Of a DNA stretch of 64,000 nucleotides, positions 1 through 64,000 are shown piece after piece. The notes beneath the pieces were generated by a model. It was given only the letters and a program-made list of their open reading frames with translations, was not told the DNA's origin and made no database searches. Position 1 is the first letter of the stretch. The number at the start of each line of letters is the position of its first letter. The stretch lies in the IMG/VR virus record IMGVR_UViG_3300005096_000103, positions 1 to 64,000 of that record; one strand, 5' to 3'. This DNA comes from a virus. The position numbers were made by a program, and so were the translations under genes.

Positions 1-91
1 GGCTCTCTAGAGTTTAGGCTCTCTAGAGTTTAGGCTCTCTAGAGTTTAGGCTCTCTAGAGTTTAGGCTCTCTAGAGTTTAGGCTCTCTAGA
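1..91. repeat. 16-bp tandem repeat with palindromic core
   Basis: Five full copies and one partial copy of GGCTCTCTAGAGTTTA run head to tail from the window edge. Each contains the palindrome CTCTAGAG, and TAG triplets occur in successive frames because 16 is not a multiple of three. The array may start outside the window. By analogy with other sites in this window it could be a gene-end tandem duplication; it could also be a protein-binding iteron array. No gene was found inside it. Confidence 0.9.
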
Positions 92-133
92 CACCTGGAT
101 ATATTAGGAATATACTTGACTCTGGAGGACGTT

Positions 134-655
134 GTGCACACAGGCCAACGTCCCCAGGGTCTTTTTTTTATCTACTCCACGGAGGACCTATTGAGTCTCG
201 AAATGGAAGCTGTACGCTCTGATGACGCATATCCTACTTACATCTACCCAAGCGCTGAAACCTTGGTCAAAGCGTTCTGGGCTGCAGTACGTCAAGGCGC
301 TTTTGTGAATATGAGGTGTGGTATCAGACGACTTACAAAGGGGACCTCTTGTACTAAGTCAAGTTGTAATTCACTGAAAATGAATAATATGATTACAGAC
401 CTAGGCTCAGCTATCATCGTAGTCTCTATGGTTGCGTGGGACGAGGGACTTCTAACACACACACACAACCTAACGGAAGAACCAGGCATCACACTTTGGA
501 AGCCTATACTCGACTACGGTATGTACAAAGCTGGAGTCCCAGAGTCGTGTGTATTCCGAGTTGATATGCTATTCAGGACGCTATACGAAAGTTTCAGGAG
601 AGCTGAGAAACTAGCTACAGCCGACGCCCCAGAATGCCTAGGAGACAACACATGA
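134..655 (+). CDS. Hypothetical protein, 173 aa
   Basis: No family was recognised. The frame is open from a TTG at 116, but GTG at 134 is the better start because GGAGG sits five bases upstream (same CTGGAGGACGT context as the gene at 764). The product is a mixed alpha/beta soluble protein with no signal peptide or clear membrane segment. It begins about 40 bases after the 16-bp repeat array and its stop overlaps the next start as ATGA, so it heads a small + strand operon. Function cannot be inferred. Confidence 0.7.
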   Translation: MHTGQRPQGLFFIYSTEDLLSLEMEAVRSDDAYPTYIYPSAETLVKAFWAAVRQGAFVNMRCGIRRLTKGTSCTKSSCNSLKMNNMITDLGSAIIVVSMVAWDEGLLTHTHNLTEEPGITLWKPILDYGMYKAGVPESCVFRVDMLFRTLYESFRRAEKLATADAPECLGDNT

Positions 656-783
656 GCACCTACGTTCAGACGACCGTAAGAGAATTCGCGTATAGAACAC
701 TAGCCTTCGCAGGCCTAATCGCCGTCGCCGTAGTGCTCTCACTACTCATCGCCTGGAGGACGTATGGCAGTCCAATGGTTTGA
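652..783 (+). CDS. Single-pass membrane micro-protein, 43 aa
   Basis: A 43-residue reading frame starts in the ATGA overlap with the preceding gene, with AGGAG eight bases upstream. Residues about 17-35 (TLAFAGLIAVAVVLSLLIAW) form one clear hydrophobic segment preceded by an Arg-containing N-terminus, so an inner-membrane protein is expected. Its 3' end overlaps the next gene (start at 764). The tight coupling on both sides supports it as real. A lysis role is possible from size and topology alone, but nothing specific supports it. Confidence 0.6.
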   Translation: MSTYVQTTVREFAYRTLAFAGLIAVAVVLSLLIAWRTYGSPMV

Positions 784-964
784 AGTCGATGTGAAACTAG
801 GGGAGCTTAAGGATCAGATGGACATTGACGCACTAACCATGCTGACAACATCAGACAAAGTCTCACCCACATCACTAAGAACAGCGTTCTATGTAAAGCG
901 CGTAGGCGAGAACAGATACGAGAACAGACTATGGGCAATGTACATGATCGACACGGCCCTCTAA
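764..964 (+). CDS. Hypothetical protein, 66 aa
   Basis: A short soluble protein whose ATG is preceded by GGAGGACGT. It overlaps the end of the membrane micro-protein by 20 bases and the proposed start of the downstream gene by about 34 bases, so translation is probably coupled. No motif was recognised. Confidence 0.55.
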   Translation: MAVQWFEVDVKLGELKDQMDIDALTMLTTSDKVSPTSLRTAFYVKRVGENRYENRLWAMYMIDTAL

Positions 965-1668
965 AAGGGTATGGTCCTCTAGGAAGATATGACGACTTCG
1001 CCACAGCTAGGGAGGGTATAAAAGATACTGTGTCTTTAGCTAAAGCACACCAAAGGTACATCCACACCTGCACAGACGAGGGGAGGCTACTGTTCAAAAA
1101 TCGACGTGTAATACTCGCTGCAGGCCTTCCCGTCGCAATACAGTGTTTAAAGTCCATACAACGAAAATACGTTCGCCCGATAGGCACACCAAGGGTTGGC
1201 GCGTCAGTATTGAGAGCACATGACGTTGGTCACTTTGTAAAGTATATCGACGACGTTGCGGGCAAGTTGACCCGAGTAATGCATCGACTCCACAAAGGCG
1301 ACACAACTGGGTACATCCTAATTAGACTAGAGAAGTGGGATAGATTCACCCGAATCGAAAACGCCTTAGAGTCAATGTTACAAGACGCTACACACGCTGA
1401 AGATATAAGTAGCCGACTTAAGTTCTTAGACGACCCTCCCGCTGCAATAGGCTACTTCACTAGGGAGTACGGACGATTACATCGAGAGTCACACATAGGA
1501 CGAAACATCGTCGATATGCATAAGTTATACCCAGACGTGAGGGACCCGCCTGTCTACCCTAGCAGCCTAGAACTGGAAGACCTACGCCGCATGGTCGCAA
1601 AGGTGATAGAGTTGAAAGACGTGTTCGACTCTAAAAACTTCTTCGACTCTAAAAACTTCTTCACTTAA
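931..1668 (+). CDS. Hypothetical protein, 245 aa
   Basis: A long + strand frame rich in Arg, His and Asp, with no recognised family. The ATG at 931 lacks a convincing ribosome binding site and overlaps the previous gene, so the true start may lie downstream or depend on coupling. The C-terminus carries a perfect in-frame 18-nt duplication (1624-1641 and 1642-1659) encoding DSKNFF twice just before the stop. Repeat copies around gene ends recur in this genome. Function unknown. Confidence 0.6.
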   Translation: MGNVHDRHGPLKGYGPLGRYDDFATAREGIKDTVSLAKAHQRYIHTCTDEGRLLFKNRRVILAAGLPVAIQCLKSIQRKYVRPIGTPRVGASVLRAHDVGHFVKYIDDVAGKLTRVMHRLHKGDTTGYILIRLEKWDRFTRIENALESMLQDATHAEDISSRLKFLDDPPAAIGYFTREYGRLHRESHIGRNIVDMHKLYPDVRDPPVYPSSLELEDLRRMVAKVIELKDVFDSKNFFDSKNFFT

Positions 1669-1683
1669 ATGGTATAAGAAAGT
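1667..1683 (+). promoter_or_regulatory. Candidate phage promoter motif, copy A
   Basis: AAATGGTATAAGAAAGT begins at the stop of the preceding gene. It differs at only two positions from 40587-40603 (AATTGGTATAAGATAGT) and resembles 40892-40913. All three copies lie in + strand non-coding gaps upstream of a reading frame. It could be read by the phage RNA polymerase or be a host-type -10 region; the sequence does not decide. Confidence 0.45.
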
Positions 1684-1687
1684 GTAG

Positions 1688-1753
1688 GAGTCACTTACAC
1701 TCGTCTTATCTAAGCGTAAAACACGCTGACAATAAGACGAGTGTAAGTGACTC
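1688..1753. other. Long perfect inverted repeat (21-bp arms)
   Basis: Positions 1688-1708 and 1733-1753 are perfect reverse complements (GAGTCACTTACACTCGTCTTA and its partner). The 24-nt spacer carries a nested inverted repeat, AGCGT/ACGCT (1713-1717 and 1723-1727). No T-tract follows, so it is not a typical intrinsic terminator. It begins five bases after the promoter-like motif, so it could be a 5' RNA hairpin, an operator or a recombination/replication site. Confidence 0.85.
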
Positions 1754-1839
1754 ACAAACACAACACGACTACGGTACGTTTTATCTCCAGAATATTCTGA
1801 AGGTAAAGCAGTAGTAAAACCTAAGACCAGGAGGCTATC

Positions 1840-1875
1840 ATGAACGTCGACTCAGTTCCCGTTTGGTGGGAGTAG
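1840..1875 (+). CDS. Mini-ORF, 11 aa, possible leader peptide
   Basis: An ATG with a near-perfect AGGAGG seven bases upstream opens an 11-codon frame, MNVDSVPVWWE, ending at TAG. The next base block folds into a branched structure and a terminator. Adjacent Trp codons and a terminator directly downstream resemble an attenuator leader, although a phage has no obvious Trp operon here. It may instead be the remnant of a longer gene. The strong ribosome binding site is the main support. Confidence 0.35.
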   Translation: MNVDSVPVWWE

Positions 1876-1946
1876 AAGGGTCAGGCGAGGGTAAAGCCTT
1901 GTAGAGGGGAGTGCTATTGCATTCCCCTCACCCTTCTTTTTTTTTT
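1875..1946 (+). terminator. Branched RNA ending in a strong intrinsic terminator
   Basis: GAAGGGT at 1875-1881 pairs with ACCCTTC at 1930-1936 as a closing stem. Inside are AGGC/GCCT (1883-1886 and 1896-1899) and an 11-bp hairpin, GAGGGGAGTGC with GCATTCCCCTC (1904-1914 and 1919-1929, one G-U pair), followed by ten T residues (1937-1946). The inner hairpin and T-tract make a rho-independent terminator. The outer stem gives a possible three-way junction, which is more structure than a terminator needs. Confidence 0.8.
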
Positions 1947-1987
1947 AGCTACGCACCTAGCAGTACACACACAACCCAAGGAACAAC

Positions 1988-2365
1988 ATGGAAGAAGTAC
2001 AAGCATTCGTTTCACCCCTGGGCGCATTTCCTAGCGTCGAAGAACTTATCAGGTTCGTACTCTTTGCAGCCGGAGCAGCGTACGGAGCCACACAGATCGT
2101 AAGGACCTTACGGGATGCGGCGCTGAGCAAAAAGTACCCTAACCTCAAAGGTGTTGACTACACAAAGTGGAAGAAGTATAGCCGTTGGGCCTTGCGAGCA
2201 GTGTCACTCCTCGTAGGCATCGCCAGTGTCTGGTGGATGATGCGCAGCCAATGGGCCCTCCCTATCGGGATTTTCAGTGGCGCATTCTCCTCAACTCTGG
2301 TAAAGTACGGAAAGAGACTTCTAGCTAAAAAGGCGGGAGTTACGTTAGACGAAGAAGAAAAGTAG
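1988..2365 (+). CDS. Membrane protein, holin-like topology, 125 aa
   Basis: The ATG is preceded by AAGGAAC. Hydrophobic stretches lie at about residues 20-40, 68-88 and 90-110, with a basic, then acidic (DEEEK) C-terminus. Size and two to three transmembrane segments fit a phage holin or other inner-membrane protein, but no holin family was recognised and no endolysin gene is in the window. It starts just after the strong terminator, so it has its own promoter or relies on readthrough. Its end overlaps a roughly 22-nt tandem duplication (AAAGTAGCTGTGAG twice, about 2358-2396). Confidence 0.6.
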   Translation: MEEVQAFVSPLGAFPSVEELIRFVLFAAGAAYGATQIVRTLRDAALSKKYPNLKGVDYTKWKKYSRWALRAVSLLVGIASVWWMMRSQWALPIGIFSGAFSSTLVKYGKRLLAKKAGVTLDEEEK

Positions 2366-2389
2366 CTGTGAGCGAGAGGGAAAGTAGCT

Positions 2390-2857
2390 GTGAGAGAAGT
2401 AAAGAAAACTGGTCTCCTAAATAACAGGAAGACAAACCAGATGGTTGAAGAGCACCATAGTCAGGTATGGGTGGCACTTAATTTCCTAGCAGGACCTAGC
2501 TCTGATAGAGTTGAGATAGACGATATAGCTAAACTCTTAATCAGTATAAATACAGTGGATAAACTGATATATCCTATCAACAACCTCTGTCTAGACCACC
2601 CATCTAAAGTAGCTTGGACAGCCGATCTAGTCATAAGTTCTGTACTTAGTCTCGTATTTAAAGAGATGGCTACGTTAGATCCGCAGGTTGCGGAAACCCC
2701 CGGAACGTATATACGTGTAGTCAGCCCTCAGTTCCACAACGTGTTCTCTGTGCACACTGACATAGCGTGGTTAGTTGATAGCTATTCAAGCTTTGAACTA
2801 AAAGCTAAGTGCCAGAATATACTTAATCGTGTGTCTGACGGAGAGTTGCTAGACTGA
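2390..2857 (+). CDS. Hypothetical protein, 155 aa
   Basis: Starts at GTG 2390 with GAGAGGG upstream; that start lies in the second copy of the repeat that ends the previous gene. It is a soluble, largely helical protein with no recognised motif. The stop (2855-2857) lies in the first of three 19-bp tandem copies. Function unknown. Confidence 0.6.
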   Translation: MREVKKTGLLNNRKTNQMVEEHHSQVWVALNFLAGPSSDRVEIDDIAKLLISINTVDKLIYPINNLCLDHPSKVAWTADLVISSVLSLVFKEMATLDPQVAETPGTYIRVVSPQFHNVFSVHTDIAWLVDSYSSFELKAKCQNILNRVSDGELLD

Positions 2858-2893
2858 CGGAGAGTTGCTAGACTGACGGAGAGTTGCTAGACT
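2835..2893 (+). repeat. Three 19-bp tandem repeats across a stop codon
   Basis: CTGACGGAGAGTTGCTAGA is repeated perfectly at 2835-2853, 2854-2872 and 2873-2891. The upstream gene stops at TGA in the second copy, and a further in-frame TAG follows. It is one of a family of stop-codon duplications seen in this window. Confidence 0.95.
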
Positions 2894-2914
2894 AAACACC
2901 TATAGGAGTAACAA

Positions 2915-3358
2915 ATGCCAATCGATTCAGAGTACGAGATTCTGTGTGACGCACAGAGCTTCAAAAGTATCTACATGGACTTCTTCAGACTTGTAGGATA
3001 TAGCCCAGGAGATCTCTCAGAAATCGAGAGAATCTTCAATGTAGCAGAGGAGAAGCTAGGAGTGAGTTCGAGAGAACTTAGACTGATGAAAAGGATCTCA
3101 ACGCCTAAAGGTCGTGTTCAGATAGGGGTGATCCAACGAGGAAGACTCGTACCGTTAACCCGGTACCGCGCAAAGACTACAACACCTGGCGCGCCAACAA
3201 CTAAGACAGCGCATAGCTACGGGATCGAAGGCGCAGACCTTAAGGATATAGGATTGTTGTCTAGAGGTAATAAGCCTACCTCTCGGGACACCGGAGAGTA
3301 CTACGGGTCCTTCTCAAACAAGCAGCTTAAAGAGAAGCGCGACGCCGCCGCTAAATAG
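2915..3358 (+). CDS. Hypothetical protein, 147 aa
   Basis: ATG with AGGAG nine bases upstream. The N-terminal half is helical and acidic; the C-terminal half is basic and rich in Thr, Gly and Lys, ending KEKRDAAAK. No family was recognised. It is the last gene of the left + strand group and overlaps the convergent - strand gene by 45 bases. Confidence 0.65.
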   Translation: MPIDSEYEILCDAQSFKSIYMDFFRLVGYSPGDLSEIERIFNVAEEKLGVSSRELRLMKRISTPKGRVQIGVIQRGRLVPLTRYRAKTTTPGAPTTKTAHSYGIEGADLKDIGLLSRGNKPTSRDTGEYYGSFSNKQLKEKRDAAAK

Positions 3359-3682
3359 TACGGAAACGATACCACTCCCAATCAGGATCTTCGTCTTAAT
3401 CCTCGTGAACTCAACAACAAGATCCCTTAGGTCTGAGGTTACTATAGCTGTATCTTTGCTTAGTCTAGTTAGATTTCTCTCTAATGACATCTCTTTCTTC
3501 TCTAGGGCGATGTCGAGGCGTACAAGCTTTTCCCTGAAAGACTTGCTGTTGAGACTGTCACGCTCGCTTAGTGTAGCAAGAGCAACCTTAACATCTTGAA
3601 TGAGACGCTTTAATTCACGCTCATCGCTTTTGATGTCTCTCAACGTATCGAGAATATGTCTCTTGTTCTCCGCCCAAGTCAT
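3314..3682 (-). CDS. Coiled-coil protein with C-terminal membrane anchor, 122 aa
   Basis: Residues about 5-95 are a charged heptad-like helix rich in Lys, Glu, Arg and Leu. Residues about 98-120 (ILIGSGIVSVLFSGGVALLF) form one hydrophobic anchor. This layout matches small phage lysis-associated membrane proteins such as the XhlA type, but sequence identity to them is not evident by eye. Start ATG has GGAAGG upstream. It overlaps the start of the upstream membrane gene, so it is co-transcribed at the very end of the virion module. Confidence 0.65.
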   Translation of the reverse strand: MTWAENKRHILDTLRDIKSDERELKRLIQDVKVALATLSERDSLNSKSFREKLVRLDIALEKKEMSLERNLTRLSKDTAIVTSDLRDLVVEFTRIKTKILIGSGIVSVLFSGGVALLFKLLV

Positions 3683-4367
3683 GGCCGTACCTTCCGTAAT
3701 CTACTTCTATGTAAATAAACCCAGTGAACCACATCAGATACTCAGCTACTCTGAGAACGCTAGCAACAGTGCACTCTGAATAACTTCCAGAGTGTGGGTA
3801 GAAGGCCAGAAATAAATGTGTACCAAGTCCAAAGGCAATATACCACTCAAACCCTTTAGCCGTAAATACTTTTGCTGACTTAGTGTACAGTGTCCCTATG
3901 TATATAGTAGCCCACAACAGCCCTAGATACAAGTCTAGCGGTCTAGTAACGTAAGGTATATAAGACACAAGACTATCCAGCGCAGGACCCGCTGAACTTA
4001 GTAAGAGACCTGTGACTAGAATAACACCAACAAAATAAGGCCACACAGCCTTTGGACCACCAGTCCTAGACCATACAATTCCCAACAGTAGGAATACAGA
4101 GAACATAAGTCTATTAACGAATGTGAACCAAGGGTACCACGACGTAACAACGTCTGTAGTAGCGGGGAGTGACATAAGAGCGAGCATCACAGCACTACAA
4201 GCCGCGAGCATCCCAAATGCAGTAGACCAGAACAACGTTAAAACGTGTAACGACCTAGATACGCATACACCCTCCGGAGTAAACGTACGACAATACCTAC
4301 GGTACGATAGATCTGCACATCCTAGACACAATAAAGCGCTAATACCCTCAAGGTATAGTGTATTCAT
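3621..4367 (-). CDS. Polytopic membrane protein, 248 aa
   Basis: Six or seven hydrophobic segments span the protein (roughly residues 5-22, 40-65, 78-100, 108-128, 145-162, 172-190 and 207-222), so it is an integral inner-membrane protein. The ATG has AAGAGG upstream. It overlaps the coiled-coil/anchor gene by 62 bases, a layout that suggests coupled expression. A role at the host membrane late in infection (lysis or exclusion) is only an inference. Confidence 0.65.
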   Translation of the reverse strand: MNTLYLEGISALLCLGCADLSYRRYCRTFTPEGVCVSRSLHVLTLFWSTAFGMLAACSAVMLALMSLPATTDVVTSWYPWFTFVNRLMFSVFLLLGIVWSRTGGPKAVWPYFVGVILVTGLLLSSAGPALDSLVSYIPYVTRPLDLYLGLLWATIYIGTLYTKSAKVFTAKGFEWYIAFGLGTHLFLAFYPHSGSYSECTVASVLRVAEYLMWFTGFIYIEVDYGRYGHDLGGEQETYSRYVERHQKR

Positions 4368-4405
4368 CGATTTAACCTCTTAGCAGTCCTAGCACTCTAG
4401 CTTTT

Positions 4406-4840
4406 CTAGCCAGCATCGCTAAACCAAGCCTTAACAGATATACCCGCTGTAGCCTTGTAACTTAAGAAGTAGTTGAGGGTGGTATCAGAGATCTCTAGGA
4501 GACCACTATAACCTGCAGGTAGAATAATCGTGATGTTGTCAGCGATAGTAGGATCAGCAACAACAGCAGCATTAGGGTCGAGTCGGATGAACGCAGGACC
4601 CGCGCTCCCAATCACAACTCGTATAACACTCATGGCTCCTGCAGTGATCTGCCAGTTACCACCTGTAGAGTCTATGGTGACAGCTTTTGAGACACCACCA
4701 GGACTAAAGGCCTGGTGCATACTTAACCGACCATTACGAGCTGAAATTAGACTCGCCTTACCTGACGACTTCTCAGTACCCGCGATAGGCATAGCCCAGA
4801 GAACCTTCTCCCCAACTTTCCTTACGAAATTACGTAACAT
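4406..4840 (-). CDS. Probable small virion protein, 144 aa
   Basis: A beta-rich protein with a basic N-terminus (LRNFVRKVGEKVL) followed by a Gly/Ala/Thr-rich region that reads like a small beta-sandwich. It follows the baseplate genes, so a tail or baseplate accessory or receptor-binding role is possible. Start ATG has AAGGTGATC upstream. No family was recognised. Confidence 0.55.
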   Translation of the reverse strand: MLRNFVRKVGEKVLWAMPIAGTEKSSGKASLISARNGRLSMHQAFSPGGVSKAVTIDSTGGNWQITAGAMSVIRVVIGSAGPAFIRLDPNAAVVADPTIADNITIILPAGYSGLLEISDTTLNYFLSYKATAGISVKAWFSDAG

Positions 4841-4874
4841 GAGATCACCTTTTCTTAGTTAGCTGTTAAACAGT

Positions 4875-4926
4875 GTACTAGTTGTTAAACATCACATAGC
4901 GTACTAGTTGTTAAACATCACATAGC
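4875..4926. repeat. Two 26-bp tandem repeats across a stop codon
   Basis: GTACTAGTTGTTAAACATCACATAGC occurs as two perfect copies (4875-4900 and 4901-4926), with a partial third before them. The - strand gene ending at 4904 has its TAG inside the repeat and meets a second in-frame stop (TGA, 4892-4894) in the next copy. Confidence 0.9.
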
Positions 4927-5248
4927 CAACATTCAATGTCCATGCCCCAAAGGCGAAGCCTGCATCAACAACAAAAGCAAAGAACTGGCCACCATCTAGT
5001 GCTACAAAGTTCTCTTCACCATCACGTAGGATAAACTGCTGCCCTGTTTTAGAATATTTAGTCCCATCCCACATATGAACTTCAACGCCTAATTCGCTAC
5101 CGGCGCCTGTATCGTCAAACCCGAGAATCATCTCCATCTTACCACGCGCATCGTAGGAGTTTCTAATGACTTGGACACCTGCAGGTACAACTCCAACGTC
5201 CAGGCTGTCCGCGGCGGTGCTACCGTCCCATATAATATTTCTAGACAT
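4904..5248 (-). CDS. Probable small virion protein, 114 aa
   Basis: A compact beta-rich protein (pattern ..FAFVVDAGFAFGAWTLNVGYVMFNN) with no membrane segment. Its ATG directly follows the stop of the 630-residue baseplate-region gene (TAGATG). Position and composition suggest a tail-tip or host-contact protein, possibly paired with the neighbour at 4406. It ends inside a 26-bp tandem repeat. Function not established. Confidence 0.55.
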   Translation of the reverse strand: MSRNIIWDGSTAADSLDVGVVPAGVQVIRNSYDARGKMEMILGFDDTGAGSELGVEVHMWDGTKYSKTGQQFILRDGEENFVALDGGQFFAFVVDAGFAFGAWTLNVGYVMFNN

Positions 5249-7141
5249 CTAACAAGTTCCTCCGTCACCTAGATCGCTAGGCAGACTTTGCCCGTCGTTA
5301 CTAGTCATTATTTTAGATCCGTTGTTTGTTATCCCTGCTAGAGTCTCAAGTTCACTAACTGAGATCTCAGCGTCTCTTAACAGGACGTTTAGACTGTCTT
5401 GTGCAGTCTTAGTATCCTCAGCCTCACTAGGAGATCGGCTACCAAGACTACCACCTAAGATACCACCACTATCCTCAGTAAGTCCAGTATCTCCGAAGAT
5501 CATATCTAGCAGTGATACAAACGAATCTATAGTTGACGCGCCTGTAGCTGCAGCGACGAGAACAATGCCTGTGACAAAATCACCACTGTCTTCGTAGGGT
5601 GGCTTATTTAATGTTTCGTCACCAAAGAGCGCAGTGTTAACTTCTGATAGTAAGAATCTACTCCCACCTTTCCCTGCAAAAGGGTAGAGGTAGCCTTCAA
5701 ATGCTAGAGCCTCAACAAGGTTCTGTAGTTCTTGCATTGCATCGACTAACGCTTCAACGCGCGTGAGGTAGAACTGTGTCGTACTAGTGAGGAAGTCTAT
5801 ATACTCAGAGAACTCGTCAACTTTAGATGATAGTATATTATCCCGGACAAAAGCGAGTGTATCTTGTAGATATAGAATAATATTGAGCAAGGGAGGGAAG
5901 ATATGTAAGGGTGAGCTAAGTGCAGTCCAGTTAGGAACTTTGCCACCGAAGGATTGTGCACCACCTGCTCTAAAATGTAGAGGATTAACACGTACGACAT
6001 TTGATACTCCGTAGTGTTCAAGCTCTGTAGTCAGGTAGGTAACAGCATCCCCGACGTTAACCTGCCCACCAGGTCCAACGCTACGATCTGGTTCAGAGAT
6101 CTCAATAGAGTAACCTACAGCAAAGTAGTAGGTTTTCGATCCGTCTTTCTTGAGCCCATTGACTGGGAGACGTTGGACGCTAGTATTGCTAGTGCTGAAG
6201 ATAAGGAGACTAGCCAGCTTCTCAGGCGTGTAGGCGACCTGGATAGGGATGTCAACCTGCATGTACACACGTACACCCGTCACAATGACAGTAACACCCG
6301 TGAACAACGACTTTATATTCTCAAGGATAGGTACAGTATCCCACCTCAGATAGACTGACAACGTATCAACATCGTCTAGTCCGTCACTAATGTCAGCTAT
6401 AGTATGTAAATCCTCAATACCGTCCTCACCATCCTCAAAGAAAGCGCTTACATCTGGGGAAGCTTGACCTTGAATACGTTCTGTAAGATTCTGAGGGACA
6501 GGGAGGATATAGGCACCAGGAGGTGTAGGAGTTAATTCACTGAGAAGGTTGTAGAGTCTAAAGACCTTAGAGAGCAACGACCCAAGACTCTTCGCCCCGG
6601 TCATTAGTACGATACCTGCAACGTAGGAGTCTTCAGGGTACACAGGTCTAGATAGGTCACGCGTATCGTAGATCGTAGCAGCGAACTCCTGGAAGAACCC
6701 CCAGGTTCCACCTTTACCAGAAGAGTTACCACTAGCACCGAAGTTAGGTGGCGATGCTGTAAGGATAGGGTAATCCTCAATGTCAAGTCTGAATGTACCA
6801 CGAAGTCCTACTAGATCATCCAACCCAGACTCGTCAACAACTTCAATAAGATCTGAGGGAACACCTTCAGTAGCAAGTACAGGGAGGATAAGCAGGTGTG
6901 TGCCGAACCCTACGTATAGAGACTCAAGCAAGTTAGACAGCTGGTCAATGAGTGTAGTGAGAGCCATCATCAAAGGGTCAGTCTCTGCGAGGAGTAGAAG
7001 CTTAGCCGCCTTAGACATCTCTATGATGATATCCATCGCCGAAGCTATGCTATCAACAGTGTTCTTTACCATCCTGACACCAACAGGGATCTCAGGAGGG
7101 ATTTTGTATCTAAAGTCTTGCCACGACCTCTCTTTGCTCAC
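5249..7141 (-). CDS. Baseplate-region protein with internal duplication, 630 aa
   Basis: No family was recognised. It appears to contain two related modules. Each has amphipathic helices followed by a KGG.. / P-Y-x-D-S / (V/T)GIVL block: about residues 142-200 (KGGTWGFFQEF ... DSYVAGIVL) and about 478-540 (KGGSRFLLSEV ... GDFVTGIVL). The middle has a beta-rich stretch with GVTVIVTGVRVYMQVDIP. It starts with GTG in a 4-nt GTGA overlap with the small gene upstream. Position next to the spike makes a baseplate wedge or tail-tip role likely, by context only. Confidence 0.6.
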   Translation of the reverse strand: MSKERSWQDFRYKIPPEIPVGVRMVKNTVDSIASAMDIIIEMSKAAKLLLLAETDPLMMALTTLIDQLSNLLESLYVGFGTHLLILPVLATEGVPSDLIEVVDESGLDDLVGLRGTFRLDIEDYPILTASPPNFGASGNSSGKGGTWGFFQEFAATIYDTRDLSRPVYPEDSYVAGIVLMTGAKSLGSLLSKVFRLYNLLSELTPTPPGAYILPVPQNLTERIQGQASPDVSAFFEDGEDGIEDLHTIADISDGLDDVDTLSVYLRWDTVPILENIKSLFTGVTVIVTGVRVYMQVDIPIQVAYTPEKLASLLIFSTSNTSVQRLPVNGLKKDGSKTYYFAVGYSIEISEPDRSVGPGGQVNVGDAVTYLTTELEHYGVSNVVRVNPLHFRAGGAQSFGGKVPNWTALSSPLHIFPPLLNIILYLQDTLAFVRDNILSSKVDEFSEYIDFLTSTTQFYLTRVEALVDAMQELQNLVEALAFEGYLYPFAGKGGSRFLLSEVNTALFGDETLNKPPYEDSGDFVTGIVLVAAATGASTIDSFVSLLDMIFGDTGLTEDSGGILGGSLGSRSPSEAEDTKTAQDSLNVLLRDAEISVSELETLAGITNNGSKIMTSNDGQSLPSDLGDGGTC

Positions 7142-7356
7142 TTAGTGTCCCCCGTATCGCTTGTAATAGCTACCGACCCTACGAGACCTTTGCGGCGATA
7201 TTCCGTAGCCACAATACATCTCTGCGCCTCGTTAGCGTACTGTACGTTTTTCATCCTAGCCGCGAGGTGTAAGAGCTTCGTAGCTGAGGATATGATGTTT
7301 GATAGAGTGCTAGCTTTTCTAGTAATAGACATAGGTACTAACCTCCGAATAGACAT
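7138..7356 (-). CDS. Hypothetical protein, 72 aa
   Basis: A small, basic, helical protein wedged between the spike gene and the 630-residue gene, adjoining the first and overlapping the second by four bases. No motif was recognised. Tight packing within the baseplate cluster supports a real gene, perhaps a small baseplate or chaperone component. Confidence 0.5.
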   Translation of the reverse strand: MSIRRLVPMSITRKASTLSNIISSATKLLHLAARMKNVQYANEAQRCIVATEYRRKGLVGSVAITSDTGDTK

Positions 7357-8832
7357 CTAACCCCCAAATGACACAAACTTTGCAGCAATAGCTACCATAG
7401 CCGCGTTAATTGTTGAGGAGAACGCACCAACAGCTAATGGCGGGCTACCTGGAGGTCCATGGACGTGAGCGTCGAGCAGTAGACCAAGCTGAACCATCAG
7501 AGCAGCCAGGGGCTCAAAGAGGACAGCACGAAAGGGTCCAGGGAGGTTTGGAGTGTAGTAAGGGGAACCTGGGGGAATCAGGGCGGGTCCCCCGAGCTTG
7601 ATGGGGAGGATGGTGTTGACGCTGAAGGTCCCCGCAGTAGTGCCAAAGACGATGTCGCCAGAGTTGGTGCTGACATGGAACCCTGAGCGTACTAGACCTA
7701 CGTCACCTGCAAGGGGCGAGCCAATATCAAATACGACATGGCCGTTAGTCGCAAGAACTGAGACAGCTTGGTTCGTAGGTAGTGGAACAAGTCCCCCGTT
7801 CGCTGTGATGTTGAGTCCAGTCCCAGAGTTTAGGTCCATGTTCCCCCCAGACCTAAGCCCGACATTAGACCCAGCAAAGACTTTAAACTTCCCAGGAGTC
7901 TTAATACTGTAAGTTCCGCCTGCATTCCACGAAACTCCACCCCCTACAGTGTATTTAGCTGAGGAGTCAGTGTCGACTTCTAATGAACCACACACTATCT
8001 TCTTAAGTTCTTCTACAACTTGGAAGTCTACAGCAGCAGTACGATGCACTACACCGTCTGGACGTATGTCTATAGTGAACTTGTCCTGCCCAGCAGGTGA
8101 GGTAACCCTAAACTTTGCAACATCTCCACTATGACCTAGCGAAGCCCTAACCCTATAACCACCTCGCTCAGGGGAAGACTCTGTCTCCTCATCAGCTCCT
8201 AGTGATATATCAAGTGAGGTCTTGTTCTGCTTATCGGTAGTCAGAGCTACAGAGCCCGCACCAGAGAACAAGTTTAGCGTACGACCTATAAGCGTCGTGA
8301 CTTCTGAGTCTTTGTTCGTCGTAAGGTTTGAGAACTCACTGGAGTAAACGCGACAAGTTCCACCGCTCAGTGAGCCGACGTAGTTACCATAGTGGAGGTT
8401 TGTTATAACATCGTCACCAGGCTGGAGGTCTCGGATTCCCTTACCAGCAAAGGAAGGCTGTGAGAGATTGTCACTAGGGTTGACATTCGTATCAGCGGGG
8501 ATGCTGACTACACCAGAGAGCGCATTGCCTCGGGAGACAGACTGCTGAACTACAGGAGTCGCGTACCAGATAACCGGTGGACCCCAGCGGTAAGAGACGA
8601 GTACGTGATCCCCAACGAGAGGTACTGTAAGCCTCTTCGGCGCCCCAGGCCAAGGTACACTGTTTAACGTACGACCTGTTGACGTCGAGACATCACAGAT
8701 ATGCCTCGAAGGGTAGACACGGGTAATAGTCCCCGTCTCCCCACCATCGTTACGCCGATTGTCCTCATCAATTGAGAGACCAGCACCCTTAAGCAGCTTC
8801 CTCTTGAGATGGTTTGGCATAGTAGTAGACAC
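7357..8832 (-). CDS. Baseplate spike protein, gpV/gp5-like, 491 aa
   Basis: Residues about 30-95 read as the OB-fold of contractile-tail spikes (GETGTITRVYPSRHICDVST, then V..VGDHVLVSYRWG..VIWY). The central and C-terminal parts are Gly/Asn/Thr-rich with short repeating strands (GGTYSIKTPGKFKVFAGSN...LRSGGNMDLNSG), as in a trimeric beta-helix needle. The C-terminus has the pattern VHGPPGSPPLAVGAFSS common in spike tips. Role: puncturing the host envelope at the tip of the tail tube. It starts at GTG 8832 or ATG 8820. Confidence 0.75.
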   Translation of the reverse strand: MSTTMPNHLKRKLLKGAGLSIDEDNRRNDGGETGTITRVYPSRHICDVSTSTGRTLNSVPWPGAPKRLTVPLVGDHVLVSYRWGPPVIWYATPVVQQSVSRGNALSGVVSIPADTNVNPSDNLSQPSFAGKGIRDLQPGDDVITNLHYGNYVGSLSGGTCRVYSSEFSNLTTNKDSEVTTLIGRTLNLFSGAGSVALTTDKQNKTSLDISLGADEETESSPERGGYRVRASLGHSGDVAKFRVTSPAGQDKFTIDIRPDGVVHRTAAVDFQVVEELKKIVCGSLEVDTDSSAKYTVGGGVSWNAGGTYSIKTPGKFKVFAGSNVGLRSGGNMDLNSGTGLNITANGGLVPLPTNQAVSVLATNGHVVFDIGSPLAGDVGLVRSGFHVSTNSGDIVFGTTAGTFSVNTILPIKLGGPALIPPGSPYYTPNLPGPFRAVLFEPLAALMVQLGLLLDAHVHGPPGSPPLAVGAFSSTINAAMVAIAAKFVSFGG

Positions 8833-8941
8833 CTCGCGCCCTGAACTCTACGACGAACGCCCTAAACTCTTACACGTAATGTAGTAGCGTAGGGCGTAAG
8901 AGAGGCTATCCTGTGTAACGAAGGCTATCCTGTATAATGAC

Positions 8942-9694
8942 CTAGCGAATAGGACCATTAGACCCATCAAGATTCGGGACGATATCAGCCATCGTAGCAC
9001 CAATACCAAGAATATTCTTGTTGATATCAGAGAACGACGGGGCACTAGAACCTTTGCGAGCGTGTGGGAGGAACAACGTCTTCTTAACGGGGAGTGCACG
9101 GTCAGCTACAAAGCTGACTCGCTCAACCACAGTAGGCTGCCCTGCACCCATCTGAAAACTCCATGAGTTGATCATGAGCATTTCCATATAGAACGAGGCG
9201 ACAGGCTGTCGCATCTTATCTCTAAAGAAGCATCCAAGACCAAAAGGCATATAGAAGAGCTCAGAGTCTAGGTTAGCGTAAAACTGATCCCCAGAGCCGT
9301 CAGAAGCTGCAGGATCGTCAAACGCGCTAACGTCGATTCCACTCTGCACTGCGTTTGTATACAAGACTCTAAGCAGATTACGCCCATTAAGCCACAGACG
9401 CCCAATAGAACCCGAGACAGAACTCTTACCTCTTACAAATGAGGTACGACCACTGCCGAAGGTATTCAGGGGCTGAACAGGCACAGAGTTCTGGAACGAA
9501 AAGTTCATCACCTGACCAATCGGGAGCAGCTTCTGAACGAAATCTTTACCGGCTTGGTAACGAGGTGGTCCAGCAACAAACAGTGTATCGTCTGAATGAA
9601 TAGACGTCAGAGCTGCGTTGTCCATCACGCGTTCAACGTAATGATCCTGCGTATACCAGCTATCTGGTGTAGTTGTCGGTCGCATCTCGCCCAT
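8942..9694 (-). CDS. Tail tube-like or baseplate protein, 250 aa
   Basis: The segment FVRGKSSVSGSIGRLWLNGRNLLRVLY resembles the core strand-helix pattern of myovirus tail tube or tube-initiator proteins. FYMEMLMINSWSFQMGAGQPTVVERVSF resembles the matching C-terminal strands. It lies between sheath and spike, as expected for a tube or tube-adaptor protein. ATG with AAGGGAG upstream. Confidence in tube versus baseplate adaptor is limited. Confidence 0.5.
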   Translation of the reverse strand: MGEMRPTTTPDSWYTQDHYVERVMDNAALTSIHSDDTLFVAGPPRYQAGKDFVQKLLPIGQVMNFSFQNSVPVQPLNTFGSGRTSFVRGKSSVSGSIGRLWLNGRNLLRVLYTNAVQSGIDVSAFDDPAASDGSGDQFYANLDSELFYMPFGLGCFFRDKMRQPVASFYMEMLMINSWSFQMGAGQPTVVERVSFVADRALPVKKTLFLPHARKGSSAPSFSDINKNILGIGATMADIVPNLDGSNGPIR

Positions 9695-9749
9695 ACTATC
9701 ACTCCCTTTAGTCTAACTTTGTGTGCTGCCTGACTCGCGACTACGCTAG

Positions 9750-10391
9750 TTAGGCGAGCCCAGCGCGCTGAGCGTAGGTCATGCCACTAGTACGACCTAA
9801 CGCTGCGTTAGCCTGCTGGACTGCAGTTGGATTAAACCCAGCAAGAGTCTTAGCAGTGTCGTACACTCCAGGCTCATTGCCCGTAAGAGTATTGACGCGG
9901 TCTCGCATAGTCGGGTTGCGACCGAGCAAAGAGTTGATCGTCTGCATCTTCGAGGGGTTGATGCCAAGTGACGAATAGGCGTTGTCTGCACGGTCCATAA
10001 GAGTTGGATTGCGACCTACGAGTGAGTTGGCCCGCTGCATGAGCGTCGGGTCAAAACCGATAGTTTCATTCGCTCGCTCACGGGCGTCGCCATAAGCACC
10101 ACCAACCGCGTCCTTAGCACTATCATACATACCACCGGCACGCTCCTTCAACGCGTCGATACGTTCGCCAGCGACCTTGCTCCGAACAAAGTTTGCGACT
10201 TTGACATTCGTCTCAGCATCATAAGCAGCAAGCTGCGAAGCTTCGTGGATAGTGACAGCGATTTCATAGTCCTGAGGGTCACCGGAGCTGGCAGCCTTTT
10301 CCATAAACTCGTCCTGGCCAATACCAACACTGTTAAGAGTGTCGACGAAAGCGTTAGCATAAGCCAGCTTGATAAGACTTGCAGTATCCAT
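9750..10391 (-). CDS. Repeat-containing virion-module protein, 213 aa
   Basis: The N-terminal half contains K-x-A motifs (LIKLAYA, MEKAASS, NVKVANF) shared with other virion-module proteins. Residues about 115-205 are built from roughly 20-residue repeats with the pattern NPTxMxRANxLxGR: NPTLMQRANSLVGR, NPTLMDRADNAYSSLG, NPSKMQTINSLLGR, NPTMRDRVNTLTG, then NPTAVQQANAALGR. ATG with AGAGGC upstream, just downstream of the sheath gene. It could be a tail chaperone or an internal tail protein; no family was recognised. Confidence 0.6.
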   Translation of the reverse strand: MDTASLIKLAYANAFVDTLNSVGIGQDEFMEKAASSGDPQDYEIAVTIHEASQLAAYDAETNVKVANFVRSKVAGERIDALKERAGGMYDSAKDAVGGAYGDARERANETIGFDPTLMQRANSLVGRNPTLMDRADNAYSSLGINPSKMQTINSLLGRNPTMRDRVNTLTGNEPGVYDTAKTLAGFNPTAVQQANAALGRTSGMTYAQRAGLA

Positions 10392-10443
10392 GTTGTTTTG
10401 CCTCTATGGGTTGGTTAGCTTTAAGCCTAAGTCGTTCTTAGCT

Positions 10444-13395
10444 TTAAGCTGTGATTCTAAAAACGAGCCTGTTTAGGGGCGCCGGGAAGTCAATATATCC
10501 AGTGAACTCTGCAGTGTCTGCTGCACCCTCCAAGTAGCTTACACTAGTATTGCCGTAGTCTACAATAGGCGCCCCGATTTTAGGGAGTTTTGCAGCCTGG
10601 ATAGAGGCGAGAGTAGCGTCCATCGTATCGAGGAGTGTAGCCAAAGTCTCAGGGATGGCGTTGTACTCGGCGATGAGGCCGTCAAAGGTGTTCTTGAGGG
10701 TAGTCATCGTGTAGTGGTAACACCTCATCATCGAGAGTTCCTGAAGTTCAAGCGTGGTGATGTTCGTCGTGGTTTGGTACGAGATAATTGGTAACGCACC
10801 ACCCTGCTGCTGGGTGACAACCATGTTACCACCTGTAGAGAGCGACTTGATAAGGTCCCGGGTAAAGTAACTATTGCTAAACTTCAGCCCTACAATGCCA
10901 GAAATAGACTGTCGAGTTAACGACTTCTGAACTGGTAACGCAGCAGTAAGCGCCCCGATAGCTACAGCGAGGAACTCACCGCCCATCTCCCCTGACACAC
11001 CGGTTAGTGCGTTCACAACGTTAGAGATACCTGTAATCCTAGGAGGCATTGTACGAACGAGTTGCTCAGTTGCAAGCCCTAGAGTCGCAGCGTTGATAGC
11101 GTCGACTTGCAATGTAGGTGTCAAGTCACGAGAGACTCTGTAGTGATCCGCCGGGCTACTAACGATAGCAAGGTACGTTGCAATCGGGATGTCTTCGTAT
11201 GTATCGAACTGGAGCCTATTATCAGACAAGATCGAATTAACAGGGATACTGTCAACGGGATCGAACGTAGAGTTAGCAGGTCCAGCGGGGGTAGGAGTCT
11301 CGAAGTTGTCACCTACGATGACAGGAGTGAGTCCAGAAGCAAACGTAGCAGTAAGGTCTAGGATCTGACGGAACCCACGTCTCCAAGTCACTGCAGCTGC
11401 TACCGTAGAACTCTGTCGCACACTACGAACGAGAGCGTTGTAGGAAGGAGCAGGGGGAGCTCCAGCAGCGAACGCGCCACCAGCACCCACTACAGTGTAG
11501 AAAGCATAGACACCGTTGGCAGTGAGCTTAGGTCCCCCACTAGTAGCTTGAATACCATTTGGGTTACCTGTAATAGTCATTGAGACTAAGAGGTTAGCCG
11601 CAGCGTTAGCCTCGATAGCATCTTTGACTTCTTGAGCTGTAGAGACAACAGCTGCACCCACATACTCCAACGTGACAGTAATCGCGTTAGCGCCTGTAGC
11701 AATGTTAAGAGGACTCGCAACACCGGGGTCAACAAAAGTAATAGATGTACCGTTACCACTAGGCCCTAGAATCCTGGAATAGAAGGTGAGGTCAGCACCG
11801 ACAGCAATGTTAGCTAAGACACCGTTGGTCTTAGTAGTGATGAGCCAGTAGCCTCCAGAGAGGTTAGGACCTGCGGGCTCGTCTAGATATACAACCTGCC
11901 CAACGCGGTTAGCGTCGAGAGTGTTTGTATCAATAGTATTGACTTTGTTGCCCGCGTTACCGTCAAGCTCAACAAGACCATGTGACTGTACTGCACCGCC
12001 GTTTGGATTTGAGCCATTGGTACTCATAATCCAGAAGAAGTTGTTATCTCCTGCAGCTTCAGCATGCGTCTCAGCTAAGGACAGTCGGTTGGTGTCATAG
12101 ATACGATCAACGGTATACGGACCTAAGTCGTTAGCCATGAACAATGCGTCACCAACAGCGACTCCAGCACTCACAAAGTTACCTGTCGCAGTTGCGAACA
12201 CGTGAACAGGATCACCAGTGATAAGCTCAGCAGTCCCAGCAGACGCAGCTGCTACAACAGAAGTCGTAGGCAGGTCGTCAACGGATGCAATGATCATTCG
12301 GTACACTGCAGATGTCGGAGCGGACAGTGCGAGAGTAGAAGTGCGGTAGATAGCTACAATACTAATGTCCCGAGTTAAGGGGACAATACAGTAGATGGCA
12401 TCGTTGCTCTCGATAGCCGACAGCGCTGCCTGATGCGCTGTAGACCTATCAGTCTGACCATTGAGGTCGTCACCCGTGAGCCCAAAGTAGTTAACCGTCG
12501 TAGTCGTATTCGCCAACGCGATTCTAAGCGCTGCAGCGAGAGGATTACGCTCGTCTACCCTACCCACCAGAGATTCGATCTGACTGTCGTCGTTGATCTG
12601 ACCTACAGCTGCGAGGTCCTGCCGGAGAGACTTGTACTGGATATACACCGAGGAGTAGTTGATAAGTGGAGTCTCAACAACTCCGTCACCTGTAATGTCA
12701 ACAGAGACAGTAGCCCCGCCTTTGATTGTGATTGCGTTACCAGCGATAGACACGAAGTTACTATCGAGAACAACGTCGTTAAGAACTTTCTCGACTCGGA
12801 ATCTGTAAGACCCATTCTGCGCGATAGTAAGTTCACCACCTAATACAAAGTTACTATATGCTCGAACCTGGTTAGCGTTCAGTGTTGAGCCGTTGTATCC
12901 ACCAACTTCTTTGATAGTAACGATGAGAGTGCTACCAAGCCCACCAACGTCTGAGATAACAAGTCGATCACCAGGTCGGACACCGTTAACACCAAAATCA
13001 AATCCACCAGCAGCCGTCGAGAATAAATCCTCATTAGGTGCTGCAGTTGTCACTGTCCCGTCTAAGCGGTTGGTGTTCCCAATTTCAAGATATACAGTGT
13101 CGAGATACGCGATTACCGAAGCGCTATCTAACACAGCACCAGCAGCGTTACTGGGAGGGTCTGCAATAGTTATGACATTGGCACCAGGGATAGGCCTGCT
13201 AACATTACTACCTGTAGTAGCTGAGGAAGCAGCGTCCTTAACGCCATAGGTGCCAATTAACAAAGAGGCCTTGTCTGTCACGTAGTCTAGGATGTGGTAG
13301 GCCGGCCCGACGATCAGGAGGTCCTGCACAGCTTCGACGATGTTAACAACCGTAGACGCGCTTTGCCTATAGATTTCAGTATTAGGTAATGCCAT
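10444..13395 (-). CDS. Tail sheath-like protein, 983 aa
   Basis: The C-terminal about 200 residues look like a contractile tail sheath: a conserved beta/alpha domain (ITGISNVVNALTG, LKFSNSYFTRDLIKS), the long-helix region (LELQELSMMRCYHYTMTTLK) and a final strand (TAEFTGYIDFPAPLNRLVFRI). The N-terminus (MALPNTEIYRQSASTVVNIVEAV...) resembles the sheath linker arm. At 983 residues it is much longer than the T4 sheath; extra Gly/Thr/Ala-rich beta domains in the middle probably decorate the tail surface. Strong ribosome binding site (AGAGG). The stop lies beside a short direct repeat (GCTTAAAGCTAA twice). Confidence 0.65.
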   Translation of the reverse strand: MALPNTEIYRQSASTVVNIVEAVQDLLIVGPAYHILDYVTDKASLLIGTYGVKDAASSATTGSNVSRPIPGANVITIADPPSNAAGAVLDSASVIAYLDTVYLEIGNTNRLDGTVTTAAPNEDLFSTAAGGFDFGVNGVRPGDRLVISDVGGLGSTLIVTIKEVGGYNGSTLNANQVRAYSNFVLGGELTIAQNGSYRFRVEKVLNDVVLDSNFVSIAGNAITIKGGATVSVDITGDGVVETPLINYSSVYIQYKSLRQDLAAVGQINDDSQIESLVGRVDERNPLAAALRIALANTTTTVNYFGLTGDDLNGQTDRSTAHQAALSAIESNDAIYCIVPLTRDISIVAIYRTSTLALSAPTSAVYRMIIASVDDLPTTSVVAAASAGTAELITGDPVHVFATATGNFVSAGVAVGDALFMANDLGPYTVDRIYDTNRLSLAETHAEAAGDNNFFWIMSTNGSNPNGGAVQSHGLVELDGNAGNKVNTIDTNTLDANRVGQVVYLDEPAGPNLSGGYWLITTKTNGVLANIAVGADLTFYSRILGPSGNGTSITFVDPGVASPLNIATGANAITVTLEYVGAAVVSTAQEVKDAIEANAAANLLVSMTITGNPNGIQATSGGPKLTANGVYAFYTVVGAGGAFAAGAPPAPSYNALVRSVRQSSTVAAAVTWRRGFRQILDLTATFASGLTPVIVGDNFETPTPAGPANSTFDPVDSIPVNSILSDNRLQFDTYEDIPIATYLAIVSSPADHYRVSRDLTPTLQVDAINAATLGLATEQLVRTMPPRITGISNVVNALTGVSGEMGGEFLAVAIGALTAALPVQKSLTRQSISGIVGLKFSNSYFTRDLIKSLSTGGNMVVTQQQGGALPIISYQTTTNITTLELQELSMMRCYHYTMTTLKNTFDGLIAEYNAIPETLATLLDTMDATLASIQAAKLPKIGAPIVDYGNTSVSYLEGAADTAEFTGYIDFPAPLNRLVFRITA

Positions 13396-13473
13396 TTTAG
13401 CCTCTGTCCACCGGTTGGGGATTTTGTCATAAATAAATAGAGGGGAGAACCACTATTCACGTCTAAAGTATAC

Positions 13474-14163
13474 TCAATACTTCGGCGAAATGAAAGTGCG
13501 CACTAGCGTCTCCGCAGCAGATTGTAGCGAAAGTTTTAAGTTGTATTTCTTCAGAGGTGACTCAATAGGCATCGTAGCCCACCTATCCTCATACGTAATG
13601 TTGAAAGCGACTGAAGTTAAGAACCTAGTGTCAGCTTCTTGAACCGCCTGCGTCGAAGACGTAGATAACGAAGATACTTTCTTTATATAGAAGTCGCGTT
13701 CAATAATCTTTCTACCTGCAGTTATAGTGTTCTGAACTATATAAGCTAGGTTAGCACTTTCAGCTCTAGTCTTCCCAATGACTTGTGTTTCTATATCCAT
13801 AGATGAGATATGATGGTAGTAGGTGTTCCCTCGTGTCATTATCCCTGGTTGGTACTGATCGAGGTTATCCATTGCGATCTGTGTTGTGACAGTTCTACCC
13901 TTTCGGAGCATGACACGCGGAATTAACGATGTACCCTCAGCTGCTTCGTCGTCATATTCAGTGTTAATAAAGATGAGTGTACGACCCTGCGGAATGTCGT
14001 CGTCAGTAACGGTAGGGTCATACAGATAGCGGATACTCTGGTCTACGTTGAACCGCTCCCTAAGGATGAGAACAAAAGCGCCTAATAGGACTAAAGGGTT
14101 ATGCCCTGCTAGGTTAGACCCACCCTCTTGCATGTACCTAGATGTACTTTTAGTTTCGGTCAT
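13474..14163 (-). CDS. Probable neck or tail-completion protein, 229 aa
   Basis: Soluble alpha/beta protein of the size of tail terminator/completion proteins, placed just upstream of the sheath gene. The segment LRERFNVDQSIRYLYDPT...TLIFINTEYDDE followed by a beta-rich core and a C-terminal strand (SVAFNITYEDRWATMP) would fit such a fold, but no signature was recognised. ATG with GAGGTGAG upstream. The call rests on position and size. Confidence 0.4.
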   Translation of the reverse strand: MTETKSTSRYMQEGGSNLAGHNPLVLLGAFVLILRERFNVDQSIRYLYDPTVTDDDIPQGRTLIFINTEYDDEAAEGTSLIPRVMLRKGRTVTTQIAMDNLDQYQPGIMTRGNTYYHHISSMDIETQVIGKTRAESANLAYIVQNTITAGRKIIERDFYIKKVSSLSTSSTQAVQEADTRFLTSVAFNITYEDRWATMPIESPLKKYNLKLSLQSAAETLVRTFISPKY

Positions 14164-14185
14164 GACTCACCTCAACCCTATATCT

Positions 14186-15100
14186 TTAACCCTGGAATTC
14201 TAGCGTGTACCTACTCTCACCTAGAGGGATGAGCTGTTCTACATCTGACCTAGCTAAGAGTGTGCAGGACGTAGTTTGCATAACACTCCGCTTGAACAGG
14301 TGCTGTGAATCTGCGTTATCTACCTTCCATCGAATATTTGAGTCAAGCTCAACTATTATATCCCCCTTCTCTAGCATAGGGACTGGCGGCGCTATAATCA
14401 TAGCAGAACCTATAGAGAGCTTACCACGTGGTGTATCCTGTACATTGATTGGACTACGCTGAACAATTCCGTAACCCTGTATAGGTGTGTGATAACCACC
14501 TGCCCAGGTTGTACCGTAGCAAGTTGAGCAAGTAGACCCTTGGTAGTTAGCCCTGAGGACAGCATCGTAGCATCCTTCTTCTGGGCACCGTAGACCAAAG
14601 TGTCGTTGTTTAAGGTACACAACAGGATCACCTGAGAGTCTTTGAGCTACAGCAGCTCTACGCGCCTTTGCCCGCCACACGAGTATGTTACGGCGGTTGA
14701 ACTTAGGATTCTTAAAGAAGATGCCTTGATTGCGTCTGTCAATCTGGTTAGCTGTAGGGACTACCCCGAGCGCTTGTGACTTGTTGACCTCTACGAGTTG
14801 CAACCCATAGATATTAACAGGGACCGAAGCGACATCCTCAACTTGCCCCTCAATGACTACACGGTAGACGAGGCTACGGACAGCCGACAATACGTTAGGG
14901 TTACCAGCAAGGAACGGATCGTTATAGTAGCTATCCGTCACACCTTCTGCGATAACCTCGAAGTCATTAAACATATTTGAGCTACGTTCAACTCTAAAAC
15001 TGAGTACGCTAGTAGCAGGTGTTATACCGTTGACCTTCCACTGCACGAAAGCTCTACGCTTACGATAGAGCATCACATGCTGTATCTGTACACTAAGCAT
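14186..15100 (-). CDS. Virion-module protein with four-Cys zinc-like motif, 304 aa
   Basis: Residues 1-105 look like a fibronectin-III-type beta domain (YRKRRAFVQWKVNG...SFRVERSSN). Residues about 165-195 hold two CxxxxC/CxxC pairs (CPEEGC and CSTC), a zinc-ribbon-like knuckle. The C-terminal third is beta-rich (KGDIIVELDSNIRWKVD). It overlaps the Nudix-containing gene by one base and precedes the tail-completion candidate, so a neck or head-tail joining role is plausible but unproven. Confidence 0.5.
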   Translation of the reverse strand: MLSVQIQHVMLYRKRRAFVQWKVNGITPATSVLSFRVERSSNMFNDFEVIAEGVTDSYYNDPFLAGNPNVLSAVRSLVYRVVIEGQVEDVASVPVNIYGLQLVEVNKSQALGVVPTANQIDRRNQGIFFKNPKFNRRNILVWRAKARRAAVAQRLSGDPVVYLKQRHFGLRCPEEGCYDAVLRANYQGSTCSTCYGTTWAGGYHTPIQGYGIVQRSPINVQDTPRGKLSIGSAMIIAPPVPMLEKGDIIVELDSNIRWKVDNADSQHLFKRSVMQTTSCTLLARSDVEQLIPLGESRYTLEFQG

Positions 15101-16716
15101 TACTGGATCCAGTTAGTACCTTCGTACGTCCTTGATAGCGAACGGAGATTACTATTCAATTCCTTAGTAGACATACTATGATCTTCTCGCTGAGTAGGGA
15201 GACTACCACGTCTAGACGTCTCTGGACTCTCTCCATTGTCAGGCTGGACTTTAGATTCGTTGTTAACACTACCAGAGTTCACACTATACCCACCGGCCAT
15301 ACCTTCGTCGCCTGCGAGCTTATGCGCGTCCAGCGGGTACCCGATAGCTACGAATTCGCTAGAAGGATCTAATCCACTGTATAGCGGAATTATAGTAGAG
15401 ATAATATTGGCACACGTCGCCCCTAGAGACTTAGCACTTGAGTGCTTAACATGCTCTTTATCGAGTTTAAGACGCAGCATCCGTAATGCTGTGACTCTAC
15501 CCTTCCGATGCGCATTGTACCCGTCTTTACATACCTCTATCTTAGCATTGAGCACACGCATGAGCTTACCAATCTCCATCCAGATTGGTTTACTTTGGTC
15601 CCCGTCATCTCCATACAACGAAAGATCCCGACCCTGGTAGGCTGCAGAACGATAGTATGTCCTATCACCTGAGAGGCTCTTGACTTGATGCTTCTCTCGA
15701 TCCTTAACTTCTTTACTCCACTTCCAATCTAAAGGTCGAAGTCTGAGAGACGTTATCTTCCCAACAGACACACCAACCTCTTCGCCAGCTTCTCTACGCG
15801 CGGCCTGCTCAATAGTCTCACCCTTGTCAATACCACCACCGGGGAACACGTAGTTGTCTTTCACAGTGTTGTAGCGTGTTACGAGGATCTCAACGTCACC
15901 CATGTCTGTATGGCGGTACACGAGCAGCTCTACCCTGCGACGCATAGCTGAGAGTGCTGCGTACTTTGCTGCAAGAGGGTCAGGATTAGCACGCGCTTGG
16001 TACTCTTCGATAGCTTCCTGATACCTAGCTCTATTGACTTTATCTTCCTCAGAACGTCGCTCAAAGTCTTTACGCTGCTTACGCCGTTGCCATAGATTAT
16101 ACGCTGACCATAGTAGTGCAACAGAAGTCATCCCATCTATTGCACTAGGCGCTTGTTCTCCAGGACGCACTTGCATCTGTGGCGCAACAGGTGGTGTAGC
16201 TCCTAGGGGTAGAGTTGCGTGCTGTGCGTAAGACCCTGTATGTGCGTAACCTTCTTTCTCTCTATCGAGTGTGGTTTCTCTACTAGAGTAGTTGTCTGTC
16301 TCACTCTTCATGTTGTTTCTGAGATCTTGAAGATCATTCTTAGAGTCAGTACTAACTACAGGACCTGTAAATTGACCTGAGGGTTCGGTACGATGATCTT
16401 CACCTGTGATGTCAGGGGAGCGCTCTTGGTTACGGTAGCCAGGGGCTATGTCTCCTGCTCCAATCTCATCGTCAAAGAAGGAGGTCTTAACACCTGGCCC
16501 TGGAGGAGGTAACTTATTAAACGTAGACAACCCTAGAGTTCTAAGTAGCGTGTTTTCTTTAGGTAGGTTAATATACTTGTTCCCTGTAAGACTATTTTCC
16601 CCACCAGCTGCGTGGTACTTCTTATAGAATCTATCAATGAAATTTATACGAGACTTCTCTACCTTAGTAGGTCCGGTCCCGACACTCCCATCAGGGTTTA
16701 AAGCATTGTGAGCCAC
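15100..16716 (-). CDS. Nudix-domain protein within the virion module, 538 aa
   Basis: A complete Nudix box, G-x5-E-x7-R-E-U-x-E-E-x-G-U, is visible at residues 294-316 (GGIDKGE ... REAGEEVGV), preceded by the usual strand YNTVKDNYVFPG. Nudix enzymes hydrolyse nucleoside diphosphates linked to another moiety. The domain sits in the middle: about 250 residues of low-complexity, polar sequence come before it and about 130 residues after it. Neighbours on both sides are neck and tail candidates joined by one-base overlaps, so it is expressed late with virion genes. Whether it is packaged is not shown. Confidence 0.75.
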   Translation of the reverse strand: MAHNALNPDGSVGTGPTKVEKSRINFIDRFYKKYHAAGGENSLTGNKYINLPKENTLLRTLGLSTFNKLPPPGPGVKTSFFDDEIGAGDIAPGYRNQERSPDITGEDHRTEPSGQFTGPVVSTDSKNDLQDLRNNMKSETDNYSSRETTLDREKEGYAHTGSYAQHATLPLGATPPVAPQMQVRPGEQAPSAIDGMTSVALLWSAYNLWQRRKQRKDFERRSEEDKVNRARYQEAIEEYQARANPDPLAAKYAALSAMRRRVELLVYRHTDMGDVEILVTRYNTVKDNYVFPGGGIDKGETIEQAARREAGEEVGVSVGKITSLRLRPLDWKWSKEVKDREKHQVKSLSGDRTYYRSAAYQGRDLSLYGDDGDQSKPIWMEIGKLMRVLNAKIEVCKDGYNAHRKGRVTALRMLRLKLDKEHVKHSSAKSLGATCANIISTIIPLYSGLDPSSEFVAIGYPLDAHKLAGDEGMAGGYSVNSGSVNNESKVQPDNGESPETSRRGSLPTQREDHSMSTKELNSNLRSLSRTYEGTNWIQ

Positions 16717-17105
16717 TACAGATCCTCCAGATCTTCGCCGTATTCATCTGCGTCTAGAGCGTCAAATTCAGCGTCTGTAAGACCACCATCTTCGTCATCA
16801 TCTTCGTAGTCTACTTCAACTTCTATGCGGGTATCATCTTCTAGTCCGTCATCTAAGGATGTGCCTGCTGACGAAGACTCAGTACCCTGTACACGAGCAG
16901 CTAAGCTCTCAACAGCGTCTGATAAGCTACTACTCCCTGTTTCTTCAATCTCACTTAGTATCTTGTCAGCATTAAATTTAGCAGCACACTTACGGAAGTG
17001 GAGCTTCTCATTCAGAGAGTAGCCACCCCACAGCTTCTCAAAGAAGGGTACTTGAGCCTTAGCTACTTTGACGGCCCCATGGGGTGTATAGTAAAGCTGG
17101 AACAT
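16716..17105 (-). CDS. Acidic hypothetical protein, 129 aa
   Basis: The N-terminal third is mixed (FQLYYTPHGAVKVAKAQVPF). The C-terminal half is very acidic (EVDYEDDDEDGG...DEYGEDLEDL). It overlaps the Nudix gene by one base and begins just past the 21-bp repeat array. It may be a small head-module protein or chaperone; no family was recognised. Confidence 0.55.
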   Translation of the reverse strand: MFQLYYTPHGAVKVAKAQVPFFEKLWGGYSLNEKLHFRKCAAKFNADKILSEIEETGSSSLSDAVESLAARVQGTESSSAGTSLDDGLEDDTRIEVEVDYEDDDEDGGLTDAEFDALDADEYGEDLEDL

Positions 17106-17127
17106 AGAAGGTGTCTACTGCTAAAAG

Positions 17128-17225
17128 TTAATACCTGTCATTACAGTGCTAGTACCTGTCATTACAGTGCTAGTACCTGTCATTACAGTGCTAGTACCTG
17201 TCATTACAGTGCTAGTACCTGTCAC
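17128..17225. repeat. 21-bp tandem repeat giving five in-frame stops
   Basis: Four perfect copies of TACCTGTCATTACAGTGCTAG (17132-17152, 17153-17173, 17174-17194, 17195-17215) are followed by a partial copy to 17225. Read on the - strand from the gene ending at 17212, each copy is exactly seven codons and supplies an in-frame TAG (17212, 17191, 17170, 17149). An in-frame TAA lies at 17128-17130. Confidence 0.95.
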
Positions 17226-17652
17226 TAAGGTAAGCATAGTCACTAGGGATGTCATCGTAGATAGACTCTGCGTTCATCTGGTTTTTGTACTCGCGTGTCC
17301 GAAGTTTCCACTCTGCGGATAGTTGCTGCTGAAGCTGCGTGTACAGCATCGCCTTGTCGTCTAGACCCATAGCATCTCCGCGGTCTGTAGGGAGTGTTAC
17401 TTGGTTGCGTGCCTGGAGGAAAACTTCTGAGTAGAGTAGGAATCGTGTTGCGCCTATGATCTGCAGGAACTGCGGCATTGATCCCCAGGTTAGCGTAGTG
17501 ATAGGTGTAGTTACGTTGTACTCATCCGCGGTGAGTTCAAGTGCACACTCTAAATCTTCGTCGGTAAACTGAACGTCATCGAGGAGGATATTGTTGTCAG
17601 CCTTATCTCTAAGGAAGATGCGTATCTTTTTAGCTATCTTGCCTAAGTGCAT
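17212..17652 (-). CDS. Probable head-tail connector/neck protein, 146 aa
   Basis: A helical protein with the pattern DDVQFTDEDLECALELTADEYN near the N-terminus and a long C-terminal helix (QLQQQLSAEWKLRTREYKNQM). This resembles head-completion/connector proteins that dock under the portal. Start ATG at 17652 opposite a short gap from the next gene. Its stop lies in the first copy of the 21-bp repeat, with four more in-frame stops behind it. Function is inferred from size, fold pattern and position. Confidence 0.5.
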   Translation of the reverse strand: MHLGKIAKKIRIFLRDKADNNILLDDVQFTDEDLECALELTADEYNVTTPITTLTWGSMPQFLQIIGATRFLLYSEVFLQARNQVTLPTDRGDAMGLDDKAMLYTQLQQQLSAEWKLRTREYKNQMNAESIYDDIPSDYAYLSDRY

Positions 17653-17667
17653 TGCTGACTCCCTATC

Positions 17668-18111
17668 TTAGTTGAAGCTGATAACACGTGGGTTAAACTC
17701 TACCACACCCGCGTTGTTAACCCCGTCAGTTCCCATCAGCTTACCTACCTCAACGACGACAGACTGTGCTGCGAAGGGGGGCGTGATAGTTACTGTACCA
17801 GCCATCGTAGATGAAAGGTAGACTTTGCTCCCTAGGTTATTGGAAGAAATCGGGATTTCAAAGAGGATGGTGAATGTACCTGTTAGGTTTGCAAGTACGC
17901 GTTCAATTGTAAAGTCTCGCTCTTGCGCAGCGACGACTCTGGGGTCATAGTAGGTGGTATTCGATGTGGCTATTGCTGGGTTTGCAAATCCCTGATGATC
18001 TATAGACAGCACAGTGCCTGCAGTGAAGTACACGCCACTGTTACTTTGTATCCAGATCCTAGATCTTGCGGTGTCTTGGTTACCTGTACCGTCGTAGAGT
18101 GTAATAGGCAT
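17668..18111 (-). CDS. Probable virion surface protein, 147 aa
   Basis: A beta-rich protein with regular Thr/Gly/Ser strands (TGTFTILFEIPISSNN, MAGTVTITPPFAAQSVVVEVG), as in small decoration or adhesin domains. It directly follows the stop of the 199-residue gene (no gap). No family was recognised. Confidence 0.5.
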   Translation of the reverse strand: MPITLYDGTGNQDTARSRIWIQSNSGVYFTAGTVLSIDHQGFANPAIATSNTTYYDPRVVAAQERDFTIERVLANLTGTFTILFEIPISSNNLGSKVYLSSTMAGTVTITPPFAAQSVVVEVGKLMGTDGVNNAGVVEFNPRVISFN

Positions 18112-18711
18112 CTAGACACTCACTTCTATAGACGTAGGACCGTAGTACAAAGTCTTAAAGACGTGAACGACGTAGGTAGCTCCAGGACTTACAGGCACAG
18201 AGTCAAGCCACCTCCCGTCAAGACCTGTCATAGTGTAGCCTGTCGTCTTGTCCGGGGAAACACCATAGTCTGCCAGCGCGTACACTCTGATAGTCGCCCC
18301 GTCTACAGGATTACCATCCTCATCAATCACAGAGAGGTTATCTAGCCCCCCGGTATCTGAGTTGAGGAACGTGTCAGTGAGCGAGAGATCTAGCAGTGGA
18401 ACACCTAGGTAGACCTGCGTACGTCGGATAGCTGTGTACCCTACAACGCCGTGGACCTGGTGCGTGATAACTTCTAGAACGCCTGTGTATGTCAGCGGTA
18501 TAGTCGTTACGTCCACAGACCACAGTCCGCTATGCGTAGCTGACTCTACGTAAGATATAGTAGGTGTTACAAGCGTAGCAAAAGACTTAAACGTATTATC
18601 GTTGAAGTCAAAGTAATCCCCTGTAGATTGATCGCGTAGGTATGCAGTGTAACCCGCCAAAGCGTCATCGACTGTACGAGTACCTTCGTAGGTTAAGGGG
18701 ATAGTTGCCAT
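18112..18711 (-). CDS. Beta-sandwich virion-module protein, 199 aa
   Basis: Residues about 120-195 look like a carboxypeptidase-regulatory/Ig-like domain (DNLSVIDEDGNPVDGATIRVYAL ... TGLDGRWLDSVPVSPGATYVVHVFK). The N-terminal half is another beta domain. Such domains usually decorate capsid or tail surfaces. It is in a run of co-directional small beta-rich genes downstream of the capsid candidates. Confidence 0.5.
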   Translation of the reverse strand: MATIPLTYEGTRTVDDALAGYTAYLRDQSTGDYFDFNDNTFKSFATLVTPTISYVESATHSGLWSVDVTTIPLTYTGVLEVITHQVHGVVGYTAIRRTQVYLGVPLLDLSLTDTFLNSDTGGLDNLSVIDEDGNPVDGATIRVYALADYGVSPDKTTGYTMTGLDGRWLDSVPVSPGATYVVHVFKTLYYGPTSIEVSV

Positions 18712-18727
18712 TGTCTATTCCTAAGTC

Positions 18728-19297
18728 TTAGGTCTTGAGCATCTCAGCAGTCATCACAATCCCACCGTTATATGTAGCATGAGTGTAAGGCGCCGACTGT
18801 AGCGCGTCAAACTCTACAGTAGGCGCAACTGCAAGGTCTCGGTTCCCTGCTAGTTTGTATGCAGCCCACTGAACGTTAAGATCTACAGCGTTTCCAGTGA
18901 CCCACTTAGCACAGCCTTTCTGGCCGTAAGGAGCTAGAGTTGTACTCCCAAGCATGATGCTCGAAATAGTCTCAGTGTTTACAACGCGGGTAGTCCGTAC
19001 AGTGTCCGCGTCGTTTTCAATCAAGACAGCTGTGAGCTGGGCAGCCATACCTGCAGTGTTGACAACGCCGTTAAACGTTGCATGAGTATACGGCGCGGAC
19101 TGGAGTGCAGTATACTCACCTCCTGTAGGCTTACCTATCGGGAGACCTATAGCCTTAAACAATGCCCAAGACTTATTGAACTCTGCAGGAGTACCGGTGC
19201 ATACTTTAGCACAACCCTTCTTTCCATAAGGAGCAAGGGTTACTGCGCCAAACACTACAGACGCCTCGCTGATGTTAACGAGTTTAAATGTAGCCAT
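18728..19297 (-). CDS. Two-copy 'PYGxKGCAK' domain protein, 189 aa
   Basis: The protein is an internal duplication. Each half has an N-terminal strand, the motif TLAPYG(K/Q)KGCAK, a linker with a Trp-containing helix and the closing motif ALQSAPYTHAT(F/Y)NG. The halves span about residues 10-80 and 108-182. The same motif (ILQPYGEKGCAK) begins the adjacent gene at 19297, so three copies lie in a row. The conserved single Cys and Tyr-Gly suggest a small stable fold. Position beside the capsid candidates points to a head decoration protein, by inference. Confidence 0.6.
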   Translation of the reverse strand: MATFKLVNISEASVVFGAVTLAPYGKKGCAKVCTGTPAEFNKSWALFKAIGLPIGKPTGGEYTALQSAPYTHATFNGVVNTAGMAAQLTAVLIENDADTVRTTRVVNTETISSIMLGSTTLAPYGQKGCAKWVTGNAVDLNVQWAAYKLAGNRDLAVAPTVEFDALQSAPYTHATYNGGIVMTAEMLKT

Positions 19298-19800
19298 TAC
19301 TCCACCTTCGTTAGCTTAGGATGGGTCTTAAGGTAATGCTTAACATCTTGGAGGATATTAGCCTTTGAACCCATGTTAATGTCATCTTCGATACCGTAAC
19401 TCCGAACCCAAGAACGCATGTCACTAGTCGTCTTAGTTGCTGAGAGTTCAGCAAAGTAGTCGACTTCAGGCTCAGTCTCTGGCTCAGTCTCTGGCGCAGT
19501 CTCTGGCTCAGGAGTAGCTTCGACTTCAGGCTCAGTCTCAGTCTCTGGCTCTGGCTCTGGCTCAGGAGTAGCTTCTGGAAACTTATAAGGTTCTTCTATA
19601 AAGAACTCGTTATACTCGTTATGCGTTATAGGTTTGATTACCATACCGCGGAGCTTGTGCAGTCTAGCACAGTCATCTCGCAGCTTGGTAGAGTCAACAG
19701 CAGGCTTAGCACAACCTTTTTCGCCGTAGGGCTGTAGGATGTAGCTGTTAACTACAACGCAGCCTTTGTCGTAGGTGTTTAAAATATAAATATAGCTCAC
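19297..19800 (-). CDS. 'PYGxKGCAK' domain protein with Pro/Glu-rich linker, 167 aa
   Basis: The best start is GTG at 19800, seven bases after GAGGGG; an ATG at 19815 has no ribosome binding site. Residues about 15-30 carry YILQPYGEKGCAK, the third copy of the domain found in the next gene. A Pro/Glu/Thr repeat (EPEPETETEPEVEATPEP pattern, about residues 78-115) follows, encoded by repetitive DNA at 19461-19575. The C-terminus is a short helical domain resembling a small fold-back motif (DMRSWVRSYGIEDDINMGSKANILQDV). The linker would act as a flexible arm. Confidence 0.6.
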   Translation of the reverse strand: MSYIYILNTYDKGCVVVNSYILQPYGEKGCAKPAVDSTKLRDDCARLHKLRGMVIKPITHNEYNEFFIEEPYKFPEATPEPEPEPETETEPEVEATPEPETAPETEPETEPEVDYFAELSATKTTSDMRSWVRSYGIEDDINMGSKANILQDVKHYLKTHPKLTKVE

Positions 19801-19822
19801 GAGCTTACCCCTCATACACTAA

Positions 19823-19863
19823 AAGCTGCAACCTCTCTAATGTATATAGTCAAGTTGCAGCTT
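19823..19863 (-). terminator. Inverted repeat downstream of capsid-like gene
   Basis: AAGCTGCAAC at 19823-19832 and GTTGCAGCTT at 19854-19863 are perfect 10-bp arms with a 21-nt loop. Read on the - strand it ends in TTTT, so it can act as a weak intrinsic terminator about 25 bases after the capsid-like gene. The loop is long, so an RNA-processing or protein site is also possible. Confidence 0.6.
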
Positions 19864-19888
19864 AATTAGTTTTGGTTAGTTCTATTGT

Positions 19889-20806
19889 TTAGGGGAAGGT
19901 CACGCGAATGACTCCGCCAACGTTGACGAAGGTCACGCCGAGTACACTGTAGGCGTAGAACTCAATCATGTCAGCTTCCTGCTTGATATGCACAGTTGCA
20001 TCTTCAAGGAGAAAGTACTTACCGAGGTACTCTTCTGGTGCGAAGATCCACATTTCATTCGCAGGGAGAATATCAGACTTGATAGTTGTGATAGCGTCAT
20101 AACCCCAGAGCTTAGTCTGGCTCTCAACGCCTTCGTCGTACAAGCGCTCAGCAACACCATCACCTACATCAACTGCATCGAAGAGGAGGAGGTCAACGAA
20201 AAGCTCCTTGGTGAGGAGGATTTTGCCTATGTTGAGTTTCTTAGAGAGGAGAGCCTTGAGACCTGCAACGAGTCCAGCCTTTGACAACGCCGCGGTACCA
20301 GCAGCGATACTCTGCGCGGGGAACGTAGTCACGATATCAAGGATGGTATCGTAGAAGTAGGTGTCTTCGGTGTCTGCCATGTCGAAGACAGAGTTGTCTT
20401 GCAGGATCTTGACGATATCCGACTTGTAGGTCATCAACTCCCACTTGTTCTTCCGCCACTTGTCTGAGGTAATTTTACCAAAGGGGCAGGAGGTTCGTGG
20501 CATGCGGATATACTTGCGGTCCGAGGTCGAAGCGAAGGGTACGAAAGTCGCGTACGACTCAGTCTCTTCTTCGACGATAATCCGTGGTGTGTCGTTGTCT
20601 ACACTCGGATCAAGCATCGAAGCATCCACATTCTGCGGAGTGAAGATCTTTCGTGCGAAGCTGTGTTGGCGGACATAGTCACGGACATAAGAGGTTACTT
20701 GTGCAGACGCCTCCTTAACATTGTCCTCGACTTTCCGCACAAAGTTAGTGTTAATTTCTTTGGCACTCACTTGTGTGGTGACCGTGCGATATGCTGGTGA
20801 CGCCAT
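19889..20806 (-). CDS. Probable major capsid protein, 305 aa
   Basis: Length, position after the prohead protease and scaffold-like genes, and an own terminator behind it fit the major capsid protein. An N-terminal helix (EINTNFVRKVEDNVKEASAQVTSYVRDYVRQHSF) precedes a beta-rich region with RIIVEEETESYATFVPF. A C-terminal strand set includes ANEMWIFAPEEYLGKYFLLEDAT, a pattern like the HK97-fold P-domain. A VKEAS motif near residue 33 resembles the K-x-A motifs of neighbouring proteins. Strong ribosome binding site (AGAGGG). A motif with ATAAGATA lies upstream at about 20830. Confidence 0.6.
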   Translation of the reverse strand: MASPAYRTVTTQVSAKEINTNFVRKVEDNVKEASAQVTSYVRDYVRQHSFARKIFTPQNVDASMLDPSVDNDTPRIIVEEETESYATFVPFASTSDRKYIRMPRTSCPFGKITSDKWRKNKWELMTYKSDIVKILQDNSVFDMADTEDTYFYDTILDIVTTFPAQSIAAGTAALSKAGLVAGLKALLSKKLNIGKILLTKELFVDLLLFDAVDVGDGVAERLYDEGVESQTKLWGYDAITTIKSDILPANEMWIFAPEEYLGKYFLLEDATVHIKQEADMIEFYAYSVLGVTFVNVGGVIRVTFP

Positions 20807-20889
20807 TGCCTTTCCCTCTGAGAAGTTATCTTATCTAAAGCGGTTCAGTAAATTTTCTTCTGATCAGCTACTGCCAGAAACAGTCGCTA

Positions 20890-21399
20890 CTAAAGATGCC
20901 CAATAGCGATTGTTGCCAGTCCCGCTGTACCATCCCACGCGAGAAGTTCACCATACTTAATGAACATATCAACACCACCAAGATACCCCTGCTTCCGGAT
21001 GATGCCCGCTTGTACAGTGACGTCGTCGCCTGGGACAATTGCAGCCATATCTACTGCGTTGACGTTTGCAGTCTGGATGATCATCGTGCCCTTGACGATA
21101 GCAGCCTTCTTTGCGTAGACAGCATCAGGTTCCTTAGTCGACATGCCTGTGCGCACAAGCCATGTGTGTGGTGCAGCAACAAGCAACGTCGCTAGTGCGA
21201 GGATAGACGCAGCATTTTCAACACGTGCAAGAGTAACTACGTTGATTACGGGAGTACCAGCGTTATCTTCAATAACAACTACGTCGCCCTCCTGGGGAGT
21301 ATAACCTACCTGACCCGCAAGTGCATGGCCAATAGTAGCGAGGTCCTGAGTCTCGAAGTAGCCTTTCAGGATTTGGAATTTTGAGTCTAGAATCGCCAT
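20890..21399 (-). CDS. Probable capsid decoration/stabilisation protein, 169 aa
   Basis: Residues about 15-60 (FETQDLATIGHALAGQVGYTPQEGDVVVIEDNAGTPVI) and the closing strands (GGVDMFIKYGELLAWDGTAGLATIAIG) look like a small beta-barrel head decoration protein. It is encoded immediately upstream of the capsid candidate with its own strong ribosome binding site (AGAGGAG). Such proteins trimerise on the capsid lattice. Alternatively this could itself be a minor capsid protein. Confidence 0.5.
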   Translation of the reverse strand: MAILDSKFQILKGYFETQDLATIGHALAGQVGYTPQEGDVVVIEDNAGTPVINVVTLARVENAASILALATLLVAAPHTWLVRTGMSTKEPDAVYAKKAAIVKGTMIIQTANVNAVDMAAIVPGDDVTVQAGIIRKQGYLGGVDMFIKYGELLAWDGTAGLATIAIGHL

Positions 21400-21429
21400 G
21401 GCGAACTCCTCTATGCAGTGTTTCGATTA

Positions 21430-21873
21430 TTAAGAGTTAAAGAAACTGATGAGACGTTCTCGGGCACTATCAGTCTGCCCCGAACTATCACGGTTATATC
21501 TAGCGTGTTTACGCGCAGCTTTCCCTAGCTGGATACCTGGAGTCCTATGACTGCTAAAGACACCAGCTAGCTTAGCTAGGATCTCAGGAGACAAGCCTTC
21601 AACCTGTCGAATGAGATCTCCTACCTCCATATCTCTCGACGTAGTACGATAGATTTCGCGAGCGACTTTAATTGCGTCGTCTTCTTCTTCAGCGTCTTCC
21701 TCTTCGTCATCACCCTCTTCTTTAAGAGGGGCCATGAGACTCTGCTCTTTCACCTTGGCGACAGACTCTTCGAGTTCGTCAACACGCTCCTCAAGAGCTT
21801 TGATATACTCGTCAGATTTCTCTAGAGCATCCGCGACTTTATTGAAAGCATCAGCAACAGCTTGTGGTTCCAT
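21430..21873 (-). CDS. Coiled-coil acidic protein, scaffold candidate, 147 aa
   Basis: Residues about 5-45 form a strong coiled coil (ALEKSDEYIKALEERVDELEESVAKV). An acidic block follows (GDDEEEDAEEEDD), then a helical region with LAKLAGVFSSH and a basic C-terminus. Coiled coil, acidic linker and basic tail are typical of prohead scaffolds that bind capsid protein by the C-terminus. It lies between the protease and capsid genes. It overlaps the upstream gene by one base. Confidence 0.5.
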   Translation of the reverse strand: MEPQAVADAFNKVADALEKSDEYIKALEERVDELEESVAKVKEQSLMAPLKEEGDDEEEDAEEEDDAIKVAREIYRTTSRDMEVGDLIRQVEGLSPEILAKLAGVFSSHRTPGIQLGKAARKHARYNRDSSGQTDSARERLISFFNS

Positions 21874-22154
21874 TAATTCCCTCCGTTATATAGCGCGGCT
21901 TGGAATCGTCGGAGACCTTTCAAAGCTAGTGACGAATGTCTACTTGCTAGCTTATCAAGCCCCTGTGCTCCGGCCTGCAAAGGTACTACGCTTCCATGTG
22001 ATCGCAAGTCATTTGCAACCTTTCTCATCGAAGAGCCTAGAGAGCTAGTCTCTGTACCTCTCTCTGAGAGTCTAATGCATCCAGCTTCCTTACGCAAGTA
22101 GTGAGCGCTCTTGGCAGCTAAAACGATATTCTGTAGCTCTTGTTCTAGGTCCAT
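21873..22154 (-). CDS. Hypothetical protein, 93 aa
   Basis: A small, basic, helical protein with LRKEAGC near residue 21, like the K-x-A motifs of its neighbours. It overlaps the scaffold candidate by one base, so the two are coupled. No family was recognised; a prohead core component is possible. Confidence 0.5.
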   Translation of the reverse strand: MDLEQELQNIVLAAKSAHYLRKEAGCIRLSERGTETSSLGSSMRKVANDLRSHGSVVPLQAGAQGLDKLASRHSSLALKGLRRFQAALYNGGN

Positions 22155-22216
22155 GAGAGCAACCTCCTACTTTTAAGTTATGTAGCCACTATCCGCAGGC
22201 TATACAGTGTGATGCG

Positions 22217-22585
22217 CTAAGCTTGTGGTCCTCGTAGAGTCTTAGGACTCAGGTAATTAGAGATTGCACTACGTGCAGAATTCAAGACCTGAGGTCCATT
22301 TGAGCCCGTAGCAACGCCTGCGCCGAATGACAGTAGACTTCGATTTCTCAAGTCTTTGGTATACTTAGTTCTTGCCGCGTCATTTTTAGCAGTGTTACTA
22401 GCATTTTGGTAGGCTATATAACCACCTAAGGGCGCAGCAGTAGCTAGTGACCCACCTGCTACGTACTTAGCTGCGTTTCTAAATGCACCCGAACGTTTAA
22501 CACGGAGGGGCACAGCCTGGAGCCCTGCCTGCTTTACGATTGAGGTCCCGTGTATTAAAACTTTCATCAAAGAATTGATACGCAT
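22217..22585 (-). CDS. Hypothetical virion-module protein, 122 aa
   Basis: The N-terminus has IVKQAGLQAVP, a K-x-A motif. A Gly/Ala-rich stretch (YVAGGSLATAAPLGGYIAYQ, about residues 40-60) could be a membrane-active helix or packing helix, and the rest is basic. Similar Gly/Ala-rich segments occur in the genes at 25499 and 35442. No family was recognised. Confidence 0.5.
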   Translation of the reverse strand: MRINSLMKVLIHGTSIVKQAGLQAVPLRVKRSGAFRNAAKYVAGGSLATAAPLGGYIAYQNASNTAKNDAARTKYTKDLRNRSLLSFGAGVATGSNGPQVLNSARSAISNYLSPKTLRGPQA

Positions 22586-22605
22586 AGGTAATCTCCTTAG
22601 AAATC

Positions 22606-23412
22606 CTATGCAAGGATCTCGTTAATCTGAGTAAGGGCATCGTTATACGTATACGAACATGCCTCAGCAAGTTTGTTAATAGCTTCTTCTGTATGTGCTA
22701 CGCCTTGTGGCGAACCTGCAGAGGACAGGTGCGATCGTGCGTCAGCGCCTCCCTGTTCTGCAGCAATTTTAAGCAGTGAGAGAGTCGCGTCTTCACGCCC
22801 AGTCTCAGCGGCACTAGACATAACATCATCAAAAGCATCTTGCCGTCCTAGCGATTCAGCCTGCTTGATAAGCTCTACGTTTTCAGGACCTAGTGCTGCA
22901 ATGCTCGCATCACGTCTACCAGCATCAGCTGCAACTTTCAACAAGAACCCTGCAGCTTCAGCAGCACCAACTTCCGCAGCATCGGCTAAGACACTAGAGA
23001 GGTCAGAGCTTTGTGCAACGTACCCTGCTTGCTTCTGTGTGTAAGCAGGTGCTAGAGTCTGTGCTACACTCGCATACTTATCCATCTCACCAAGGAACGC
23101 TTGGGCTGCAGACGTACCAATTAACGCCCCGGTCTGCATGTCTGCAAGGGTCTCAGCTTGCTCAAGCTCTGCAGCTTGTTTTTGGAGTGCGTATAGTTCT
23201 AAGGAGTTCTGCTGAGGGATCTGTTGTGATGCAACTTTTGTTGAGCTACTAGAGAGTGCTGCAAAAGCTGCAGTAGCTTCAGCCTTACGCTCAGCGAGTG
23301 TAATACTCTGTGTAGGACCTGCGCTGATAACCGCCGCAGCAGTTTTGGTTTCGGTGTGCGTATCGCTTAACCGACTAATCAGGTCGTCTACGCTAAGGTT
23401 GAGATTATGCAT
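22606..23412 (-). CDS. K-x-A motif-rich virion-module protein, 268 aa
   Basis: A helical, Ala/Gln/Glu-rich protein carrying about nine copies of a K-x-A motif: ETKTAAA, STKVASQ, LQKQAAE, MDKYASV, TQKQAGY, LLKVAAD, LIKQAES, LLKIAAE, INKLAEA. Residues about 135-210 look like degenerate repeats of about 25 residues (AEVGAAEAAGFLLKVA, AETGREDATLSLLKIA). It lies next to the prohead protease, so a scaffold or internal core protein cut during maturation is the leading idea. No family was recognised. Confidence 0.55.
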   Translation of the reverse strand: MHNLNLSVDDLISRLSDTHTETKTAAAVISAGPTQSITLAERKAEATAAFAALSSSSTKVASQQIPQQNSLELYALQKQAAELEQAETLADMQTGALIGTSAAQAFLGEMDKYASVAQTLAPAYTQKQAGYVAQSSDLSSVLADAAEVGAAEAAGFLLKVAADAGRRDASIAALGPENVELIKQAESLGRQDAFDDVMSSAAETGREDATLSLLKIAAEQGGADARSHLSSAGSPQGVAHTEEAINKLAEACSYTYNDALTQINEILA

Positions 23413-23457
23413 GAGATCTCCTGTTTAGTGAGTCGTTACAGTGTTCTATACTACCTC

Positions 23458-25497
23458 TTATAGATCTAGAGGTATAAAGTTAAAGAGTTGTTGGACTACG
23501 TACCCTAAGTCTCTATCTGCGTAGATAGACTCAGAGCTCGTGTACCTACTAGTACTACCAAAAGTCTCATATGTATTCAACCTTCCTGCGGTCTTTACAC
23601 AGTCAAGTTTTTTAAGTGCTAGAGAATCAAACCTATCTATAGCGACTAGAAGAGTTGTAACAGTTTCGGGATTAAGATACTCCGTATGTTCAGCTATTTT
23701 CCTAGAGGACATAGGTGTATTCCACGGGATCTTTTCACCGGTTACCGTCGTGATCTCCGGGCTCTTACTCTTAAGGAACCGGGACGTAAGGTATGCACCA
23801 CCTGCAGCTATAGCTACCGGGAGAGCAGCTGATAGACTACGTACAGGTGCAGAAGACCTATACTTCCCAAAAGGTAGGTAGTTAGAGCCTATAACAGCTG
23901 CACCTGTTAGACCTGCTGTGATACCTGCGCCTGTCGCCTTAGCCTTAAAATTCTTAAGTCTAGCTTCATCAGCGACATCGCGTGTAGTGACTGAGACATT
24001 CCCTCTTCGATCTCTAGTAGCCAGTGGCTTGATCCTAGAGGTATATGCGTTATCTGCACCAACTATCTTAGCAATTGTGCTACCACCCTGATTCTCGTTG
24101 AATGCCCTGTTAACTAATAGGTCCTTAAGGAGAGCACATTTCTCTCTCTGAGGATACGCAGCTGTAAGGACACTGTCTGACACAGTACTAGTGTCCAGTG
24201 AGTCTAAACCTGTTACAGCTAAGATCTCCTCAAGAAGACCGGCATTATAGGTTGCGTACTTGAGAATCTCAGACCTGGCGTCGAATAAGCTAGATGCTAT
24301 TTTAGCTGAGAAGGGAACGTCATTCTTCTTACAGGTTATCCGATAGATATCAATGAGCGTCGGGAACATGTTAATCTTAGCGAGTGAGGCTAAGACAACA
24401 CTGATGGGTTCCTGCGCGCAGGTGTTGATAAGCTTTTCAGAAAAAGGCTCCTGAGTCTCTAGAGCAGGACGCAACGACTTAACGTTATCAAAGATCATAG
24501 ATCCTGATCTATGATCCATACTTGGTAAGTCGTGTGGCGGACGTACGCCGTGGATTACACCTTGTACTATCTTCTCTATATCCGCGATCTTAAGTAGTTC
24601 ACTTCTTAGACCTGTATTACCTATATTGAAGCTAGCTGTCTTACCCATCGCGTGATGTCCACCTCCAACGGTGTTTACAGTGTAGGTACCTTCGTCCCTG
24701 CCTACGTTTTCACCGTCCGTTGACATCACTTTAAGCGCATAGCCTATACGATCTGCAGGTTTAAATATCCAAGAGATATCAAAGAGGCTAGGGCTAGGGT
24801 TCCATACAATGCAGCTGTCTCCGTTACCTAGGATTTTGCCGAGTCCGTATCGAGGGTCTGAGCCGTTAACGTGTACACAGTACTGTCGACGCGTAGGTGC
24901 ACGGTTAGCACAGACATCACAGATATCGTACTTGATACGACACCCCATAGATACTGCGGGGAACTCCCCGTCCCGTATCTTATCCATGAATGTACGTACT
25001 TTAACATTAGAGTTGTTGACGTCTAAAAGTAGTTCAACCCTCTGCATCTTTTGATTGTAGAACGCCTTACGAACGCTACCTACACTGTTACGGGGATCTT
25101 TGTTCTGGTGGTGAACAAAGTTGTGCGCCATAGTTTCAAAAGACTTGTAATGCTCAGGTAGAGTCTCTCCCCAGTCTAACTCTTTCCTCCCGTTGATATA
25201 CACAGGTCGCGAAGAGAAGCCATCCCCATTGCGGTTCGCACCATAGTAGTCTGACGCACTCATAGCTAGGACGAGTACAGTAGTGTGCCCTGGTTCTGGG
25301 TCGACCGACCTTATAAAATCCAGAGACTCTACACTAGCATACTTCTCTAATCTGACATCCCGTCTATCGATATACCTTACAATAGGCTCAGGAGTATACT
25401 GGAACTCCTTACCAAGTTCGATAGTCTTCACAAACCTTCTGTCGTCTGTGTAGAGTTGAGGACTGCCAGCTGCAAAGCTTAGCTTAGTGGTAGTCAT
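23458..25497 (-). CDS. Prohead maturation protease-like protein, 679 aa
   Basis: Residues about 75-190 match the phage prohead protease pattern: a strand with NRNGDGF, then a HHQNKDPRNSVGSV block with His129/His130, the segment MQRVELLLDV and GEFPAVSMGCR with a candidate nucleophile Ser183. A Cys-rich element follows (C186, C193, C196, C207 with H209), likely a zinc knuckle. The C-terminal about 470 residues are unusual for a protease and may be a scaffold or virion domain, with K-x-A motifs such as EKYASVE and GKTASFN. Expected role: cutting the prohead core and capsid proteins before DNA packaging. Confidence 0.7.
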   Translation of the reverse strand: MTTTKLSFAAGSPQLYTDDRRFVKTIELGKEFQYTPEPIVRYIDRRDVRLEKYASVESLDFIRSVDPEPGHTTVLVLAMSASDYYGANRNGDGFSSRPVYINGRKELDWGETLPEHYKSFETMAHNFVHHQNKDPRNSVGSVRKAFYNQKMQRVELLLDVNNSNVKVRTFMDKIRDGEFPAVSMGCRIKYDICDVCANRAPTRRQYCVHVNGSDPRYGLGKILGNGDSCIVWNPSPSLFDISWIFKPADRIGYALKVMSTDGENVGRDEGTYTVNTVGGGHHAMGKTASFNIGNTGLRSELLKIADIEKIVQGVIHGVRPPHDLPSMDHRSGSMIFDNVKSLRPALETQEPFSEKLINTCAQEPISVVLASLAKINMFPTLIDIYRITCKKNDVPFSAKIASSLFDARSEILKYATYNAGLLEEILAVTGLDSLDTSTVSDSVLTAAYPQREKCALLKDLLVNRAFNENQGGSTIAKIVGADNAYTSRIKPLATRDRRGNVSVTTRDVADEARLKNFKAKATGAGITAGLTGAAVIGSNYLPFGKYRSSAPVRSLSAALPVAIAAGGAYLTSRFLKSKSPEITTVTGEKIPWNTPMSSRKIAEHTEYLNPETVTTLLVAIDRFDSLALKKLDCVKTAGRLNTYETFGSTSRYTSSESIYADRDLGYVVQQLFNFIPLDL

Positions 25498-25498
25498 T

Positions 25499-26086
25499 CT
25501 AGCGTCGAGCTCCGCTATTATTATTGTTGTTGTTGCTACCCTTCGAGCCTAAGCGATTCCCCGCCATAGTACCTAACGTCGTACCTAAGAAGTTACCACC
25601 TGCGATAGCCAGTGCAGCTAAGGGGAGGTTACTCTTTGCCTTAGACTCGGCCCTATCGATAGCTCTATCACTAACGTAGTTAGCCGCAGGGACTCCGATG
25701 GCGGTAGCACCTAATGCTAGACCCGCCCCTTGAGCAATCCGACTTTTCTTTAGTGCAGCCAACCCACCTTTAAGACTATCAGCGACGCCAGCTCGCTTAC
25801 CGAAAACCTGGTACCCGTTGTCTTCTAGGTAACGAATAGAGGCAAGACCTTGCTTAATGTCGAGCCACTTGGACTGTGTGGCAGCTGTACGACTCGCCAT
25901 CTTCTGGATAGCCATAACAGGGCTAGGGGCTACGGCGGGTCCACCGTTTTCCATAGCTTCCTTGTACGCGACGATAACGTGGAGGGGGACACTACGCAAC
26001 GCAGCAACCTTTACAGCCCCTAGGGCACCGACCAACCCACGCCAGGTACGCTCGTGATACTCACGCTCTGAAATATAAGAATTCAT
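25499..26086 (-). CDS. Gly/Ala-rich virion-module protein, 195 aa
   Basis: The N-terminal half carries K-x-A motifs (AVKVAALR, IQKMASRT, FGKRAGVA). Residues about 120-175 hold two Gly/Ala-rich hydrophobic helices (GAGLALGATAIGVPAANYV and LAALAIAGGNFLGTTLGTMAG), like membrane-penetrating segments of ejected internal proteins. The C-terminus has six consecutive Asn encoded by a short trinucleotide run (about 25519-25537). It abuts the protease gene. An internal or ejection protein is a guess from composition. Confidence 0.5.
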   Translation of the reverse strand: MNSYISEREYHERTWRGLVGALGAVKVAALRSVPLHVIVAYKEAMENGGPAVAPSPVMAIQKMASRTAATQSKWLDIKQGLASIRYLEDNGYQVFGKRAGVADSLKGGLAALKKSRIAQGAGLALGATAIGVPAANYVSDRAIDRAESKAKSNLPLAALAIAGGNFLGTTLGTMAGNRLGSKGSNNNNNNSGARR

Positions 26087-26094
26087 ACTAACCT

Positions 26095-26805
26095 CTACTT
26101 GCGTGAGTGTGGCGACCTAACAGCTTTCTCTGCGTCAGCGATACCTTTCATGGCTGTGTAGTCAGGTCCGTTCCCTGTGATGAGTGTCTGACGTAAAAAG
26201 TTGCGAGCTACAAAAGGGTCAGACATAACACGAGGTCCTACACCGAGGGCGCCCATATACGATTGTCGCATGAGATCCTTCTCAGATCCTGTAGCCCTAC
26301 GTAAGATAGGATCAGTGCTCATAAGGTTATCAATCTTAGAACCTTGGTACTGTGTCTGCACTGCAGCTGTTCCGCCACGTAGGATGTCTGATAGTGCAGT
26401 AGAGATACCTGTTGCAGCTTCAGACCCTAGAGTCTTTGCAAATGACGCAGCACCTATCTCGTCCATCTTCGCACGGTCGAAGAGACTATTCTGATCCCTG
26501 TTGGCTTGGTAGCCCCTCGTTGCTAACACGGGATCAGCTACAGCTTTGTTCCTGTGACTCAGATGCTCGTAGATAGAACCACCAACAGCGCTGAGACCTG
26601 ACATACCTGCGGTTAACCCTAGAAGACTCTTGTAGTTGCCAGGCTTTATACCTAAGGCTGAAGCTTGTAACGCTAAGCCTGAGAGGAAGTCGCTATTCTT
26701 AAGGAGTTCACTGGCAGCATCTCCTACAGACTCAGCCGCCCTTCTCCAGTAATTTCCCGTCTTAACACGGGAGTGGACCATAGCTCGTATCTTAGTGTCT
26801 AGCAT
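26095..26805 (-). CDS. Hypothetical virion-module protein, 236 aa
   Basis: A helical, basic protein with Gly/Ser/Ala-rich stretches (LGLTAGMSGLSAVGGSIYEHL) and no recognised domain. It lies between two K-x-A motif-rich genes with gaps of 8 and 12 bases, so it belongs to the same transcript. Probably an internal virion protein by context. Confidence 0.5.
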   Translation of the reverse strand: MLDTKIRAMVHSRVKTGNYWRRAAESVGDAASELLKNSDFLSGLALQASALGIKPGNYKSLLGLTAGMSGLSAVGGSIYEHLSHRNKAVADPVLATRGYQANRDQNSLFDRAKMDEIGAASFAKTLGSEAATGISTALSDILRGGTAAVQTQYQGSKIDNLMSTDPILRRATGSEKDLMRQSYMGALGVGPRVMSDPFVARNFLRQTLITGNGPDYTAMKGIADAEKAVRSPHSRK

Positions 26806-26817
26806 TTGTAGCCTGCC

Positions 26818-27789
26818 TTACGTCAAGAAGTTGTTGAGTCGTGCAAAGCCTCGAAGGTAGTCTAACGCCTCTGACCTGGCAGCTTTGATGCTAGCGAACT
26901 TTGTAGTTAAGGGACTGCGGCGGAGTACAACGTGTTGAGCCATCTTAGTCTGTGAAGCTTCGTAAGGGATCTTATAGTTGTATGGGCTATACGAGTCTGC
27001 AAGGCTAGACCCTAGGATAGAGGCCTCCTTTGGGTCTGAAGCTTGGTAGTCTAAGAAAACCCTGTCAACTTCAGATTGAGAACATCGTTCTAGATCTTTC
27101 CCTAAAGATACTACGAGATCTGTATACCGAGCACTCGCAATCTTAGCCCGAGTCTCAAGCTCTGCATGTAGACAGCTAAGCTTATCCCTCATATCTAACG
27201 CAGCACTACGCTCTACAACCTCTCTACACTGTCTTTCCTCCTCCTGAGCAGGAGAAGTTTCAGTATAGGATGCCAGCTTAGTTCCAAACTCTGCACCCGC
27301 ATGTTTTTCTAAGACTAGCTTCTCTAAGACTAGCCTCTCCCTCTCGTTAGGTAGTGGACGTGCATTCTCACCAAACACAGGGTCGTAGGTGTAGGAAGCT
27401 AAGTTAGAACTTGTTCCGCTAGTTGAGCTGGCGTACTTGTCAAAGGTCTCGTAGCGAGATACACCGCCTGTCTTAAAGGACGCAGCCTGTTTTGAATTCG
27501 CTGTCTTAGTAGTCTTGGACCCACGCCCTAAAGCTTTAAGTACTTTAGTAGGGTCAACGATATCAAAGTCAACAAACCTATCAGGCTTAGAAGCTGAGGA
27601 CATCTTATCCATCGAGTGCAGGTGTGCCATAGTGTTAACACGCTCAACAAGCCTACGAACCTGCTTCTCGTTAAAGCCTTCACTCCGTGCTTCTTTAACT
27701 GTGGTACTAGCCAGCGGTGTATCACTACTCTCAAACTGTGAGATAGCGCTGTTAGCTATTTTGATGTACAACTTTTCACGGACTTCCAT
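26818..27789 (-). CDS. K-x-A motif-rich virion-module protein, 323 aa
   Basis: A charged helical protein with about nine K-x-A motifs, including IKIANS, TKTANS, SKQAAS, DKYASS, EKHAGA, TKLASY, AKIASA, TKMAQH and TKFASI. They are spread along the chain, often at the ends of helices. No catalytic motif was seen. The motif distribution suggests many processing or binding sites for one partner. It is co-directional with the protease and capsid genes. Confidence 0.55.
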   Translation of the reverse strand: MEVREKLYIKIANSAISQFESSDTPLASTTVKEARSEGFNEKQVRRLVERVNTMAHLHSMDKMSSASKPDRFVDFDIVDPTKVLKALGRGSKTTKTANSKQAASFKTGGVSRYETFDKYASSTSGTSSNLASYTYDPVFGENARPLPNERERLVLEKLVLEKHAGAEFGTKLASYTETSPAQEEERQCREVVERSAALDMRDKLSCLHAELETRAKIASARYTDLVVSLGKDLERCSQSEVDRVFLDYQASDPKEASILGSSLADSYSPYNYKIPYEASQTKMAQHVVLRRSPLTTKFASIKAARSEALDYLRGFARLNNFLT

Positions 27790-27815
27790 ACAAGCCTCTT
27801 GGTTCTTAAGCGTTC

Positions 27816-28616
27816 TTAAGCAATGTCTTCAGGATCCAAACGGTCACGTAAGAGTGCTTGCTTCTTATCAAGCTTACTCTTCCGTAGGTCTAGGATCTTA
27901 GCTTCTAGTACAATCTTAAAGTCCTGTGATCCACTGACGTGCGCGTCCCGGATAGCGGGTAACGATTCAGCAGACCTGAGGAATAGTTTAGCAGCATTCT
28001 GCTTTTCTTGTATCTCTTTCAACGTCTTGTTAGGACACCTTGCATACGCCACGTATTGATTCGTGGCAACACGAGTCGTAGCGCGAGGGAAGTTTATCTC
28101 GTCTGTGTACTTAGCTAGCACTGCGTCTTGCTTAAGTCTAAAGGCACTAGATAGACTAGCGTTCATCTTGAGTGTGTCCCGCTCCTTAGCACTCATCCTC
28201 CTGTATGCTGCAGGAGTAGCCTTACTATTCCTAGCACAACTTTCTGCATAGGCTGCACGTTCTAGTCCGTGTGCGAATACAGAGACGTCAAAGAATACGA
28301 GACCATAGTTCGACACGAACCCCGTATCTGAGATGCTCAATGCACTAGCTATCTCAGCGTTTGTACACCCTGCGAATAACAGAGTGTGCATCTTAATTCT
28401 CTGTTGGCTGTCCATCCACAGCCTAAAGATCCTTCTGACACCTTCTGGTACAGCAGCGCCTGTTTCGCCCTGTAGAACTCTTAGTACTGCGTCCATAAAC
28501 GCATTGTCGTCTCTTAGTAGCGCAGAACCTCTACGCTCTGAAACTCTATCAAGCATCTCCTTGATCTTGTACTCAGGATCTGGGAGGCTTAAGTCTATAT
28601 TTATAGATACACTCAT
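27816..28616 (-). CDS. Helix-turn-helix-like protein, 266 aa
   Basis: Residues about 74-105 (MHTLLFAGCTNAEIASALSISDTGFVSNY) fit a helix-turn-helix of the LuxR/sigma-region-4 kind, L-x-x-G-x-x-x-x-E-I-A-x-x-L-x-I-S. The rest is helical and basic, with no K-x-A cluster. The gene sits in the virion module a few kilobases downstream of the RNA polymerase genes, so a promoter-recognition, anti-host or DNA-packaging role is possible. The stop lies in a short direct repeat (GCTTAAGAAC twice). No specific family was recognised. Confidence 0.5.
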   Translation of the reverse strand: MSVSINIDLSLPDPEYKIKEMLDRVSERRGSALLRDDNAFMDAVLRVLQGETGAAVPEGVRRIFRLWMDSQQRIKMHTLLFAGCTNAEIASALSISDTGFVSNYGLVFFDVSVFAHGLERAAYAESCARNSKATPAAYRRMSAKERDTLKMNASLSSAFRLKQDAVLAKYTDEINFPRATTRVATNQYVAYARCPNKTLKEIQEKQNAAKLFLRSAESLPAIRDAHVSGSQDFKIVLEAKILDLRKSKLDKKQALLRDRLDPEDIA

Positions 28617-28661
28617 CTTCTTTACAGTCCAGAGTCAGCGGCTTACCCTACACTATAAACC

Positions 28662-31262
28662 CTATACTGTCTCCCCTGGTAATACAAGGCTCTGTTGATA
28701 CATCGAGGCAGTTATGTCGCCTAGATCTTTGATCTGCTTGTTAAGCCGATTAACTTGCGAGTCGAATTCTACTTCCCCCATCTGTTTCCTAAAGTACGGA
28801 GCTTTCATATATAGCTCAAGCAGCGTCCTAGAAAGCTTATCAATAGTATCCTGGATCTGAGGTAAGTAGTCAGACCCAAAGTTATCAATGTTAGTATCGT
28901 TCATGAGACTAGCAATTGCTGTAGCCTCAAAGCTGCCCTCGGGCATACCTTGTTGCTCTGGAGCAGCGTTAGGATCGTTAGGGTCAACAGCGTTAGGGTC
29001 GTTTGGATCTACTGCAGCATTAGGGTCAACAGCATTAGGATCTACTTCTGCGTTAGGATCGTTGGGGTCAACAGCGTTAGGATCCTCCCCTTCAACACCC
29101 ATTTGTTGCTCAGAGTCTACTGCGCCCTCGACAGTATCAGCTGAGATCTCGGGAGCTGTAGTAGGTCCCCACAGGTCTTTCTGCTTTGCGAACTCGCGTA
29201 TCGACGCGTAATCTGTAGGAGGCGCTCCCTGTGCTAGAGCCTCGGCTCTACCCTGTAATAAGTTAACAGCCTCCTCACGTGCATCGAGTATCCTGAGTTC
29301 ATCAGCAAAGGACCGCTGGATCTCCTCGCGCTGAGCTTGGATAATCGTGATGATATCCTGCATCGCTACGTCTAGAGGTCCAGGAGCTTGCTGCTGTTCT
29401 TGCATAGCTACAGCCTGGTTGTAGGCGTCTTGCTCAGCAGCTGGATCTCCTTGAGGAGCGTTCGGATCTTGAGCAGCTGGGTCTCCTTGAGGAGCGTTCG
29501 GATCTTGCTCTTGTGGTACCAGCTCTTGGCCTGCGCCGTCTAACGGTACGTGCTCTGCAGCAGTCTTACAAAGGTGATAGTTCGACCCGACGTAGAAGTC
29601 GAAGCTGGAATGCTTGTACATACGCTCGACTCTTCGCATAACGTTACGCGTCGAAATGTAGCTTAGGTCATGCTCACCGATTAACTTTGCTACAGCTGCA
29701 GACTTTGTGACACGCTTCCCATCGAGGTGGAGTTCCCCGATAGAGTCTTTACTCACATGGACTTCGCACATCCCAGCGCCTAGAGTCTTGTTCTCCAGCA
29801 TCCTGAAGATAGCTGAGGCTCGACCCACTAGCGCACTCAGCGGCTTAACTTCTTTGATGCTGACAAAGAAAAAAGTCTTAGGAATAATAACATCAGCTCT
29901 ATCACTAGCTGTGTTAAAGATCTCGATATCATGAGCAGGATAGGGTCCGCCCCTAGTGATAGTTAACACCTTGTTTGTACCTGGGATCTCAGCTGCGATA
30001 CGTTCTACACCGTCTGAGATTGTGATGCGCTTAACATTCACAGGTAGCGTTGTTGAGTACTGTCCACCTTGTAATAAGACATAGAACCCAAGACCCATCT
30101 TAGTATCAGGGGTAGCCTTGCTGAACAGCTCCTCAATCACAGGGCGCTCGTTGTGGATAACGCCTACAGAGAACTGCCTAGGAATCCCCTGACTCGAAGT
30201 ATAGTAATCCCCCTCAACAGTATAGATGAGTATCTTCCCCTGGCGTATCTCACTTCTAAGATTGCGTAGATCGTTGTTTGCGTAGACAGAGTAGATGTCA
30301 TCGTCGCTAGAGAACCCTGGCAAAGCTTTGCGCATCTTTGTAGATGGTTGAGCTAAATCAATGACTTTGTCTGTGATGAAAGCTTCGGTAACGCTCCCAT
30401 CAGCTTTGTACACTGTATAAGCACCTGGGGGACCAATCGTTGTTAACCTAACGAGGTTCTCCTTAAACACAGCAGTCTTGGTAAGATGCTGGTTACGCTC
30501 GTCTGCTATCACATACCCCTGCTCGTAGATGGATGCGAGAGCTCTAGGGGCTGCAGTCTTGAATACTACTCTAAGAATATTATGTGGTGTAGTGTCATCA
30601 TAGATCCCGACTTGTTCACAGATAGTCTCGCTTGCGAGCTTACTAACCAAGGCACTGTCATTCGCGGCTAGTACACTCGCCAGCTTCTCGTAGCCATACT
30701 TACGCACGACGTACGTAGCAATCTTGTCAGAGTTCTTCATATAGTCTAAGAACGCCAGCTTGATATTATTCGGCGCTTCAGACAGGAAGTAGAGAAGTGA
30801 CTCTTGTGGACGACACGACGCGAAAGAGTAACGCCCTGTCTGTGGAGGCTGCATGATGTGCCGCAAGTCCCTGTCAGTGTTAACACTGTCCGGCATCTCT
30901 CTAGGTGTGCCGACTGAGATTGGGATATCCGTCTGGGCGATGGTGATCCACTTCTTATCAAATGGGACAAACCTCTTCTTCTCTACGAGATACATGACAC
31001 TCGAAGGAAAAAGCTTACCTCCTGAGACAACTGTAGGGACTTGTACTTCTGTACCCCTAAAGACGAGTTGAACGACACCCACCCCAATGTCGTTGTACAG
31101 GTCCACCTTCTCGACTCTAAACCCTGTGATACTCCCAGCTAAGTCTGGGTGCTTCTGAGCAAAATTGTCGTAAGCCATCGTGGCAAACTTTTGCTTAAAG
31201 GACTCCTCAGCATCAGTAGAGCTTTGACCTTCTGAGTACATCTGCGTCTTTGGTGAAATCAT
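28662..31262 (-). CDS. Large virion-module protein with DPN repeats, 866 aa
   Basis: A long protein with no recognised fold. K-x-A motifs are frequent (DKIATY, EKLASV, SKLASE, FKTAAP, TKTAVF, TKSAAV, CKTAAE). Residues about 590-640 contain a duplicated QDPNAPQGDPAA segment. Residues about 725-780 are an Asp/Pro/Asn tandem array (DPNAVDPNDPNA type) encoded by repetitive DNA at about 28970-29080. Asp/Asn-rich arrays can bind Ca2+, but no EF-type loop is evident. A large internal or structural virion protein is the most likely class. Confidence 0.55.
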   Translation of the reverse strand: MISPKTQMYSEGQSSTDAEESFKQKFATMAYDNFAQKHPDLAGSITGFRVEKVDLYNDIGVGVVQLVFRGTEVQVPTVVSGGKLFPSSVMYLVEKKRFVPFDKKWITIAQTDIPISVGTPREMPDSVNTDRDLRHIMQPPQTGRYSFASCRPQESLLYFLSEAPNNIKLAFLDYMKNSDKIATYVVRKYGYEKLASVLAANDSALVSKLASETICEQVGIYDDTTPHNILRVVFKTAAPRALASIYEQGYVIADERNQHLTKTAVFKENLVRLTTIGPPGAYTVYKADGSVTEAFITDKVIDLAQPSTKMRKALPGFSSDDDIYSVYANNDLRNLRSEIRQGKILIYTVEGDYYTSSQGIPRQFSVGVIHNERPVIEELFSKATPDTKMGLGFYVLLQGGQYSTTLPVNVKRITISDGVERIAAEIPGTNKVLTITRGGPYPAHDIEIFNTASDRADVIIPKTFFFVSIKEVKPLSALVGRASAIFRMLENKTLGAGMCEVHVSKDSIGELHLDGKRVTKSAAVAKLIGEHDLSYISTRNVMRRVERMYKHSSFDFYVGSNYHLCKTAAEHVPLDGAGQELVPQEQDPNAPQGDPAAQDPNAPQGDPAAEQDAYNQAVAMQEQQQAPGPLDVAMQDIITIIQAQREEIQRSFADELRILDAREEAVNLLQGRAEALAQGAPPTDYASIREFAKQKDLWGPTTAPEISADTVEGAVDSEQQMGVEGEDPNAVDPNDPNAEVDPNAVDPNAAVDPNDPNAVDPNDPNAAPEQQGMPEGSFEATAIASLMNDTNIDNFGSDYLPQIQDTIDKLSRTLLELYMKAPYFRKQMGEVEFDSQVNRLNKQIKDLGDITASMYQQSLVLPGETV

Positions 31263-31302
31263 TAAGTCCTCTACTACTGGAAGGGGGTCTAGCTAATAGT
31301 GA

Positions 31303-32337
31303 TTAGGCGTAGCGCATGTGGAGGTCACGCATATAACGCTCATGATCTGCAACGTTAGAGTTGCGGAAGTTTTCAACAGCAGCAAGCTTAACCTCTGGAG
31401 TCATACCGAGAGGCAGCTGGTTCCACACGTTAGTGTAGTAAGCCTCTGCGACTTTAGCTTCGCGATTAGGGTGTGGATACTCAGCGCCTACTACTGCACT
31501 AGCTGGAACCTTGGAACTGATTGTGGCAGACCCCGGATTAGGGAGGACTGCGTAGCCAGTAGGTTTGTTCTTCAGCTCTTGTTTGCCTTCAGCACTGTTA
31601 GTATTTTCCATCGTGTTTTGCTGTGAAGCACTACCCGAAACGATATTGGCACTAGTAGCAGGCATCCCCATCGCCATCTTCGCAAGAGCGTTGGTTACCT
31701 CGTTGAGAGGCGCTTCTGTCGGAGCAGCAGGAGCTAGAGCTGCAGCCTCAACTTCATTCTGTGCAACACCCGCAACACCTGCAGGAGCTAACGGGTGCTT
31801 AATCGTGATACCTGATCGAGCTTCCTGAGGGAGGTTCTTCACCGCCCCGCCAGGTGCCACAGCAGCATATCCGATAGGCTTTCGAGACAACTCTAAGAGT
31901 GCCTCAGCACTATTCGAGTTAGCCAGTGTGTTCTGCTGCCTGGGATCGTTGTCTACAATAGTACTGCCTAAGAGAGCTTCCTGCTCCATAGCAATCTTAA
32001 CTGGGTGGAGAATGTCTCCCATGACAAGACCAATGTCCGAGCCAAATAGCGCGGGACCTGCTCCAGCGATCTTACGACCGCCACCTTGTTCAGCAAGCGC
32101 CTTATCAATTGTAATGAGACACTCTGCAATCTTGATAACCGCTTCGTTAGATGGGCGGGAGTGCCGGTAGTCTTCCCCAACCAACGATAGAGGACCCTCG
32201 AAGTCTACAGATGCCGCAGCGTAATCAGCTGCGTCTCTGAGATTTTGGACGCTAGCAATCTTAGTGATAGATCGCTGTTGTAAGTTCTCAGCGATAGCTC
32301 GGGCAACGATTCTACGGTCAACGGGGGCATTGTACAT
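31303..32337 (-). CDS. K-x-A motif-rich virion-module protein, 344 aa
   Basis: Ala-rich protein with seven K-x-A motifs (TKIASV, IKIAEC, RKIAGA, VKIAME, AKMAMG, AKVAEA, VKLAAV). It also has an internal duplication: DNDPRQQNTLANSNSAEALLELSRKPIGYA and ASQQNTMENTNSAEGKQELKNKPTGYA share a QQNTxxNxNSAExxxELxxKPxGYA pattern at about residues 130-160 and 238-265. Between these are Pro/Ala-rich linkers. No family was recognised. Probably a structural or scaffold-associated protein. Confidence 0.55.
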   Translation of the reverse strand: MYNAPVDRRIVARAIAENLQQRSITKIASVQNLRDAADYAAASVDFEGPLSLVGEDYRHSRPSNEAVIKIAECLITIDKALAEQGGGRKIAGAGPALFGSDIGLVMGDILHPVKIAMEQEALLGSTIVDNDPRQQNTLANSNSAEALLELSRKPIGYAAVAPGGAVKNLPQEARSGITIKHPLAPAGVAGVAQNEVEAAALAPAAPTEAPLNEVTNALAKMAMGMPATSANIVSGSASQQNTMENTNSAEGKQELKNKPTGYAVLPNPGSATISSKVPASAVVGAEYPHPNREAKVAEAYYTNVWNQLPLGMTPEVKLAAVENFRNSNVADHERYMRDLHMRYA

Positions 32338-32365
32338 GTTCTAGTCCTCAGTGTTTCGTCTTTGT

Positions 32366-33535
32366 TTAAACTCTAGCTAACGCGCGGAGTCCCCCGCCAG
32401 TAAGCTTATCTACAGTGTATATTCCTTTAGTAACTTTCCTAGCCCTAGACAGTTCAGACTTCGTTTTATCTTGGTCAACCCACTTTTTAGGTTGTGGTGG
32501 TGCGTTACCAACCGACTCGTCTATAGACCTACGTATGACCGTACGTGGTGGTGGTTTTTCTGTACCCCACAACTTATCCACATACTTTAACTGTGGACCC
32601 ATCATACCTACCTGTAGTGCGCCTAGAGGGGATATAGCCGAGTTTATTAGTAGATTAGTCGCCTGTGCTCCTGCGCGTCGTACTTTCTGTCCGGTTGTGA
32701 CTCCAGGGCTTTTATCTGCCAGAGCAGAGTATACCACAGCACCTGGTAGAGCGTAGCCTAGTCCTAGATTTGCTGCTTGTCCAGCTGTCTGTAGTGTTGG
32801 AGATATCGCATACCTTGCAGCCTCGGCTATGTTTCCGCCTCTTAGAGCATTGTACGAAGCACGGAATCCTCTAGCGATGTCAGGATCTGGAGCTAGGTCG
32901 CCTGTTAAAACACCCCCTTTTCCGACAAGCCCGCCTTGTAAGAACCTCTCCTTTGTGACCTTACCAGGGCTGTAACCTAAAAATATATCTGCTGTAGTAC
33001 GCGCTTTTCCTCGTAACCCTGCCCGTCTACTTCTAAGCTGTATAAACTGCTCTGGTGTTAGGTCAATCCCCGCCTCTCTAAATTTATCTATGCCACCAGT
33101 TATGCCATCCTTACCTCTAAGTCTATTTCGGATACCAAGGGAGCCTAACGCATCACCTGACAGGATGCTATCTGACTTTACGAAGTCTAAGTTGTTACTA
33201 TCTGCAGAAAGACCGATGCTTTTATTATTAAATTTTGCACCGACAGAGTTTAGATCGCCCTTTAGTCTCCTAGCGTCAAAGAGCCCAGAGTCTATAGCAC
33301 CCCATCGAGTTGTTACTTTATTCTTAATACCCTTAACAACATCCTCACCTCCGCCGAACATTATACGTTTAAGTCCTGTGGCAGCACTCGGAGCTTTAGC
33401 GATATACTTGTAGGCTGAACTCGCATCATTAGCGAGACCCTTAGCTACGTCTACAGCTTTAGAGCCTAGTCCAGCAGTTTTATCCTGATGGATTAGACTA
33501 AGTTCAAGGAGGTGCTGATATCTATTCCCATGCAT
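32366..33535 (-). CDS. Hypothetical virion-module protein, 389 aa
   Basis: A basic, Gly/Leu-rich protein with a hydrophobic stretch at about residues 258-275 (LGLGYALPGAVVYSALA) and no recognised catalytic motif. One K-x-A element (DKTAGLG) lies near the N-terminus. It follows the beta-prime C-terminal gene by 34 bases. It may be an internal protein packaged with the RNA polymerase, but that is only context. Confidence 0.5.
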   Translation of the reverse strand: MHGNRYQHLLELSLIHQDKTAGLGSKAVDVAKGLANDASSAYKYIAKAPSAATGLKRIMFGGGEDVVKGIKNKVTTRWGAIDSGLFDARRLKGDLNSVGAKFNNKSIGLSADSNNLDFVKSDSILSGDALGSLGIRNRLRGKDGITGGIDKFREAGIDLTPEQFIQLRSRRAGLRGKARTTADIFLGYSPGKVTKERFLQGGLVGKGGVLTGDLAPDPDIARGFRASYNALRGGNIAEAARYAISPTLQTAGQAANLGLGYALPGAVVYSALADKSPGVTTGQKVRRAGAQATNLLINSAISPLGALQVGMMGPQLKYVDKLWGTEKPPPRTVIRRSIDESVGNAPPQPKKWVDQDKTKSELSRARKVTKGIYTVDKLTGGGLRALARV

Positions 33536-33569
33536 TAATTAATATCCTCAGTACTTCCCGTCTACTATA

Positions 33570-35438
33570 CTAGTACTTTCCGTCAGTGCCACTACCAAAC
33601 TCTGCGCCATAGACGTAAGCGGGTATTGGCTCAAGTCCATGGATAGTATCGGACAGACCTGCTGCTGCAGCTTCGGTCAGACTTTTGCGTAGGTAACGAT
33701 GCTGCTGCTTCGCTAGCCACTTAGGACTGAGTAGAGGACTACGTGTCAACGGCTTTATTATCGGACGTACTCTAAGTTTACCCGTGTAGGTCTTGACTTC
33801 CGTAAGCCCTCTAGACTTTAGTCCTTCGATTATTGGACGCGTGAGTTCTGTGCCTGCGTTGAATTCATGTGTGTTTGCTCCGAGTATTGATCCCCGCAGG
33901 TCAGGGCTTAGCTTGACTTTAGCAGTCCGGGTTTCGTTTGTAAACTCCTTGTGCAGTGGTCCGTACGGTACGATGTCACCTGTAGTGTTATCCCCATATG
34001 GATCAGCCGTAACTCTGACGTAGTTAAGCTGTGACTTAGCTAGAAGCTCCGCGTGTCGCTTGTCTAAGTAGCTACCCGAGTTTTGATAGATAGACTGGAT
34101 CCCCTTAGCGATGTGAACTCTACCTGCGCCTAGTCCTTTGTAGGGTACGACGTCGTTAGGGAGAGGGACTCCTGTTGAAAGTAGGTCACCAGCATAGACA
34201 CTGTCTCCCGCTTTACGGATAGGGTCTATACCCGGTGGAACATACACTGTTCGTTGCTTACCCGAGTAGTTAACCGCTATGTTGAACCCGCCCTGTGGAG
34301 CAGAGTCTACTCTCTCAATTTTACCATTGTCAGAGGCTACTAGCGCTTTCTGTGTGAACGACTTTGGAAACTCTAAGAAGGCCTGGATACCTTTTAGACC
34401 ACGTAGACTGACGTCTTTCTTTGTTGCGATACGTACACCGTGCTTAGCGTTGAGGGCGAATTGCGTAAGGGGTTCACTAAGCGCTTGAGCACTGCGGACT
34501 CCGAGGTTAGTACCTATTGATGGGAACTGCCCACGCTCGTCGTACCCATAACATTTTTGGCACACGCCTTCCGGTAACTCACAAGTTAGTACACTGCGGA
34601 CAAGTAGCTCTCTTATGCCCTTACGCTTTAGGAGGGCGAGGTCCTGTGGCGTAATGACTTCGTTACGTCGTAAACCAGCTTTAGGTACATCCTTTGCAAC
34701 AAGTCTATCCACAGTAGAAGGTTCGTCTGACGACTCCATGACGCCATTAAATGTTCTGCAGTCGTCCTTAGCTACGACCTGTGCAGACATATTAGCAACC
34801 ATGATCTTAGCAAAAGCGCCAGGGTCTGCAACTGACTGCTTCGTTTGGACTGCAGCCCTCCTAGCTTCTGCGTTTGCTACCCAGACTTCCTCAGGTCGTA
34901 GACCCTCAGCATATGACCTAGCGATTAACCACGGAGTTACAGAGCCGTCACGCCGAGTAACAGCACCTGGAGAAGCTACCGTCTTAGACAGTTGTGCAAT
35001 AGAACCTCGACCACCAGAGTTGGCCATCATAGCCATATCAGATTTGTGAGACTTAACTGTGCCGAGTAGTGCATCCTGTGTATTAATTATGATGTTCTGG
35101 CGCTTAGTAACGTCACCTGGTAAAGTCGTTGAGAGAGGTCTCAGCTTCTTCATAGCCTTTCGAACAATAGGATCCCGCCTTGCGTAGTCAGGTGTGATGT
35201 CGTCAAGCCCTACAGAGATCCCTAGATAGGTCGCAGCTTCGTCCCCGATACTTTTTATCTTCTGTACGATACGACCATATGAACTAGGGTAGGTTTTCCC
35301 TATAAGGCTCAGCTTATCCTGGAGAACTCTCTTCGTGATAGGTTTATCAAACTTCGGGATCCCTTTGGGGATCTGCTCGTTAAATAACAGAGTCCCAAAA
35401 CTCATAGCCTTGTTATTCTTATTTTTCTTTGGTGGCAT
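33570..35438 (-). CDS. RNA polymerase beta-prime, C-terminal half, 622 aa
   Basis: Matches bacterial beta-prime from just before the bridge helix to the C-terminus. Residues about 68-80 (AATYLGISVGLDD) match ATRAGISIGIDD, residues 138-152 (MANSGGRGSIAQLSK) match the bridge helix, and residues 176-215 form a trigger-loop region ending in NMSAQVVAKDDC. A zinc site is conserved: C227, C286, C293, C296 (VLTCELPEGVCQKCYG). The trigger-loop catalytic His (H936 in E. coli) aligns with Ala190. It has no active-site Asp triad; that is supplied by the gene at 35972. The stop lies in a 22-nt direct repeat. Confidence 0.9.
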   Translation of the reverse strand: MPPKKNKNNKAMSFGTLLFNEQIPKGIPKFDKPITKRVLQDKLSLIGKTYPSSYGRIVQKIKSIGDEAATYLGISVGLDDITPDYARRDPIVRKAMKKLRPLSTTLPGDVTKRQNIIINTQDALLGTVKSHKSDMAMMANSGGRGSIAQLSKTVASPGAVTRRDGSVTPWLIARSYAEGLRPEEVWVANAEARRAAVQTKQSVADPGAFAKIMVANMSAQVVAKDDCRTFNGVMESSDEPSTVDRLVAKDVPKAGLRRNEVITPQDLALLKRKGIRELLVRSVLTCELPEGVCQKCYGYDERGQFPSIGTNLGVRSAQALSEPLTQFALNAKHGVRIATKKDVSLRGLKGIQAFLEFPKSFTQKALVASDNGKIERVDSAPQGGFNIAVNYSGKQRTVYVPPGIDPIRKAGDSVYAGDLLSTGVPLPNDVVPYKGLGAGRVHIAKGIQSIYQNSGSYLDKRHAELLAKSQLNYVRVTADPYGDNTTGDIVPYGPLHKEFTNETRTAKVKLSPDLRGSILGANTHEFNAGTELTRPIIEGLKSRGLTEVKTYTGKLRVRPIIKPLTRSPLLSPKWLAKQQHRYLRKSLTEAAAAGLSDTIHGLEPIPAYVYGAEFGSGTDGKY

Positions 35439-35441
35439 GTG

Positions 35442-35972
35442 CTAGCCCCTGTACCCTTTGAACATAGTGTTAACGTCAGTGGATACGCCTAGAGGTACTG
35501 ATAGCGCTGATACGCCTAGCGCTCCACCCCTAACATACTTATTCTTAGCGAGTACTTTAGCTGCACCCCCTATCAGGCTACTGGCTGGTTTGCTAGCGGC
35601 TGCACCGGTGACAGCTTTACCTACACCCTTGCCTACTGTGCTAGCTACTGCCTTACCTACACCCTTACTTGCTAGCCTCCCTAAGAGCCTGCCCCCTAGA
35701 CTAAGTAGTCCCGCCATCTTAGCCCCCTGCCCTCCAAAGCCTCCGGAACCTACGTTCGAGGTGTCGATGTTATATGACTTAGCCCAGTTGACAGTCTGGG
35801 TTCCGCGGTGGCGCTTACGTCTAGCTGGTCCTGACCTAAAGCCGCGGGGGATAGCACTCTTGTCGAGCATGGACTGCTCTAACTCAGAGACGATATTAGC
35901 CTGCTTGTAGACATTGATGCCTGCTAAGCGACTAACTATAACGTTATGCAATTGAGTGTGTGCACTGCGCAT
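35442..35972 (-). CDS. Gly/Ala-rich protein between RNA polymerase genes, 176 aa
   Basis: The N-terminal third is helical with K-x-A motifs (VYKQANIV, LDKSAIPR, GAKMAGLL) and a basic patch (PARRKRHRG). Residues about 85-160 are a Gly/Ala/Lys-rich repeat of GVGKAV type (GKGVGKAVTGAAASK), resembling amphipathic or membrane-interacting helices. Its start touches the end of the beta/beta-prime fusion and it lies three bases from the beta-prime C-terminal gene, so it is translated with both. It may be an accessory factor or a small virion protein. No family was recognised. Confidence 0.6.
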   Translation of the reverse strand: MRSAHTQLHNVIVSRLAGINVYKQANIVSELEQSMLDKSAIPRGFRSGPARRKRHRGTQTVNWAKSYNIDTSNVGSGGFGGQGAKMAGLLSLGGRLLGRLASKGVGKAVASTVGKGVGKAVTGAAASKPASSLIGGAAKVLAKNKYVRGGALGVSALSVPLGVSTDVNTMFKGYRG

Positions 35973-38900
35973 TACACGCCTCCTTTATTCCTAAGTGTGA
36001 TAGGCGTGTTAAGTGTTATCTCGTTGCGGTTGTACGCGGCTTTAGCTGCTTTAAGATCCTGGAAGATGCGCGCCTTACCTTTAGCCTGGCTCCCGGAGAA
36101 CGCCCCATACACTGCCTCGTGTTGTGGTTTAACGAGGAGGCTAGACTTCTTACCGTCTGAGAATATGAGATTAGACAAGGTCATACGCTTAGCTTCCTCT
36201 ACAGCCTTAGGCATTGAGGGGGTGTAGACCTGCATGGCATCGCCATCATAGTCTGCGTTCAAACCTTCTTCTGCAAAAGGGTTGAGCCGGATCGTCTTAC
36301 CTGGCACGGGTACAGCGTAAGCACCGATTAAGCCGAAGCGGTGTAGAGTCGGTGCTCGATTGATTAACACAGGCCTCTCTTTCAATTCGGCATTCAACTC
36401 GATCCTAGCCTCAGGTGTACGGTTATCCACCATGCCAATAGCCGCAACAGGCGCAGTACCCTTGCGGACTAGACGACGAGTTGTAAAGGGCTTGTACATT
36501 GACCAGAGCATGTCCTCTGGGATACCTACCTGGTCCAAACCAAGTGAGGGGTCAGGAGCTATGGTACCACGACCAGATAGTTGCTGTCTCTTCTTGATGA
36601 GCTTCTCGTGGAAGAACCCATACTTGGGGCTTGTCTCTCCCACGATCTGAGTCATGAAACCTTTGACACCACGTCCTAGAGTCTTAGCGTTGACAGGCGG
36701 GTTTGTTCCGAACACTGCACCAACAGCGTCGTAGAGTTGTTTGTTACTCTGTCCTGGTTCCTCCAAGGCTTTGAGTTCCTTAGGGGTGTTCTTGATAGAC
36801 TCGTTAACAAGTATAAGATCCTTATACAAGTAGTTAGGGTCAGAGATTAAAGCAGACCCGTCACTGGTTGTCACAACCGTACGCATGATAGGCGGGATAA
36901 CTGGGACCTTAGAGATGACGTACGCGTCTCCAGGTGACAAGTTCTGCTTCTTAAGAGAACCAATATACTTAAGCTGCCTCACCCACCCGTCAACTTGTGT
37001 TGCTGCGCTAGGTGATCGTATATTGATCTTCTGGGATATCTTAGCCTTTAGGGATCGCTCAAGTCCTGGGAGGTTTAGAGAGTTGAGCTTCGTCTTAACT
37101 GCAGCGCCTCCAGCTTCAGTGCTATACTTTGTGAACTCTATACCAGACATCCCTAGAAGCTCACGTGCAGGCTTTGCAAACACTGGATTCACTATAGGCT
37201 CAGCTAGTTTTATCTTAGACCACTTAGTTCCTGAGGGTCCTCCTGTAATACTGAAGTCGAATAGACCACCAGTCTCAGGGACGTACTTGGCTCCTCCGTT
37301 CTTAGAAGACTTGACCTTCATGATCCCAGCATTCTCTACTTCACGCTGGGCTAACGCATCAGTATCCTTATCTGTCATAGGCAACACACTAAAGATGTCA
37401 CCTTGCTTCTTAACGTTGATACCTCCGCCTTGCAGCATAGTCGTGTACTTGTTGAAGGCGTGAGACGTTTTGATGTCAGGGGTCGGGAGACCCAGCTGTA
37501 CCCTTCGCCAATACTCTTCGTTCTTATCTGACTTTACAGTGGAGCCCTCTTTGAGGATGGCGCGAGCGTCATGGGCTACAAGAGCCAAGAAGTCCATTGC
37601 ACCAAAGCTCTTTGCGCCCTCAGGGCCTCCACGTGTTGGCTGTCCATTAACATCAGTGGCGCCCACGCCTCGGGCTGAGAAGTTCGTCTCCGTGCTCTTG
37701 AACAGCTTGAGCATGTACTGCTGCCCTACCATTATATTAGGGATCTTCTTTCCGGTGATAGGGTCAGTGACGGTTTCCTTATCTTTGATCCCATGTTTCT
37801 TAAGCAGATCCTTTGCGAACTTGACACGATTGACGTTGTCGTAGTGAGGGAGCTGTATGACTTTACCTGTCTTCACTGCGACCTTTGAGATAGCTGTCTC
37901 GATAATCTGAGCAGGGTTGATGCGAGATACAACACCCGCGCTTGTGAGGAGCAGGTCGAGAGGCTTACCATCTTCACCCTGTGGCATCTCGTTATCTGGT
38001 ATAACTAAAGACACGACACCTTTGTTACCATATCGCCCAGCTAACTTATCCCCAACGCCCATAGGCTCAAGGGTTAACACTGTAACTTTGATAGAGCGAG
38101 GTGTGACCCTCACATCTTTAACAGTACCTTCGTGTTTATGTTCCCAGAGTATAGAAGCATCCCTGTAGGGTCTGACAAGACCTCGACTGAGGTTACCGAG
38201 AATCTCGTCCTCTGTTGACCTTACAACTTTCTTCACTGCTACAATGAGAAGTTCACCGGGCTTAATCTTTGAGCCGACTTTAGGTGCGCCACTCCTATCA
38301 ATGTTGTTGTACTCAGCAGCAGTAAACTTACCTCCGAAGTAAGTACGGTGTTTGTCTACCCCAGGTTCTATATTAGCAGTGATACTCAGCGAGTGCCTAT
38401 ACATGTGCTCGCTGGTCAGCTTATTCTTAGATGCACCCTCTGAGATAATTAGAGCATCATTAGAGTTGTAGCCCTTCCACGCCATGTAGGCTACCTTAAG
38501 ATTTGTCCCGCCCGCGTATCGACCGTCCTTAGTGAAGTTAGAATCAGCGAGGAAAGCACCCTTCTTAACCTTGTCACCCTTTGCAACGTTGACGCTATGG
38601 TCAAGCCTTGTCTTAGATGCGAAGGGGAAGTTCCTCGCATAAGGGACCTTGAACACCGAACCGTTGTTATCCTTTATATGTATCGTGTCTGTCTTCGTAT
38701 CTATTTTGCTGATAGTACCAGCGACAGGAGACTTAGGGAGGTGGATAGTCCCGAAGACATCCTCCATTGACTCCCCTGTCTTAGTGTTCCCCTGCACCTG
38801 AACCCAAGGTACTTCCCTGTTAACTAGCGGCAGCGATTGAGTCACTTGCTTCGCGCCCATGATAGCGCGATTCCCTTGCATTCCATTGATCCCCGGTACG

Positions 38901-40513
38901 ATATTCGTAGAAGGTGAATACATCGCTGCAGTACTCGGGACTTGATAGTCTACCTGGTTGCGAGAGACATTCTTAATCGTATCCCCAAACAAGACAGGCA
39001 CTTTGTTCTTTGTGATATCTGTCGTAGGGAAGGCAACGTTCTTCTTTGTAAAGTCTAAGACGTTGACGTACTCAAGCTTCTTCGTCTTTACGTTCTTTAG
39101 CAGTGAGAACATATCCCCTTCGTCGTTCACCGCCCCGTACGCTGTAACTCGAAGGTCTACACCTACACCCCCTGACTCAGGGGTACGGACAGGATCTAAG
39201 ATACCCAGGTGAGTTCCGTGCTGGTCCCGTGTTGAGTCTGGGACAGATCTGAGAGACGAGATACCCCCCTCCCCTAGAGATGTGACCTTGACCGCAGAGT
39301 CTAGGATCTCGATAGGGTTAATCTGTGACGGATTACTGGAGAGTGAGCTTGTAGTAATCAGTGTCTTAAGCGGACGACTGAAAGGGGTCGGAGGCATGAT
39401 ACTTTTAATTGTAGGATCTGCTGTACCATTGAGCTTGAACTTAACCTTAGACTGAAAAGCTCTACCCGCGTTCTTACTGATCCTCTCCCCAAAGAAAGTG
39501 TCTACAGTGTGTAGTGTCTTGAACTCTAGAGAGTCACGATCATCCTCAGGCTCAACTTTGTTATAAACCCTTAAGATCTTCTTGCTTGCAATCAAAAGAG
39601 CCTTGACGCTAACCCTGTCAAACTCCTGACCTAACGTAGTCTTTGTTACACGCTTGTGTAATACAGTGTTCTCGTACGCCTTAGCGATCTCACGTGCCAT
39701 ATCCTTGAGCGTAGGACTTGCCGTTCTATCTGACTCTTTAACGATCTTAAGATAGAGCTTACGTAGATTAGCCTGGGTATTCTTATTCGCCTTGCGATTA
39801 ACATCAACTAGCTTAGCACCCCACGCTTTCTTTACGTCAGCGGGTGATACCCCTAGCGTCTCCAATACAGGGTATAAAGGTATCTTAGTTGAGTCGTACT
39901 GTAAGTAGAACACGCCAGTCTCTGGAACCATAAAGATTCTAAAGTTACGCCCACGACCCAGGTTGAAGTTAGCTTCCAGGTCACCGTTGTTGCGTGTACG
40001 AGTGTAGACGCCAGGCTTAATACGCAGCTGATTTGACAGCGAGTACTCTGTGCCCTTTACCGTGAAGGTATGCCGAGGTGTCATCCAAGGAAGCTGCGCT
40101 ACAGTCTTCTTCTGCTTATCAACAACCTTTCCAGTCTTATTGTTGCGTATGATGAGCGTAGCACTCACCCGCTCGTTAAGAGACTTACCTACAAGGATAG
40201 CTTCTTTCTGTTCCTTTAACGTAAAGTCTTTCTTCTCTACGCTGATATCCTTCACTTCGAGGGAGAACTTCGTACCCTCCACAGGCATCGTCTTTGCGAG
40301 CGCTGCAACAGTCTGCTGCCTTATCCGCTCCCGCCTCTCTTCTGCAGAGGAGAGTACCCGATGCAACCCTTTGAGGTACCCCGTCTTCAACGTGTACGGC
40401 GTATCATCTCCCTCAGGATCCACCCCCGCAAGCTCTGCTGCCGAGGTAGGTTCCAGAGTATCCTCTTGCGAGTCAGCGCCATCTATCGCGAACCCACTTT
40501 CTTTATTAGCCAT
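35972..40513 (-). CDS. RNA polymerase beta fused to beta-prime N-terminal half, 1513 aa
   Basis: One chain carries beta and the first half of beta-prime. Beta signatures: FTVKGTEYSLSNQLRIKPGVY (fork region), GMQGNRAIMG, NSNDALIISEG, and GDKLAGRYGNKGVVSLV with EDGKPLDLLLTSAGVVSRIN. Beta-prime signatures near the C-terminus: WSKIKLAEPIVNPVF, KVPVIPPIMRTVV, RPVLINRAPTLHRFG and the catalytic NADYDGDAM (36233-36259), with all three Asp residues. No beta-prime N-terminal zinc ribbon Cys cluster is visible. ATG 40513 is preferred over ATG 40585 because GGAGGT lies seven bases upstream. Beta-prime continues in the gene at 33570. Confidence 0.93.
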   Translation of the reverse strand: MANKESGFAIDGADSQEDTLEPTSAAELAGVDPEGDDTPYTLKTGYLKGLHRVLSSAEERRERIRQQTVAALAKTMPVEGTKFSLEVKDISVEKKDFTLKEQKEAILVGKSLNERVSATLIIRNNKTGKVVDKQKKTVAQLPWMTPRHTFTVKGTEYSLSNQLRIKPGVYTRTRNNGDLEANFNLGRGRNFRIFMVPETGVFYLQYDSTKIPLYPVLETLGVSPADVKKAWGAKLVDVNRKANKNTQANLRKLYLKIVKESDRTASPTLKDMAREIAKAYENTVLHKRVTKTTLGQEFDRVSVKALLIASKKILRVYNKVEPEDDRDSLEFKTLHTVDTFFGERISKNAGRAFQSKVKFKLNGTADPTIKSIMPPTPFSRPLKTLITTSSLSSNPSQINPIEILDSAVKVTSLGEGGISSLRSVPDSTRDQHGTHLGILDPVRTPESGGVGVDLRVTAYGAVNDEGDMFSLLKNVKTKKLEYVNVLDFTKKNVAFPTTDITKNKVPVLFGDTIKNVSRNQVDYQVPSTAAMYSPSTNIVPGINGMQGNRAIMGAKQVTQSLPLVNREVPWVQVQGNTKTGESMEDVFGTIHLPKSPVAGTISKIDTKTDTIHIKDNNGSVFKVPYARNFPFASKTRLDHSVNVAKGDKVKKGAFLADSNFTKDGRYAGGTNLKVAYMAWKGYNSNDALIISEGASKNKLTSEHMYRHSLSITANIEPGVDKHRTYFGGKFTAAEYNNIDRSGAPKVGSKIKPGELLIVAVKKVVRSTEDEILGNLSRGLVRPYRDASILWEHKHEGTVKDVRVTPRSIKVTVLTLEPMGVGDKLAGRYGNKGVVSLVIPDNEMPQGEDGKPLDLLLTSAGVVSRINPAQIIETAISKVAVKTGKVIQLPHYDNVNRVKFAKDLLKKHGIKDKETVTDPITGKKIPNIMVGQQYMLKLFKSTETNFSARGVGATDVNGQPTRGGPEGAKSFGAMDFLALVAHDARAILKEGSTVKSDKNEEYWRRVQLGLPTPDIKTSHAFNKYTTMLQGGGINVKKQGDIFSVLPMTDKDTDALAQREVENAGIMKVKSSKNGGAKYVPETGGLFDFSITGGPSGTKWSKIKLAEPIVNPVFAKPARELLGMSGIEFTKYSTEAGGAAVKTKLNSLNLPGLERSLKAKISQKINIRSPSAATQVDGWVRQLKYIGSLKKQNLSPGDAYVISKVPVIPPIMRTVVTTSDGSALISDPNYLYKDLILVNESIKNTPKELKALEEPGQSNKQLYDAVGAVFGTNPPVNAKTLGRGVKGFMTQIVGETSPKYGFFHEKLIKKRQQLSGRGTIAPDPSLGLDQVGIPEDMLWSMYKPFTTRRLVRKGTAPVAAIGMVDNRTPEARIELNAELKERPVLINRAPTLHRFGLIGAYAVPVPGKTIRLNPFAEEGLNADYDGDAMQVYTPSMPKAVEEAKRMTLSNLIFSDGKKSSLLVKPQHEAVYGAFSGSQAKGKARIFQDLKAAKAAYNRNEITLNTPITLRNKGGV

Positions 40514-40585
40514 AGCGTACACCTCCCCTCGGGAGACTACTCTAGTTCCGTCCGGTCGTAAATGCCCTGCATAAACGTGCCTCAT

Positions 40586-40606
40586 AAATTGGTATAAGAT
40601 AGTAAC
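40586..40606 (+). promoter_or_regulatory. Candidate phage promoter motif, copy B
   Basis: AAATTGGTATAAGATAGTAAC lies about 75 bases before the micro-ORF at 40682. It is shared, with few changes, with 1667-1683 and 40892-40913. It also overlaps the region upstream of the RNA polymerase fusion on the other strand, so it could serve either direction. Confidence 0.5.
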
Positions 40607-40681
40607 TAAGATTCGTAGATCTAATCACTAAGCACGCAATAAGGCGTACTAGGTGAAGAGGTCGAAACTTTGGGAGTACGC

Positions 40682-40804
40682 ATGCGTACCAGAAACATCA
40701 TCGCGATCCTTATGATCGCTGCCGCACTAGTAGCGGGTGAGAGAAGTTCTCTCCCTGTTCGGTGCGGCGTTCCTACCACTTCGTCCATCGGGTCGAAGTG
40801 GTAG
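40682..40804 (+). CDS. Signal-peptide-like micro-protein, 40 aa
   Basis: MRTRN followed by IIAILMIAAALVAG reads as a signal peptide or single membrane anchor, then 20 polar residues with one Cys, ending at TAG. GGGAG lies about seven bases upstream of ATG and a promoter-like motif lies 75 bases upstream. Its 3' end is inside a 14-bp perfect hairpin, so the coding sequence and an RNA structure overlap. The G+C and short length leave doubt. Confidence 0.4.
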   Translation: MRTRNIIAILMIAAALVAGERSSLPVRCGVPTTSSIGSKW

Positions 40805-40834
40805 GAAGAGAGAACCCAAATGGATTCTCTTTTG
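40770..40834 (+). terminator. Two hairpins ending the micro-ORF transcript
   Basis: TTCCTACCACTTCG (40770-40783) pairs perfectly with CGAAGTGGTAGGAA (40794-40807) over a 10-nt loop. A second hairpin, AGAGAACCC (40809-40817) with GGATTCTCT (40822-40830, one mismatch), is followed by TTTG. The second looks like a rho-independent terminator; the first is stronger and may be a regulatory or stability element. Confidence 0.65.
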
Positions 40835-40891
40835 TTTAGTAAAACATACACCTCTTAACCTCACCCTCTAAGACCAAAAACAACCCCTATT

Positions 40892-40913
40892 AATTGGTAA
40901 AAGATATTAACAA
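40892..40913 (+). promoter_or_regulatory. Candidate phage promoter motif, copy C
   Basis: AATTGGTAAAAGATATTAACAA lies about 80 bases before the ATG of the basic protein at 40995. It is nearly identical to copy B (20 of about 22 positions). Confidence 0.5.
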
Positions 40914-40994
40914 TAGAATACTAGCTTGCTTGAATTCAATGCACAATATGGTGTGTTGGGTATTAGAGTGAGCGCCATAGTCCTTGGAGGGATT

Positions 40995-41333
40995 ATGTTT
41001 GGTTTCGGAAGAAAGAAGAACAGTCGCCGTGAGTTGGTTAACGTTTGTTGCGCTGTGATCGGAGGCCTCGCAGCCTCCGTCGTGGCTGGTTCGAGTATCG
41101 TCGGAGTAGGGGTCGCGAAAGCGGCTCTCGCCCCCTCGGGGGTGGCGGAGAGGACGGTAGTCCAGGTCCGCACAGTGAAGAAGTTGGCAAAGGTGATGGA
41201 GAAGGAGGAGAAGAAGGCGGCCAAGGCCAAGGCCAAGGCGCGTGCCAAGAAGCTTCAGGCGAAGTCGGCGAAGAAGGGAAAGAAGATCCGCAACGCCAAG
41301 CTCGACCAGTTGCTGGAGGCTTTCGCCGCGTAA
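40995..41333 (+). CDS. Basic, histone-H1-like tailed protein, 112 aa
   Basis: The start is ATG 40995 with GGAGGG upstream; an in-frame upstream extension to 40926 lacks a ribosome binding site. Residues about 12-45 are hydrophobic (ELVNVCCAVIGGLAASVVAGSSIVGVGVAKAAL), a possible membrane segment or packed core. Residues about 55-105 are a Lys/Ala tail (EKEEKKAAKAKAKARAKK..KSAKKGKKIRNAK), like histone H1 or AlgP C-terminal domains that bind DNA. The coding sequence is visibly richer in G+C than its neighbours. A strong terminator follows at 41350. It may compact DNA or bind RNA; unproven. Confidence 0.7.
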   Translation: MFGFGRKKNSRRELVNVCCAVIGGLAASVVAGSSIVGVGVAKAALAPSGVAERTVVQVRTVKKLAKVMEKEEKKAAKAKAKARAKKLQAKSAKKGKKIRNAKLDQLLEAFAA

Positions 41334-41349
41334 GCGGTGAGAGTCGGAG

Positions 41350-41382
41350 AAAGGACCTACTTATTGTGGGTCCTTTCTTTTT
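41350..41382 (+). terminator. Intrinsic terminator after basic protein gene
   Basis: AAAGGACC (41350-41357) pairs with GGTCCTTT (41369-41376) across an 11-nt loop and is followed by CTTTTTG. This is a standard rho-independent terminator for the upstream + strand gene. Confidence 0.85.
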
Positions 41383-41440
41383 GCTTAGAGGCAGCAAGCT
41401 TAACAGCTAAGGAGGTACACGCTAAAGATAGCTCATTCTT

Positions 41441-41480
41441 TAGGTAGGTTATACTGCTCTTAGGTAGGATATCTTACTGG
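41441..41480 (+). promoter_or_regulatory. Two 20-bp direct repeats before the second basic gene
   Basis: TAGGTAGG(T/A)TAT occurs at 41441 and again at 41461, exactly 20 bases apart (about two helical turns), ending about 20 bases before the start at 41500. The spacing suggests a protein-binding operator or a promoter duplication. A good ribosome-binding sequence (AAGGAGGT, 41409-41416) nearby has no start codon after it. Confidence 0.45.
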
Positions 41481-41499
41481 GTTCGTGCGGAGTTTTGTG

Positions 41500-41877
41500 A
41501 TGTCGAGTGGTGAAGTGTCAAGTGGTAGAATGTCGGGTAAAGGTAAGTCTGGGTTTACTTTGGTTAAGCCTCTTGTTAAGCCTCTTGCGGTAAAGAAAGG
41601 AAAGAAGAAGAGACGCAAGGAGTTTAAGAAGTATACAAAGAAACTCAAGTCGAATGACTCTGAGGGGATCTTAGCTGCGTTTACGCGCGGTGCGGAGGAT
41701 CATGGAATTGAATGGGCACTGCTTGGACTCGCGGTCTTGGCAATACCTGTTGGAGTTGCAATCCTTGCTGAGTACTCGTCAAGCCGCAGGTCTACGAGTG
41801 TAGACTGGGCTAAGCTTGTTGAGCTTATATCCCCTGTTATCCTGAAAGCGTTTAGGACAGTGCTCAGGATGCACTAG
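41500..41877 (+). CDS. Basic membrane-anchored protein, 125 aa
   Basis: ATG 41500 is preferred (GGAG seven bases upstream) over GTG 41485. Residues 1-50 are strongly basic (KKGKKKRRKEFKKYTKKLK). Residues about 72-92 form a hydrophobic segment (WALLGLAVLAIPVGVAILA), followed by a short C-terminal amphipathic helix. The arrangement suggests a membrane protein with a nucleic-acid-binding cytoplasmic tail. It is the third member of the + strand island inside the - strand virion module. No family was recognised. Confidence 0.65.
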   Translation: MSSGEVSSGRMSGKGKSGFTLVKPLVKPLAVKKGKKKRRKEFKKYTKKLKSNDSEGILAAFTRGAEDHGIEWALLGLAVLAIPVGVAILAEYSSSRRSTSVDWAKLVELISPVILKAFRTVLRMH

Positions 41878-41905
41878 AGTCGAAGACTGTAGAGTGTAGA
41901 CTTAC

Positions 41906-41986
41906 AACTAACACACGAACACAATGACACACAGACATAATAGCATACGAACATAATAGCATACTAACATACGCACATACGAACAG
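41906..41986. repeat. A/C-rich repeated leader-like sequence
   Basis: The gap between two converging genes contains several copies of an A/C-rich unit (CATACGAACATAATAGCATACTAACATACG, with ACGAACA recurring). Similar ACGAACA(T/G)AGTAACAA sequences stand directly before the genes at 49262 and 50483. It is G-poor on the + strand and unlikely to fold. Confidence 0.65.
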
Positions 41987-41987
41987 A

Positions 41988-42614
41988 CTAAGGCAGCGGG
42001 TCAATAGGCTCATCACCCTCTTGGCTTGCTGCCTCACTTAGACTCAGTGCCGCCTCACTTAAATTAGTGGCAGCTTCGTGTATATTTACTGAGCTTTTTT
42101 TATTTGCTAGTGTAGATGTTGAAGGAGCTGAAGGTATAGTTTCCCACCAGGCTAGAAGAACGAGGAAGTTACCGTCCCGATCTGTAGAGAACCGCTCGTG
42201 TAGTAGACCAGCCTTATCCGATCTAATCTTGCGGAAGATGTGTTCCATCTTACTGCTGTAGACGTGAGATTCGTCAGCGATTGTATACTGCTGGTAGAAG
42301 AACTTAACGTCCTCTCCTTCGAACATAAGATCGGCTGGTGATCTCCCCGCAGATAAGGGCGAACTACCAAAACCCTCTGTGTCTGAACCGTCAGCCCCCT
42401 GTGCTGCTTTCTTAGCTGCAGCAACGCGGGTGCGTCCGTCCTGGGCATCAATGATGTTCTGCCTGTGCCCAGCAGGTGTAAAGGCTGGTACGCCGTAGTT
42501 CGGATCCTCTTCCTCCCCTTCAAAGATGTTTCCGTCAGTACGCTTGAACTCAGCGTTATACATATCGACTCCACTAAAGGCGTCGAAGATTGGATTACCG
42601 GTGTTGGATGTCAT
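41988..42614 (-). CDS. Hypothetical virion-module protein, 208 aa
   Basis: A polar, acidic protein encoded directly after the portal gene. The middle (SPADLMFEGEDVKFFYQQYTIADE) looks folded; the C-terminus has tandem Ser/Glu/Ala heptads (NLSEAALSLSEAASQEG). A head protein or portal-associated factor is possible from position. ATG with GGAGTAAC upstream. No family was recognised. Confidence 0.5.
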   Translation of the reverse strand: MTSNTGNPIFDAFSGVDMYNAEFKRTDGNIFEGEEEDPNYGVPAFTPAGHRQNIIDAQDGRTRVAAAKKAAQGADGSDTEGFGSSPLSAGRSPADLMFEGEDVKFFYQQYTIADESHVYSSKMEHIFRKIRSDKAGLLHERFSTDRDGNFLVLLAWWETIPSAPSTSTLANKKSSVNIHEAATNLSEAALSLSEAASQEGDEPIDPLP

Positions 42615-42651
42615 AGCTGTTACTCCTACTGTGCTTTAGCGCTGGTTGCCC

Positions 42652-44403
42652 TTACTGTGCCTGTGCTTGTGCTTGACCTTGCTGTCCCTTATTCTGATCT
42701 AGTATCATACGGACTACAGCGTAGAGAACCATATCTTCATTCTGTAGAGCGGCCATCTGCGTACGGCGTTCTTCGTAGGGCATAGGAGCAATCTGCTGTG
42801 CGATGCCTTCAGCCTGTGCGTAGACGGCTTGTTGGTCGTAGCCGAGACCAGAGCCGTCGTTAGCAGCTGCGTCAGCTTGAGCTGCAGTAGCGAGGGATTG
42901 TTCAATCTCAGACATCTTGTTCTGTAAGAGGTTTTCCATTCGCTTCTCAGCGAGTTCATCTTCCATCATGCGATCGCGTTCCTTATCGATGTCACGTCCG
43001 AACATCTCAGCTATGGATCGGTTAGACAGGTGGTTAGACGTCTGGGCAACGTTAACCTCTAAAGACTTCTGCTGGACGTCGTCAATGAACTTGAATGGGG
43101 TCATGTCGATACTAACAGTCTCCCACTTCATACACTTGGCTGACTGCTCTCCTATCCAGTTAAGCGCGCGGACAAGGTCTATACGCTCAGGTTCCAGTGT
43201 ATTTTCGAGCATACGGAGTGTGGCGCTAGAACCTGTCCACGAGAGACCTCCGTAGATAAACTCTTTGAACAGTCCGATAGAAGCAATGATATCCTCTTCA
43301 GCTTGTTGGATTTCACCGAGCGTCATAAGTGCTCGGCCTTGACCTCCTATCTGTGTAACGCCCACGCCTACTGGAGCGATGTGTACATGCAGAGGATCAT
43401 GACGGTGCTGCCTAAATGCTTTAGATAAGCGACTCGCCCACTTAGCGCCGTTCAACGTTGAGATAGGGTTAGCAGCGTTATTAGTTTGTTGTGGGAACAG
43501 AACCCTGAGAGGTACGATGTACCCTTGTGCAATAGCCTCGTTAGCCCTACGTAGTACAGCCGCGTAGTAGTGCTTCTTTAAAGACGCCGCAAGCTTCGGT
43601 AACCCAAGCGCTCCCTCAATACCAGAAGGCGCAGGGTTCTTAAGGTGCAGGATGTTGTCCTTAGGGAGCAGGAAGGAGTCTTTGGGACGGGACACCGTCT
43701 TAAGAAACTCTGCAGGCATGTTTGTGATGAACAACGGGTTAGAAGCTTTGATAGCCTCCCTTGTGATCTGGGGGATTTTGTACCAGAACTTCTGCTCCCC
43801 TGTGATGTAGTTCTCTTCGATGTCAATAAGCTTTATGTCCCAGCGTATAACTCGGATAGCTGACATACGACTTCTAGGCTTGTCAATGAAGTCGTCAATG
43901 TGGACTTTGTGACGCTTACCACATGCTGTCGTCGGGCAGGTGAAATCTACGATACAACTCTGCCAGTGGTACTTAAAGTCTTCCTGATCTGCGTTAGCGA
44001 GGAAGACCATTGTATCGCAACCTGTACAAAAATACATACGGTCTATCGCTTGGTTGACGCTAAGGACAACATTTCCGTAGATACTCTTGTCGAGCTGGAT
44101 AGCTTTGAGCAGTCCGCGAATATGCAGATGATCATCGAAGAGTGTTTTGTACTTTGTTTTGAGGTCTGTCTTGACAGTGTCGAACACAACGTCTGTAATG
44201 ACGTAGTCAGCTTGCTTCTGCAGACCGATATAGATATTGGAGTTGTTGAAGTATAAGTACTCACACCACCTGAACATGTCCTTGAGAGACCGAGGCATAA
44301 AGCCGCTCAAAAAGTCGAACATAGGGTTAGGGAGACCACGACGATAATTGAACATATCGGTAGTCTTTGTTCCTGCACCAGCAGAGGACATCCCGCTCGA
44401 CAT
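42652..44403 (-). CDS. Portal protein, 583 aa
   Basis: Overall architecture fits a large-phage portal: an N-terminal clip/wing region (FRWCEYLYFNNSNIYIGLQKQADYVITDVVF), a central stem with GEIQQAEEDIIASIGLFKEFIYGGLSWTGSS, and a helical C-terminus with Gln/Ala-rich crown residues. A Cys-rich insert (about residues 125-165: CTGC and CPTTACGKRH) is a probable zinc ribbon and unusual for portals. Expected role: the 12-mer channel through which DNA is packaged. ATG 44403 with GAGG upstream is better than GTG 44415. It is divergent from the helicase gene with about 27 bases between starts. Confidence 0.7.
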   Translation of the reverse strand: MSSGMSSAGAGTKTTDMFNYRRGLPNPMFDFLSGFMPRSLKDMFRWCEYLYFNNSNIYIGLQKQADYVITDVVFDTVKTDLKTKYKTLFDDHLHIRGLLKAIQLDKSIYGNVVLSVNQAIDRMYFCTGCDTMVFLANADQEDFKYHWQSCIVDFTCPTTACGKRHKVHIDDFIDKPRSRMSAIRVIRWDIKLIDIEENYITGEQKFWYKIPQITREAIKASNPLFITNMPAEFLKTVSRPKDSFLLPKDNILHLKNPAPSGIEGALGLPKLAASLKKHYYAAVLRRANEAIAQGYIVPLRVLFPQQTNNAANPISTLNGAKWASRLSKAFRQHRHDPLHVHIAPVGVGVTQIGGQGRALMTLGEIQQAEEDIIASIGLFKEFIYGGLSWTGSSATLRMLENTLEPERIDLVRALNWIGEQSAKCMKWETVSIDMTPFKFIDDVQQKSLEVNVAQTSNHLSNRSIAEMFGRDIDKERDRMMEDELAEKRMENLLQNKMSEIEQSLATAAQADAAANDGSGLGYDQQAVYAQAEGIAQQIAPMPYEERRTQMAALQNEDMVLYAVVRMILDQNKGQQGQAQAQAQ

Positions 44404-44430
44404 ATTAAACCTCACAAAAGAGACACGTGA

Positions 44431-46461
44431 ATGGCGATAGGCAGAACCTTACTGAGAGTAGGCTACAGAGAACGTCCCGCACCTACCTTTATACTTCCCT
44501 ACATCCGAGGATACAAGTCTGGGTATAAAAGGATATTCGGTTCGACCGTTGACGAAGACAAGTCTGAAGTCACGTTTCCAGCTTACGCGCCACTAGCTGC
44601 TGTTGTCGTAGAAGATATGGAGAAAGTCTTCCCAGGTATACCTTGGAGTGACGAAGCATTAGCACAGCTCTCTTATTCGAGTAAGGCCTCTAGACTCATA
44701 GACTCTACGGATGAAGACGCTGCTATCACTGAGTCGTGTGTGTTACCGCCTTATGACCACCAGCTCATAGGCGTTAAGCGCGCTTTGTACTACCCACGGT
44801 ATGCGCTGTTTTACCACCCTGGTCTTGGTAAATCGAAGGTAGCTATCGACACTCTGAGGATACTAGCGAGCAGTATCTCGGGGATACTCGCAAGCAGCGC
44901 CGAGCGTGTCAACACGCTAATACTCGTGCCCTCTGCTAATCTGACGCTGAACTGGGCGCGTGAATTTACGCAGCACTGCACCGTTGCGGAGAAGTCAGCA
45001 AAGCTCTTCCACACCTACCCGTTCTGTAATGTCAGGGGGAGCTCTCTGACCAAAGCTCAGAGGGCTAAGCTCTACACAAAGATTGAGTCTGAGATGTCAG
45101 CGCGAGAGGGTACGTCACAACATACTATTATAATGATGTCGTATGACACCTTCGTCAACGACAGTAATAATCTGAGCCCTGCGTGTCTACAAAACCTGGA
45201 CGTAGCAGTGTTGGACGAAAGCCATCTGTTGATGTCTCCTAAGTCGAAGAGGACACTGTCCATACTTAAGAACCTCAATACACCTCGACGACTCCTGCTC
45301 TCAGGCACTCCTAACTCTGGAGACCCTCTCCACATCTATGGGCAACTGAGGTTCTTAGAACCGGCTATTCTCTCAGATAACGTATTTAGGTTTAAACTTA
45401 GATATCACATACTAGAAACAGTGTATCGATGCAGCGTGTGCTATACATTTAATAGCGCTGTATACAGTGTAAATGAAGCGACTAAGAAGACTATGTCATC
45501 ACAACCTAGGTTCTGTAGAAGTTGTAACGCGTCTAGGTTTAAGCGGGTGATGCTGACTGAAGGCTATAAGAACCTAGTCTCTCTAGCTATGCTTACGGAT
45601 ATGCTATGTCTAAGGAAGCGCCAGGAAGATTGTCTTGATCTCCCTGAGAGGAGATTTATAGATATAAATTACAAACTAGACAAAGCAACGAAGGCTAGTT
45701 ACAATGAGATCGTCAACGGGCTGGTAACTAAGGTTGGTGGTAAAGAAGTCACGCTTGCTAGATCTGCTGAGAGAACTCTGCGGATGCTACAAATACTAAA
45801 TGGATTCCTAGCGTACAAGGAGACTAGCTACCCACACGGTCCTGACTTCCCGGTGTATAAAACAGAGAAGGTAGTATTTAAAGCTCAGCCACGTATCACT
45901 GCTTTAGCCAGCTTACTTGACAGCATCCTAGTAGATTATGAGAATAAGGTTATAATCTGGGATTGGTTCATAGCTTCGATGGACCTAGTAGAAGACTACC
46001 TGATTAGTAAGAAGATAGGCTACGTAAGGGTTGACGGCTCTACGAAAGGTAGGACAGTACTCAAAGACAAATTCAATAATGATCCAGACTGTCGTGTGTA
46101 TCTATCTCAGATATCAACAGGTATAGGCATAACAATAAATGCTGCTAACTTTACTATCTATGCGGGGTGGACGTATGACCTTAAGCTCTACAAACAATCT
46201 CTAGAGCGTAATTACAGGATCGGACAGAAGAGGAGCGTCACTGTCTATAGACTCTTAGTCGAAGGTTCTGTACACGAAGCTCTACGCGCAGTCTTAGAAA
46301 CTAAAGAAGGTATAGCTGAAGCAATCACAAACAAAGACCTCTGCTTCACCTGCAAAGAACACCCTGGTTGTATCCTTAGTAAGATACAGCCCTTCACACC
46401 CGACTGCTTGGTGTGCCCAGATAAGCTATTCAAAGTCAAGTCACGCCCTGCACTACTCTAA
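44431..46461 (+). CDS. SNF2-type helicase with zinc knuckles, 676 aa
   Basis: Superfamily 2 helicase motifs are clear: Q-like PPYDHQLIGVKRAL, Walker A HPGLGKS (129-135), DESH (262-265), SGTP (291-294) and a SNF2-like motif VI, LERNYRIGQKR (about 591-601). Two Cys pairs (C334/C337 and C362/C365) form a zinc knuckle between the lobes, and the C-terminus has another Cys cluster (CFTCKEHPGC ... CLVCPDKLF). Such proteins remodel DNA or protein-DNA complexes in replication, recombination or transcription. First gene of the replication module. Ribosome binding site weak. Confidence 0.85.
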   Translation: MAIGRTLLRVGYRERPAPTFILPYIRGYKSGYKRIFGSTVDEDKSEVTFPAYAPLAAVVVEDMEKVFPGIPWSDEALAQLSYSSKASRLIDSTDEDAAITESCVLPPYDHQLIGVKRALYYPRYALFYHPGLGKSKVAIDTLRILASSISGILASSAERVNTLILVPSANLTLNWAREFTQHCTVAEKSAKLFHTYPFCNVRGSSLTKAQRAKLYTKIESEMSAREGTSQHTIIMMSYDTFVNDSNNLSPACLQNLDVAVLDESHLLMSPKSKRTLSILKNLNTPRRLLLSGTPNSGDPLHIYGQLRFLEPAILSDNVFRFKLRYHILETVYRCSVCYTFNSAVYSVNEATKKTMSSQPRFCRSCNASRFKRVMLTEGYKNLVSLAMLTDMLCLRKRQEDCLDLPERRFIDINYKLDKATKASYNEIVNGLVTKVGGKEVTLARSAERTLRMLQILNGFLAYKETSYPHGPDFPVYKTEKVVFKAQPRITALASLLDSILVDYENKVIIWDWFIASMDLVEDYLISKKIGYVRVDGSTKGRTVLKDKFNNDPDCRVYLSQISTGIGITINAANFTIYAGWTYDLKLYKQSLERNYRIGQKRSVTVYRLLVEGSVHEALRAVLETKEGIAEAITNKDLCFTCKEHPGCILSKIQPFTPDCLVCPDKLFKVKSRPALL

Positions 46462-46471
46462 GGAGCGATCA

Positions 46472-47434
46472 ATGTCAGGTTTATTCGGTACACAGACGTC
46501 CTACCTAACACAGGAGGACATTACTTCTCTAATCGAGAAGACATACACAGTACTCGGCGCGGAGATAGCGTCAGTAAGGTGGCTCGACGACAGCACCTGT
46601 GCTGTAGAGTATATCAAAGGTCCAACCTACAAAGACTTTGACGAACTCCTAGATTCTAAGCTGCGAATCTTAGACCCTGCGGAACGTCCCTCAGACAGCA
46701 GAGCCGCAATCGAAGCAAAGAAGTCTGCGCTTAGGACGAGTGTAACGCCAGTGAAAGGCTCAGCTCGCAGAGGTCCCACGCCACAGGAGGTTCCAGTTGT
46801 CAAGACTGCAGGGACAGCTAGATCCTCTCAGGCTATCCCCGCTCCTAAGTGGAATACCTCTGACAAATTCGTGGTAGACCCTAGCATGGGGCCAGGTCCG
46901 GTTCCATACATCCCTGACATGGAGCTGTACTTAGTTAACGCCCGGAAGAAGTTAGACGAGCTTGCTGAGGGGGAAGAGGCTGGACTAACTCTAGGTATAG
47001 TATTCGGCAACCCTCAGGACCTTGTAGGGTGGGAGCAACTCACCTGCTACAACTACGACTCTGAAGAGTGGCGAGAGAAGAGCAACGAGGACCGTATTGC
47101 AATGCTGTTGGGCATGTGCACGTCTGAGAATCCAAACGTTCGCATTCGTAGACGAAATAAGGATGGAGATCCTGAAATTGCGATAGGCTTATCTGCAGCG
47201 CAAACCGAGAGAAACATCCACCAACTTATGGACCCTACAGACCTAAGTATGAAAAAGCGTTCTGCAGCGCTTAGCGTGATAGGGAAAGTCCACAAGTACA
47301 AAGAACTCCATGGTCCAGTGTCTCCTGACAGTAATGTATCTACTACACTGTCTAAGCGAGCGATAGCGAAAGAGATGGGTGTCTCGTACCGCCCTAAGCA
47401 TAAGTTTGATGTAGAGGGTAAAGACGTTGTTTAA
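46472..47434 (+). CDS. Hypothetical replication-module protein, 320 aa
   Basis: Soluble protein with an N-terminal mixed domain, a Pro/Ala/Ser-rich linker (about residues 90-135) and a C-terminal folded part (MELYLVNARKKLDELAEGEEAG...). No motif was recognised. ATG with AAGGAG, 10 bases after the helicase gene, so the two are co-expressed. The stop lies in the first of three 19-bp tandem copies. Confidence 0.6.
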   Translation: MSGLFGTQTSYLTQEDITSLIEKTYTVLGAEIASVRWLDDSTCAVEYIKGPTYKDFDELLDSKLRILDPAERPSDSRAAIEAKKSALRTSVTPVKGSARRGPTPQEVPVVKTAGTARSSQAIPAPKWNTSDKFVVDPSMGPGPVPYIPDMELYLVNARKKLDELAEGEEAGLTLGIVFGNPQDLVGWEQLTCYNYDSEEWREKSNEDRIAMLLGMCTSENPNVRIRRRNKDGDPEIAIGLSAAQTERNIHQLMDPTDLSMKKRSAALSVIGKVHKYKELHGPVSPDSNVSTTLSKRAIAKEMGVSYRPKHKFDVEGKDVV

Positions 47435-47479
47435 ATGTAGCGACATTGTTTAGAGGTAATGACATTGTATAAAGTAATA
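47423..47479 (+). repeat. Three 19-bp tandem repeats across a gene junction
   Basis: Degenerate copies of GACATTGTTTANANGTANN lie at 47423-47441, 47442-47460 and 47461-47479. The upstream stop (TAA, 47432-47434) is in copy one, and the downstream ATG (47459-47461) is at the boundary of copies two and three, so the first codons of the next gene derive from the repeat. Confidence 0.8.
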
Positions 47480-48448
47480 CCCTGGGACGGAGAAGGGTCT
47501 GAGAAACTTCTTAAGCTCCCTAAAGGTCACTTCTCTGTATCACAGTTCGGCTTGTTCAATATCTGCTCAATGAAGTATAAGTATAAGTACGACGAGTCTG
47601 AGAGTGATACCACTAGCTCGAACCAGGCTCTAGGCAGTTTCGTACATAAGATACTCGAATGTCTGATGATCGAGTACAGAGACCACGAATACACAATCCC
47701 TGAAGCAGGGTTCATTAACGAGAGATTCAAGCACTACGCGGACAAGTATTTAGAGAGTGTCACCTACTTCACCGCAGGCATGTCCCCAGAGACGTTCATT
47801 GGAGAAGCCAGAGAACTAGTAGATCTTTACGTTCTAGAGCGGCTTGGTGATCTCAGGCCTCGCTTAGTAGAGCATAAGATACTTGCAGTATTCGAGGGTC
47901 AGAATCCTGCTGGCGAGATAGTAAGCGCACCTATACTTGGCTACGCAGATATTATCGACCGTGATATATTAGCTGAGAAGGCATTTGGGATAGACCCATA
48001 CGCTACGACAATCCAGCCGACTGACATCATCCGGGATATTAAAGTCGTTGGTAAAAATAAAGGCAAGAATGAGGTTCACAAGTCTGCGCAGCTCAGTCTC
48101 TACTGTGCAGCAACTGGTACAAACAAAGCCGGGTTCGAGATTTGTAGGAGGCGGAATAGTAAAGGTGAGGTAGCAGTAATCCCTCACCCAAATGTGCAAG
48201 TAGAGGGTGTTGACTACTCGCTAAGATCGAGGGGTGAACTTAACTGGTGTGTCCAGGTTTTCATAGAGACTGCGTGGCAAGTGTCTCAGAAGATGTTTCG
48301 GCGTACGAATCCTGAGAACTGGATGTGTAGTGAAAAGTGGTGTCACTTCTATAATGACTGCCATGATACAATTTCTACAGGTCTCAAAGCACACAAGTGG
48401 TTAGAGGATAAAGACTTCGGGATCTCTGAGGAACCAGGTGACAGGTAA
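47459..48448 (+). CDS. RecB/Cas4-like nuclease with four-Cys signature, 329 aa
   Basis: PD-(D/E)XK motifs of the RecB/Cas4 family are visible: GSFVHKIL (about residue 60), VEHKI, LGYADIID (about 160), DIKVVGK (about 193) and KSAQLSLYC. One Cys in the N-terminal NICSMKYKYKY and three at the C-terminus (CSEKWCHFYNDC, about 289-301) match the one-plus-three Cys signature of Fe-S nucleases such as Cas4 and AddB. Expected role: DNA end processing in recombination or replication. Alternatively the Cys bind zinc. Confidence 0.75.
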   Translation: MTLYKVIPWDGEGSEKLLKLPKGHFSVSQFGLFNICSMKYKYKYDESESDTTSSNQALGSFVHKILECLMIEYRDHEYTIPEAGFINERFKHYADKYLESVTYFTAGMSPETFIGEARELVDLYVLERLGDLRPRLVEHKILAVFEGQNPAGEIVSAPILGYADIIDRDILAEKAFGIDPYATTIQPTDIIRDIKVVGKNKGKNEVHKSAQLSLYCAATGTNKAGFEICRRRNSKGEVAVIPHPNVQVEGVDYSLRSRGELNWCVQVFIETAWQVSQKMFRRTNPENWMCSEKWCHFYNDCHDTISTGLKAHKWLEDKDFGISEEPGDR

Positions 48449-48513
48449 GTGTAGGTAGTATACACTGTGTTCCCTTAAAGTACTAAGGGTACAACACTAA
48501 CGGAGTAAACGTT

Positions 48514-48687
48514 ATGGAAAAGTACGGAGTTGACCAGCGAGAAATAGTAGACGCGCCAGGTGGTACCGTGAAACTCGCGAAGGAGATATATAGGATATCA
48601 TGCGTGAAGTGCAACAGGTCTCTACCCGACGGTGTAATCCTCCTAGTCTGTAAAGCCTGCCTTGAGAAAGAAGATAAGGATTACTGA
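48514..48687 (+). CDS. Small zinc-finger-like protein, 57 aa
   Basis: A short frame with CVKC and CKAC pairs (about residues 31-34 and 46-49), a minimal zinc ribbon with Lys-rich flanks. Ribosome binding site CGGAG lies about ten bases upstream. Its stop overlaps the next start as TGATG. Small zinc-ribbon proteins often bind nucleic acid; no specific family. Confidence 0.65.
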   Translation: MEKYGVDQREIVDAPGGTVKLAKEIYRISCVKCNRSLPDGVILLVCKACLEKEDKDY

Positions 48688-49211
48688 TGTCTAACACTCG
48701 TAGCACGTTAAGTAGAGGAGAGAGTCTAGGTTTCTTGACCGTCGTACTCTTAGTGATGGTTTACTTAGCCACGTGTGTTATAACTAGTATCCTCACCCCG
48801 ATACCGGTAGTTATGGCCCAGGGTATAGAGTTAGAGAATCGAGCCTTAGCTAAGCCCTCATGGGAGCGATGCATCGTCGATGGCGTAAAGTTTAATTGCA
48901 TTACTCTAGAAGAGTCTAAGAATTACCTAAATCTTTACGTTGAGTATAAGGCAACACGCAGCCGGTACACTCTGCTAGAGAAAGAACTGACGCTGACAAA
49001 AGATAAGGTTAAGCTAGTGACAGTGTACTCAGACAAACTAAGAGATAGAGGAGATAAAGACACAAAGCTAATTGAAAATATGAGAATAATGTTGGTAGAA
49101 GAGGTCAAGGCGTCATATAGTTTATATAGCATCATAGCTACTGGAGCGGCTTCACTACTTATTGGTATACTAACCGGCTATATATTTTCTAACTTGCCGG
49201 CGTCTCCTTAA
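48687..49211 (+). CDS. Bitopic membrane/coiled-coil protein, 174 aa
   Basis: Hydrophobic segments at residues about 15-37 (LGFLTVVLLVMVYLATCVITSIL) and about 148-166 (LYSIIATGAASLLIGILTGYI) flank a 90-residue charged coiled coil (TLLEKELTLTKDKVKLVTVYSDKLRD). The two Cys in WERCIVDGVKFNCI may form a disulfide, so the coiled coil may be periplasmic. A lysis or envelope-spanning role would be typical for this topology, but its position in the replication module is unusual for spanins. It overlaps the zinc-finger gene. Confidence 0.6.
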   Translation: MSNTRSTLSRGESLGFLTVVLLVMVYLATCVITSILTPIPVVMAQGIELENRALAKPSWERCIVDGVKFNCITLEESKNYLNLYVEYKATRSRYTLLEKELTLTKDKVKLVTVYSDKLRDRGDKDTKLIENMRIMLVEEVKASYSLYSIIATGAASLLIGILTGYIFSNLPASP

Positions 49212-49222
49212 CTAGACTCTTC

Positions 49223-49260
49223 GACGAACATACGAACATAGTAACAAAGGAACAGACTAG
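49223..49260 (+). promoter_or_regulatory. Shared A-rich leader before ParB-like gene
   Basis: ACGAACATAGTAACAAAGGAACAG lies directly before ATG 49262 and closely matches ACGAACAGAGTAACAAGGATAACG before ATG 50483. The AAGGA within each is the ribosome binding site. The rest may be a common translational or transcriptional signal. Confidence 0.5.
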
Positions 49261-49261
49261 C

Positions 49262-50428
49262 ATGGCAAAACCTACAACTACGTCTTCTGTCAAACTTATC
49301 CCAATCAAAAGCATCTACGTCTCGTGGAAAGACAATCCGAGAGGTGAGCACTGGGGGAGTGACGATGACGAAGAGTTCCAGCAGCTGAAGGAGTCTATTC
49401 GAGAGTCTTTCCATCGCGGGAATCCGCACGGTCTAGTAAGCTCGGTTAGTGTCCAACCTGTAAACACTATCCCCAAATATAAGTATAAGCTGGTGTCAGG
49501 CTACCGGCGGTTCCGGTGCATGCAGGAGCTGTACGCAGAGAAGAAAGGTTCTAGAAATATTAATACATGGGCCTCTAAGATCCCAGCGATCGTAAAGGTC
49601 ACCGGAGACGATGAATACGCTGTTATCCTAGCTCTCTATGACGCGCTAGCAGAAAATCAGCAACGAGCTGCAATGGATCCCTACGCAGAAGCTGGGGCGT
49701 TAAAGTTCCTCATGGAAGCAGAGGATATCAGCGCACAAATTTTAGCTGGGAGAATCCACAAATCTTCTAGTTATATCAAACAGCGTCTAACTATCCTTAC
49801 AATCACAGACGATGTAAGGGAGCTTGCTAGAGAAGCGGGCGCTACAATGTCCCAACTTCGAAGCATCGCAACTCTCCCGGTTGTTGACCAGAAGAAGACG
49901 ATCAAAGCTATCAGCAAAGGACTAGCCTCAGGTAGGGATACCCGTGCCTTTATTGCCGCGCTAAGGAAGGCAACTCGCAAAGCTGTAGAAGCTAAAGCTG
50001 ACGCGGATAGCGTAGTTAACACAGGTAAAGTAGGCGGAACCACGACAGCCAGCAAAAGTACGGCTGCCAATAAAGAGGTAAAACTTACGGAGGTGAAGCC
50101 AAAGAAAGACACGCAGAAGACCCCTACTGCTGTAGATGGTACACCCTCTGCTGCAGATGATGCCCCTGTACCAGATCCTAAAGTTGTTGATCCAGCTAAC
50201 GCAGCCACCGTTCCGCTGCAGTTGTCTGCGAGCTTACTAGCAACAATGTCAAACAACGCAACGCAGAACGCGTTTAGGCTAATGGTACTCGGTATCCTAG
50301 AGTGGGAGAGCTTTAGAGGTGGGGATACGAACAACGTGTTCGCGAAGGTGAACCTTGACCAGAGTACTAGGGAACTCAGGGTAGAGATCCTAGAAAAGAT
50401 GCGCGCTAAGCTTTTGAAAACTATGTAG
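49262..50428 (+). CDS. ParB/Srx-like DNA-binding protein, 388 aa
   Basis: The N-terminal domain shows ParB family features: LIPIKSIYVSWKDNPRG, the phosphate-binding-like GYRRFRCMQEL (79-90) in place of G-E-R-R, and ALAENQQRAAMDPYAEA (about 128-144), matching the E-N-x-x-R box. A helix-turn-helix follows (ISAQILAGRIHKSSSYIKQRLTILT, about 155-180). The C-terminal third is Ala/Lys/Pro-rich and may be a flexible arm plus dimer domain. No ParA partner is in the window. It may act in genome segregation, replication initiation or regulation. Confidence 0.75.
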   Translation: MAKPTTTSSVKLIPIKSIYVSWKDNPRGEHWGSDDDEEFQQLKESIRESFHRGNPHGLVSSVSVQPVNTIPKYKYKLVSGYRRFRCMQELYAEKKGSRNINTWASKIPAIVKVTGDDEYAVILALYDALAENQQRAAMDPYAEAGALKFLMEAEDISAQILAGRIHKSSSYIKQRLTILTITDDVRELAREAGATMSQLRSIATLPVVDQKKTIKAISKGLASGRDTRAFIAALRKATRKAVEAKADADSVVNTGKVGGTTTASKSTAANKEVKLTEVKPKKDTQKTPTAVDGTPSAADDAPVPDPKVVDPANAATVPLQLSASLLATMSNNATQNAFRLMVLGILEWESFRGGDTNNVFAKVNLDQSTRELRVEILEKMRAKLLKTM

Positions 50429-50482
50429 CTGTAGATAACAAACGTGCAGAATAGCAAACGAACAGAGTAACAAGGATAACGA

Positions 50483-51331
50483 ATGGCAACGAAGAAAAGC
50501 AAAGAAGCCGAGACAGATATCACTGGGACAGATATCGCTGTAGCAGCGACGTCTGTTAACGGTATTATCAACGTCTATAGTCTAGACCTCTCACAGGACC
50601 ATATAGAGAATCTGCAAGAGCTCTTAGGGATGATCAGCGGTGAAGCTGATGGTCTTGAGACAGACGACGACTACGTGTACAGGCCTCCTTACGTCTACCT
50701 CGTCCAGGCTATGACGAATGAGGATCGTAGAGGTGAGGCAAAGAATGGGGAGATGGTAGCAGAGGGTGAGGTCATCTCTAAGCTAGGAGAGGAACTCAAA
50801 CTGTACCCGCTGATGGCGTGGGTACAGAGAATGCACATGGAGGACAGTGAAGTTGTTTGCTCATCTCGCGATGGGAAATACAATCGCGAGGGCGAGGAGT
50901 GCGCGAGGTGCTCAGACAACAAATGGATTGAGCGTACACCGCCTAAGTGCACCAAACAACACGTGATCCTATTCCTCGCAGGGGATATGCGCGAAGTATA
51001 CCAGATCTCTTTCCAGAAAACGTCGTCTAAGGCTGGCGAACAGATCTTGAAAGCTATCCGCAGATCTAGAGGTGTGGGCCAGTGCGTAATCCTACTAGGA
51101 CGTACGCAGATGACCAACAAGCGAGGAGAGAAGTACTACGTTTATAAGGTTAAGCGTGGGACTGAACCTATGACCGCCGGTGAAGTAGCGGTCTGTAAAG
51201 GTCTGTCGAAGAGGTTCACAGAAGATCGGCGGAAAGTCTTGATCGCTGCGGAGTCTTCCAGATCTCAGCTCGGAGAGGGTACGGTAGATATTACACCCTC
51301 GACTCCTGATACAGATGATGTCGCTATGTAG
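50483..51331 (+). CDS. Probable single-stranded DNA-binding protein, 282 aa
   Basis: An OB-like core with a zinc knuckle is suggested by two Cys pairs (CSSRDGKYNREGEECARC and PPKC, about residues 125-160). It is flanked by beta strands (HVILFLAGDMREVYQISFQ, GQCVILLGRTQMT), with a C-terminal acidic tail (PDTDDVAM) typical of SSBs. Position between the ParB-like, nuclease and primase genes supports a replication role. No exact family was recognised by eye. The last codons lie in an in-frame 18-nt repeat. Confidence 0.55.
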   Translation: MATKKSKEAETDITGTDIAVAATSVNGIINVYSLDLSQDHIENLQELLGMISGEADGLETDDDYVYRPPYVYLVQAMTNEDRRGEAKNGEMVAEGEVISKLGEELKLYPLMAWVQRMHMEDSEVVCSSRDGKYNREGEECARCSDNKWIERTPPKCTKQHVILFLAGDMREVYQISFQKTSSKAGEQILKAIRRSRGVGQCVILLGRTQMTNKRGEKYYVYKVKRGTEPMTAGEVAVCKGLSKRFTEDRRKVLIAAESSRSQLGEGTVDITPSTPDTDDVAM

Positions 51332-51352
51332 CCTGACGTCGCTATGTAACTG
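51317..51352 (+). repeat. Two 18-nt repeats giving tandem in-frame stops
   Basis: GATGTCGCTATGTAGCCT (51317-51334) is followed by GACGTCGCTATGTAACTG (51335-51352). The unit is six codons, so the frame is kept and each copy ends DVAM-stop (TAG, then TAA). Confidence 0.9.
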
Positions 51353-51378
51353 ACACCATTACATAAAAGCTGTATACT

Positions 51379-51419
51379 GAGGGGCGTGGTACAATTAGTT
51401 TAATTGTGCTGAGCCCCTC
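51379..51419. other. Hairpin before RecB-like nuclease gene
   Basis: GAGGGGC (51379-51385) pairs with GCCCCTC (51413-51419), and an inner ACAATTA/TAATTGT arm pair lies within. A short T-rich stretch (TATATTTT) follows. It may be a weak terminator after the SSB gene or a 5' regulatory hairpin for the gene at 51456. Confidence 0.6.
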
Positions 51420-51455
51420 CGCTATATTTTAGCTTAACTCTCCAGAGGATATGAG

Positions 51456-52316
51456 ATGCCCACCAAGCCAAACAATACGGTACCCCTCGTAGCCTCTGCA
51501 GAGGGTATCATCTGGTCACACTCAAAACTTAACACAGCAATCGACTGCTCACATAAGTATTACAACCTCTACCCGCCCCTTGGATTCCAGAAGGCTACTA
51601 CGTATCGAGTAAGCATTGGAGACGGTAGAGTTGGATCTGTTGTACACGATGTACTCGCTACAAAGATATCTGGGAAGAGTCGTAACAGTACTACTGAAGA
51701 ACTCATTAGACGCTCAGGTGTTAAACATGACATCACATTCCCTGAGCTACTAAGGTCCCTTGAATTCTTAGGTAATATCGATAAGTTCGTTGAAGACAAC
51801 AATGAATGGGTAGAGAGGATGGGTGCAAAGCTCATAAGCCGTGTAGCTGAGCAGAAGCTCGCGATAACAAAAAACTTCAAGCTCGCAAAGTATTGGCCTA
51901 GAAGAGGTCAAGTCACGCCCTGGATGCGAGGGTGTGTTGATTTGCTAGCACACGTAAAGACAGACTCAGGTAGCGAAGTGCTTGTCATCCTCGATCATAA
52001 GACTGGACCTCCTGAGATGACAACTGCAGTATTCGAAGAACAGTTTAGGGTATACGCTGTGTTAGCGACGGTTCTGTATCCTAAGGTAAGTACAGTACTG
52101 GCTCAGCTACACTTCCCTAAAACAGGTGAGGTTATTAAAAGAGAGTCAACAGTATCTAGGGAACAGATACTCGATGAGTTTAGACCCTGGCTCATGGATA
52201 AGGTTTCCAGAGCACTAGACAATATAAAAGATGGGAGGAAAGCTGTGAGAGGTCCGTACTGCAAGTACTGTAACTATCAAGCTAAGTGCCCTGCGATGAA
52301 TACCCTTCCTACTTAA
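51456..52316 (+). CDS. Second RecB/Cas4-like nuclease with four-Cys signature, 286 aa
   Basis: Motifs match the RecB/Cas4 superfamily: GSVVHDVLA (about residue 60), AEQKL, GCVDLLAHV (about 159), VILDHKTG (about 178) and EEQFRVYA. The one-plus-three Cys signature is visible as AIDCSHKY (C31) and CKYCNYQAKC near residues 269-278, as expected for a 4Fe-4S nuclease. Expected role: 5'-3' exonuclease/DNA end resection or replication fork processing. It follows the hairpin at 51379 with AGAGGATATG before ATG. Confidence 0.8.
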   Translation: MPTKPNNTVPLVASAEGIIWSHSKLNTAIDCSHKYYNLYPPLGFQKATTYRVSIGDGRVGSVVHDVLATKISGKSRNSTTEELIRRSGVKHDITFPELLRSLEFLGNIDKFVEDNNEWVERMGAKLISRVAEQKLAITKNFKLAKYWPRRGQVTPWMRGCVDLLAHVKTDSGSEVLVILDHKTGPPEMTTAVFEEQFRVYAVLATVLYPKVSTVLAQLHFPKTGEVIKRESTVSREQILDEFRPWLMDKVSRALDNIKDGRKAVRGPYCKYCNYQAKCPAMNTLPT

Positions 52317-52338
52317 ATATGTACTAAACGAGGGTACT

Positions 52339-55300
52339 ATGTCTCAAGGGAAACCTATACAGTGTAATCGCCAGTTGTGGACTGGTGTAGCTAACTCAGG
52401 GTTCAAAGCGATACTAGACGCCCTAAACCTTATAAAGCCTGACAACAAATGGAGCGTTAAGCGGGGTCACATACTCGGTAGGTGTGTTAACCCTGATCAT
52501 CTAGACATCAACCCCTCTATGGCGTTCTCACCAACCCGAGGTTTTGTTAAGTGTTTCAGCTGTGGATACGCGGAAGCTTCGCTGTCAGACTTCTTCAAAG
52601 ATCTTACACGCGATAAGGCTGCGTTCCCTGAGTTCATCACAGGGTTAGGGATCCGACTATCGAATAGGTATCGTAACAGCCTATTCGAGAATCATGAGCT
52701 TAAGGTTATACGTAGTACAGTGGGAAGGGCCATGAACTTCCTACTACAAGACGCACTGATAAACTATTATGATGAAGAGTACGCCTACTGCCGTAGAGCA
52801 ATAGAACTCATAATCTCAAGGCGTATCCCTGCTAACCTCTCTGTTCTATCAGGGTTGTCGCTAGGTATATTCCCAAACAAATACCACCTATTCAAGTACC
52901 TAACTGAGGGTACCGGGATATGGTCTCCTGATAACGAAGGTCAGAAGTACAGTTTTGATAGAGTACTAGAACTCTTAGGAGGGACACAACACTTCTCCTC
53001 TGACCCCGGTTATGTGTCGCCTCATACAGGCTGGGTTGCGTTTCCTTACTACGTAGACTTCAGGACTATCGGTGGATTTAAACTACGAAACCCTACAGAG
53101 AAACAATTCTCGTGGGTTGGGCATATAGATCCTACAGTCCCTCAGCCTGTCGAAGGAGCTGTTGACGTAAAATCACCTAGAGGTCTATACGGACTTAACC
53201 AGTGTGGTCGCGTACTACAGTTCGCAAAAGAAGGCGCAGTATCCAGCTCCGAAATCCATGACAACCGCGTGTACATTAAAGAAGGGGAGTTTGATGTAAT
53301 CTCCTGTCAGATCGCACAAGCCCGAGAGTTCGGGGCGTCCTACAACTCTAGAGCCTTCGTAGGTGCGTCGGGCGGTGGGCTTGACTCAAGTCTAGACTAC
53401 CTGAAAGACTGTGGGATTAAGTATGTATCAGTCTTAGGAGACTACGACCACGGTGGTGAAGAGTTCGTAACACACGTTCTCGAAGCTACATCAATCCCCG
53501 CAGTAGTATTTGACTGGACAGCTACTGAGTCTCTCAAAGACTTATTAGCTAAAGGCGTTGACACCAAGGGGTTAGATCCAGATACCGTAGTCACAAATGG
53601 TCTAGGTTCGATGTTCCTTAGAGACATTGGCAATCCTAACTGTTGGAAATCTCCAGTAGATTGGTTCCTAGACTCTACGAGTGCCTTACGGAAGCGACTT
53701 AGAGATACCCGAGTCTCAGGTGAGAGTGATCGTGAAATAGATATTAAGGCTATAGACGCGTATGCCGGTGCGCTAACTCAGCTACAAGACTCAGAACGCC
53801 AAGAGATATTCACAAGTCTTAAGGCAGAAGAGTACGCGACAGCTGCAGTCTCACGAGCTTTTGTTCACGGTCGTGATGATGACGAGGCTATCATTAGGAT
53901 GCTAGAGTTCGCCATGGGGGAACACCTTAAGCCGCTGATGCGCGAGGGTGGCATATACTACTTCTGTAAGCTTACTGACACAGAAATAGTTGAACTTGAG
54001 CCTTCTAAGCCCGCGACGCATGTTGCTAACTCTATAGAACTAGTACTAGCGAATATTACAGGGTGTCACCTTGTAGAATGGGCTAGACAGCTTGAGTTAC
54101 CTAAACGTGTGTTCTTCAAGGAGAAGAAACTTAAAGATGTTACGATATATCAAGACCGCAGCCTCCTTGAGATAAGGAAAAGTCTCGACTCGTATGTGAA
54201 GAGTGCAGTAATACACATGTGTAAGTCGAGTACATGCCCACCTGTCTTCAACCTAGACCAGAATGGTGCAGGATTCTATTACTATGGCTGGAAGAACACA
54301 TCGGCAGATAGTAGTAAGCATGTCTACATTGTAAACGGGAGGAGTGTCTATAAAGGTGCGTTCCCTCTAACCACGCATCCTCCTGCTACTCCAGACCAAA
54401 AAGACCCCTACGCCTACACAAATAACACAACAGGAGTATCTGACCCTCTAGTTAAAACTGTTACGTACACTAAAATGAATATACCTACAGAGAATGGGGT
54501 GCTATTCAATATCGAGGGACGTCAGTGGTCTGACCTTGATATAGATTCGCTCAATACACGGTATGAAGCACTAACTCCCCGTGAGCTATTTGACCAGCTA
54601 GTAAACATCTTAAATATAGGCTGGTCATTCATACCTGAGAAAGATCTCAAGCTCAACGATCGTATAAACCAAGATCTAACGTGTAGATATCTAGCCGCAT
54701 GGATTATGTCATCAGCAGTACTGACATTGTTCGAGACACGGAACCAAACATATATAACCGCTGAACCCTCGTCAGGTAAGACGACCTTACTCGAATCCCT
54801 GATCTCCGCTAAAGGCGAACTTGCCTTACTCGACTCTTCGGAGTTCTACTCTGAATACACTGTAGCCGCAGTACTACAAGGTGTAACTAATCGGGCAGTC
54901 CCCCTGCTCTTAGACGAATTCGAGGCAGCTACGGTAGGTAACAAAACTAGAGGCGTAGTAGCACGCGCCCTACTAGAAGCATTCCGAGCAAACTATAAAG
55001 GTGAAGTGACCTCAGTTCGAGGTACGAAGGAACAGAAGCAACGTAAACGTAGTTTCAGTGCGTCATGTCTGTTCGCAGGAATCAATCCACCATTCGCTGA
55101 TTCAGCGGATAGATCTAGGTGGATAATCTTGAACCTTGTTAGGGAAGCTGGGCGGGCAGGCCCAATAGATCTTGTTCGAGACGTCTATTCTAAAGAAGAC
55201 ATCACGACAATAAAGCAAGGGCTGAACAATATGCTACCCCAGCGGGCGCATGAGATTCTAGAAGCGTATAGATGGTGTAAGCGTCACAAGACGGTATTTC

Positions 55301-56034
55301 ATACACCCTCTGACTGCGCGTCTAGAGATAGGTTCACTAGTCTGATGTTGCCTATCTACTCTATATTGAGATGGGTAGGACAAGACGTTAAAGAATTCTC
55401 TAGATTGTTCGCGCTTATACAGGAGGCTACGACTACCTCAAACGTTGCACAGGAAGATTTCAAGAGTTTGATATTCACTACGCCTTGTAAAGCTCTACAG
55501 CCTAGACCACAGGAGGATAGTACACACCCTAACTGGATTGCTGCGCATCTTAGAGACTCTGACGGTAGATACAAACTCAACGAGTCATATATGGGAGCTT
55601 ACTACTACGATGTTTATAGTGTAGTAGTTCTTTACCTACCGCACATCCGTATTAGAGTACTCAAAGAGTCTGAGTTCATTATCTCTGCCTCGCTCACTAA
55701 TACTGTCCTGTTGCGTAAACTCAGGGAGCAGGGAGCTTGGCAGTATAACAGATCACAGGCTAGCGGGATATGTCCTTGGCTAGAAGAACAGATAAGCCTA
55801 GGTGTTAACCCAGAGGATTTCGCAGTATTCGATATGCACGAGATACTCGGAGACTCCTGGAGACCTAAATCGGTAGATTATATAGGAAAGCCTAGAGCCG
55901 TCATAGAGGTATCAGCTACGCCCCCTGCACGCAAAGTTAGTAAAGGACCTCTTAAACGCGGTAGGCCCTCAAGAAAGACAACAAAAGAGGATGCGATAGC
56001 TAAGCTTAATCAAATTGATAATTGGGAGATATAA
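52339..56034 (+). CDS. Fused primase-helicase, 1231 aa
   Basis: An N-terminal CHC2-type zinc finger is visible (C49, H54, C72, C75), then a Toprim domain with KEGEFD (about 316) and GDYDHGG (about 366). A long middle region follows, then a P-loop ATPase with Walker A EPSSGKTT (about 809-816), Walker B LLLDEFEA (about 856) and the sensor-like CLFAGINPPFADSADRSRW. The ATPase resembles D5/SF3-like or AAA+ helicases rather than the usual DnaB fold. It would make RNA primers and unwind the fork. It overlaps the polymerase transcript with a one-base gap. Confidence 0.85.
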   Translation: MSQGKPIQCNRQLWTGVANSGFKAILDALNLIKPDNKWSVKRGHILGRCVNPDHLDINPSMAFSPTRGFVKCFSCGYAEASLSDFFKDLTRDKAAFPEFITGLGIRLSNRYRNSLFENHELKVIRSTVGRAMNFLLQDALINYYDEEYAYCRRAIELIISRRIPANLSVLSGLSLGIFPNKYHLFKYLTEGTGIWSPDNEGQKYSFDRVLELLGGTQHFSSDPGYVSPHTGWVAFPYYVDFRTIGGFKLRNPTEKQFSWVGHIDPTVPQPVEGAVDVKSPRGLYGLNQCGRVLQFAKEGAVSSSEIHDNRVYIKEGEFDVISCQIAQAREFGASYNSRAFVGASGGGLDSSLDYLKDCGIKYVSVLGDYDHGGEEFVTHVLEATSIPAVVFDWTATESLKDLLAKGVDTKGLDPDTVVTNGLGSMFLRDIGNPNCWKSPVDWFLDSTSALRKRLRDTRVSGESDREIDIKAIDAYAGALTQLQDSERQEIFTSLKAEEYATAAVSRAFVHGRDDDEAIIRMLEFAMGEHLKPLMREGGIYYFCKLTDTEIVELEPSKPATHVANSIELVLANITGCHLVEWARQLELPKRVFFKEKKLKDVTIYQDRSLLEIRKSLDSYVKSAVIHMCKSSTCPPVFNLDQNGAGFYYYGWKNTSADSSKHVYIVNGRSVYKGAFPLTTHPPATPDQKDPYAYTNNTTGVSDPLVKTVTYTKMNIPTENGVLFNIEGRQWSDLDIDSLNTRYEALTPRELFDQLVNILNIGWSFIPEKDLKLNDRINQDLTCRYLAAWIMSSAVLTLFETRNQTYITAEPSSGKTTLLESLISAKGELALLDSSEFYSEYTVAAVLQGVTNRAVPLLLDEFEAATVGNKTRGVVARALLEAFRANYKGEVTSVRGTKEQKQRKRSFSASCLFAGINPPFADSADRSRWIILNLVREAGRAGPIDLVRDVYSKEDITTIKQGLNNMLPQRAHEILEAYRWCKRHKTVFHTPSDCASRDRFTSLMLPIYSILRWVGQDVKEFSRLFALIQEATTTSNVAQEDFKSLIFTTPCKALQPRPQEDSTHPNWIAAHLRDSDGRYKLNESYMGAYYYDVYSVVVLYLPHIRIRVLKESEFIISASLTNTVLLRKLREQGAWQYNRSQASGICPWLEEQISLGVNPEDFAVFDMHEILGDSWRPKSVDYIGKPRAVIEVSATPPARKVSKGPLKRGRPSRKTTKEDAIAKLNQIDNWEI

Positions 56035-56035
56035 A

Positions 56036-59000
56036 ATGAAGTACTCATGGTATCTCAAAGAGAAGCCGACTAGCTGTAGTGGGTGCAACTACGAAGATAA
56101 GAACTGCACACTCAAGTGCAAAGCTGCAGATTTCAATGCAACTTATAATCTCATCTTCCTCTTTGAGATGCCTGAGCCCGCAGCAGCAGCTAAGGGGACG
56201 CTATGGGGTCCAGAGATCCGCAGTGTGTGTAACAAGGTAGTTGAAGTAATCAAGACGAGAACAGGAACTACTCCGGAGTATTCGCTGTTATACAGCGTAT
56301 GCGCACACACTAGGTCAATACCGAAGAGTGCAGATATCGAGAAGTGCAGTAGCATACTCCTGAGGAGGATAGCTGACCTGTCTGCGCCAGAAGGCTCACG
56401 TGAACCTAGAGCGAAGAACATCATCCTAGCGTTCGGTAAAGGTGCGTTAAAGAGTCTAGGGGTTAAGTTCTCGAAGTATAAGGCAGTGAGGGGGAGTAGA
56501 ACACATACAAAGATAGGTAACACTCACTGGGACGTGGTTCCAACGCTGTCTATGCGTGAGCTATATGTTAAGCCGAGCCTTACGAATGTAATACTCGAAG
56601 ACGCAATGACGATGTGGAAAGTCTTAGCTCAAGATTTTAAGCCCGATAAACTCGACAACATAGCGAAGGAGTATATTTACCCTACAAGTATCTCAGAGGT
56701 GAAAGATCTCGTAGACCACATTATAAATTATAATGGTGTGGGTGATACTAAAGGTCGAGACCCTTCAGCTTGGCCAATATCTCTAGATATTGAGACTACA
56801 GGTCTAAACCCTCGTAAGCCTGGGATGAAGACCCTCTGTATCTCTGCGGCCTGGGATGACTACAAAGCTTGTGCTATCCCCTACATGCACAAAGACAGTA
56901 CATTAGACCCTGCTCTCGTACTCCCGCACCTTAAAAGACTACTCACTTGTGACAAGCGAACCATCTGGCACGGCGGGACATTTGACTACCAGTGGCTCCG
57001 CGCTGTAGATGGCATCGAAGTTAACAACGTCTGGTGGGATACTCAGAACGCAGAGCATTACCTCCGGGAGAATAACCAGGGGTTCTATGGTCTAAAGGAT
57101 TTAGCTAAGGTTTACTACAGGCGTTACACAGGGTACGAGGGTGAACTTAAGACTAAGATAGCTGACTCTCTTAAGGATATAGAAGTCAGAAAACGCCTCA
57201 ATCGCGCTGTGGTTTACGAGAATGCGGACTCAAGGGGTGTGTTCTTCAGCACGAAAGCATTACACGATCTAGAAGACCAGATCGTGGACGCAACTCTCAG
57301 AATATCTTTATTAGAACGTGGGTCTGAGGAACGGGATAGTCTTACAGAGTTTAGAAAGAAGGGTTGGGCGGCGATAAAGAGGGAATACAAGAAGCAGGGG
57401 GAGACTGCTCCTAAGATACCTACCCTTGCTAAAGTAGAGGCCGGTACACCTGAGGATTCTTACCTCTACGAACTAGCGCCGCTATCTTTACTACTCAAAT
57501 ACGCTGCTGTAGATACAGACCTATGTCGACTGATCTGTAAGGAGCAACGTAAAGCTGCGCGCACAGAGTCCGAGCACTCACTACCTGACCTAGATAAAAT
57601 AATGGAGACACTCTATGTACCTGGTGTATATTGTCTCAGTCGTATGCGTGAGCGAGGTCTACCTGTAGACGAACATAAGGCTCGTAGGTTTATAAAAGAA
57701 ATGGGAGTGGCGAGCCTGGAGTACAAAAGTAAGCTCGGGCTTCTTATCTGTGATCCGGACTTCAATGCTAACTCCCCTAAGCAGATATGCGACACTCTAC
57801 ACAATACTTTCGGGTTAGACCTGTCTACACTCCCTAAGACTAAGTCTAACGCACCGTCTACTGACAAACACACAATGAAATACCTGAGTGAGAAGCACGC
57901 TAATAAACCTCTAGGATTCTTCGCTCACTCACTCAGCGCATATAAAGCGGTTAACTCAGCAAAAACTCTTGTGGAGAATACTTTCTTAGGGGGTGACTTC
58001 CCTATCACTGGGAAAATCCACACAACATTCAATATCACAGGGACCAAGACGGCTAGGTTAAGTAGCTCAGGTCCAGCATTTCAAAACATCGCTGATGTTG
58101 CGGCGATAACAACTGTCTTAGATACCAAAGGCTGCGTGATAGGTTCCACAGACGGCTGGGCTATCAAAGACCTAGTAATTTGTGATGATCTAAACTACGT
58201 AATCTATAACCTGGATATCAAGGCAGCTGAGATACGTGCACTGTGCGCCTACATAGCGAAGAGTTACGGTACCTCACCTCTGATTGAGGCTGTAAGAGCT
58301 GGACGAGACATACCCTCCTACGTGTGTACACTGTTATTTGGACGGAAGGTGTGGGATGAGTATAAGCTGCACGCGACATGGGTAGCTGGCTCAGACCCTA
58401 ACGATCCGGATAGTCCAGCAGAACTTAGGTTAGCAGAACATGAACTCCCACGAGGTTTCTATGACGTTGAGACTGTCTACAACTTTGTGAACACTAACAA
58501 ATCTAAGATCAAAGCTGTGAAAGAGTTGAGAGTAGCAGGGAAGCGAGGCTTATACGGTACAATATACGGCGGGAGTGCCTACACTATCGCAAAGACAGTG
58601 TATGGAGTGCTCTCAACACAGAAAGATATACTAAAGATGCAGCTCGACTACGGTCAGGAGATCCAAGATAGGCTGTTCAAGGAGTTTCCTGGTATAAGGA
58701 ACTACGTTGTAAGCACTCTAGCTTTTGTTCGGAAACATAAGTGGGTCAAAAGTCTCTTCGGACGTAGGCGGCGTTTCCCTATGCTGTCCAGAGGGTGTGC
58801 TAAGATTCATAGGAAAGAAGCTGAGCGGGAAGCTATCAACTTCTGTATTCAGTCAACCTCATCTGACTTAGTACTCTCTCTCCTGATTAGTATAGAACGC
58901 GACATAGACAAGATCGGAGGAGATGTACGTCTTTCAGTCCATGACTCCGTAGCAGGGTTTATGCGCAGGGAACGTATGATAGAACTTCGACCCTTCCTAG

Positions 59001-59125
59001 ACGAAAAGATAATTAAGGAGACCCATAGACGCTACCCCTGGCTACCCGTAGATTTTATTTACGACTTAGACGTGGGTCCGTCATACTATAACCTTCAAGA
59101 CTATGACAAATACATCGAGGCATAA
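56036..59125 (+). CDS. Family A DNA polymerase with N-terminal glycosylase-like domain, 1029 aa
   Basis: ATG 56036 with GGGAG is preferred over an in-frame TTG at 56015. Residues 1-190 have a four-Cys cluster (C14, C17, C24, C28) and a UDG-like alpha/beta pattern (NLIFLFEMPEP, NIILAFGKGALKSLGVKF), as in SPO1-type polymerases; the catalytic motifs look degenerate. The exonuclease shows DIETTG (about 250), WHGGTFDYQW and YAAVDTDLCRLI. The polymerase shows motif A NLDIKAAEIRAL, motif B GKRGLYGTIYGGS and motif C SVHDSV. In the O-helix the residue matching Phe762 of E. coli is Tyr, as in T7. Confidence 0.9.
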   Translation: MKYSWYLKEKPTSCSGCNYEDKNCTLKCKAADFNATYNLIFLFEMPEPAAAAKGTLWGPEIRSVCNKVVEVIKTRTGTTPEYSLLYSVCAHTRSIPKSADIEKCSSILLRRIADLSAPEGSREPRAKNIILAFGKGALKSLGVKFSKYKAVRGSRTHTKIGNTHWDVVPTLSMRELYVKPSLTNVILEDAMTMWKVLAQDFKPDKLDNIAKEYIYPTSISEVKDLVDHIINYNGVGDTKGRDPSAWPISLDIETTGLNPRKPGMKTLCISAAWDDYKACAIPYMHKDSTLDPALVLPHLKRLLTCDKRTIWHGGTFDYQWLRAVDGIEVNNVWWDTQNAEHYLRENNQGFYGLKDLAKVYYRRYTGYEGELKTKIADSLKDIEVRKRLNRAVVYENADSRGVFFSTKALHDLEDQIVDATLRISLLERGSEERDSLTEFRKKGWAAIKREYKKQGETAPKIPTLAKVEAGTPEDSYLYELAPLSLLLKYAAVDTDLCRLICKEQRKAARTESEHSLPDLDKIMETLYVPGVYCLSRMRERGLPVDEHKARRFIKEMGVASLEYKSKLGLLICDPDFNANSPKQICDTLHNTFGLDLSTLPKTKSNAPSTDKHTMKYLSEKHANKPLGFFAHSLSAYKAVNSAKTLVENTFLGGDFPITGKIHTTFNITGTKTARLSSSGPAFQNIADVAAITTVLDTKGCVIGSTDGWAIKDLVICDDLNYVIYNLDIKAAEIRALCAYIAKSYGTSPLIEAVRAGRDIPSYVCTLLFGRKVWDEYKLHATWVAGSDPNDPDSPAELRLAEHELPRGFYDVETVYNFVNTNKSKIKAVKELRVAGKRGLYGTIYGGSAYTIAKTVYGVLSTQKDILKMQLDYGQEIQDRLFKEFPGIRNYVVSTLAFVRKHKWVKSLFGRRRRFPMLSRGCAKIHRKEAEREAINFCIQSTSSDLVLSLLISIERDIDKIGGDVRLSVHDSVAGFMRRERMIELRPFLDEKIIKETHRRYPWLPVDFIYDLDVGPSYYNLQDYDKYIEA

Positions 59126-59127
59126 CA

Positions 59128-59496
59128 ATGTTATATCGGCTTATCAACAACCGAACAGACCTAGGGCGTATAATCGTCCAGTATATTACCAAAGACCGCG
59201 GTATCTATATAGTAGGAGTAGTTGATACCCGAGGTGCGACACCAGATGACCTAGTCGTACTCGAACATCCATGTTTATTTAAGCGTTACTACGTGCCAGG
59301 GGATGACGGATCTACTGAGAATATGCGGATAGACATATGCCGCCTGATAGTGGGCAGCGACATGCAAGTGTGTCTCCGACAGAGCGAATACCTCGGAGTC
59401 GCGATATTAGACCCTACGAGTGAGAGTTTCTACCAGGAATGGCTTAGAGGACACGTTACAAAAAATACGCCTGTTACTCAAAATACACCGGTGTAG
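59128..59496 (+). CDS. Hypothetical protein, 122 aa
   Basis: A small soluble protein starting two bases after the polymerase stop, with GAGGC upstream. No family was recognised. The C-terminus is an in-frame 18-nt duplication (VTKNTPVTQNTPV). Its last 19 bases overlap the convergent terminase gene. Confidence 0.55.
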   Translation: MLYRLINNRTDLGRIIVQYITKDRGIYIVGVVDTRGATPDDLVVLEHPCLFKRYYVPGDDGSTENMRIDICRLIVGSDMQVCLRQSEYLGVAILDPTSESFYQEWLRGHVTKNTPVTQNTPV

Positions 59497-61118
59497 GGCT
59501 CAAGGTCCTGCTCAGCGGGGGTTCCATAGAGTTTAATCACGCCCATACCTATCCTAGCAGTAATCCAACAAAATATCTGAGCGTGTAGCGCGTCGTCTGG
59601 GGCACCGGGAGACGAGTTCCAGATCTTACGCCCATGTCCCCCACGTGTCACCATCGCAAACACTGAGAGGACGTGGTCAAACACATCTTCGCAGAGATTT
59701 TTGTTTGGGTAATAGATTGCCTGTCTTTTTACCTCAAGGAAGAAGGAGTCTATAGCCGCAGTTCTAGAGACCATAATCCTATCGGGTCCCTGGGTGAAGT
59801 GTTGGAGAGCGCCCGTATACTGGAGCTGGATAACTCTCTCATGACCAAACTTCTCTCTGAGGTAGGAATTAGCATGCGCTCCAACTCCTGCATCAGCCCC
59901 TACCATACGTACTTTATACAGATGGAGCAGTACTACTATCTCTTCTAGGTCACGGTGAGGCTCCCCTGTAGGGTATACCTTAAAAAACAGCGTAACGAAG
60001 TGTTTGTAACCAGGGGCTACTCCAAATATCCACAGAACCGTATGACTCTTTGACGCAAACCCTCCACCTGACCAATCGATTCCTGCGTAGACCTCAAGCT
60101 CTCCAGCTTCGTTTTCGGTGACGTTATTAAATATCCCAGGAGGTGGCTCTCCTAATCCTTGCAATATCATATAGTCTCTACACTGCCTCTCAAGGTCTGA
60201 GCGCTCAATGAAGCGTGAGCCTTTAGCAGCTGGGACACCTAAGACTTCATTTAAGACACTGATATCATCATAGCTGTCTAGCTTATGCCTAAGGATTCTC
60301 CATTCACGTGGTATCTCATTATTCTTCGGGAGCATTAACTGAGATACGTGATACCCCCATAGCTTGTCATCGTCATCCTGACCTTCTATGAGATTCTGTG
60401 CGTACCAGAATCCTAAGCGAGGCTCTAGAGACTTACCACACTTCTTACATATTGGACCTTTGAGCCCGACGTTAGCTACAGAGTTTAGAACGTTGTGTTT
60501 ACTGCAACCTGTACACTTAATAAGCCAGATACACTGTGTACTCTGGCTCCAGAGCCAATTGACTGGATTCTCCAGAGTCTTGTGTGTCCCCGCGTAGTAT
60601 TCTTTCTTGTAAGGAGACATCGCCATAGTCTCGTTAACAACAGGGACCACGAGCTTATAGATGATATCCTGCATCTCATCGTACTTTATAGAATCAGTCG
60701 AGTAACCACGTATCCTATCTGGGTCATCGTATGTGTAGGTAAAATAGTTCTCGCTCCCATTTTTGTAGTACTTATCCCATACACTAGGCTGGATTATTCT
60801 AGTGATATCTTTGATACCAGGGGAGTGTTCATAGAGTTTCTGGAGTCTAGACTTAGAAAACAGCTTCGTTTGTTTACGAGATGGGGATACGTACATCGTT
60901 TTGAAGTGTGCAATAAGAACGCTGTCGAGTAACATGTCAACAGCACCAGTGACAGACTTGAAAACCTGTCTAGCTGTGCACATCAGTAGTCTACGGTGTC
61001 CTCTGTCGAGTATGTCGTAATAAAAAGGTGCCCCGTCGAGTCTATAGGGGTTGCCCTCTAACACAAGTAAGGACTCTGCCATCTCACTTCTGGTAGCGTC
61101 TACAACTATCTCACGCAA
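59478..61118 (-). CDS. terL: Terminase large subunit, 546 aa
   Basis: The ATPase has a T4 gp17-like Walker A, CTARQVFKSVTGA (about 47-59), and Walker B IKYDEMQD (D147/E148). The nuclease has the expected acidic residues: VYAGIDWSGGG (about 323), VGADAGVGAH (about 413) and PDDALHA (about 516). Two CxxC pairs (CTGC and CKKC, about residues 200-227) form a zinc ribbon, which is not typical of T4-type terminases. It packages DNA into the prohead through the portal. TTG 61118 is the longest start; ATG 61082 is an alternative. It is convergent with the replication module. Confidence 0.9.
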   Translation of the reverse strand: MREIVVDATRSEMAESLLVLEGNPYRLDGAPFYYDILDRGHRRLLMCTARQVFKSVTGAVDMLLDSVLIAHFKTMYVSPSRKQTKLFSKSRLQKLYEHSPGIKDITRIIQPSVWDKYYKNGSENYFTYTYDDPDRIRGYSTDSIKYDEMQDIIYKLVVPVVNETMAMSPYKKEYYAGTHKTLENPVNWLWSQSTQCIWLIKCTGCSKHNVLNSVANVGLKGPICKKCGKSLEPRLGFWYAQNLIEGQDDDDKLWGYHVSQLMLPKNNEIPREWRILRHKLDSYDDISVLNEVLGVPAAKGSRFIERSDLERQCRDYMILQGLGEPPPGIFNNVTENEAGELEVYAGIDWSGGGFASKSHTVLWIFGVAPGYKHFVTLFFKVYPTGEPHRDLEEIVVLLHLYKVRMVGADAGVGAHANSYLREKFGHERVIQLQYTGALQHFTQGPDRIMVSRTAAIDSFFLEVKRQAIYYPNKNLCEDVFDHVLSVFAMVTRGGHGRKIWNSSPGAPDDALHAQIFCWITARIGMGVIKLYGTPAEQDLEPYTGVF

Positions 61119-61147
61119 TTCTCTACACCTAACAACAAGGTTAAAAC

Positions 61148-62440
61148 ATGAGCAACGAAGAAACCCAAAGCTGCTTCTGGGAAACTCAATTTGGTCTGCC
61201 CGCGCCTATGAGCATGTCACAGATATCCAAAGTACTAGATCTTACACTTAACGCGGGTGAAGGTCTTATCCCCTACCTTGTGAGTGAAACCAGCCAAGGG
61301 AAAACGACGCTAGTCAAACAGTGGGCTAGCGACAATGGCTACGTGATTCATACATACAACATGGTCTCCGCTGAGGCATCCGATCTCCAGGGAATTCCGT
61401 TCCCGTCGAAAGACCGGAAGACATTTAACTACCTGACACAAGGCGCAATACCTATCAACGATGATAAGCGTAAAGTCCTGCTATTCCTCGACGAGGTCAA
61501 CAGGGCTCCAAACGAGAACAAGAACATCGTGTTCCAGATCCTGAACAGACATCTAGGAGAGAACACTCTAGGAGTGAACGTCAAGATGGTTCTAGCCGGC
61601 AATCCGTCAGGACGCTACAATGTGAACAATATCACAGATGAGCCTGCGTTTCTACGTCGGTGCGTTATCCTCCCCTGTGCACTTAACTTGTACGAGGCCT
61701 TGGAGTACATGAAGGAGCACGAATGGCATCCTACAGTTATTGAGTACGTCAGCTCCAACACTGATCAACTACAAGCAGAGTTTGGTAAGGTTAAGACCGG
61801 TCACTGCTTCAATACTGCAGCGGGCTGGAACAGTATATCTGACCTGCTCTACAGGGCCGAGGATTCTGGAGTAGGAGACACTGCGAAAGGTAAGACCGTC
61901 GACACTGCGAAGACCGTCGACCTCGCAAACCTGAGCTTGAACGATGATCGTATACTATTCTCGATCATCTCAGGTATCATTGGGCGTGTAGCAGCTCAGG
62001 CATTCTGGGTATTTGTGACACGACCTAGCGAAGCATTGACAGCTAAGGACCTGTACGAGGGCATCGGAGTTGTAGGTAACGATACCGGAGACAAGTTCGC
62101 TAAGATCGTAGAAGAGAAGAAAGGGGCTACAGTAACAAACCTCCTCAAGGCTCTCGCCCTATATGTCCTCACTGGGGTGACCTGCAGCATGGAAGACTCT
62201 GTAAAGTTCCATATTCGACTGTTCTTGGTGCTAACAGAGACACACTGGAGGACGTACATCGAGCATCTCAAGCACACCCTCTACATCTCAGGCAATACAA
62301 TCACCGTCAATGGATCCTCATTCAACACGTGGCTGTATAATCTTGAGAGTCAGATCCAGGAAGATCCAGAAGTACACAAGCTGTCAATCAGGCGGCTAAG
62401 AGTGTCGATGAAGCTTACTCTTGAGGAGGGGAAGGCCTAG
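61148..62440 (+). CDS. MoxR-type AAA+ ATPase, 430 aa
   Basis: Walker A ETSQGKTTL (about 47-55), Walker B LLFLDEVNRAP (D115/E116) and the sensor pattern VLAGNPSGRYNV...LRRCVILP (about 145-180) identify a MoxR-like AAA+ protein, a remodeller of protein complexes. The C-terminus is helical. MoxR genes usually neighbour a VWA-domain partner; none is evident here, and the next genes are unknown. It starts 30 bases from the divergent terminase gene. Its stop is the first of three in-frame TAGs in a 15-nt repeat. Confidence 0.85.
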   Translation: MSNEETQSCFWETQFGLPAPMSMSQISKVLDLTLNAGEGLIPYLVSETSQGKTTLVKQWASDNGYVIHTYNMVSAEASDLQGIPFPSKDRKTFNYLTQGAIPINDDKRKVLLFLDEVNRAPNENKNIVFQILNRHLGENTLGVNVKMVLAGNPSGRYNVNNITDEPAFLRRCVILPCALNLYEALEYMKEHEWHPTVIEYVSSNTDQLQAEFGKVKTGHCFNTAAGWNSISDLLYRAEDSGVGDTAKGKTVDTAKTVDLANLSLNDDRILFSIISGIIGRVAAQAFWVFVTRPSEALTAKDLYEGIGVVGNDTGDKFAKIVEEKKGATVTNLLKALALYVLTGVTCSMEDSVKFHIRLFLVLTETHWRTYIEHLKHTLYISGNTITVNGSSFNTWLYNLESQIQEDPEVHKLSIRRLRVSMKLTLEEGKA

Positions 62441-62477
62441 TCAAGCGAAATCTAGTCAAGCGAAATCTAGTCAAGCG
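62437..62477. repeat. 15-nt tandem repeat holding stops for both converging genes
   Basis: CTAGTCAAGCGAAAT is present at 62437-62451 and 62452-62466, with a partial copy at 62467-62477. On the + strand each copy gives an in-frame TAG after the MoxR gene (62438-62440 first). On the - strand the gene ending at 62467 reads CTT GAC TAG in each copy. Both convergent genes thus have three in-frame TAG stops from the same 15-nt unit. Confidence 0.9.
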
Positions 62478-63255
62478 CCAGCGCTACTAGCTTCTCAAGC
62501 CGTGTGACGTCTGCTGCGGATTTCTTAGCAGCGTATACCCTTGACGCGGATAGGCGTGCTAGCTGTACACCTATCCGCGTCTCAGGATATTCCATATCTT
62601 CTAGGGTCTTGATATCCGTTGGCAGAACGCTAATCCTCGCGTCCACAGTCTCTGCTAGTTCCCTACCTTCTAAGGGTAGCATATTACTTAGCGTCTTTGA
62701 GGCCCAACAGTGCTCGGGTAGAACACTAACACACCCGTGCATATAATGCATTAGTGCTACGTAATCTATAACCTCAGAGCCTAGTACATCTACTAGACAC
62801 GAACTCCCTTTATCCGCGAACTGCTTACACATTGGCAGATTATCTAGGTATCCACCCGCCTCTGTGTTCTTTAGCAGACTGAGCATCGTGTTCAGGCCGT
62901 AAAGTATCTGAGCAGGCAGTGCTTCTTCTAGGAGTTCAGGGTTGTTCTCCTGCCCATCGAAAGCTAGCACTGTCTTCTCAAATACTATCGCGTCCCAAAA
63001 CGCTGTCTGGCCGTTCATAAGCGCGATAATAGCGTTCATTTTATCTAAATTGCTCGCGGCGTAACTTATCTCGTAGTCCGAGAATATCTTACGACGCGTC
63101 TCCCCTAGTAGATCTGAGGCATTACCTCCTAAGATGAAACTAGTTGCGTGCCAGACTTCCTCAGCACTAGACATAGCGTCTCTGAGAATCTTCTTCGAAA
63201 GCTTAGTCACTCTAGCACTAGGCTTCTCGTATTTCTTAGTAAGGTCGTAGAGCAT
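62467..63255 (-). CDS. Hypothetical protein, 262 aa
   Basis: A mostly helical soluble protein with several Cys and Met (CKQFADKGSSCLVDVLG, MHYMHGCVSVLPEHCW). No family was recognised. It is downstream of, and co-directional with, the partial gene at the right edge with an 8-base gap. Its stop shares the 15-nt repeat with the MoxR gene. Confidence 0.6.
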   Translation of the reverse strand: MLYDLTKKYEKPSARVTKLSKKILRDAMSSAEEVWHATSFILGGNASDLLGETRRKIFSDYEISYAASNLDKMNAIIALMNGQTAFWDAIVFEKTVLAFDGQENNPELLEEALPAQILYGLNTMLSLLKNTEAGGYLDNLPMCKQFADKGSSCLVDVLGSEVIDYVALMHYMHGCVSVLPEHCWASKTLSNMLPLEGRELAETVDARISVLPTDIKTLEDMEYPETRIGVQLARLSASRVYAAKKSAADVTRLEKLVALALD

Positions 63256-63263
63256 CTAGGCTC

Positions 63264-64000
63264 CTAAGCGTAAGCTTTAAGCTGTGTGGCCAATGCTTTC
63301 TTCTGAGGGAGTGGGAGTGTAGGTAAGACCTCTTTCAGTTTCTGAGGGTCAACCTCACCACTACTATCCGTGATATGCTCGACAAAAGATCCTCCCAGGA
63401 TGTCCTCGTAGAACCCTTTATCTAATGCATAGAGTTTTCTCCAAGGAATCAATAATCCTGCAACGTCTGCTGATTCTTCAGAAAGCTTATCAGAATTGAA
63501 TACCGCAAGTTGAGGAGATAGTATACCTTCGTATTCGCTAAGTGAGTGCGTCTCATCTGCAAGACCAATAGTCTCAACGATACTAGATAGCTTAGGTCTG
63601 CTACTAAAGTAGCCTGTAGTAGTCATGCTATTCTTAACTGCATTCGCCAGCTTCTCATATGTCCCCTCTCCCTCCTTATCTCCTTGGAGGTAGCAGGCCC
63701 CAATTCTAGCTTCAAGATGACCTACAAGGGTTTCAACATGGCACCGGGTAACCCCCGCGTGCTTATACACGTCTGTAGGGAGGTCATCAGTACTCATCTG
63801 GTATTCAGCAGCCCTCTTCACGATATTAACAGCCGCGAGTTTAACAGTAGCAGGGAACAATCTCGACTGGTTTTCCAATAGAACGTGCGCTGACTGTTTA
63901 ACAAGGTCAGGAGTGTCAATCCTAAGCCGCTGCATGTCGGGGATTGCGTAGAGGTATTCGTCAGAATTCTCTGCTGCAGACGCGACCTTAACTGCGTCTG
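63264..64000 (-). CDS. Hypothetical protein, partial at window edge
   Basis: The frame stays open past the first internal Met (63935) to the window end; the extra residues (VKVASAAENSDEYLYAIP) read as coding sequence, so the true start is to the right of 64000. K-x-A motifs (VKVASA, VKLAAV, VKRAAE, YKHAGV, EKLANA) link it to the virion-module proteins at 22-32 kb. Helical, no recognised domain. Confidence 0.65.
   Translation of the reverse strand, partial: DAVKVASAAENSDEYLYAIPDMQRLRIDTPDLVKQSAHVLLENQSRLFPATVKLAAVNIVKRAAEYQMSTDDLPTDVYKHAGVTRCHVETLVGHLEARIGACYLQGDKEGEGTYEKLANAVKNSMTTTGYFSSRPKLSSIVETIGLADETHSLSEYEGILSPQLAVFNSDKLSEESADVAGLLIPWRKLYALDKGFYEDILGGSFVEHITDSSGEVDPQKLKEVLPTLPLPQKKALATQLKAYA

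Follow-up and report, generated by a model that had tools for sequence, protein, structure and literature searches.

Multi-subunit RNAP-encoding Caudovirales (mReC; Weinheimer & Aylward 2020, PMC7481178) possess one of the deepest-branching multisubunit RNA polymerases known. Virions of Salmonella phage Arash (OQ632216), a distant relative of the phage analysed here, contain RNAP subunits together with a sigma factor (PMC10585845). No promoter is mentioned in either of these papers, terminators are likewise mentioned nowhere in the mReC paper, and a full-text literature search for the nonamer TGGTATAAG, the core of the promoter class described in the present analysis, retrieved no phage promoter among the matches listed. 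The promoters of the jumbo phages phiKZ and AR9 (PMC7598289) resemble this class in having an AT-rich conserved motif near -10 and in being served by a phage multisubunit RNAP; they differ from it in sequence, and the mReC clade differs in having recognisable sigma-70-type factors.

The phage and its relatives

The phage analysed here is represented by an IMG/VR virus record of 138,359 bp, bases 1-64000 of which constitute the window, that is, the whole 64,000-nt stretch of DNA under study. On its minus strand, the window carries an RNAP gene encoding β and the N-terminal part of β' (35972-40585; Pfam PF00562, PF00623 and PF04998), followed by the C-terminal part of β' (33570-35438, identified through Pfam matches). 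The phage also encodes a terminase large subunit (TerL), a family-A DNA polymerase and, outside the window, a sigma-70-type factor (80235-81341 of the record). Among named phages, its closest relatives are Salmonella phage Arash and the Vibrio phages D69, D148 and D181, with an RNAP identity of ~35%, and 78 IMG/VR contigs share the phage RNAP at 31-53% identity. When bacterial genomes were searched for a closer phage, a single relative was found, with an RNAP identity of 29%. TerL and a 305-aa gene (19889-20806) have matches in the related genome G003, in Arash and in D69, the 305-aa gene matching the major capsid protein locus of Arash. The alignable, phage-encoded β and β', along with terminase and capsid genes related to those of RNAP-encoding relatives, place the phage in the mReC lineage by similarity to RNAP-encoding phage contigs; like the published members (PMC7481178), it is of metagenomic origin.

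The region of interest is a 280-bp block at 1667-1946, on the other side of the structural genes from the RNAP locus. Neither the DNA of this block nor the genes flanking it (116-4840) have detectable homologues in phages, IMG/VR or related records; this includes Arash, whose RNAP gene is 35% identical and whose sigma factor is homologous. Rfam returned no match at the gathering score within the window, and a single tRNA-Leu in the rest of the genome.

A promoter class of the mReC phages

A preliminary description of this DNA had claimed a promoter-like motif within the block. Such a motif is indeed present on the plus strand at 1670-1678, where the core TGGTATAAG has the form of an extended -10 element and continues as AAAGTGTA, as do the Arash sites; exact copies recur across the genome and in relatives. 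In the phage's own genome, nine copies lie on the plus strand and none on the minus strand. According to ORFs called with a simple greedy script, which makes the intergenic counts approximate, 7-8 of the nine are intergenic, in a genome of which intergenic DNA represents ~6%; the copy at 58690 is the single one that lies neither between genes nor directly ahead of one. The strand bias is equally complete in Arash (18 copies versus 0), where all copies share the strand that carries the small non-structural genes and typically precede the ATG of a small gene by ~40 nt. There, GGTATAAG is the most over-represented intergenic 8-mer, 16 of its 31 copies being intergenic.

The motif also recurs beside the polymerase gene itself. 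In 22 of the 72 RNAP-bearing contigs, TGGTATAAG is found no more than ~100 bp from the start of the RNAP gene and points away from it, where chance would give roughly 0.1; as the 72 contigs do not represent independent lineages, the figure counts contigs and not evolutionary events. Many other contigs possess variants with one or two mismatches (TGGTACAAG, TGGTAAAAG and GGGTACAAG) at the same place, which, having been chosen by best match, are weaker evidence than the 22 exact sites. The copy at 40590 is the equivalent site in the phage's own genome. Judged by its strand bias and intergenic placement, in this genome and in relatives alike, TGGTATAAG is a genuine promoter element, lineage-wide in mReC.

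The final G of the motif is near-invariant (18 versus 2 in Arash, 9 versus 1 in the phage's own genome), and the bases downstream show a G-T-G-T-A tendency. The extended -10 element of host sigma-70 (TGnTATAAT) ends in T, and nearly all sites depart from it at this last base; no TTGACA/TATAAT pair was reported at the block. Because of this final G, and since the phage encodes both an RNAP and a sigma factor, we infer that TGGTATAAG is recognised by the phage holoenzyme. From -10 geometry, transcription from the block promoter is predicted to start at 1684-1686 on the plus strand, 6-8 nt past TATAAG. In Arash, this class lies ahead of the non-structural, nucleotide-metabolism strand and not of late lysis genes; a k-mer search for a late-promoter motif upstream of leftward genes yielded no clear one. 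TGGTATAAG is a strong candidate for a consensus common to cultured and uncultured members, and it makes it possible to test directly if the phage's own DNA is recognised by the virion polymerase and its sigma factor. This promoter family, together with the micropeptide family described below, constitutes the new content of the analysis.

A further copy of TGGTATAAG, at 114188-114298 of the record, is followed by a terminator-like hairpin (+28 to +75, -22.5 kcal/mol), a T6 run and a gene at +110, and constitutes a second promoter-terminator-gene leader. In contig L103, a terminator-like hairpin likewise lies between promoter and gene.

Anatomy of the block at 1667-1946

The whole 280-nt block folds at -116.1 kcal/mol, compared with -68.0 +/- 5.2 kcal/mol for shuffled sequences (z = -9.2). 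It contains a very strong 5' leader hairpin on the plus strand (1688-1753, -44 kcal/mol), with a perfect stem (1688-1709/1732-1753), arms 22 nt apart and a nested 5-bp hairpin (1713-1717/1723-1727). A perfect inverted repeat with a nested hairpin had already been placed here, with a length of 21 bp; the placement stands, whereas the stem proves to be 22 bp long. In 60 windows generated by Markov resampling, the longest perfect repeat was usually 10-12 bp and never exceeded 16 bp, so that the repeat is far above chance; the runner-up inverted repeats of the window are imperfect. The leader hairpin begins 2-4 nt past the predicted transcript start. In bacteria, a hairpin so near the RNA 5' end is known to guard the transcript against 5'-end-dependent decay, and a stem of 22 bp also has approximately the length required by RNase III. 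A second, small hairpin lies at about 1780-1807 (plus strand).

No repeat of the 22-bp hairpin arm was found elsewhere in the phage's own genome. The 23 IMG/VR matches to 15 nt of the arm were considered as homologues and rejected as chance, all of them lacking both the second arm and the promoter. A leader hairpin as a general trait of the promoter class was likewise not supported, the mean z being -1.0 versus -0.5 in control stretches (p = 0.19).

Downstream of the hairpins, a Shine-Dalgarno (SD) sequence AGGAGG (1829-1834, plus strand) precedes by 5 nt the ATG of an 11-codon ORF, MNVDSVPVWWE* (1840-1875), with tandem Trp codons (TGG) at 1864-1869. The mini-ORF and its near-ideal ribosome binding site are thus as the preliminary description had them; when the block is Markov-shuffled, AGGAGG-N4-9-ATG turns up in 0.5% of cases (P = 0.005). 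The possible three-way junction ending in T10 that had been proposed for the end of the block was also recovered: an intrinsic terminator (1874-1946, plus strand, -39.6 kcal/mol) in which an 8-bp stem (1874-1881/1930-1937) closes round two hairpins (1885-1902 and 1904-1929) and the GC-rich structure, with its stem end at 1937, runs into the U-tract encoded by 1937-1946. This T10 is one of four runs of at least nine T in the genome, both strands counted. The terminator stem (1874-1881) shares its first two bases with the stop codon of the mini-ORF (1873-1875).

Micro-ORF units beside the RNA polymerase gene

The RNAP-adjacent promoters of relatives offer the closest parallel to the block. At 29 of 39 RNAP-adjacent loci bearing the motif, the promoter is followed by an SD-led ORF no longer than 25 codons, often with an intrinsic terminator within ~200 nt, and the next gene beyond is convergent. 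Because of this convergent gene, such units are self-contained and not attenuators. The encoded micropeptides fall into groups such as MVITFVRILLGF / MVIVFLRILIGF, MRIEYIELFYI / MSIIYIELVFI and MDIRNLGLV / MVIRNLGLF, and the differences between micro-ORFs are mostly at the third codon position (3, 1 and 9 at successive positions for L071 versus L101); judged by this pattern, the micropeptides are most likely translated.

Conserved SD-led micro-ORFs of the form M[VLI]I..., 9-20 codons long and behind a TGGTATAAG-type promoter, were observed at loci L061-L129 as well as in the window at 40590-40838. Lying beside the phage RNAP, they are likely to be unannotated micropeptides of many mReC contigs, and such a conserved micropeptide would be a further product that gene callers have likely missed. 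In the phage's own genome, this second unit with the anatomy of the block (40590-40838, plus strand) comprises a TGGTATAAG divergent from the RNAP gene, a 40-codon ORF and, at its end, a hairpin with a short T-run, AGAGAACCCAAATGGATTCTCTTTT, which was read by eye and went uncalled in the terminator census.

The block shares with these units a promoter, an SD sequence, an ORF of at most 25 codons and a terminator within a few hundred nt. It is, however, not divergent from the RNAP gene, and MNVDSVPVWWE is not a hydrophobic M[VLI]I... peptide; conversely, the RNAP-adjacent units lack the long hairpin of the block.

Possible roles of the block

We favour, with a probability of roughly 0.55, the reading of the block as a short, self-contained mReC phage transcription unit, the product being a ~260-nt RNA or its micropeptide. 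What the DNA itself provides for this reading is the promoter family, the hairpin, the SD-led ORF, the terminator and the parallel units with ORFs conserved at the protein level. The phage promoter TGGTATAAG would start a ~260-nt RNA at about 1684-1686, the first nucleotides of which would fold into the 22-bp hairpin and shield the RNA 5' end; the strong ribosome-binding site would then drive the 11-codon ORF, and the branched intrinsic terminator would end the RNA at T10 (1946). Either the RNA or the micropeptide would be the product, as in the promoter/micro-ORF/terminator units beside the RNAP gene. Stand-alone units are normal in this lineage, since RNAP-adjacent copies of the promoter usually drive a promoter-SD-micropeptide-terminator array with only a convergent gene beyond. 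Where the preliminary description had proposed either a stable small RNA or a device for attenuation, and not just a gap between two genes, leaving the two unseparated, the idea of one short transcript bounded by promoter, hairpin and terminator is supported at the level of sequence, and the analogy with relatives favours a stand-alone unit over an attenuator. Against the stand-alone reading, MNVDSVPVWWE is unlike the RNAP-adjacent peptides, co-directional genes follow the block, unlike at the RNAP locus, no homologue of the block was found and strong leader hairpins are not general in the promoter class.

A wider proposal, which we advance tentatively and at somewhat less than even odds, is that mReC phages carry lineage-wide autonomous micro-transcripts, each equipped with a phage-polymerase promoter and a terminator of its own and encoding a translated micropeptide of ~9-20 residues, the block being a diverged, dual-function member with a 22-bp 5' hairpin. 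If so, the block would yield both a protected small RNA and a micropeptide. Should it make a stable RNA, it would provide a compact model for small transcripts produced by the phage's own polymerase.

The principal alternatives to a stand-alone unit concern the co-directional gene that follows the block (1988-2365, plus strand). It encodes a 125-aa product with two or three hydrophobic segments, predicted to be a small membrane protein and holin-like by size and topology only; neither this gene nor its neighbours matched a protein family. Only 41 nt separate it from T10, and as no promoter is visible in this gap, the gene needs read-through from somewhere, which is the main argument for any reading of the block as a leader. 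The block might then be a translation-coupled attenuator of operon 1988-3358, similar to that of pyrBI. The branched terminator would form in the absence of translation, whereas a ribosome that stalls at the tandem Trp codons, or finishes translation at 1873-1875, would cover 1874-1881; with this arm covered, the closing stem would be lost and transcription would read through into the membrane-protein gene. The geometry fits, the end of the leader ORF overlapping the outer 5' arm of the terminator as in pyrBI-type attenuators, and when 1845-1880 (the Trp-codon footprint) is masked, the outer stem disappears and the hairpin that remains is separated from the U-tract by 7-8 nt. In E. coli, a terminator that lies less than ~27 nt from a stop codon is repressed by ribosomes (PMC4824070), and at the phage's own 114188 promoter, too, a terminator-like hairpin precedes the gene. 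However, stop codons overlapping terminators are common, a ribosome at the stop codon would still permit a weaker fallback stem (GGGT/ACCC), Trp codons are unexplained for a phage gene, and in Arash it is the non-structural, nucleotide-metabolism strand, not late lysis genes, that follows promoters of this class. The 11-codon ORF is also shorter than the pyrBI-type leader, and no U-rich pause tract was seen. We consider a pyrBI-type switch at the block possible but rather unlikely.

No competing antiterminator pairing was found for such a switch. As a classic antiterminator, the best single upstream partner for a terminator arm reaches -12.3 kcal/mol and is locked in the 22-bp hairpin, so this candidate was rejected. 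The tandem TGG codons would provide the regulatory codons of a trp-type leader peptide, and may be there by chance; mutually exclusive folds and a terminator more than 20 nt past the leader ORF are not found, the stop codon overlapping the stem. Since the terminator arms have no competitor among the upstream segments, a trp-type switch is unsupported.

In phage lambda, the late leader is arranged as pR'-6S RNA-tR'-S, i.e., a promoter, a short leader, a terminator and a small membrane-protein gene. The block has the same layout, with a structured leader at the very 5' end, and leader hairpins also occur at 114188 and in contigs L072 and L103. A further possibility is that the promoter is followed by a leader RNA acting in cis to render the phage polymerase resistant to termination, as with lambda Q at pR'-tR' or HK022 put, giving a short terminated RNA early and read-through into the downstream genes later. 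Yet no Q-like antiterminator protein or put-like element was identified, leader hairpins are not significantly enriched across the promoter class, and the lysis role of gene 1988 comes from topology only. The block promoter, moreover, looks early or middle, and its leader, unlike that of lambda, encodes an SD-led ORF. We regard this explanation as improbable.

Ordinary punctuation, with the promoter belonging to the next operon, the terminator to the previous one, and the hairpin and ORF being functionless, is more doubtful still. Genes on both sides run rightwards, and T8-T10 terminators lie between genes elsewhere (162 and 107615), but a terminator downstream of the promoter would stop the promoter's own transcript, and the perfect 22-bp stem and the optimal SD-ORF are each improbable by chance. 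That the inverted repeat acts at the DNA level, as an operator, a cruciform or a replication site, is very improbable despite its perfection, its closeness to the promoter and its position 1.7 kb from the record's end, as it starts almost exactly at the predicted RNA 5' end, is oriented as the promoter and terminator are, and has an arm unique in the genome and no counterpart hairpin in IMG/VR. Nor does the GC skew turn at the block as it would at an origin.

Other features of the record

Another strong terminator lies just inside the left end of the record (window 121-171), with a stem GACTCTGG.../...CCAGGGTC followed by T8. The same 16-bp tandem repeat, GGCTCTCTAGAGTTTA, is present at both record ends (1-91 and 138263-138359); because of this shared repeat, the assembly probably breaks within the 16-bp array, and the map may be circular or repeat-ended. 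A region of ~2.2 kb at 126406-128736 of the record is nearly ORF-free, partly strongly C-rich on the plus strand and without an RNA family match.

In several contigs, among them L010, L011, L087, L089 and L103, the RNAP match extends over 4.8-6.9 kb rather than 4.3 kb, which suggests that the phage RNAP gene contains insertions such as introns, inteins or homing genes. Short perfect tandem repeats with units of 15-26 bp recur at the 3' ends of genes, often across the stop codon; they are located at 1-91, 1624-1662, 2835-2893, 4875-4926, 17132-17224 and 62437-62477 in the window, and at 109.2 kb, 124.9 kb and 133.1 kb in the full record.
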